36,661 nt of DNA, taken from Stentor roeselii (Eukaryota; Ciliophora; Heterotrichea; Heterotrichida; Stentoridae). Made by a program: the position numbers and the translations under genes. Each line of letters starts with the position of its first letter. Position 1 is the first letter of the stretch. The stretch covers positions 1 through 36,661 of the forward strand of contig RSEH01000358.1 in assembly GCA_006503475.1 (NCBI GenBank). The letters run 5' to 3'. Under the pieces are notes generated by a model. It did not search any database. It was not told the DNA's origin and saw only the letters and a list, made by a program, of their open reading frames with translations. Shown here piece after piece: positions 1 through 36,661 of the stretch.

Positions 1-255
1 TGTATGTTTTTTGGAGGGATTTATTGCTGGGTTGATTTGGTGGAAACTAAGGGCAAGGATAAAGAACAGATCTTGATTAGTATGAATGCTCTTCAAGCTC
101 AAATCAGGCCTGAAGAACAAGAAAATGATAGTTTGCAGCAGGAGTCTGATAAGGAAAATGAGAAGAAAGAAAATAATGTCCAAGTGAAAGATCCTCAAAC
201 TATAGGAGTCGGAATGGATCTAACAACGACCAACAAAGCAGATTTAGAAGCATAA
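1..255 (+). CDS. Sugar transporter C-terminus (partial, enters from left)
   Basis: The open frame enters at base 1 and ends at TAA (253-255), leaving 84 residues. It holds the end of the last membrane helix (FFGGIYCWVDL) and then VETKGKDKEQI, the PETKG-type motif that follows helix 12 in the SLC2/MFS sugar-transporter family. A charged cytosolic tail rich in Glu, Asn and Lys follows. The first part is nearly identical to the end of the transporter at 1751-3288, so the two are recent paralogues. Their tails differ more than their helices. The ATG at base 4 is an internal Met in the helix, not the start. The rest of the gene lies outside the window. Family membership is clear from the motif and the paralogue; the substrate is unknown. 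Confidence 0.85.
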   Translation, partial: CMFFGGIYCWVDLVETKGKDKEQILISMNALQAQIRPEEQENDSLQQESDKENEKKENNVQVKDPQTIGVGMDLTTTNKADLEA

Positions 256-280
256 AAATTCAGTTAGTAAGATAAAGACA

Positions 281-367
281 TTAATTAATGGATGAAACAT
301 CTGAAATACTCGACTTCCCCTCAGTCATAGACTTGACCTTGACAATATCAAGCTTAGGGATCGACTC
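281..367 (-). pseudogene. Fragment of coiled-coil gene (last 28 codons)
   Basis: Read on the minus strand, this frame ends at TAA (281-283). It matches the last 28 residues of the coiled-coil protein at 3312-4388: LDIVKVKSMTEGKSS here against LDIVRVKTMTEGQSS there. It sits tail-to-tail with the transporter end at 255, exactly as the intact pair does at 3288/3312. Homology stops at about 367, where a kinase remnant starts. It is therefore the broken end of a duplicated segment, not a gene. Confidence 0.85.
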
Positions 368-371
368 ATGC

Positions 372-840
372 CATGAGCGAGTGTTCGAGCGATATAATAA
401 ACAGTTCCATTAATATCATGTAAAACATCGTCTTCAGTCAAAAAACCCAGATTCAATCAAGTTCTCAGGTTTCAAATCTCGATGACAGATATCATGTTGA
501 TGACAATACATGATCGCTTAGAACAACTGTTGAATACATTAGCCATGTGGGACTCTGAGAAGAATTTCAACTTAATAAGTCGACTGAAGACTTCCCCACC
601 TGGACAGTACTCTAAAACAATATAGTAATTTTTCTCTATTTCATAAGTTTCAATGATTTTGACGATGTTTGGATCGTCAAGTTCTTTGAGTATTGAAATT
701 TCTTTGACTATTGTCTGTAGTTGGTTAGCCTTTTCCTTTTTTATCTTTCGCTTAGCGATACTCTGAAGATCGAAGATCTTCAGCTCTGAAATGCTTTCTT
801 GAAATTATAATAACTTGCTAATTGCTGGAGTTTAGGACTT
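372..840 (-). pseudogene. Decayed Ca2+-dependent protein kinase, kinase-domain half
   Basis: The minus-strand translation shows a serine/threonine kinase domain of the CDPK/CaMK type. In order it has an N-lobe stretch with ISILKELDDPNIVKIIETY, the hinge YYIVLEYCPGGEVFSRL, and the catalytic loop YCHQHDICHRDLKPENL, which includes HRDLKPEN. A remnant GTVYYISLEHSL resembles GTxYYIAPE of the activation segment. The copy is dead. The frame shifts by one base just before the catalytic loop, there are in-frame stops, and the stretch that should carry DFG is deleted between ENL and the GTVYYI remnant. The C-lobe is missing; the sequence runs into the coiled-coil scrap at about 367. The EF-hand half of a CDPK lies on the opposite strand at 1133-1540. 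Confidence 0.8.
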
Positions 841-1132
841 ATGATATATGTCGTGCTTGATGAATGTGTGATTTTCAATGGAAAGGATCAGAATGATTTT
901 TATGGTTGTTTTTAATGAAAGATACTCGTTTCGAATTCCTACTTTTGATCATGTCTCTGAATTAGTTGATTTTTGATTTCTAGACTTCTTCTTAAGGACT
1001 GATCTAAAGGTTCACTCCTTAGAAAACTTATGAAAATACTTGGGTGTAGGGAGTGTTGTTGCATAATAATTAACTGCCTCTTAGTATTTTTACAAATATT
1101 TAAAAGTTTACAAAAGCTGCTAGTATCAAAAA

Positions 1133-1540
1133 AGCCTCGCTTTGAATATTGCCTCTAAGTTGAATGAAAGTGATATCGGGGCAATTAGGAATCACCTCAA
1201 AAAAGTTGATGTCAATGATTATGAAGTGATTAGTAATGATGAAATAGTTAAAAGATAAAAGAATTCACTAATAACTAATTAGCATATTGAAATTGTGATT
1301 TTTAGTTTTGATCTAAATGATAATCGAGAAATTGATTATACTGAATTGTTAATTGGGTGAATCTTACGAAGAAGCTTTTCTAATAAAGATTTATCAAAAG
1401 TGCCTTTTGAAAAAGTCGAAAGTGGTTCATCACGCCAAATGAAACACGAGAAGCCCTATGCGGATGTAACATTTTCCTAATATATCGATTACGAAATCGA
1501 CCAAATTATTAGAGAAATCGACTAAAATTAAGTTGAATTA
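1133..1540 (+). pseudogene. Decayed Ca2+-dependent protein kinase, EF-hand half
   Basis: One plus-strand frame reads LALNIASKLNESDIGAI and then two EF-hand-like loops, DVNDYEVISNDE and DLNDNREIDYTE, as in the calmodulin-like part of CDPKs. Both loops lack the conserved Gly at position 6, and position 5 is changed in the first. Further on, DYEIDQIIREID resembles the helix before the last EF hand. Several TAA/TAG codons interrupt the frame. The only TGA before the last loop lies in 1357-1371, a perfect 15-nt GT...AG intron with A at position 10, so this was once a spliced gene of the resident genome. It diverges from the kinase half at 372-840, separated by about 290 bases with no clear homology. 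Either one CDPK was broken by inversion or two relics meet here. Confidence 0.7.
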
Positions 1541-1750
1541 ACTATCAAGAATTCATCAAAATGTTGAACCAGCGAAGTTTACTCAAAGACACTGATTAAA
1601 GTTTATCCTAAAGAATAACAAAAATCTTCTATTAATCAGAAATTCTTCAAATATCAAATAATCGAACTACTTTTTTATCTCCTATTCATCTTGTAATTAA
1701 TCCATTTAATTCTTTTAAAGTTGTATTTATTATTAAAAAATTTGTTATAA

Positions 1751-3288
1751 ATGAGAAGTCCCAAAATATTTGCAACAAGAAGAATTTGGGTAATGGCAAT
1801 CCACATCGTCATTGGTTCTTTTATCTTTCTTTATACGTTTGGAGTCTTTAACTCAAGCCAGCTGAATATTTCAGCAAGTCTCGACTGGGGCGACCAAGAG
1901 TCTCTTTTCATTATGCTTTTCAGCTCATTTGTACCAGTTGGCGCTTTGGTAGGTACAATCATTACAGGTTACTTGATTGACCGCTTTGGAAGACGGACAA
2001 CTATCATGTGGAATGACTGGTTATATATTATTGGAACAGTCATTCTTGTTATGCCTTCAACAGCGACCTTCGGAATCGGCCGGCTAATAACGGGATGTTC
2101 TGCAGGGATTTTTATGACTATTACCCCGATTTATGTCACTGAAGTCACTCCTGAAGCAATGATGAGCAAAGTAGGTCCAATCATCGTCATCGGTAATAAC
2201 TAGGGCTGGTAGTCGCTTACGGTTTAGGTCTCGCCCTACCAACAGGAAACTTCAAAGACGATCCATTCAACTACTGGTGGTTAATCATGTACTTATTTCC
2301 AGCAACTCTTTGCCTCTACCAGTTCCTCTACTTTAAGTTCTTCTGTAAGTTCGACACTCCTCAGTTCTACATAGCGCAAAACATGACCCGCGAAGTAAGT
2401 CAAGCCCTTAGTCTTACTTACACAACAGAAGGAATGGAAGATGGTCACCGTCGTTTAAACAGCGAGTTCAAAGGAAAGTTCGGTTCAGGTAAAAAGCCAA
2501 CAATTCTATCGCTTTTCACAGCTCCTCGTTTCCGTAAAATGATGAGAGTAGGAAGTCTTTTATGTATCCTAAATCAACTTTCAGGAATGGCAGCCATCAT
2601 CTTTTACTCAACTTTGATATTCGGTAAATTAGGAGGAGGAGTTTTTTTATCAAGACTTCTCACGTTTATCATGGGGATTGTGAATTTAATTTCCGCATTT
2701 TTCAGCATCTTGCTTCTTGGGTGGTTTGGGAGAAAGACTTTGATAGTCTCTGGGCACTTTTTGATTTGTGTTGACCTTGTCTTACTCGGAGTGTTTTCAG
2801 GATATGCTGACGGTGGAGTCGAAGCTCCAGCGATTTTTGTGATTGTTTTCTTCTTGTTTTTTACTTATTCTTTAGCTTCAACGCTTTGGATGTATGTGGC
2901 TGAAGTTTTGAATGACCAGGTGCTGAGTGTTTGTTGTATCATGAATATGAGTACTACTGTTTTGATCACTTTTATTTTCCCAACTGCTGTGAATAGTGTT
3001 GGGATTAATAATAGCTTCTTGTTCTTTGCTTTTTGTATGTTTTTTGGAGGGATTTATTGCTGGGTTGATTTGGTGGAAACTAAAGGCAAGGACAAAGAAC
3101 AGATCTTGATCGAGATGAAAGCTCTTGAAGATCGAGTCACTTCTGAAGAACGAGAAAATGATAGTTTGCAGAATAATTCTGATAAGGAAAATAAGAAGGA
3201 GGAAGATAATATCCATAAGAAAGATCCTCAAACTATAGAAGCCGAAATAGATCAAACCAGGACAAACAGGGCCGAAATAGAATCATAA
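1751..3288 (+). CDS. SLC2-like sugar transporter (MFS) with one frame break
   Basis: A 12-helix major facilitator for hexose-like sugars, about 512 residues when joined. Visible family motifs are GYLIDRFGRR (loop 2-3), PIYVTEVTPEAM (end of helix 4), DTPQFY in place of PESPR (after helix 6), LNQLSGMAAIIFYS (helix 7), GWFGRK (loop 8-9), TLWMYVAEV (helix 10) and VETKGKDKEQI after helix 12. The start ATG (1751) is supported by the relic at 6967, which begins at the same Met. The first frame hits TAG at 2201-2203. Homology resumes one base back, so re-reading C2200 gives N-N-L-G, which suits helix 5. No GT-AG intron of 14-17 nt fits this shift. It may be one lost base, an assembly error or real frameshifting. 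It is convergent with the coiled-coil gene, 23 nt away. The specific sugar is unknown. Confidence 0.8.
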
Positions 3289-3311
3289 ATCCAAGCACTA
3301 AGATAAATACA

Positions 3312-4388
3312 TTAATTACTAAATGAAATTTCTGAACTACTCGACTGTCCCTCAGTCATAGTCTTGACCCTGACAATATCAAGTTCAGGTATCAACTCAG
3401 GCCTTCCACGACCCTTAACAGGTTCAGTCTTGATATACTCAAACTCACAAATTTCATCACCAGTCTTCCCATGACAAACCCCAACTCTATTCCTAATTTT
3501 CTCATAAGTCTCTTCAACAGGAACTCCTTTTTCCTTTAAAGTCCAAAGTAACTTAATAAGAGTCTTTTCCTTATTTTTCAATCTTCTAACTTTCTTCTTC
3601 AAATTTTCACAAACTTCAGCATAAGTTTTATTCTCAGCAAGTAAAACTTTCCAAGAAGTACGATCATGAGGAACTTCACTTACATCAATATTCGTGATTT
3701 TCAACAAATGCTCCTGTAAAGTCCTACAATTCCCTTCACGTTCTTCAAGACTTCTAGCAAGTTCTGCATTTTCCCTTGAAAGTTTCTGAATTTTTCTATG
3801 AAATCTTCTTCCTTCTTCAGCTGCTTCTCCAAGTTTTTTCCTATTTTCAGCTAAATCGTTTTTAATTCTTAAATTTTGAGTTGGAGTGAGACTTTTAAAG
3901 CAGTCTTCGTAAAAACTTTTTATTTTTTTGAGGACCTGGCCAAAGACTTTGTCTTTGGCGATCACTTCATCGAAGACTTCTTGAAACTTGTAAAAGATTT
4001 CAAATGAAAGTCCTTTTTCCTTTTGAAAAGCTGAAATTTCTTCAAGTTTTGAGTCGATGGGGTAAGTTTGACTGTCGATACTTCTGGATTCTCGAAGAAT
4101 TACCTTTTTTTTAACAGGTTCATTTTTTTGAAGTTTGGTGACGAAGGACCTGTTAAGTGTTTGCTTTAAAGGTAGCTTTGGGTTGAGAGGGGGAGAAATA
4201 ATGGGATTTGAGAATTTTCCTTCTTTTAATGTAGACTGTGAACGAATTTTTGCGATTTTTTTGGAATAGGGAGACTCACAGTGCATGTCTAGTTTTTCAG
4301 TTGATTGGCTGAAGTTTGACTGATGAAAAAATGAGTCGTTTTTTATGATTTCAGGTTTTTTTATCTGGATTTTTTTCATTTTTGACAT
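3312..4388 (-). CDS. Coiled-coil protein, possibly TSNAXIP1-N-like
   Basis: 358 residues. The first ~115 are basic, Ser/Pro-rich and probably disordered. A helical block around residues 125-165 (FQEVFDEVIAKDKVFGQVL, then IKSFYEDCFKSL) resembles the N-terminal domain of translin-associated-factor-X-interacting protein 1, in which a short helix pair ends in an IK..Y motif; this match is from memory and tentative. Residues ~165-290 are strongly predicted coiled coil by heptads of Leu with Lys/Glu. The tail is short and Ser-rich. Members of that family are often ciliary or cytoskeletal, so a cytoskeletal role is possible but not shown. The ATG at 4388 lies only 20 nt from the stop of the upstream same-strand gene, so the two may share a transcript or overlap in their untranslated ends. 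A duplicated scrap of its 3' end lies at 281-367. Confidence 0.75.
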   Translation of the reverse strand: MSKMKKIQIKKPEIIKNDSFFHQSNFSQSTEKLDMHCESPYSKKIAKIRSQSTLKEGKFSNPIISPPLNPKLPLKQTLNRSFVTKLQKNEPVKKKVILRESRSIDSQTYPIDSKLEEISAFQKEKGLSFEIFYKFQEVFDEVIAKDKVFGQVLKKIKSFYEDCFKSLTPTQNLRIKNDLAENRKKLGEAAEEGRRFHRKIQKLSRENAELARSLEEREGNCRTLQEHLLKITNIDVSEVPHDRTSWKVLLAENKTYAEVCENLKKKVRRLKNKEKTLIKLLWTLKEKGVPVEETYEKIRNRVGVCHGKTGDEICEFEYIKTEPVKGRGRPELIPELDIVRVKTMTEGQSSSSEISFSN

Positions 4389-4408
4389 GGTTTATCTTTC
4401 ATTATTGA

Positions 4409-5197
4409 TTAGTATAAAATATTTATCAGTTCCTTCAACGTTATTGAAGGTCTCACTTGTTTTCGTTTAACGTTGCAGTTTGCTATCATTTCATAAACTT
4501 TTTTTGAAATAACTGCTTCTTTCATTCGAGGAAATGAAAATTTTAGAGTTTCAATTAGGTCTAACTGGCTAAGAAGTCCTTTTTCTCTTGAATCAACGAA
4601 ACGGTAAAAGACTATTTAAGACTTACAGATGATCTTTTGCTTATCGATACTTTCTTTCATGATAACTGGAGGACTTACGAAGAAGTAATAAAAACCACTG
4701 AAAAAATTTGTTTGGACTTGCTCGATACATTCAGTGAAAATGAAAATATCGACCCAAAGACTGCGTTTTAAGATGTTGTTGATTATCATGAAGTAGTCTT
4801 CTGCAAGTAGGTACTTATCAAGGAAGAATTGTTTTATCACTGGAAAAAATATTTCAGGTTTCTCGTTGTTTAGTCGGGACCCTGTTGATAAGTTTTTTCT
4901 GTATAGGATGATAAAATTTTCATATATTATTTGGTACTGTTCTCGTGAGTCTGATTTTAGGTTACATACTTTGTTCTTTTCGAGTGTGTCTAGAAGTGAA
5001 GAGCTGCAGATGTAGGAACGGGATGAGGAGTGATCTGATTGATTGTTCGAGATAAATGAGTGGGAGAATGATTTACTTCGGGGTCTTACTTGAACTGATA
5101 GATTGCCGATAAGATTCTGTATCAGTCTAATTTTATAAAAATCATCAACATCCTCAACTTGCAGCTTTTTCAAAAGTTCTTCCTTGAAGTTTTCCAT
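4409..5197 (-). CDS. Hypothetical protein with EF-hand-like C-terminus, one intron
   Basis: Spliced length 257 residues. The first frame (5197 down) ends at a TAA at 4616-4618, but that stop lies in a 15-nt intron (4612-4626). After splicing the frame stays open to TAA at 4409-4411 and adds about 68 residues, including FFYRFVDSREKGLLSQLDL, which has the F..VD...G pattern of a degenerate EF-hand. The N-terminal half has a Ser/Arg-rich patch (about 40-70), followed by a helix-rich region with several aromatic residues (FFSGFYYFFV). I do not recognise a family. The EF-hand-like layout with poor loop ligands suggests a regulatory or scaffold protein rather than a Ca2+ buffer. It is divergent from the gene at 5294, with a shared 96-bp upstream region. 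Confidence 0.8.
4612..4626 (-). other. 15-nt intron (phase 1)
   Basis: Coding-strand sequence GTAAGTCTTAAATAG: GTAAG donor, AG acceptor, A at position 10. It carries the in-frame TAA that would end the protein if it were retained. Removal restores a frame of about 68 further codons. Confidence 0.85.
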
Positions 5198-5293
5198 ATA
5201 ATAATTGTGCTCAGAAACCTACCAAACTCTAAAATTCCTTCAAATTCACTAAAATAAAATAATCTCACTAAGCCACTGCATTAAAAATCTCAG
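5198..5293. promoter_or_regulatory. Short bidirectional upstream region
   Basis: These 96 bp separate two divergent start codons (5197 minus, 5294 plus). The sequence is rich in A and C on the plus strand and low in G, like other 5' flanks of this window. Any promoter elements of both genes and both leaders must fit here. I see no recognisable named motif. Confidence 0.5.
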
Positions 5294-5938
5294 ATGGCCA
5301 CCAAATCATTCGTGCTTCAAAGATACTCCACTTTAAAATCCTTTAACGCACACGAGCAGTCAATTCAATGCAACATAGACCAAAGTTCAGTATGCTTCTC
5401 AACAAAAAACGACATAACTCCAAAGACCCAACCGTCACTGATTCCATCATTCGACTTATTTCTCAACACATCAAAAACCGATAATTTTTTCAAGAAGTAC
5501 TCGTCTCCAGTGCATCCGATTCCAAAGTACATGAAAGCCAAGTCTCAATATTCAAGTAAAAATTCTTTATTTGCCTCAAGAGTCTCTTCAAAGCACTCCG
5601 TTCGACGTAAGCTGAAAATAATTAAAAGTACAAAAAGTGAAGAAAAAGGAAAAAATTTTAAAGAAAGTCAATCTGAATGTAAGTTTGTTAATCCTCTTAA
5701 GCAGGAAAGGAAGACGAAGAGTATTATGGACTATTACAAGGAGTTGGTAGTTAAGCCGAAAGTACGGAGAAGGACTCTTTATAACCATCATAAAGAAGTC
5801 AGTAGTCAGAAAGGTTTTAGGACAAAGTTACAAAAAGACCCTAAAATAATTCGTGATTCTTTTGGAAAATATACTTATTCAGATACTTACCTACTCGATG
5901 CAAAAAAACAGGCAAAAATAATAATAGCATTAAATTAA
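5294..5938 (+). CDS. Basic protein of unknown function
   Basis: 214 residues, strongly basic, rich in Lys, Ser and Arg, without membrane helices or a signal peptide. A Ser/Thr-rich first half (to about 100) leads to a Lys/Arg-rich middle with VRRKLKIIKSTKS and KVRRRTLYNHHK. The charge suggests binding to nucleic acid, microtubules or acidic membrane, but I recognise no family. ATG 5294 follows a short A/C-rich leader and is the first in the frame. The gene ends at TAA only five bases before the stop of the convergent gene at 5944, so their 3' ends must overlap or be very short. Confidence 0.7.
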   Translation: MATKSFVLQRYSTLKSFNAHEQSIQCNIDQSSVCFSTKNDITPKTQPSLIPSFDLFLNTSKTDNFFKKYSSPVHPIPKYMKAKSQYSSKNSLFASRVSSKHSVRRKLKIIKSTKSEEKGKNFKESQSECKFVNPLKQERKTKSIMDYYKELVVKPKVRRRTLYNHHKEVSSQKGFRTKLQKDPKIIRDSFGKYTYSDTYLLDAKKQAKIIIALN

Positions 5939-5943
5939 TTATT

Positions 5944-6522
5944 TTAATCAAATTCACTGTTTTCCTTGAAAGTCTTTATAAACATCTGACATCTTCCTTT
6001 AAACAACTTTCTTTTTACCTTCTGAATTGACTTGTTAGTTGTTGTCGAGTTTCCATTTTTTACTAGTTTCTGAGGAAAACCTGGAAAATGCGCTGAATTT
6101 GCACTATAAAGCAAAATACCGACCCAGTCACAATAATTCACTGAAGACCCTGAGACTGAAATTTCACTTGGATTTGAATTTGTTGGTTTTTTTAAGAATG
6201 GAAGCTCTTTTAACCTGCGCTTTTTAAAACGATTTTCAACTCGCTCTGGAAGAACACTTCTCAACATCACTGATATCGGGGAACTCGAAGGACGACCCTC
6301 GGAAAGTCCACATTTAAGTGAATCGCTTGGGTTTGATGATGACTGATAAGCCAGTTCTACTCTTGGGATTGAACTTCGCTTTTTACGAAAATTTGATAGG
6401 ATTTCTTTTAGAGTATCAAATTGTTTTTCTTGGTCGTTTGTTGACTTTCGACGGTGGATGTGAACTTTTAGTGTTGGGATTGATAGGTCGTTTGAACTAT
6501 CGGTTCTTGGCTTTTGAAACAT
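5944..6522 (-). CDS. Basic Ser-rich protein of unknown function
   Basis: 192 residues, basic and Ser/Pro-rich, with repeated Arg/Lys clusters (HIHRRKS, FRKKRSS, RFKKRRLKE, KVKRKLFKGR) that could act as nuclear localisation or acidic-surface binding motifs. No membrane segment, zinc site or known domain is visible. It starts at ATG 6520-6522, and the upstream DNA is G/T-rich on the plus strand, that is, C/A-rich on its coding strand, like other 5' flanks here. It converges with the gene at 5294-5938 across five bases. The similar basic, low-complexity make-up of the pair does not amount to clear homology. Confidence 0.65.
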   Translation of the reverse strand: MFQKPRTDSSNDLSIPTLKVHIHRRKSTNDQEKQFDTLKEILSNFRKKRSSIPRVELAYQSSSNPSDSLKCGLSEGRPSSSPISVMLRSVLPERVENRFKKRRLKELPFLKKPTNSNPSEISVSGSSVNYCDWVGILLYSANSAHFPGFPQKLVKNGNSTTTNKSIQKVKRKLFKGRCQMFIKTFKENSEFD

Positions 6523-6734
6523 TTTTATAACGAGAATGAAGAATTTTAGATGGGTTTTTTTTTGGATTTGGAGAGATGGTTATTTTGGAAGGTTTTTGAG
6601 GGGTAGGATTGGGATTTAGGAGGTTGATGGAGGAGGGCTTTATTATGAAGATTATATGCTTAATACGAAAGGATCACAAATTTATGCTTATGGTAGTAAT
6701 TAACATTTTTCCTTTTCAATATATCTTTAAACTA

Positions 6735-6967
6735 TTAAAGCCCAAATCCACCTACGCCTTCAGTCGATCTATAAAAGCGCCAACGAGTATAAGGAGCTGA
6801 AAATCATGATGAAAAGTTTTTTACTGTCACCCCAGTCGAGACTCGCTGAAATATTTAACTGGCTTGGGTTAAAAACTCCATCGTATACAAAAAATAAAAG
6901 GGCAGATCACAATGTGAATGTTCATTACCCAGATCCTTTTGCCTGCAAATATTTGTTTCTTTACCAT
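6735..6967 (-). pseudogene. Sugar-transporter relic, N-terminal fragment
   Basis: Minus-strand translation from ATG 6965-6967 gives MVKKQIFAGKRIWVMNIHIV, aligned from the first Met with the transporter at 1751 (IFATRRIWVMAIHIV). After a one-base shift it reads VFNPSQLNISASLDWGD and LFIMIFSS, again close to the paralogue, then VGAF joined to IDRL across a deletion, and then decay. It keeps about the first 80 residues of helices 1-2 only. The local rise in G+C marks its former coding nature. Plus-strand open frames here are antisense shadows. Confidence 0.85.
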
Positions 6968-9762
6968 TTCCTTATAATAACGAAATCTTATTAGAATGAT
7001 ATATAAAAACGAAGAGGTTGGAATAACTTTTATGGATTTTTAGGTCTTAGGGGATCTATTCAGGGTGTTTCTAAGATTCTAGGTTTGAGGATAGACTTTA
7101 AAAATAATTTTTAATAATATTGACTTGTTCTGTAGTTTTATTATCAATTCAAGCGAATTTGATTTTCTTGTGTTTAAAGATTCAACAATTTTTGTATTTA
7201 GTAAAAGTCAAGATCATTTAATTATTTCTGATAGTTTCTTCTGAATATATGAAAAGTTGAGTTTTGTAAACACAATAAAATTTTTCGTTCATTTCTCTTT
7301 GAAAATATATAAGGTTAGTATTGGTAAACAAAGACTCTTAAAATTTTTGATGGATAGAGGAGTCCCTGAATGATTTTTAGGCCTAAAACAAATGAATACT
7401 TGAAAATTTTTGAAATTCGAAAAAGTTAGATGTACTATTTTTGATGCTAAATAGAATTGTTTTGTTTCAAGGTCTCAAATAGTAAAAATATTATTATAGA
7501 TGCTTAGAAATACCCTCCATTATATTTCGAGTTAAACAAAATAAACATGCAAAATATTTTAACTACATGGTTGCTGTTCATATTAGGACTGGAAACAAAA
7601 AAATAAGATTACAACTTACCTGCTAATAATCTAAATTTATTAGTTTCTCATGATTCACTTCTACCATAATCTTGATGATAAATTTTGAGCGATGTACTCC
7701 TTGTTTTCTAGATGTTTAATAAAGGGACATAGTATTCTGCAACCAAATTTGATTTAACTAATTTTTCAAAACATTTTATATTTTGTCAGCCCTTTGATAA
7801 TATTCGATTATATCAAGACTTGCATCACCCCAGAAACCTATTCTTTATCCAATACCTGACAATTCATAGTATTTTATAAAGCATGTTATTTAATGCTAGA
7901 TCAGTTTCTTTTATTCAAATAAAACTCTAGCATGCATGATTTTAACTTGCGGAGTTTCATTTATGGGCTTAGGAGGTTTGAATAGATAAAAAACCCTGTT
8001 GCTTGAATCTGTTAATAATATTGGCAATTCCTTGATTATCTTGATTAGAGCATAAACTGATGACAAGGTCTGATCCAGATCACTTACCCTTGAACCAAGT
8101 ACTCTAAAAATACTCTACAAAGTCTCGATATCTAGAAATGAATCGACCTTTCCTTGATTGATCTTTAGATCTTGAATAAAATCGTTAATTCGATCAAATA
8201 AACTTACTTTTAATTTGTATATCAATAAGTGCTTCTTTTACAGGAGAGGATGATTTAATTATTCTGTAACTTCTAAAAATGTCTCAGAATAAGACACTTT
8301 CCATACTAATATCAGAGAGAGGTCAATTAATTGAAAAGATTAAAATGATTTAGCTGATATTATGCTTAGCAGAGGTTCTCTGTTAACTTTTAAAGATTAC
8401 TAATCATATAATAATTATTTTTTCTTTAAATTTATTGTATATCATAAAATTGTAAGGCATCTAAGCATTTAACCATAAATTCTAGAAATTTTTTTTGATT
8501 AAAATTCAACAATTAACTTTACTAAGATTTTTTATATCCTTCTTGATGAGATCTCCCTTAAATTATGAATTTCTTGATAATTAAATCCTTTATGGATTCT
8601 AGAATTTTCTCAAGGTTGAAGAATATTTTAATTTTATATAGTTTACTGATGAGATACCTTGCAACTATTTTTTAATTAATTAGAGAGAATCTCTTTTAAT
8701 TTTAGAGATTTGAGTGAAAATTCCAGAAACTTGGTGTTTTTTCGGTAATATGAAGGATAGCTTCTTTTTTCAAGAAAAATCTTGTTGTTTTCAGAAGTTG
8801 ATAATCATCAGGTTTTTCCGAAAAGTAAAAATAGCTGAAATTATCATCTTGCCATAGTCTAAATATTCTAAGATTATTCAAAAAATCATATTTTTCAATT
8901 ACTGTAAAGTTAATATCTGCTTCATTTATTCCTAATTGTTTTATTTGTCTTAGCCTATTATTACAAATCTCACCATTAAATATATGAAAAAGAATATGAA
9001 GGCCTCAGAAGAAGGATAATTTTTATTCTTTTTCATTTTTATCGCCTCTTATTTAAGGCTTACCGTTAATTTAATTTTCTCTAAGGTAACTTATTCACCT
9101 TTAGAAATTCAATTTTATTATAAGATAAAATAATAATTGCAGGATATGAGGAATTTAATATATCCTAAATTAAAAGTACTTCAATAGATTAAAGTCTATC
9201 CAGGGATTTAGGGAATTTTTCTACTTTTAATCAAAAATTTTGACATTAATTTATTTGATATAAACAAGTGAGACATCTTACCTATCAATATTTTCTATTG
9301 TTTTTATTTATTTTAAACTTTGAGGTTAAAACAAGGAGCACTTTCAGCCATTTTAGGTCTTTGATAACGGAAGGTGTTTTTATCTATTTATATGACTATT
9401 TTCGCTCAATATGGTAGATTAATTTTACACTTCAGTAAATCTAAAAACTTACAAAAAAATCTTAAGTCAGGTTTCAATTTTTTAATGGGTTTAAAATGAC
9501 TGAAATGTTAGCTAGTTATAAGCATTCAGTTTCACCTTTACCGAAATTTAAAGTGCTCCTTAAAGGATCGAATGATTATTTAGGTTTAGTGATTTTAAAT
9601 CTTTATAAATTGAGCTTCTATAGCAAAAAAAGACTTTTATTGTCATAAAAATATACTAAAATTGAAAAAAATAATGGATCTTGAAAGAAACAAGGAAAAT
9701 TTTCAAGACACTGAATGAAGAATAGTTATTAAAACCTAAGAAAGTTCTATTTCTTATTATCC
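6968..9762. other. Long AT-rich gap, no defensible gene
   Basis: No frame with a start codon, homology or family motif can be supported. On the minus strand one frame is free of stops for about 100 codons (9004 to 8705). A second minus-strand frame (about 8295-7610) lacks TGA but holds about 11 TAA/TAG codons and gives protein-like stretches. These could be a decayed gene, but AT-rich DNA can produce such runs by chance. I see no tRNA, tandem repeat or mobile-element end. Confidence 0.5.
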
Positions 9763-12700
9763 TTAAACTTCAATATTAGTTGAGTCTAATGGACTCACTT
9801 TACTTCCTTTATAATGTTCATGAAACAATCCAAACTGATAATCTAATTTTTTTGAATGGTCAAGACACTTACCAATATTTTCTCTGTTTTTTTTATATTT
9901 TTCAAATTTGTCAACATAATCTTCAATCGTTCCCATAAGAGCAATGAAAGTCCCCATGAGTCCAAAGACAGACCCAAGTAAGCCTCCTAAAAAGTTAAAA
10001 ACTGATTGCCTTTCAAGTCTAGTAGTCTCCATGGCAGTTTCACTTTTATATATCACAACTTTCAAAAATACGTAAATATTTGAATAAATCCTATATTAAA
10101 CTCACATTTCATATGAAAGTCGTTGTCCTAATGTGGGCTCTTGACTTGAAAAAACATGAAAACCCGCTGATTTTTTAACTTCTTGACTAGATTCATAAGT
10201 AAAAACCTTTATAACTATTACAGATGGAATAAATTTGAAATAAAAAATAGTTGGATCAACTCCTCGAAATGCTAAATCATTTGAATCTGTGCTAATTGTC
10301 ATAATTCCAGTACTTGATTCTCCAGGTATTGAAGAATCAGATGTGGCTGACACTGTAAAGGCAGTTGCAGAGCTTGTTTCTTCTTTCATTTGGACTAAAA
10401 TAGAGGCTTGATTTGAAGGAAGTGATAATTTCGAATATTTCACGATAACTTCACAGTTGTTTTGAACTTTTTGTCGAGAAACAGTCCTTTTTTCATATGA
10501 TAGATCTTTTTCAATTACTATAATTTTTCCTTGTTGAGTATCGAATTTTCTGCATTCGTCTCCATACATGTAAAAAGTAAAGTTAAAAATAATTTTATCA
10601 GAAATTATTTCATGGTCTAGTGATATTAGAGGCACCAAAGCTCTTAATTCATAAGTATTACTATACCCAAAAGCCAATGAGGCAGTGACAACAGTTAAAA
10701 CAGCAGATAAATAAAAACCCAAAGAAAACACTCCACCAACTAAATTTCTTCTCAAAATCACAGGAACCCCAAGTTCATGTTTATGGTTCGCAATAAACAA
10801 ATCCCATTTTTCAACGACCTTTCTGAACCATTTAAAGCACAAAATCATTAAAAAGCTAAAAGCTCCAACTGAAATGAAAACTCGAAAAAGGATTTCAACA
10901 ATATATTCATATTTTTTACTATCATTTTTGAATTGAGCAGGTTGAATTGATTGATTTGGTTGAAGAAAATAAGCAGATCTGATACTTGGACTTCCGATAG
11001 GACATACAGAATGTGAAGGGCAATGTCTACAAGAAACAGCTCCTTCAATATCAGAGTATTCTCCGTAAGGACATGGTAGACATTGAGCTACACCAGTCAA
11101 TGCAGTTTTATTACTGAAAGAACCTTTGGGACAAGGTAAACATTGTTTTTTTAAATAATAAGTCCCTTGTTTGCAAGGATTACATTCTGAACCATTTGTT
11201 CCTTCACTGCATGGAAGATGCATCCACTCAGAGTTTTTAAATGAAAGCTCATAAAAATTGTTACTTATTGTGATAAAAGAACGAAGATAATCAGCTGAGC
11301 TTATACCTCCAAATATATAAATAGAGTCTTTGTAGTGAACTGCTGAATGTCCATACAAAGTAATCATTTTTCCTATTTCTTTCTCAGAATTCAAACTAAA
11401 ATTATAGATACTCGAACGATTTTTAGACAGATCATAGACAATCAAGGGGGATCTTACAATATAGTCGAATATGTAACCACCAATGATAAGAAATTGGTCT
11501 TCAATTCTAAGTAATGTCGATTTTATCTTGACTTGAACGTTAATATAAGTCTTATTAATATTCGTTATCTGTAATCCATCCAATTTTATCATATGCAAGT
11601 AATTATTCGGAATGGATTTAAATGACTGACCTCCTAGAATATAAAGAATTACCGAATCCCCTTCAGCTATACAGTAAGCATGACAATCATGAATATCATT
11701 CCCTAAAATCGAATTTTTTTTCGGTATTTTAATTTGTGTATATTTTTTATTTTCATATGAATAATGCCAGATCTCATCAAATCCTCTTATTTGATTTTTT
11801 CCTCCAATAATATATAAGGTGTATTGAAAATAAGCGATACAAGAACTACCTCTAGGTGTCGGTGCTTCACCTTGGAACGTAAGAGGATACCATATATTTT
11901 TCGGTTCAAAGTAATAATAAAGGTCATTAAAATAAGTTTCCTGATAATTTCCTCCAAATATAAGCATGCAAGTCGATTCAACTAACACACAAGGACTATT
12001 CGACCTTGGAGAAGGAGAAGTTCCTAAAAATGTAACACCTTCCCAAACTTTCTTCTCAAAGTTAAATCTCCACATATCACTTAAAACTGAACTATCTCCA
12101 TTAAGATATGCCATTTCACCTCCATAAACATACATGTTTTCATTGATTACAACACTGCAATGAAATTTTCTAGCAGGAGGACTTAAAAAATTAGCGGAAA
12201 TTGTTGAAATACTTAAGTTTCTATCTTTTACTTTGAACATTATAATGTCATTTGTGAATTCCTCATCATTTCGACCGTATAACAAGTAAATCTTGTCTTC
12301 AATGATGAGTCCTGGCGAGTTGTAACGTTTTTCATTTGGATAATCACCAATTTTCTTCCAGGTGTTATCAATGAAGCCGAATCTGTAAACATCTGAGACC
12401 GTTTTTCCTGCGAAACTTGCTCCAAAAAGAACAAACATGTCATCTTTAAAGACAAAAGCATGATGATCTAGTCTTGAACTGGGTAAATCTCCTTGAACTT
12501 CAAGTATTTCCCAAATTTCTGTATTTAAATCGAACTTATATAATTCAGGTAAATTTTCTATTGAGTCTTCATCAAGTCCAAACAAGTAAAGACTGTCGTT
12601 GTAAAAGACTATTGAAGAAGCAGCTCTTTTCATTGGAATTTTTCCTTTTTGATTAATTTTTTCGTTAATCATTGCATCAAGGTCGATTCTGAGTAGTTCT

Positions 12701-13188
12701 TACAAGTAAAGGTCATTTGTTATCTCATTCAAAGCAACTCCTCCAAATATCGCAATTGTTTCTTTCCCTTTCCATTCAAACTGAGTAGACCCGAAGTCTA
12801 TTAAATAAGGAAAAGGGTCTCCTGAAAGTGTTTCAATATTCCATTCACTGTTTAATAAGTTGAAAGAGTAACACCCTGACATTAAACCAAAACTTATGAT
12901 TTTTCTGTCTTTTCGCATAAAGATTTGATGACCGTAAACATTTCCGTATTCGAACTTTGAAGTTGGGATTATTGTTGAGAATCTTTTACTTGTCAGGTTA
13001 AAGGAAATTATTGATTCGTAGGTTTTTGATGAGATTGGGTCCCAACCTCCTATTGTTATTATTTGGTCACCTGCCTTGTCGTATACAGCTGAGGACTGGA
13101 CTGTCATTCTTGGAGGCGGAAAACTCTCTGGGATTGGAGTTAGACTTAGAGTCATTGCCTTTTGGAGTAAGAGAAGAAAATTCAACAT
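9763..13188 (-). CDS. Kelch / Cys-rich / multi-helix surface protein, gene 1
   Basis: Three same-frame open segments join through two 15-nt introns into 1,131 residues. Order: signal peptide (1-~18, MLNFLLLLQKAM); kelch propeller (~20-650) with many GG-containing strands such as IYIFGGI and LYIIGGK; Cys-rich ephrin-receptor-like (GCC2/GCC3-type) repeats (~655-728, CPKGSFSNKTAL, CPYGEYSDIEG); helix ~757-781; basic loop with FRKVVEKWDLF; helix ~810-836 (GGVFSLGFYLSAVLTVV); a ~215-residue domain opening ELRALVPLISLD and FYMYGDEC; a Gly-rich membrane segment ~1052-1077 (FLGGLLGSVFGLMGTF); and a short Lys-rich tail. The positive loop suggests propeller and second domain outside, loop and tail inside. 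This architecture occurs in other ciliates; a receptor or adhesion role is inferred. TAA lies directly before the ATG. It is the most downstream of four tandem copies and closest to gene 2. Confidence 0.88.
10091..10105 (-). other. 15-nt intron 2 of kelch gene 1 (phase 2)
   Basis: GTGAGTTTAATATAG, with A at position 10. Retention gives an immediate in-frame TGA and then TAA. Splicing joins YEM to IYS and restores alignment with the three paralogues. Confidence 0.9.
12689..12703 (-). other. 15-nt intron 1 of kelch gene 1 (phase 2)
   Basis: GTAAGAACTACTCAG, with A at position 10. Retention gives an immediate TAA. Splicing restores NDLYLIDLDAMI, a normal kelch strand. Confidence 0.92.
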
Positions 13189-13767
13189 TTATTAAAGATT
13201 TCAGAAAAATAGGTCTTTTGGCATATTTTGAAATTTTTCTGGAAAAATTTTGAAGAAGTGAAAGTTTTTGAGTTTTTTAGGTTTGAGATTGGTTTTTTTT
13301 ATTTTTTTAATTAGGGGATGTTTTAGAATTGGGAATCATGAGATAGTGATTATTTATTAAATACATGATGATTGAGAGATAAATCGATAATTTTTTATGA
13401 GTTTTAGATTCAGATATTGATATGTAATAATAACTTAATCTGTAGAATAAACCTGATGATATAAGTATATGGAATAATAGTGCTTATATAGGAAAATATT
13501 ATATGAATCAAGTAAAAAGAAAAAAATTTTGAAAATAAATATAAACATTGATTATACATTTTTTATATGAACTATTTGACTATGAATAACATTACATATG
13601 AAATCAAGCAAAAACTCTGAAAATTAAAACAAAAACTTGATTTACCAATTCAAATATTCACAAAATTACCAAAAATCCTCTTCAAACCAATCTCCCTCTA
13701 CTAATCCTCCAATCCAAAAAAATACATAAATCTAAAACTCAACTCTTCAATAAAATCCTAACCTTAC
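13189..13767. other. Intergenic region between kelch genes 1 and 2
   Basis: This holds the 5' flank of gene 1 and the 3' flank of gene 2. Bases 13241-13336 have no C on the plus strand (no G on the coding strand of gene 1), while about 13640-13767 has no G. The middle is plain AT-rich DNA. No gene, repeat or RNA is recognisable. Confidence 0.6.
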
Positions 13768-16700
13768 CTAAACATAATCAACTTCAAGACACGTCACATT
13801 AGCAGGATAAACCGACTTATCAAAATGCGTCTCAAAAAACTTTCCAAATTCAGCATCTAATTTTCTAGCCCGATATAAACATTTCTTCGTATTTTTTCTA
13901 ACATCCTGTTTTTTCTCCAATTTATCAGTATAAACCTCAACAATTCCCATAAAAGCCGCAAAACTTCCCATAATTCCAAAAATCGATCCAAGCATTCCTC
14001 CAAAATAATTCAAAAAAGACTGTTTTTCAAGTCTAGTGATTTCCATTGCAGTATCACTTTTAAAAATCACGACTTTCAAGAATAAGTAAATTTTTGTATA
14101 AAGACTGAATAAAAATCACTCTTCCTGACTGCAAAGTCCTCCTAAAGTAGGTTCTTGACTTGTTAAAATATGGAAACCTGTGAATTTTTCTGTGGTTTGA
14201 CTGGAGTCGAGGGTGAAAACCTTTGTAAAGAATACTGAAGGGATAAACTTGAGGTAAAAGACTGTTGGAATCACGCCTCGAAAGGCAAGATCTTGAGAAC
14301 TGGTTTCAATTGAAATGATTTCTGTGCTCAGTTCTTCAGGGATTGAAGAATGTGAAGTCACTGACAAGGTAAAAGCAGTGGCTGAGCTTTTCCTTTCTTT
14401 CATTTGGACTAAAATATTACCCTGACTGGAAGAAAGGGTAACTTTATGATATTTTACTAAAACTTCACAGTTATTCTTTACTTTACGTCGAGTAACTTCT
14501 TTTTTCTTAAAAAAAATATTTTTTTCTTCTATTAAATCACTGCCATTTGAATGAATTTCTTCACATTTATCACCATACATGTAAAAAGTAAAATTAAAAA
14601 CAATTTGCTCTGAAATCACTTCTTCATCAAGTGCAATAAGTGGCACCAAAGCCCTGATTTCATAAACATTGCTATACCCAAAAGCAAAAGAACTCGCAAT
14701 AACCGTAAAAATACCCGTCAAATAAAAAGCAGCAGAAAAAATTCCACCCACAAAATTTTTCCTAAGAATAACAGGAACCCCTAATTCTTGTTTATGTCTA
14801 GAAATGAAAATATCCCATTTTTTCACTATTTTTCGAAACCTTTTAAAGCAAAACAAAAGTATTAAAATAACAACTCCTGATGAAATCAGGACATTCATAA
14901 AAATATTTAAAATTTCTTGATATTCTTTTGATTTTTTTTTGAATTTTGAAGGCTGAACTGATTGATTAGGTGTTAATTCGTAAGTTGAATTAAGAACTGT
15001 ACTTCCTAAAGGGCAGAAGGCGGAAGAAGGACAGATCTTGCAAATAGCTGCTCCTTGGCCATCAGAGTAACTTCCAGAAGAACAGGGCAAGCATTGAATG
15101 TCGGAGGTCAAAGCGGTTTTATTGCTGAAGGTCCCCTGGGGACAAGGCTCGCAGTTTTTGTTAAAGAAAAAAGTTCCTTTTGGGCATGGAAAACATTCAG
15201 AGCCTGTTGTTCCTTTACTGCAAGGAAGGTCAAGCCAATTAGAATCATTAAAAGAAAGCTTGTAAAATTTGTTACTTGTTTCAACGTAAGACCGAAGATA
15301 ATCCGCTGAACTTGTCCCTCCAAAGATAAATATTGAGTTTTTATAATGAACTGCTGAGTGACCGTATAAATTTATCGATTTTTCTATTTCTTTTTCTGAT
15401 TCAAAATCATAAATTTTTGAAGATTTTTTTGATAAATCGTAAAGTATCAAAGGGTTCATCATTATATAGTCAAATATAAATCCTCCAATTATTAAAAGTT
15501 TTTCGTCAAAGTGAATCACGGATGATTTTGCTTTTATTTTTATGTCTAATGAAAATTTTGAGATATTTGTTATTTTTGAATCATTTAGAGTTAGATTGTA
15601 AAGTAAATCATTTGGAGTTGATTTGAAGGACTGACCTCCTAAAATTATGAGAAAGGTTGAAGTGTTTTTAGAGATCACTAAAGCATGGCAGTTATGAATG
15701 TCATTATCGAAAAATGAGGATTTTTTATTCATTTTAAATTGAGTGTAACTACTTGTTTCATAGGAAAATTGCCAAATTTCATTAAAACCTTTTGCTTTGT
15801 TTTTTCCTCCGATTATGTATAATGTGTAGTCGTGGTATGCTAGACATGAACTGCTTCTTGGTGAAGGGATTTCTCCTTCGACTTCATGTAAGAACCATTT
15901 GTTTAGAGGTTCATAGTAAAAAAAAGCGTCGTTGTAAAATGTGTCTCCGTAGCTTCCACCGAAGAAAACTAGGATGTTTGATTCGATTAGAAGACAAGGA
16001 GAGTTTGACCTGGGTGAAGGTATATGACCAGAGAAAGTAATCGCCTCCCAATTTTTATCTTCAAAATTAAATTTCCACATATCATTGAAAAATATCATAT
16101 CTCTATTCAGATACAAAACCGACCCTCCATACATATACATATTATCATTAATAACTGCACTACAATGATAATTCCTAGCAGGAGGGCTTAAAAAGTTATA
16201 AGAAACAGTTGATAAACTTAAATTTCTATCTTGTACATGAAACAAAATAATATCATTTCTAAACTCCTCAATAGTCCTTCCATACATCAAATAAATCTTA
16301 TCATCAACAATAATTCCTTGTGAGTTATACCTTTTCTCATCTTCATAATCTCCAAGTTTCTGCCAAGTCCCATCATTGAACCCAAATCGAAAAACATCAG
16401 AAAGTATCTTCCCATCTAAATTTAACCCAAAAAGCACAAACATATCATCTTCATACACAAAAGCATGATGATCTAATCTTGGACTAGGAACTTCTCCTTT
16501 GACTTGAACTATTTTCCAAGTGTTACTTTTTAAATCGAAACTATAAAGTTCTGATGTTTTATTCTTTGAGTTCTCGTCAAGACCGAAGAGGTAAAGACAG
16601 TCTTTGTAATAAACAAGTGAAGATGCTGCTCTTTTTAAAGGAATTTTCCCTTTTTGAGGAAGTTTTGTGTTTATCATTGTTTCAAGGTCGATTCTGAGTA

Positions 16701-17193
16701 AGTCTTACAAATAAAGAGAATTTTTCATTTCGTTTATACCTAGTCCTCCAAATATTGCTACTTTTTCTTTGCCTTCACTTTTGAATTGAATCGAACCGAA
16801 TTCGAGAAGAAAAGGAAAAGGCTCTCCTGAAAGTCTCTCTTGTTGCCATTCGTTGTTTTCCAGGTTAAATGAATAACACCCTGACATTGAACCCAAACTT
16901 AAGATTTTTCGGTCTTTTCTTAGAAATATTTGATGACCTGCTACTTTTCCGAAGTCGAAATTGGAAGTGGGGTAGATTATTGAGAATTTATTGCTGGTTA
17001 GGTTGAAGGAGACTATAGAGGCGTATAATAGAGATGAAGTTGAATCCCAACCTCCTATGGTAATTATTTGATTACCGATTTCGTCGTATGCTGTCGCTGA
17101 TTGTATTGTTACACTAGGTGGTGCAAAGGTATTAGGAATCGAACTCAAGGTAAGCGCCAAAATATTCTCTAATAAGAGCATTAACAACAGCAT
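13768..17193 (-). CDS. Kelch / Cys-rich / multi-helix surface protein, gene 2
   Basis: Spliced length 1,131 residues, the same as gene 1, with the same order of parts. The signal peptide is MLLLMLLLENILAL. Exon 1 ends in NSLYL and joins LIDLETMI. The propeller keeps strands such as IFIFGGTS and LYIIGGKN. The Cys-rich block contains CPKGTFFFNKNCEPC and CPQGTFSNKTAL. The first helix includes VLISSGVVILILLFCF and is followed by a basic loop with FRKIVKKWDIF. The second helix is GGIFSAAFYLTGIFTVI, the outer domain opens EIRALVPLIALDEEV, and the last membrane segment includes GGMLGSIFGIMGSF. The stop is TAG. An in-frame TAA directly precedes the ATG. Its upstream DNA is not a normal spacer but a decayed fifth kelch copy (17215-17975). 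Sequence and intron ends group it with gene 1, separate from genes 3 and 4. Confidence 0.88.
14105..14119 (-). other. 15-nt intron 2 of kelch gene 2 (phase 2)
   Basis: GTGATTTTTATTCAG, with A at position 10. Retention puts a TGA straight after GAG. Splicing gives SQEEDLYTKIYLF, aligned with the other copies. Confidence 0.9.
16694..16708 (-). other. 15-nt intron 1 of kelch gene 2 (phase 2)
   Basis: GTAAGACTTACTCAG, with A at position 10. Retention gives an immediate TAA. It differs from intron 1 of gene 1 only near its middle. Confidence 0.92.
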
Positions 17194-17214
17194 TTATAAA
17201 TAAAGTAACTAGTC

Positions 17215-17975
17215 CTGATATAAATTTCAAATTTAAATATTTAATGATATCTATTTTACCAATTCTGAGTATCTGCTTAGGTAAAAGCAAAGTCAAGGAA
17301 TATGCAACGAAAGATGTTATCACGAAGTTGATTTATGAGATAACTCCAAATAAATAAAACTAAAAATTCAATAAACTTAACTCTATGTCTAAGCAGAGGA
17401 AGGGCTTATCATGAACTTGACACTTCCCAAGCATGAGAATCTAACTCGAACTTGAACAGTTGATAATCATAAAATTCTTGGTCCCATCATATCCTAGAAC
17501 TAAATCAACTCATTCTAAACCAAACTAATAAGACCTTTTACCAGGACTCTCTCCGTTTTGATTAGCTTTTTGACATTGACAAGGTAATCCAAGTTAAACC
17601 TACAGGAAAATGTCTTATTATATAATAAAAGTTCAAACCTGTAAAAACTACAGGAAATGTCTTTTATATAATAAAAGTTCAATCCTTTAATATAAAGAAA
17701 ATATTTAAATTCCTTTCGAAAGCTCGAAAATCATAAAAGTTGAGCTTCTCAAGAGACTTCAATTTTTAATTCGTTGAATTAATCTTAAAGTAGCATCCTG
17801 TCTGAAGCCCTCTGGAAAATTTTCGTGGCTTTTCTGAGGAAAGTTTGTGGCCTGAAGCGATAATTGCACTTTATATTTGAAAATCTAGATATCAGGTTGA
17901 AGTATTACAGGATTTATTGATTATCATTGAACTATCAAAGACACTGATTGTTATGAATTTATTTCGGTTGAGTCT
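17215..17975 (-). pseudogene. Decayed fifth kelch-family copy (5' part)
   Basis: The plus-strand DNA runs colinear with gene 3 from about 21240 to 21990. On the minus strand, exon 1 remnants include ASGHKLSSEKPRKIF (gene 3: ASGHQIFLRKDRKIF) and ELKIEV. The intron-1 region keeps a CTGTAG junction followed by FNLDYLVN (gene 3: FDLDDLVN). Exon 2 remnants include QNGESPGKRS and GYDG, and then DIIKYLNLKF. Many stops and indels are present, so it cannot be translated. Only the first third of the gene is visible, and homology ends just before the ATG of gene 2. The repeat pair at 17602-17690 lies inside the relic. Confidence 0.8.
17602..17690. repeat. Two-copy direct repeat, period about 48 bp
   Basis: Two imperfect copies start at ACAGGAAA (17602 and 17650) and share a central TATATAATAAAAGTTCAA. 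They lie inside the decayed kelch copy, near where intron 1 would be. Confidence 0.75.
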
Positions 17976-17980
17976 TACAA

Positions 17981-18100
17981 TGATGAAATGTGAATAAAAC
18001 TCACTGAATGTGATGAAATGTGAATAAAACTCACTGAAGGTGATGAAATGTGGATCAGACTCTCTGAAGGTGATGAATGTTGAATGGATTTCGTAGAGAG
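17981..18100. repeat. Four-copy tandem repeat, 30-bp period
   Basis: Units start at 17981, 18011, 18041 and 18071 with TGATGAAATGTG, and the first three continue into ACTCACTGAA-like ends. Units 1 and 2 are nearly identical and the last is diverged. No open frame or spacer diversity is associated with it. Confidence 0.85.
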
Positions 18101-18110
18101 TCTGAAAGAA

Positions 18111-18320
18111 TAGGGTTAATAATAGAATTTATTTAGAATATGGTTAAGTGGCTTATATTAGAATTTGAAGAAGATAGGGTTAATAATAGAATTTATTTAG
18201 AATATGGTTAAATGTCTTACAGTAGAATTTGAAGAAGATAGTTGGTTAATAAAAGAATTTATTTAGAATATGGTTAAATGGCTTACAGTAGAATTTGAAG
18301 AAGATAGTTAAAGAAATTAG
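18111..18320. repeat. Three-copy tandem repeat, 64-bp period
   Basis: Units start at 18111, 18175 and 18239 and share GAATTTATTTAGAATATGGT and GAATTTGAAGAAGATAG. A truncated fourth start lies at about 18305. It lies between kelch genes 2 and 3, directly after the 30-bp array. Confidence 0.85.
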
Positions 18321-18775
18321 AATGAAATATCGATTAAGGAATAGGATAAATAATTTAGTTAATAGATGTAAATTTTATGCTGTGCTACAACAGTGTTATA
18401 TTTAGCCTAAAACAATATTTGGATAAATTTAAGCTTTATAAATTTCTCATTTTCAGCTATTATATTTTTCTAGACTTATCAGTAGTTCTACCTAAAAAGT
18501 CATCTTATTCAAAGTTATGACTACTTATTCACAATTTAACTTATTCAAGTGTAAATTTTCAAAATTGTGCCAATCAAGTTAAATTTATTGACATCCAAAT
18601 CATTAGGAAATAAAAATAATTGAATCTGTCTTTTTAATACTATAACATAAATAATAATTCAGGTCTAAGTTCATCATTTATGAAGTTTATGATATTATTA
18701 AAATTTTTAAGATTAATTCAATCCGATTAAAGGAACTTGGGTTAATTCCTCATCAATTACTAAAAATTATTAAAA
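18321..18775. other. AT-rich 3' flank of kelch gene 3
   Basis: Plain AT-rich DNA between the 64-bp repeat and the stop of gene 3. No gene, RNA or repeat can be supported. Confidence 0.6.
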
Positions 18776-21700
18776 CTAAAGCATATCAGTACTTGACGGC
18801 TGCTTCAAATCTTTAATTTTGAAAACATCAACTGGAAATACCTTGGCTGTTGATAAACTAACTTGTAATCTACCAAATTCAAATCCTAACTTTCTAGACT
18901 GATTTAAACATTTCGTAACAATTCTCCGTTTTTTCCTGAATTTTAAGTATCGATCTACAAATCCTTCAGAAAGTCCTAAAATTGCTTCAAAAGTTCCCAT
19001 TAAGCCAAAAATCGAGCCCATTAATGCTCCAATAAAATTAAAAAATGTTTGTTTTTCTATTCTTTTGGTTTCCATTGCAGTATCACTTTCAAATATAACT
19101 ACTTTGAAGAATAAATAAATCTGAGAATAAAGTCTGCATGAATCTTACAGCTTTTGAGGAAACTGACCTCCTTGCACTGGCTCTTGATCAGAAAAAACAT
19201 GAAAGCCAGTTGAAGTTTTGGTCTCACTGCTAGTTTCAAGTTTGAAAACCTTTATAAATTTTACAGAAGGAATAAATTTAAAGTAAAATTCAGAAGGATT
19301 AACTCCTCTAAAAGCAACAAACTTGTTAGCAGTACTAATAGAAGTACTTATACTACTAACTTGCCCAGGTATCGACGAGTTTGAAGTAACCGAGCAAGTT
19401 AAAGCACTAGCAAAGCTTTGTCTTTCTCTCATCTGTACAAAAACAACTGCTTTTTTTTTATTAATTTTAAATTTTCTATACTTTAAACTGACAAAACAAT
19501 TTCCATCAACCAAAAAGCTATCCTGTTCCCTTTGACTATACTCAAACCCATCTTCAACAACAACCAAAAAATTATCAAAGCTTTCATTATGAACACATTT
19601 ATCTCCATACATATACATCGTAAAGTTAAAAATCATCTGTTCAGAAACAACATCTTCATCCAAAGTAATCAAAGGCACCAAAGCTCTAAATTCCTCCAAA
19701 TTATCAAATCCCATCACCAGACAACTATTCACAAAAGTAACTAAAGCGACCAAGTAAAAACCAAGTGAAAAAACTCCTCCAGTGATAGTTTTCTTATAAA
19801 TCACAGGAACTTCTAGATCTTGTTCATGACCATCAACGAACAAGTCAATCTTTTTTAAAACCCTTCTAAATTTCGAGAAAGAAAAAAAAATCATAAATGA
19901 AAGAATTCCTATTCCAAGTACTAAATACCAAAGAACTTTTAGTACTTTGTTAATAGTTTCAATATTTTTTTTATATTGAGAAGGTTGAGAAGTTTGATTT
20001 GCAGTTATCTTGTATTTTGACTTGAGACTAGAACTTCCTAGAGGACATTCAGAGTAACTTGGGCATTCTTTACAAGAAACAGTTCCTGTTGTATCTGAGT
20101 ATTCGCCGTAGTTGCATGGAAGGCACTGTCTCATACTTATAAGAGAAATTTTTTCACTAAAGGTGCCTTTTGGGCAAGGATCACATTTTCCATTGTTGTA
20201 AAAAGTCCCTGCCTTGCAAGGAAGACAATTTTCTCCTGATGTTCCTGGACTGCAAGGTAATGATATCGGATCTGAAGGTTCAAATGAAAGTTTTAACAGG
20301 TTGTTAGAAGTAATGAAAGAACTTAAATAGTCAGTTGAACTTGTCCCTCCAAATATAAAAATCGAATTTTTATAATGAATTGATGAATGACCTTGCAATG
20401 AAAGTGAATCGATTTTTGAGTCGAATTCAAGAATTGTTGTTGAAAGAGTAGACAAGTCAAGGAGTATTAAAGGATTTGATACAATTGAATCGTAGATAAA
20501 TCCTCCTATGATAAGGATTTTGTTTTCAAAAGATATGATGGAGGACTTGGATTTTATGGGTTCTTTCAGAAGATTGGAATGAATTTCAAGGATTTCTTGG
20601 TTATTAACAGTGAGGTTGTAAATGTACATATTTGGATGAGAATCAAAAGATTTACCACCTGTTACTATTATTGATATCACCTGACTATCAGCACTTTCCT
20701 CAACCCAAGAATGACAATCATGAAGATCTTTCTTAAAAATCTCATTTTTTGCAGTAAGTTGATAATAAATATTACTTTCATAAGTATAAACCCAAATTTC
20801 ATTAAACCCCTTGTCATAGTTTTTCCCTCCAATGATGTAAAGTTTGACATTAAAGTAACTTAAACAACTACTGCTTCTCGGCGACAAGTTTTCACCTTCA
20901 GGTGATAAATTAATCCACATAGAAAGCGGTTCATAGTAAAAGTACAAATCATTTAAATAGCTCAGTCCTTCATTCCCTCCAAAGACAGTAATTGAGTTAC
21001 TTTCAACAAGTGTACAAGCGAAATTTGACCGAATACTTGGTGCTTTGCCGGAAGTGGTGACAGTTGTCCAGGTTTGTGTTTCCAGATCAAATCTCCAAAA
21101 ATCATTGAAACTAGTGACTTCACTATTCAAGGAATACTTTTCCCCTCCATAGACGTACATGTATTGGTTTATCACTTGGCTGCAATGAAATCGTCTTTCT
21201 GAAGGACTCTTGTAATTATAAGTGACTTGGTTGAAAGTCACGTTGTTTTCCTTGATTTCGAACTTCAAAATATTATTAAAGATCTCGGTAGTCCCTCGTC
21301 CATTTAATAAAAAGACCTGGTTTTCAATTAAAACACTTTGCATGCTGAATCTTCCTAAATCTGGAAATGATCCAAGTTTAGACCAAGTCGAGTCAAGGAA
21401 GTTAAATCGAAAGACATCATCTCGAAGTTCATTTTTAACAGTGACTCCAAAAAAGACATACATGAAGTTTCTATATACATGAGCTCTGTGGCTTATTCGA
21501 GATGAAGGCGTCTCTCCAGAAGTCCTAATGACTTCCCAGGTCTCCGAGTTTAAATCAAATTTAAACAACCGAGAGTCAAACTCATTAATCCCATCATATC
21601 CAAATAAATAAATTGAATCATTGTAAAAGACAAGACTTGCTGAAATCCTATTTCCAGGCCTTTCTCCCTTTTGACTAATCTCCAAATTCACCAAGTCATC

Positions 21701-22210
21701 CAAATCAAACCTTCTTAAAAATTACAAAAACAAGTCAGTCCTCATCTGAAACAAGTCCCTTCCTCCATAAACAACAACAAATTCTTTTCCATTTCTTTCA
21801 AACTGAACACCTGCGAAATCAAGAAGTTGAGGAAAAGAAATTCCTAAAAATTCTTCAATTTTCCATTCTTTGCTTTGAAGGTTGAAAGAATAACACCCTG
21901 CCATGAAGCCGAAAATGAAGATTTTTCGGTCTTTTCTTAAAAAGATCTGATGACCTGAAGCGACTCCGTAGTCAAACTTGGACACTGGAAAGATCTTTGA
22001 AAAGGTTTGGCTTGTTAGGTTGAATGAAATGATCTGGTCGATTGATTGAGAGTTTGATGGGTCGAATCCTCCGATTGTTATGATTTGGTTGCTGAATGAG
22101 TCGTATATTGATGATGAACGCACAACACTTATTGAAGGTGGATGGAACGATGGGATTGATGATATTGATAGAGACAGGGATTTGAATAGATATGAGAATA
22201 GGAGAAGCAT
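18776..22210 (-). CDS. Kelch / Cys-rich / multi-helix surface protein, gene 3
   Basis: Spliced length 1,134 residues. It has a signal peptide (MLLLFSYLFKSLSLSI), a kelch propeller (IYLFGYDG, MYVYGGEK, LYIIGGKN, IFIFGGTSS) and Cys-rich repeats (CKAGTFYNNGKCDPC, CPKGTFSEKISL, CNYGEYSDTTG). The first helix includes LVLGIGILSFMIFFSF and is followed by a basic loop (FRRVLKKIDLFVDGHE). The second helix is GGVFSLGFYLVALVTFV. A second outer domain opens EFRALVPLITLDEDV with the conserved MYMYGDKC. The last membrane segment includes GALMGSIFGLMGTFEAI, with a basic tail containing FRKKRR. The stop is TAG. Exon joins differ slightly from genes 1 and 2 (LFLFDLDD instead of LYLIDLD), placing it with gene 4. 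The relic at 17215-17975 resembles this copy. Ligands and role are unknown. Confidence 0.88.
19134..19148 (-). other. 15-nt intron 2 of kelch gene 3 (phase 2)
   Basis: GTAAGATTCATGCAG, with A at position 10. Retention gives an immediate TAA. Splicing gives QKLLYSQIYLFF, in register with the other copies. Confidence 0.9.
21711..21725 (-). other. 15-nt intron 1 of kelch gene 3 (phase 2)
   Basis: GTAATTTTTAAGAAG, with A at position 10. Retention gives an immediate TAA. Splicing gives LFLFDLDDLVN. Confidence 0.9.
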
Positions 22211-22736
22211 TTTTTTTTTAGAAGATTTTAGAAGGGTTGAAGAGGATTTTAGCAGGAATAGAGATGGCTTGATTTTATTGAGGGTTTGGAGGGGTTTGGG
22301 AGGTGAAGTATTGAAAAATTAATATTTGATGAAACATCGTCATTGAAGACTATCAGCACGTATTCTAAAATTCATTCATTGAATTTCCTTAAAAAGCCAA
22401 CTATTTAATACTAAAATATAAACGATTAAATGATATAATGATTTATCCTAAAATAATAATTTAAAATACTTTAGTCAAAATCACCTAAATTCAATTTCAA
22501 TTCAATCATCTTCAAATCCAAGTGCTCACTCTAAAAATAAAAATAATAATCTCATATTTAACCTTTAAACCTAAATAAAAATTTCAATTCAATCCTAATC
22601 CCCAAGATTTCAAATCAAAATAAAGATTAATAATCTAACCTTTAAAAACAATCTCAAATATTTTATCAAATCCCTCAAATTAATATAAATCAATTTTCAC
22701 CTTACATCAAATAAAAACTCTCTAAACCCCTAAAAC
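22211..22736. other. Intergenic region between kelch genes 3 and 4
   Basis: Bases 22211-22320, the 5' flank of gene 3, hold only about two C on the plus strand. Bases from about 22440 to 22736, the 3' flank of gene 4, are very poor in G. The switch lies near 22330-22430. I see no gene or repeat. Confidence 0.6.
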
Positions 22737-25700
22737 CTAAACACTAGAAACAACTAAAATCTTCCAATTGGTATCCAAAGGAAAAACCTTTCCAATCTTA
22801 TAATCATCTTTAAAATTTCCAAATTCAGACTCCATCTTTCTCGACCTACTAAGACATCTCCTCGCATTTTCCTTTTCAACCGAGCATTTCGAATACCGAT
22901 CAACAAACCCTTCAACAACACTCATTCCAGCTCCAAAAGTTCCCATCAATCCAAAAATCGATCCCATTAAAGCTCCAAAAAAAGTAAAAATTGTTTGTTT
23001 TTCAAGTCTTTTTATTTCCATAGCAGTTTCACTTTCAACGATAACAACTTTTACATAAACATGAATCTGTGAAAACAAACTGATTTTTTCTTACAATTCT
23101 TTTGTTTGAAGTCCTCCTAAGACAGGTTCTTGATTTTTAAGGACATGAAAACCTGTTGAGCTTATTGACTGAGAAATTGTTTCTTGAGTGAAGACCTGAG
23201 TAAAATTTACAGAAGGCACAAATTTAAAGTAAAATTCAGAAGGAGTCACTCCTCGGAAAGTTAAAAGTTTTGAACTTGGAGTAATTGATGTCCTGGCACT
23301 GCTGATTTCTTCGGGTATGGAAGAAGAAGATGATATTGTGCAAGTCAAGGCACTTGCATAACTGAGAGTTTCTTTCATTTGAAGTAAAATTTCAGATTTT
23401 TTGGATGTTAGTTTGAAGTCTTTGTAGGTGAAAGTTACTTGGCAGTTTTGGTCAAGTAACTCAGTTGACATGCTTCGAGATGAATAATCGAAACCTTCTT
23501 CTAGTAAGAATATCATGTTTTCGATGTTTGTGGAATTCTTGCATTGATCACCGTATATGTGTAATGTGAAGTTTAGTTTTAGAGAGTCGGAGATTATGGT
23601 TTTGTCTAGGGTGATTGAAGGGACCATAGCTCTAAGTTCATAAATGTTATCAAACCCTTGAACAAGACAAGCAATCACAATAGTAACAACAGCAACCATG
23701 TAAAATACAAGACTAAACAACCCTCCAGTGATTGTTTTTCTATAAACAACAGGAACTTCCAATTTTTGATCATGGCTATTAATATACAAATCAAATTTCT
23801 TCAAATATTCCCTAAATCTCGTAAACCCACAAATCGAAACAATAAAAAGACTCACAAAAATAATCACCAAAATCCAAAGTATTTCCATCACTGTATCTAT
23901 CAAAAATGTATTACTTTCAAATTGACCTGGTTGATGAGTTTCATTCGCTGGAATCTTGAAAGATGAATCAATTCTCGAACTTCCAGTCAAACACTCTGAG
24001 CTTGTCGGGCACTGTTTGCATTGAGACTGCCCTTCAATATCACTATAATACCCATAACCACAAGGAATGCATTGTCTATTATTCTGAAGTGCTTTTTTAT
24101 TACTAAAAGTTCCTTTTCTACATTTAACACAATTCCCTTCAGAGTAAAAAGTCCCTTCTTGACAAGCTTTGCATTCTTTTCCATGAGTTCCAGGACTGCA
24201 AGGTAAAGAAATTTTATCAGTTGATGTGAAAGTAAGATTCAATAAATTATTATTTGTTCTATAAAAAGATCTGATAAAGTCAGTAGAACCAGATCCTCCG
24301 AATATAAAAATTGAATTTTTATAATAAACTGCAGAATGTCCATAAATATTCAACATTGACTTACTCTGTATTTCGTCTTCTGACTCAAATTCAATCACTT
24401 CAGAGGTTAAAGTTGACAAGTCAATTAAAATCAAAGGGTCGACAACCACGTAGTCTATACTGAAACCTCCAATCACCAGGATCTTGTCTTGAAAACGAGT
24501 GATTGTTGACTTTGCCTTTCCGATAAGAGGCATTTTAATTGAAGTTACGTTGGTTATTTGATTTGAGTCTTTTATTGTTATATTGTAAAAGTTTTGGTTT
24601 GGAAAGGAATAAAAATTTTGACCTCCTAAGACTATCAGGCTGATGTCATTTGATAGATTGTCGATGTATGTGTTGCAATCGTGAATGTCTTGATCGAATA
24701 TAGAAGGATTCTTTTTTAGTTGATGGTATTCGTTTAATTCATAGGAATATTTCCAGATTTCATTGAATCCTTCAATGCTGTTTTTACCTCCGATTATGTA
24801 AAATTTTAATAGGTGGTAAACCATGCAACTGTTGCTTCTGGGAGTTGGAAGGGCTCCATTTGCTTGGATTACTATCCAGGTTTCAAGTGGTTCATAAAAA
24901 AAGTAAAGATCATTCAAATAGTTCTTCTCATTTTTACCTCCGAATATTGCTATTGAATAACTTATAACAGATGTAGATGCGAAATTAGTTCTAACAGAAG
25001 GGGGGTCTCCATTAGTCGTCACTTCTTGCCAAACAGCTTTTTCCAGGTCAAATTTCCACATATCACTAAAAGTAGTCAACACCCCATCATAATTATAAAT
25101 TTCTCCCCCAAAAACATACATAAACTGATTCATCAAATAACCACAGTGATAACGTCTTTCAGAAGGTACCTTAAAGTCATAAGTCACTCTTGTCAACGAA
25201 ACATTATTCCCTAAAATCTCGAATTCAATGATATCATTAAAAAGATTAGTTAAATGCCTTCCATATAAAATATAAATCTTATTCTGAATCAAAACACTTT
25301 GAATATTATATCTTCCAACCTCCGGAAAATTTCCAAGTTTTTCCCATTTATTATCCAAAAAACTGAACCGAAAAACATCATCATAAACCTGACCCTGCAA
25401 AGAAACCCCAAAGAAAATAAATAAAAAATCCCCAAAAACATGTGCTTTATGAGTATATCTAGATCCAGGTGCTTCTCCAGAAGTAATCAAAATTTCCCAG
25501 GTATTTGTATTTAAATCGAATTTAAACAAATCATTTCTGTTTTTTTTATAAGTATCATCATCTCCAAACAAATAAAGAGAATCATTATAAAAAGAAAGGG
25601 AAAGACTAGCTCTTTTTTTCGGAGAATTTCCGAATTGTTGAATTTTTTCATTAGTAAATGTATCCAAATCAAACCTTTATAAACCTTACAAAAATAAATC

Positions 25701-26174
25701 AGAACTTATTTGATCAAAGTAAATCCCTCCATAAACAGCGACGTAATTTTTTCCATTTTTTTCAAATCGAGCTGCCCCGAAATCAGTGACAAGAGGAAAA
25801 GGTTCTCCAGAAACTTCTTCAATTTTCCATTCTCGACTATGAAGATTGAATGAGTAACACCCTGCGTTGTATCCTAAACTAATGATTTTTCTGTCTTTTC
25901 TTAAAAAGATCTCGTGACCTGAGACTACTCCGAAGTCGAACTTGGAGACTGGAGTGATTTTTGAGAACTTTTTACTTGTGAGGTTAAAAGAAACGATCAG
26001 GTTAAGAGATTTTGTGTTTGTTGAGTCGAATCCACCGATTGTTATGATTTGACTGCCTTCCGGATCGTAGATCGCTGATGAACGAACTTGACTTGACGGG
26101 GGGGACAGGAAGGTGGGAATTGGAGTTGTGATGAAAGATGATGAAGTTGCTAGTATTGAGACTAGGAAGAGCAT
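22737..26174 (-). CDS. Kelch / Cys-rich / multi-helix surface protein, gene 4
   Basis: Spliced length 1,135 residues, the first gene of the array in transcriptional order. It has a signal peptide (MLFLVSILATSSSF) and a propeller with ITIGGFDS, MYVFGGEI, FYIIGGKN and IFIFGGSGS. The Cys-rich repeats include CQEGTFYSEGNCVKC and CGYGYYSDIEG. The first helix is ILWILVIIFVSLFIVSI, followed by a loop with FREYLKKFDLYINS, and the second is GGLFSLVFYMVAVVTIV. The second outer domain opens ELRAMVPSITLDKTI, and the last membrane segment includes GALMGSIFGLMGTFGAG. The stop is TAG. The exon-1 join (LFLFDLDT) groups it with gene 3. Its upstream flank is free of C for over 200 nt on the plus strand and carries the 109-bp tandem repeat at 26223-26640, which the other copies lack; that repeat could contain its promoter. 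Confidence 0.88.
23080..23094 (-). other. 15-nt intron 2 of kelch gene 4 (phase 2)
   Basis: GTAAGAAAAAATCAG, with A at position 10. Retention gives an immediate TAA. Splicing gives TKEFLFSQIHVYV, in register with the other copies. Confidence 0.9.
25675..25689 (-). other. 15-nt intron 1 of kelch gene 4 (phase 2)
   Basis: GTAAGGTTTATAAAG, with A at position 10. Retention gives an immediate TAA. Splicing gives SDLFLFDLDTFT. Confidence 0.9.
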
Positions 26175-26222
26175 TATTTATAGAAGAGGAGAAATTATTG
26201 TTTTTATTTGAGATTTTTTTAG

Positions 26223-26640
26223 TTGAGAATGGAAAAATTAGGATTATGGAAGAAAGAATATTTGGATTAGGATTTTTATTAGGTTTTTTATGGTTTTTAG
26301 TGAAATTGTTTTGATTTAAGATTTTGTTTTGTTGAGAATGGAAAAATTAGGATTATGGAAGAATGATTATTAGGATTAAGGATTTTTAGAAGGCTTTTTA
26401 TGGTTTTCGGTGAAATTTTTTTGATTAAGATTTTGTTTACTTGAGAATGGAAAACTTAGGATTATGGAAGAATGACTATTAGGATTAAGGATTTTTATAA
26501 GGTTTTTGGTGTGTTTTTTTATTTCATTTCATTTAGTTGAGAATGGAAAACTTAAGATTATGGAAGAAAATTATTAGGATTTAGGATTTTTATAAGGTTT
26601 TTATTGTTTTTGGTGGAAATGTTATGATTTTATCTGGAAT
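26223..26640. repeat. Four-copy tandem repeat upstream of kelch gene 4
   Basis: Units start at TTGAGAATGGAAAA at 26223, 26332, 26441 and 26537, giving spacings of 109, 109 and 96 bp. Each continues with a TTAGGATTATGGAAGAA-like core, and most have GGATTTTTA and a GGTTTTT-type end. On the plus strand the array is rich in G and T with almost no C. It begins 49 bp upstream of the ATG of gene 4, so it lies in that gene's leader or promoter. Confidence 0.85.
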
Positions 26641-28028
26641 TCAAGTTTAATTGTCGTTTATAACTTTAATAGTTTTTCACAATGTCAGAAAGTTGATATT
26701 AAAGAGTTAGGCTAGAATATAGGTTGATTTGGAATAGAATATATTTCAGAAGTTGACACTTAGGTTAAATTAGAAGCTATTTTATTAATTCAAGTATTAA
26801 TCTTAACATATAAAAGTTGATAAAATTTTTAGTTGTTTATTAGTGTTCTTAGGTCTCTAAATTATAAATAAGAGTTCTTCAATGTTGATAAATCTATTTT
26901 TCCTTATGATTAATATATATTTGATTCATAGATCAAATATCATATAAAATCAAAATTTGATACGGAATTAAACTCCGTAAACGATTTTTCTAGACAATAT
27001 TATAAATTACTGATAATTGGCCTAGAGATTATTTAAACAGTTAAATTTTCCTTCATTTTTATCATAAAATACTTTCAGTACATTGATGAAACTGAATACT
27101 AAAATTCAATGAGCACTTAATTAAATTTTCTAATCTTTAATCTCATATTTGATTTAATTATAATTACTTAGATAAAATTGAAAAATTAGTTAAACGGAGT
27201 TTGAATAATTACCTATTTCAGAATATGCATCAAAGATAGTTAAAAAATTCCATCCGCCTGAGTTTATACTTATATCGAATTCAGAAATCACAGGCGAAAA
27301 TCATAAAAGAATTAAAACATTTCAACTCATTGATAGTGAAAATCTACTCAATAATACAAAATTTAATCTTTATCCATCTTTAGAATATTTTCCAATCATC
27401 CATGATCTTTACGCCAAAGTCACAATATTGAATAACTAATTCAGATTTGAAAAGTTTACAATTGAAAGGTATTATTCTTCTTTAATTTAAAGGTTTCTAA
27501 TCGTTATATAATATTAAGGTAGTAATTCACTTCAAATCGAAAGAAATACTTGTGAAGAGTTCAAATCAAACTAATTATTTTTATTAAGAATATTTCGAAT
27601 TGATGAGATAGCATTTTGATTAGTTTACAAATAGTTTTCATGAATCTTTATGAATTTTTGATCAATTATTATTATTAAGGTTTTAATTTTGTATATTGGG
27701 ATTTGGATAATCATCAAGAATAATAGTAATAGCATCATAAAAAATATAATTCTAGTAAATTGAGATTTTCTTAATAATTATTCAAGAATAAGAGTGATAT
27801 ATCTTAAAGTTTATAGTTATAAGTTTAGTAGTTAATTCCTCGAACATAAAATTGTGATAATATCTAATTGTAATGATAGAGATGCGAAATTTTAATGGAT
27901 TATTTTTATAATATAATTACATTAGTCTCTACTATTTATTCCTAGTAATTCTCTAATTCATCATTCTTCATGCAAATAATAACTAAAGTAATATAAAACT
28001 AATATAATCATTTACTTAGAGATAATGC
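26641..28028. other. AT-rich gap, no defensible gene
   Basis: No frame is supported by homology. A plus-strand stretch at about 27208-27440 stays open for roughly 75-90 codons without an ATG near its start and gives a protein-like translation (for example KFHPPEFILISNSEITG). It then meets TAA codons. It may be a relic or chance. No repeat or RNA gene is recognised. Confidence 0.5.
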
Positions 28029-28359
28029 ATAATCCAATTTAACATCTTCAATCATTACTAAAACAACATAAAATCCAAAATTCCAACAATATCAACTTCT
28101 TCAAACAATCCTCCAAATCAAACCAATCACTTAAAATCACTGAAAAAAAAGAATTCAACCCTAATTACCATCATCACAACTAAACCAATTCCACTTCCTC
28201 AACTCGAAAATCTAATTCCAAAAAAAAAATCCAAAAACTTCCAAAAAATCCAAAAACTTCCAAAAAATCGCTAAAATCCAAAATCCTAAATCCTAAATTT
28301 CAAATCCTAAAAAAACCTAAAACTTCAACCTCCAAATCATCCAAAATCTCTAATCTAAA
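28029..28359 (+). promoter_or_regulatory. G-depleted 5' flank
   Basis: The 331 nt before the ATG at 28360 contain only four G by hand count but many C and A, with repeated CCAAAAACTTCCAAAAAATC and AATCCTAAAT words near 28230-28310. The skew ends at the start codon. It is the clearest case of a compositional signature seen at several 5' flanks here. It probably contains promoter and leader; no named element is recognisable. Confidence 0.5.
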
Positions 28360-29178
28360 ATGGCAGTGCAGCAAGCAGAAAAACTAGCTCTCGGTGCCTC
28401 AAAATACATAAAGCCAATGCCTCGACCATTCACTCGAAAGACCGAGGAACAAATGAGCGAGTACTACGGTTTAGGTCATTTCCACTGCAAGGCTCACGAA
28501 GAGTTATCAAAACAACAGCAATTAATATCATCATCATTTAAGTCAAGTCCATTATCAGAACGTGTGAAACTTGCACAACAAGAGCTTGAAATCTGGAAAG
28601 CTTACATCGAGAGTCGTAAGGCAGACCTTCCAGAAGTCTTTCAAATATCGAAATCAACTTTGAATCGTCTTCATCGAGTATGGGCGAGTCAGCTTCACAG
28701 AGACTGTGACTCGATTGAAGGTGCACGAATGCTTGATTTTCATTATCAATTTACAGAGCATTATCAGTTTGATATCCCTACTGATAAGAGAAGTCTCTTT
28801 GAAATGGTTCATCCTCATGCGGGGTACATGGTTTGTATGCCTTATAGATTTACTTTCAATAAACTCATCGATTTTTATAATGTGCAACTTGTTGCTACTT
28901 ATGAAAGAAGCTTGGGAGAGGAAATTCTTAGTCGACAGATTAGTTGTTTTAACTACTTTTCTTGTATTGCGGAACCTGATGCGCTACTTGATTTGAATAA
29001 GGCTAATCAGGTCATGCAATGTTTTAAGTTTCAGAAATTTGAGAACTTGATTGAGTTTAAGAAATATTTTCAGTGGACTTTGAAGGAATTTCCTGATGAA
29101 TTTAAAGGATTTAGGGATGGAGAACCGTTTTTAAGGTTTGCTTTGGTTAGGAAGATATTTTTAGATTATGGGTTATAA
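28360..29178 (+). CDS. Hypothetical protein, 272 residues
   Basis: The frame is intact from ATG 28360 to TAA, with local composition well above the flanks in G+C, so it is clearly coding. The N-terminus is basic and Pro-containing (SKYIKPMPRPFTRKTEE). A helix-rich middle has Gln/Ser patches. The second half is rich in aromatic residues (LDFHYQFTEHYQF, MVCMPYRFTFNKLIDFY, FENLIEFKKYFQW). I see no signal peptide, membrane helix, zinc site or nucleotide-binding motif, and I do not recognise a family. It ends 43 bp from the convergent FYVE-like gene. A soluble globular protein with at least one helical domain is likely, and nothing more can be said. Confidence 0.8.
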   Translation: MAVQQAEKLALGASKYIKPMPRPFTRKTEEQMSEYYGLGHFHCKAHEELSKQQQLISSSFKSSPLSERVKLAQQELEIWKAYIESRKADLPEVFQISKSTLNRLHRVWASQLHRDCDSIEGARMLDFHYQFTEHYQFDIPTDKRSLFEMVHPHAGYMVCMPYRFTFNKLIDFYNVQLVATYERSLGEEILSRQISCFNYFSCIAEPDALLDLNKANQVMQCFKFQKFENLIEFKKYFQWTLKEFPDEFKGFRDGEPFLRFALVRKIFLDYGL

Positions 29179-29221
29179 TGGGTTGAATGGAGTTTTTTTG
29201 GATGATTATGGGTTAGTTAGG

Positions 29222-29839
29222 CTAAAAGATTGCACAGTCCATACATCCTGTTTTAGAAGACGAGGTCGATCTCACATCCTTTGACATACCTCCAGGTGTT
29301 TCCAATTTAGCTCTCATTTGTTGAATCGCCAGTTCTTTCCCCCTAATCTTCCCATCTTCATCTTTAATTTCCAACTCAAGTTTCTCCAACTCTTCCAATC
29401 CAATCCTTTCCTCATCCCTCATAATTTTTTTCAACCCTTCAATATCCTGCCTAACCTTAATATTTTTTTCCTCTTCTTTCTTCTTTTCCTCAATCTGGAG
29501 TTTGAGTTTAACCTGGACAAACTCTTCACTAACCTTCAAAACACTATCCTTCGTATAAGCCAAGTAACAAACCGCACAAGCCCGTTCAGTCTTCTGACTT
29601 TCCGGGTGTTCAACTTGCAAAAAGCAGCACTTTTCACAAAAAGCATGATAACAAAAGTGACAATAATACTTCTTATTATCATGTTTATCAAAAGTCGACA
29701 CACATCCCTTACATTGTTTCATCGCCAAGTAAAAATCACGATCAACACCTTCAGGAATTCCTTTAACAACAGGTTCTACAAGAAAAGTGGTAACATTTTG
29801 ATAGAACTCTTTAACAAGTAGAAATTCAACACTTTCCAT
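29222..29839 (-). CDS. FYVE-like zinc finger, coiled coil, CaaX protein
   Basis: 205 residues. Four CxxC pairs at C43/C46, C60/C63, C68/C71 and C88/C91 have the spacing of a FYVE-type double zinc site, with CHFCYHAFCEKC at its centre. The basic R(R/K)HHCR motif that binds phosphatidylinositol-3-phosphate in classical FYVE domains is replaced by KKYYCHFC, so lipid specificity is doubtful. Residues ~105-180 form a Glu/Lys-rich coiled coil. The protein ends CAIF, a CaaX box of the kind usually geranylgeranylated, with another Cys three residues before it. A peripheral membrane adaptor is a fair inference. Its ATG shares a base with the stop of the upstream gene (TAATG). Re-reading one base there would fuse both frames as D-N-L-M. 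I chose MESVEF as start because it is the first Met and precedes a well-formed helix. Confidence 0.75.
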   Translation of the reverse strand: MESVEFLLVKEFYQNVTTFLVEPVVKGIPEGVDRDFYLAMKQCKGCVSTFDKHDNKKYYCHFCYHAFCEKCCFLQVEHPESQKTERACAVCYLAYTKDSVLKVSEEFVQVKLKLQIEEKKKEEEKNIKVRQDIEGLKKIMRDEERIGLEELEKLELEIKDEDGKIRGKELAIQQMRAKLETPGGMSKDVRSTSSSKTGCMDCAIF

Positions 29840-30900
29840 TAATTATCTACTTCTTCTAAGAACTCAGGTAAGATTTCATGTTCTCCGTCTTCATCAACAG
29901 TGACTAAAACCATTTTAAACTCAGGGACACGAATTTCTTGAAAGCTTTTTTGAGAAATGATTCCTTCTAAGTTGACCTTGCACCAGATATGGTCTTTTGT
30001 GATCTTCGGGTAAGTGACACTTACTTCAACGAGACCTTTTTCAGAGCGAGTCGCTGTTCGAGTGACAATAGCTTCTTTGAAGTTCCCATCAGTGACTGCT
30101 GCACTGATTCGAGTCACTTCCCACCCAACAGGCGCTGTATAAGTAACGACTTCAGCTTTAGTCTGATTAGTGTAATTCATAAGTCTATGCAAAAAAGGGA
30201 CCATGACACAAGAAGGCTCTTGTTCGATTTCGACGATTTTTTCAATTGAAAATGTATTCCATTCAGTGAAGGGTTTTTTTATTGTTTTAAAAAATTGTCT
30301 TTGAACTTGTTTTATTTTCGGAGGTTCGACTCCTGGACAAAGTTTCATTTGAAGTTTTTTTCGAGTAGCTGAAGTTTTCAAGTCTTTTAAACAGGCTCGA
30401 AAGATGTCTTCGTATGAGTTTAGAGGAAGGAATAAAGGACTTTTTATTGCACTGTTAATGAAAAACTCGTTAAGGGTCTCGATGAGCATTCCGAAGACTG
30501 TGTAAAAGTGACTTATCAATGAATCGATCTTTGGAGATTGAGAACTTAAAGATTGAGACTCTGAATAAATGGAAGAGTCCCAAAGTTTTTGCATACTTGT
30601 TGATAAGGCTTTTTGGTAGTCGTAGTCTCGTGAAGCTTGTCGAAGATGGTTTAAAATTGAACTTGAGGATTGGAAGTCACTACTGGAACTGCTTAGTTTT
30701 ATGAACTTGTCTAAATTTGAGATGCTTGATGATATTCGGTCTTTGTATATGTGAGGAAGGTCCCAGATTGATTGGTCGAGAAGCGAGTGAAGTTGTTGTT
30801 CGAGGATTTCTTTTGTTGTGTTTTGAGGAGATGAGGAAAATACGCTGAAGTCTAAAGGGTTTGAATCTGATGGGCCTAGGTTGATCAGGTCGGTTTCCAT
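29839..30900 (-). CDS. Hypothetical protein upstream of FYVE-like gene
   Basis: 353 residues from ATG 30898-30900 to TAA 29839-29841. The N-terminal ~120 residues are Ser-rich with helical heptads (ILEQQLHSLLDQSIWDL). A helical block with FYTVFGMLIETLNEFF follows, and the C-terminal third is beta-rich (VGWEVTRISAAVTDG, EAIVTRTATRSEKGLVEVSV). I recognise no family. Its stop overlaps the start of the FYVE-like gene in TAATG. No GT-AG intron of 14-20 nt joins the frames without a new stop, so they are either two overlapping genes or one protein split by a one-base shift. If one protein, the product would be about 559 residues, with the zinc finger near its C-terminus. Confidence 0.7.
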   Translation of the reverse strand: METDLINLGPSDSNPLDFSVFSSSPQNTTKEILEQQLHSLLDQSIWDLPHIYKDRISSSISNLDKFIKLSSSSSDFQSSSSILNHLRQASRDYDYQKALSTSMQKLWDSSIYSESQSLSSQSPKIDSLISHFYTVFGMLIETLNEFFINSAIKSPLFLPLNSYEDIFRACLKDLKTSATRKKLQMKLCPGVEPPKIKQVQRQFFKTIKKPFTEWNTFSIEKIVEIEQEPSCVMVPFLHRLMNYTNQTKAEVVTYTAPVGWEVTRISAAVTDGNFKEAIVTRTATRSEKGLVEVSVTYPKITKDHIWCKVNLEGIISQKSFQEIRVPEFKMVLVTVDEDGEHEILPEFLEEVDN

Positions 30901-31391
30901 TTATTAATTTTGGTATCAGGATCACTAGGGACTGACTTTTTAAGATTTATTGATTTTTTTAACAGTTTTAAGGAGAGTTTAGATTTAAACTCATTAGGAA
31001 ATCTTACCTCTCTAAAACATTTATTAATTATTAAATAAACAATAACTTCTCATAATCATCACAATCATGATACCAAACTTTTATCATAAACCTCTCCAAA
31101 TTCCTCAAATTCCTAAAATTCCAAAAATTACCAAAATTCTTATAATATTCTTCCCAAACCTTCCTCCATATAAAAATGCCTAAAAACCAACCATCCCTTC
31201 CTCACTCTTTCTCAACACCCAATAAAAATCCCATCAAATCTCCTAAAATCCCATCAAATCCCATCAAATCCATCTTCCCCAGGTACTTCCAAATACCTTG
31301 CTAAATCCTTGTTAACCCTTTCGACCAAACTGCCTTTTTCATTAAAATTTCCAAGTCGATCTCAAGATGTAATTTTCAACCATATAATAAA
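30901..31391. promoter_or_regulatory. Divergent upstream region
   Basis: 491 bp between the start codons at 30900 (minus) and 31392 (plus). The left end is richer in G than C; from about 31030 to 31265 the plus strand is nearly free of G and rich in C, with three ATCCCATCAA words at 31228-31270. The composition thus flips to keep each gene's coding strand poor in G upstream. No classic element is recognised. Confidence 0.45.
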
Positions 31392-34300
31392 ATGGGTGCA
31401 TGCGGAGGAAAAGAAGACAGCTCAACCCCTGTCGACGCGTCAGTCACAGTGGGAGTTCCAGATTTTCATTACCTTTCACGAGACAAGGGTCGAATTCTGT
31501 TCGTCTCGAATAAAGGAGTCAAAAAAGTTGACCTTCACTCGAAACTGAGTATCGCCCAAGATAGTTCAGTCCTTTGGCTGAGTAGTAAAAAGTTTTTTGT
31601 TGTTGGAGGAAGTTCAAATTCGGATTTTCTGACGAAAGCTTTTTATGTTGACCCACAAACGAAACAAATTCAAGAAGTGAAGCCAGCACCTGTGGCTGTC
31701 CTTGGAGGAAATTTACATGAATATAATTCGTTTGTTTATCATGTTGCTGGACTTATGAAAGGACCTTCTGGGATTGAACCTTCTCCGGTTATGAGATATG
31801 AACCTGCGAAGGACCTGTGGACTATCATTCAGGAAAAGTTCACCAATGATGAGGACTTGGTCAGGAGGCTCAATGAAGAAAATAAAAGCGAGGCGAGCAG
31901 TGTCCAGTCTAAAAGAGATTTCAAGCTAAAAAAACTCATTCATGCTGGCACTTGTCTTATGGGAGATCGCATTTATTTTGTGGGAGGCCAGCGCAAGTCA
32001 GGTCGAGGAGAACTCAGGAATAGTCAGTATGTCTACTCGCTGGATTTGGCATCACCTGGATTTCCGTTAAGAATGGAACCTGTGAAAATGAAGTTCAAAG
32101 TGATCAACCCGCTTATTGCATCAAGTAAGAACTCTGCTATTCTTGCAGGTGGAAAGCATCCGCCTACTGGAGAATACAGCAAACTCGTTTTTGAATTGAA
32201 TCTCGGGCCGGAAGGTCCTAAATTCCAACAAATCGACTCTTTAAAGTTCAACTTAGAAGAGCACTATCCTGCTTTAGCAACACCCAACCATGGAATTTTC
32301 ATATCATTCCCCCATGTTGCAGTACGAAAGTTCGGGGATAACAAATGGGTCAATCTCAGCATTCAACATAAACCTGCAGGCGTTCCTCACGCAGGTCATC
32401 ATTCAGCTCCAGGAAAGCACAAAAAGAAGTCCAAGTCTAGTTCTTCTTCTTCATCTTCAAAAAAGAAGAAAAAAAATATTCATACCCCGAAATTTGGAGA
32501 CAAGCCTCATGTTGAGACAACTGGAAAGAAAAAATCGAAAAGTAGCTCAAGTTCAAGTAAGAAGAAAAAAATTGAAATTCGACCACCTGGAGTTGGAATT
32601 AAAATTAAGGGATCTAGTAGTTCTTCCAGTGGAAAAAAGAAAAAGATTGCTGTTGATGCCAAGGCCCCTAAAATTTTACTTAAGAAAAAAGGATCCAGCT
32701 CAAGCTCTGGAAAAAAGAAAAAAATCGAAATTAAACCTCCAGGATTAAATATTGCTTTAAAGAAAAAGTCCGGAAGCTCATCATCAAGTTCATCAAATAA
32801 AAAAAAGAAATTCGGAGTAAAACTCCCAGATCTTAATATCGGAAAAAAGAAAAAATCCAGCAGCTCAAGTAAAAAGAAGAAAATTGCGACTCCTAACGTT
32901 GATCTTAAGAAACCAGACATAAAAGGGCCTTCAGTGAATTTAGAAATTAAGAAAAAATCAAGCTCATCTTCAAGTAGCTCAAGCAAAAAGAAAAAAATTG
33001 GAGTGAATTTCGGAAAGCCTCCTGCAATTGGAGCAGGGGTAAAGAAAAAGTCATCTGGAAGTTCATCATCAAGCAGTTCGAGTAAAAAGAAAAAAATTGC
33101 AATGAAGCCTCCTAATGTCGATCCAAAGAAAATAGACATAAAAGGTCCTAATGTGAATATCGGAATAAAGAAAAAATCTAAAAGCTCATCTTCCAGTAGC
33201 TCCAGCAAAAAGAAAAAACTTGGTCTTAAACCAGTTGGTGTCAACATCGGGAAGGCTAATGCTGAAATCAAAAAGCCAGATCCAAAGATTCCTTCAATTG
33301 GCGTTGGAGTAAAGAAAAAGTCTTCAAGTAGTTCATCATCCTCAAGCAGCTCAAATAAAAAGAAGAAAATGGGTGTAAAAATTCCTAATGCTAATTTACA
33401 GAAGCCAGATATTAAAACTCCAGCTGTTAATATGGGAATCAAGAAAAAATCAAGTAGCTCATCTTCTTCAAGTAAAAAGAAAAAAATTGGAGTGAATATC
33501 GGAAAGCCTAACGTTGACATTAAGAAACCAGCACAGCCTCCTTCTATAGGCTTCGGATTAAAGAAAAAATCAAGTTCTTCATCCAGTTCAAGTAAAAAGA
33601 AGAAAATAGCCGTAAAACCTCCAAATGTTAATCTATCAAAACCAGATATCAAAATTCCTCCAGTCGGTGTGGCAGTTAAGAAAAAATCGAGCAGTTCATC
33701 TTCTAGTAGTTCAAGCAAAAAGAAAAAAATTGGAGTGAATATCGGAAAGCCTACCGTTGATATCAAGAAACCAGCGCAGCCTCCTTCTATAGGCTTCGGA
33801 ATAAAGAAAAAGTCTTCAAGTAGTTCATCATCCTCAAGCAGTTCTAATAAAAAGAAGAAAATAGGAGTAAAACCTCCTACTGTTGAAGTAAAAAAACCAG
33901 TTATCCCAGCTCCTTCTGTAAATTTCGGAATAAAGAAAAAATCGAGCAGCTCATCTTCCAGTAGTTCAAGCAAAAAGAAGAAAATAGCCATAAAACCTCC
34001 AACTGTTGATTTAAAAAAACCGCAAATTCCAGCTCCTTCTGTAAATTTCGGAATCAAGAAAAAATCAAGCAGCTCTTCTTCTAGTAGTTCAAGCAAGAAG
34101 AAAAAAATAGGAGTGAATATCGGAAAGCCTAACGTTGAGATCAAGAAACCAGCACAGCCTCCTTCCATAGGCCTGGGATTAAAGAAAAAGTCAAGCTCGT
34201 CTTCCAGTTCAAGTAAAAAGAAGAAAATAGGCATAAAACCTCCTACTGTAGCTGTAAAAAAACCCGAAGTTACAGTTCCTCCAGCTAGTGTGGCAATTAA

Positions 34301-36661
34301 GAAAAAATCGAGCAGTTCATCATCAAGTAGTTCAAGCAAAAAGAAAAAATTCGGTGTAAATATAGGAAAGCCTAATGTTGAGATCAAGAAACCAGCGCAG
34401 CCTCCTTCCATAGGCCTGGGATTGAAGAAAAAGTCAAGTTCGTCTTCCAGTTCGAGTAAAAAGAAAAAAATAGGCGTAAAACCTCCTACAGTTGAAGTAA
34501 AAAAACCAGTAATCCCAGCTCCTTCTGTTAATATCGGAATCAAGAAAAAATCAAGCAGCTCATCTTCCAGTAGCTCAAGCAAAAAGAAGAAAATAGGCGT
34601 AAAACCTCCGACTGTTGAAGTAAAAAAACCAGTAATCCCAGCTCCTTCTGTAAATTTCGGAATCAAGAAAAAATCGAGCAGCTCATCTTCCAGTAGTTCA
34701 AGCAAAAAGAAGAAAATAGCCATAAAACCTCCAACTGTTGAAGTAAAAAAACCAGTAATTCCAGCTTCTTCTGTAAATGCCGGAATCAAGAAAAAATCGA
34801 GCAGTTCATCTTCTAGTAGTTCAAGCAAAAAGAAAAAAATTGGAGTGAATATTGGAAAGCCTGCCGTAGACATTAAGAAACCAGCACAGCCTGCTTCCAT
34901 AGGCCTCGGATTGAAGAAAAAGTCAAGCTCATCATCAAGTTCAAGTAAAAAGAAAAAAATAGCTATAAAACCTCCTAATGTCAATCTAACAAAACCAGAT
35001 ATCAAAATTCCTCCAGCAAGTGTGGTAGTCAAGAAAAAATCGAGCAGTTCATCATCAAGTAGTTCAAGCAAAAAGAAGAAAATTGGAGTGAATATCGGAA
35101 AGCCTACTGCTGAAATCAAGAAACCCGCACAGCCTCCTTCCATAGGCCTGGGATTAAAGAAAAAGTCAAGTTCGTCATCCAGTTCAAGTAAAAAGAAGAA
35201 AATTCAGGTAAAACCTCCTAATCTTGATTTTAAGAAACCAGAAATTAAACCTCCTTCAGTCAATTTCGGAATCAAGAAAAAATCGAGCAGTTCATCTTCA
35301 AGTAGTTCAAGCAAAAAGAAAAAAATCGGTATAAATATCGGAAAGCCTACTGCTGAAATCAAGAAACCAGCACAGCCTCCTTCCATTGGCCTGGGATTAA
35401 AGAAAAAGTCAAGTTCGTCTTCCAGTTCGAGTAAAAATAAGAAAATAGGAGTAAAACCTCCTACTGTTGAAGTAAAAAAACCGCAAATTCCAGCTCCTTC
35501 CGTCAATTTCGGAATCAAGAAAAAATCGAGCAGTTCATCATCTAGTAGTTCAAGTAAAAAGAAAAAAATTGGTGTGAACATCGCGAAGCCTACTATTGAC
35601 ATCAAGAAGCAAGATGTTAAGCCTCCTACTGTTGAAGTAAAAAAACCAGTAATTCCGGCCCCTTCAGTTAATGCAGGAATCAAGAAAAAATCAAGCAGCT
35701 CTTCTTCCAATAGTTCAAGCAAAAAGAAGAAAATAGGCGTGAAACCTCCTACTGTTGAAGTTAAAAAACCACAAATTACACCTCCTTCTGTAAATTTCGG
35801 AATCAAGAAAAAATCAAGCAGCTCATCTTCCAGTAGCTCAAGCAAAAAGAAGAAAATAGGCGTAAAACCTCCTACTGTTGAAGTTAAAAAACCACAAATT
35901 ACACCTCCTTCTGTAAATTTCGGAATCAAGAAAAAATCAAGCAGCTCATCTTCCAGTAGTTCAAGCAAAAAGAAGAAAATAGGCGTGAAACCTCCTACTG
36001 TTGAAGTAAAAAAACCACAAATTACACCTCCTTCTGTAAATTTCGGAATCAAGAAAAAATCAAGCAGCTCATCTTCCAGTAGTTCAAGCAAAAAGAAAAA
36101 AATAGGCGTAAAACCTCCTACTGTTGAAGTAAAAAAACCAGTTATCCCAGCTCCTTCTGTAAATTTCGGTATCAACAAAAAATCGAGCAGCTCATCTTCC
36201 AGTAGTTCAAGCAAAAAGAAAAAAATAGGCATAAAACCTCTTACTGTTGATCTAAAAAAACCAGTAATTCCAGCTCCTTCTGTAAATGCCGGAATCAAGA
36301 AAAAATCAAGCAGCTCTTCTTCCAGTAGCTCAAGCAAAAAGAAAAAAATAGGCGTAAAACCTCCTACTGTTGAAGTTAAAAAACCAGTAATTCCAGCTCC
36401 TACAGTAAATGTCGGAATCAAGAAAAAATCGAAAAGCTCATCTTCTAGTAGCTCAAGCAATAAGAAAAAAATAGGTATAAATATCGGTAAGCCTAATGTT
36501 GAGATCAAGAAACCAGCACAGCCTCCTACCATAGGACTAGGATTAAAGAAAAAGTCAAGTTCGTCATCTAGCTCAAGTAAAAAAAAGAAAATAGCCATAA
36601 AACCTCCTACAGTTGAAGTTAAAAAACCGCAAATTACACCACCTCCTATTGTAAATGCCGG
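31392..36661 (+). CDS. Giant kelch-like, Ser/Lys-repeat protein (partial, 5' end)
   Basis: The frame is open from ATG 31392 to the window end, at least 1,756 residues with no stop. MGACGGK fits the N-myristoylation consensus, and Cys4 could be palmitoylated, so membrane anchoring is likely. Residues ~15-340 look like a kelch-type propeller with spaced double-Gly strands (FFVVGGSS, IYFVGGQR, AILAGGKH). From ~345 on there are about 36 modules: KKK, 5-11 Ser, KKKK, then a spacer such as IGVKPPTVEVKKP or IGVNIGKPNVEIKKP. Early modules are irregular; later ones settle near 41 residues and alternate between spacer types. The spacers, with Pro and alternating Val/Ile, recall AHNAK repeats. The Ser runs could be heavily phosphorylated, making a charge-alternating tail. 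A cortical or membrane scaffold is inferred. The long antisense frames are repeat shadows. Confidence 0.88.
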   Translation, partial: MGACGGKEDSSTPVDASVTVGVPDFHYLSRDKGRILFVSNKGVKKVDLHSKLSIAQDSSVLWLSSKKFFVVGGSSNSDFLTKAFYVDPQTKQIQEVKPAPVAVLGGNLHEYNSFVYHVAGLMKGPSGIEPSPVMRYEPAKDLWTIIQEKFTNDEDLVRRLNEENKSEASSVQSKRDFKLKKLIHAGTCLMGDRIYFVGGQRKSGRGELRNSQYVYSLDLASPGFPLRMEPVKMKFKVINPLIASSKNSAILAGGKHPPTGEYSKLVFELNLGPEGPKFQQIDSLKFNLEEHYPALATPNHGIFISFPHVAVRKFGDNKWVNLSIQHKPAGVPHAGHHSAPGKHKKKSKSSSSSSSSKKKKKNIHTPKFGDKPHVETTGKKKSKSSSSSSKKKKIEIRPPGVGIKIKGSSSSSSGKKKKIAVDAKAPKILLKKKGSSSSSGKKKKIEIKPPGLNIALKKKSGSSSSSSSNKKKKFGVKLPDLNIGKKKKSSSSSKKKKIATPNVDLKKPDIKGPSVNLEIKKKSSSSSSSSSKKKKIGVNFGKPPAIGAGVKKKSSGSSSSSSSSKKKKIAMKPPNVDPKKIDIKGPNVNIGIKKKSKSSSSSSSSKKKKLGLKPVGVNIGKANAEIKKPDPKIPSIGVGVKKKSSSSSSSSSSSNKKKKMGVKIPNANLQKPDIKTPAVNMGIKKKSSSSSSSSKKKKIGVNIGKPNVDIKKPAQPPSIGFGLKKKSSSSSSSSKKKKIAVKPPNVNLSKPDIKIPPVGVAVKKKSSSSSSSSSSKKKKIGVNIGKPTVDIKKPAQPPSIGFGIKKKSSSSSSSSSSSNKKKKIGVKPPTVEVKKPVIPAPSVNFGIKKKSSSSSSSSSSKKKKIAIKPPTVDLKKPQIPAPSVNFGIKKKSSSSSSSSSSKKKKIGVNIGKPNVEIKKPAQPPSIGLGLKKKSSSSSSSSKKKKIGIKPPTVAVKKPEVTVPPASVAIKKKSSSSSSSSSSKKKKFGVNIGKPNVEIKKPAQPPSIGLGLKKKSSSSSSSSKKKKIGVKPPTVEVKKPVIPAPSVNIGIKKKSSSSSSSSSSKKKKIGVKPPTVEVKKPVIPAPSVNFGIKKKSSSSSSSSSSKKKKIAIKPPTVEVKKPVIPASSVNAGIKKKSSSSSSSSSSKKKKIGVNIGKPAVDIKKPAQPASIGLGLKKKSSSSSSSSKKKKIAIKPPNVNLTKPDIKIPPASVVVKKKSSSSSSSSSSKKKKIGVNIGKPTAEIKKPAQPPSIGLGLKKKSSSSSSSSKKKKIQVKPPNLDFKKPEIKPPSVNFGIKKKSSSSSSSSSSKKKKIGINIGKPTAEIKKPAQPPSIGLGLKKKSSSSSSSSKNKKIGVKPPTVEVKKPQIPAPSVNFGIKKKSSSSSSSSSSKKKKIGVNIAKPTIDIKKQDVKPPTVEVKKPVIPAPSVNAGIKKKSSSSSSNSSSKKKKIGVKPPTVEVKKPQITPPSVNFGIKKKSSSSSSSSSSKKKKIGVKPPTVEVKKPQITPPSVNFGIKKKSSSSSSSSSSKKKKIGVKPPTVEVKKPQITPPSVNFGIKKKSSSSSSSSSSKKKKIGVKPPTVEVKKPVIPAPSVNFGINKKSSSSSSSSSSKKKKIGIKPLTVDLKKPVIPAPSVNAGIKKKSSSSSSSSSSKKKKIGVKPPTVEVKKPVIPAPTVNVGIKKKSKSSSSSSSSNKKKIGINIGKPNVEIKKPAQPPTIGLGLKKKSSSSSSSSKKKKIAIKPPTVEVKKPQITPPPIVNA
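32420..36661 (+). repeat. Coding tandem repeat, about 123-bp (41-residue) period
   Basis: Modules starting at AATCAAGAAAAAATC lie at 35801, 35924, 36047 and, slightly altered, 36170: exact 123-bp steps. Further left, unit length varies and two unit types alternate, one with PPTVEVKKP and one with GKPNVEIKKPAQPPS. The left end has short, diverged modules with Gly or Asn at the edges of the Ser runs. The array continues beyond the window. Confidence 0.9.

Follow-up and report, generated by a model that had tools for sequence, protein, structure and literature searches.

The window, i.e., the whole of Stentor roeselii contig C297 (36,661 bases), ends inside a large gene on its forward strand. 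An open frame at 31392..36659 (+) comprises 1,756 codons and stays open as far as the contig end, where it is truncated; it most likely continues on another contig, C209. The frame encodes a Met-Gly-x-Cys acylation-type start (MGACGGKED; 31392..31418, +) whose Met-Gly is conserved in the family and in Blepharisma, a predicted six-bladed kelch propeller head (residues 21-326; 31452..32369, +) and a Lys-Ser-Lys tail (32418..36659, +), whose first Ser run lies at 32436 and whose last module starts at 36555. An earlier note on this DNA had described at least 1,756 residues and about 36 poly-Ser modules between Lys clusters, and the count was borne out, as the frame holds exactly 36 runs of at least five Ser. 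We hold this anatomy (the Met-Gly start, the kelch fold, the Lys/Ser array and a C-terminal domain described below) to be close to certain. No Rfam family was found in the window.

Pfam, a PDB profile search and a structure model followed by a fold search agreed on the kelch-like propeller that the note had proposed, and the head is accordingly modelled as a six-bladed kelch propeller. Specifically, both Kelch_1 (25 bits; cut-off 20.1) and Kelch_3 (22.7 bits; cut-off 22) scored above their cut-offs when the head was scanned alone, while a scan of the full 1,756 residues gave no Pfam kelch model above cut-off; the propeller fold that defines kelch-repeat proteins was recovered by the model and the fold search. 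One of five AlphaFold models of the head was good (68.8), the other four scoring 46.0-51.5. A low-confidence insert within the propeller (residues 149-176; 31836..31919, +; pLDDT below 50) differs in length among paralogues. The closest known head folds are the six-bladed kelch propellers of KLHL3, KLHL2, KLHL20, Keap1 and KBTBD10, from which the Stentor protein differs in its low identity (13-16% to the kelch fold in the structure search), its Met-Gly start and its giant Lys/Ser tail. At such identity the fold of the head does not fix its role; a match to a known protein of a different role, which by the note would have refuted its reading, did not turn up. In BTB-kelch ubiquitin-ligase adaptors a BTB domain adjoins the propeller, whereas Pfam found none in the window protein (up to E = 1) or in the complete paralogue C106a (up to E = 0.1), nor any other named domain next to the window propeller.

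We then placed the head within its own genome (44.4 Mb in 522 contigs), where it matched 33 places that we merged by hand into 29 loci; querying with P0002 gave further weak places on C193, C88, C495 and C1, which lie outside the 29. By sequence comparison the window protein is thus one of 29 head loci rather than an isolated curiosity, and its C-terminal domain very probably lies beyond the contig end. Outside the genome, an 18-row head profile reached two strong homologues in Blepharisma stoltei (496 and 576 aa), both short and lacking a giant tail; this search was confined to proteins of about 190-600 aa, so that longer homologues may exist elsewhere. Two weak generic kelch proteins matched by the profile (P0004 and P0005) were set aside, and with the head sequence alone no outside homologue reached E ≤ 0.001, whether in proteins of 190-600 aa or in those of about 970-3,070 aa.

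The start of the protein is a family trait. The first in-frame Met is followed by Gly at 26 of the 29 loci, including members without Lys-rich tails (C502a, C106b and C132), and Gly stood at position 2 in 0 of 35 control ORFs (other ORFs of at least 150 aa in the window and loci, some of which may not be genes). The exceptions are C349 and C172 (both MVEA) and C150b (MNFA); at C349 (L012, at a contig start) a later Met does precede Gly. Cys occurs within residues 3-5 at 16 of 29 loci, and both Blepharisma homologues keep an MGxC start. The window start fits PS00008, which we take to be the pattern for N-myristoylation-type starts, as do 18 of the 29 loci when the pattern is applied strictly. 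The genome also contains one place matching N-myristoyltransferase (8.9e-67) and 138 places matching the DHHC palmitoyltransferase family (places may be exons, so genes are possibly fewer). Of the myristoylated N-terminus predicted by the note, the acylation-type start therefore stands, and myristate itself is inferred: we regard N-myristoylation as putative, with palmitoylation where Cys follows. A secreted, adhesive or biomineral protein was considered and rejected, the start having no hydrophobic signal segment as judged by eye.

The tail of the window protein comprises 1,414 residues (25% Ser, 25% Lys, 10% Pro, 3% Asp+Glu and 3.5% Ala), lacks Cys, Trp and Tyr, and has a net charge of +316. 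Its 36 Ser runs contain 312 Ser in total, are 5-11 residues long (most commonly 10, in 15 runs, or 8, in 12 runs) and have a median spacing of 41 aa. At least two Lys lie within five residues on both sides of 97% of the runs; in 200 shuffles this proportion averaged 27% and never exceeded 44%. Pfam named no family in the tail. The Pro/Val/Lys spacers of AHNAK resemble those of the window, such as KKPDIKGPSVNLEIKKK; to our knowledge Ser runs of this kind and a kelch head are both missing from AHNAK, and of the AHNAK-like segments proposed earlier the resemblance is what remains.

We compared the modules of this array at synonymous and nonsynonymous sites. All six Ser codons are in use, and the order of TCN and AGY codons is identical across all 15 ten-Ser runs, which indicates that modules were copied whole. 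In the 42-aa modules (n = 6) pN was 0.039 and pS 0.326 overall, with pN = 0 in both Ser and Lys columns (pS 0.32 and 0.20, respectively); in the 39-aa modules (n = 6) Ser columns had pN = 0 and pS 0.433, and Lys columns pN 0.081. In the 41-aa modules (n = 9), one or more of which was out of register in the ungapped comparison, the overall pN/pS was 0.78; Ser columns (0.55) and Lys columns (0.39) lay below that value and the remaining, spacer positions above it (1.15). These values, which cover 21 of the 36 modules, show that protein-level selection keeps the Ser and Lys blocks, and with them the array of Ser runs between Lys clusters, in the forward frame, whereas the spacers are freer. As the in-register Ser columns vary only silently, the 1,756-residue frame is, on this codon evidence, a real protein-coding one. 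Two antisense ORFs, of 878 aa (32507..35143, −) and 464 aa (35204..36598, −), were rejected as by-products of the array, since most or all differences between in-register modules occupy third codon positions of the forward frame.

Lys clusters of this kind could act as a polyphosphate or phosphoinositide sponge, binding polyphosphate as PASK-motif proteins do. The published PASK rule requires a 20-residue stretch in which D/E/S/K make up at least 75% and one Lys is present (PMC12345225), and the window tail satisfies it in 274 windows (33 islands) that cover 64% of its length, with 0 such windows in the head and 3 in total in the eight other ORFs of the window. However, the tail is nearly devoid of acidic residues, with Asp or Glu in only 14 of the 274 windows, whereas in PASK proteins changing the acidic residues is reported to abolish polyphosphate binding and the serines are not needed (PMC12345225). 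Given that Ser columns are the ones conserved here, we consider a sponge very unlikely.

Giant or contig-cut Lys/Ser tails were found at six loci, i.e., the window gene and five more members. Runs of at least five Ser numbered 74 in C106a (complete, 3,204 aa), 82 in C316 (cut), 26 in C135 (complete, 2,001 aa), 8 in C172 (cut) and 23 in C349 (cut), next to the 36 of the window gene, itself cut by the contig end. Two-sided Lys flanking was 96% in C106a (shuffled mean 28%), 89% in C316 (36%), 88% in C135 (13%), 75% in C172 (18%) and 57% in C349 (17%), and it exceeded both the shuffled mean and the shuffled maximum in all eight tails or tail pieces examined. C349 is exceptional in that its Ser-rich tail has 19% Asp+Glu and a net charge of +40, making it nearly charge-balanced. 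Short-tailed and tail-less relatives are also present, and C502a and C106b carry a cholesterol-oxidase-like FAD enzyme where others have the tail; at L021:732-3728 (−) and L022:353-3358 (+), a Met-Gly kelch head is joined to Chol_subst-bind (E 5.6e-90 and 1.2e-91) and FAD_binding_4. Family frames terminate at TAA, TAG or TGA, and we infer the standard genetic code in this heterotrich ciliate.

A tree was made from 23 heads: two Blepharisma rows and 21 of the 29 loci (all but C53, C106c, C150b, C502b, C36, C374, C52 and C45). On it, giant tails needed two state changes, two being forced by well-supported branches, and C135 lay apart from the group of C297, C106a, C316, C349 and C172. A count that low was obtained in 0 of 500 shuffles. 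Two gains are the simplest count, and one gain followed by several losses is possible. These observations bear on neutral or near-neutral growth, in which unequal exchange would lengthen a disordered stretch joining two useful parts, the head and the C-terminal domain, and the length of that stretch would have no function in itself. Whole-module copying, the likeness of modules within an array, spacers with pN/pS above 1 in the 41-aa class and the existence of short-tailed and tail-less relatives are what such growth would be expected to leave. By contrast, it leaves unexplained the absence of nonsynonymous change in Ser columns of two module classes, the Lys flanking above shuffled values in every tail examined and the two separate origins, and we judge it improbable.

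The most likely place for the 3' end of the window gene is contig C209, which would lengthen the protein by about 720 residues, with ten more Ser runs and a C-terminal domain of no named family. The end of C297 (36598..36661, +) overlaps the start of C209 by 64 bases with 1 mismatch and keeps the reading frame; the two contigs share 69 31-mers, compared with 0 between C209 and the five other giants compared. Joined at this overlap, the gene would encode 2,477 residues with 46 Ser runs and stop at a TAA on C209. As array units are alike, more of them may be absent between the two contigs. The contig ends of C316 and C496 (L010, C316:1-9900; L036, C496:2800-10166) overlap likewise inside the array, by 105 bases with 5 mismatches, and the joined protein would exceed 5,000 residues (3,169 + 2,175 minus the overlap). 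C297, C316, C349, C172, C209 and C496 all stop within such arrays, so that annotations probably cut genes of this kind short or miss them.

The C-terminal domain, of about 115 residues, is conserved by sequence in C106a, the nearest complete paralogue, and on C209. Specifically, the last 118 residues of C106a matched six places: C106a itself, C209 (53%), C496 (47%), C19, C53 and a broken place on C36, with the C209 and C496 frames extending to their contig ends. Profile comparison, although between shallow profiles, linked the domain to the ends of C391/C132/C67 (probability 94%) and of C318/C6 (84%), so that the domain probably goes back far in the history of the family. C135, which is complete, terminates in a Ser run without it. 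The domain had no match among PDB sequences up to E = 1, and Pfam found no Nopp140/SRP40 C-terminal family in five such domains, that of C209 included. Three Pfam hits were taken as chance: two families matching one C-terminal domain each (E 0.014 and 0.017), and GTP_CH_N over 26 residues of the C106a repeats (25.9 bits; cut-off 25).

In all five proteins examined, the C-terminal domain is preceded by the CK2-type motif SSDVSD and then acidic residues. Together with the block pattern of Ser runs and Lys clusters, this speaks for a phosphorylated polyampholyte scaffold, in which phosphorylated poly-Ser would pair with the Lys blocks of neighbouring molecules to form a condensate or elastic layer with no toggling at membranes, in the manner of Nopp140 (NOLC1), treacle (TCOF1) or polyserine. 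The likeness to Nopp140 and treacle lies in their repeated Ser blocks, which alternate with Lys-rich spacers. Polyserine is reported to make assemblies in cells (PMC12773705), and NOLC1 and TCOF1 are described as having pyrophosphorylation and CK2 sites in acidic Ser stretches (PMC11427299). Unlike these proteins, the window protein combines an acylation-type start and a kelch head with a tail too poor in Asp+Glu to form acidic CK2-type repeats. The alternating charge blocks proposed by the note would therefore arise only if the Ser runs are phosphorylated, and then by a route other than the acidic CK2 sites of Nopp140. As the conserved start also indicates membranes, we consider such a scaffold unlikely. 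A nuclear or nucleolar scaffold of Nopp140 type, with the dozens of KKKK clusters serving as nuclear-localisation signals and the tail binding nucleic acid, has against it the prevalence of Met-Gly, even in members without Lys-rich tails, and the lack of a Nopp140-type family in the C-terminal domain by Pfam; it seems highly improbable.

Taken together, a folded head that bears an acylation signal, a polycation with conserved blocks of Ser behind it and a further folded part at the far end suggest a membrane-anchored tether or brush. Our preferred reading, to which we assign a probability of roughly 0.4, is that of a membrane-anchored kelch protein whose tail is a giant charge-switchable tether. 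N-myristoylation, with palmitoylation where Cys follows, would anchor the N-terminus at the cytosolic face of a membrane, and the kelch face would bind a partner. The unphosphorylated polycation would lie on acidic phospholipid; kinases modifying the Ser runs would neutralise or reverse its charge, and the tail would be released or compacted, its other end being held by the C-terminal domain as a second anchor. Overall, this would amount to a MARCKS-like electrostatic switch, present in dozens of copies behind a propeller head.

MARCKS is the nearest working model, by analogy. It is reported to combine a myristoyl group with a basic, Ser-containing domain and to leave the membrane when phosphorylated (PMC4602126). 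Both proteins pair an acylation-type N-terminus with basic Ser-containing sequence in a disordered chain, and the switch idea is the same. However, MARCKS lacks a kelch head and carries a single basic effector domain, whereas the window protein has at least 36 basic-Ser blocks, an Ala-poor tail and a C-terminal domain, and no MARCKS family signature was found in its Pfam scan up to E = 1; we draw the comparison as an analogy. Several observations count against the tether. Three of the 29 loci lack Met-Gly and only 18 fit strict PS00008; the nearly charge-balanced, less often Lys-flanked tail of C349 is not explained by it; neither Blepharisma homologue has a giant tail; a single AlphaFold head model was good; and the link to C209 depends on a short overlap with a mismatch within a repeat array.

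The kelch head is of a known kind. As far as seen, what is new is that a family-wide acylation-type start occurs together with giant tails of Lys/Ser blocks and a C-terminal domain that has no name, and the note's statement that no described family has this layout held: titles and abstract starts in the open-access literature gave no description of Stentor, Blepharisma or other heterotrich kelch proteins built in this way. More tentatively, and as less likely than not, we suggest that a new class of membrane-held, phosphorylation-tunable polyelectrolyte brush, of about 2,000 to more than 5,000 residues, arose in heterotrich ciliates on two or more occasions, each time on this acylated kelch head. 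Its conserved element would be a grammar of blocks (a Ser run with a Lys cluster on either side) and not the sequence, several members being closed by the C-terminal domain. If this is true, a single family would offer naturally occurring block polyelectrolytes whose length varies while the membrane-targeting head stays constant, and the short-tailed paralogues, the charge-balanced C349 and the two members in which an oxidase replaces the tail (C502a and C106b) would serve as internal controls. One could then ask whether selection acts on the patterning of charge blocks as such, and what effect this patterning has at the membrane of a large single cell.

Elsewhere in the window, four tandem genes at 9763-26174 (−), one of which was scanned with Pfam, encode kelch repeats, hydrophobic segments and a Cys-rich region that is ephrin-receptor-like. 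Each has one candidate 15-base intron (12689-12703, 16694-16708, 21711-21725 and 25675-25689), and removal of the first and third leaves the frame open, as judged by eye; a length of 15 bases is reported for 8,173 of the 8,806 introns annotated in Stentor coeruleus (92.81%; PMC9505925). This gene array is adjoined by a tandem repeat of about 109 bases in four copies (26197-26630). Finally, a FYVE-like zinc-finger protein is encoded at 29222-29839 (−), scoring 26.1 bits, just below the cut-off of 27.8, and its C-terminus reads CAIF, which we take to be a possible prenylation box.
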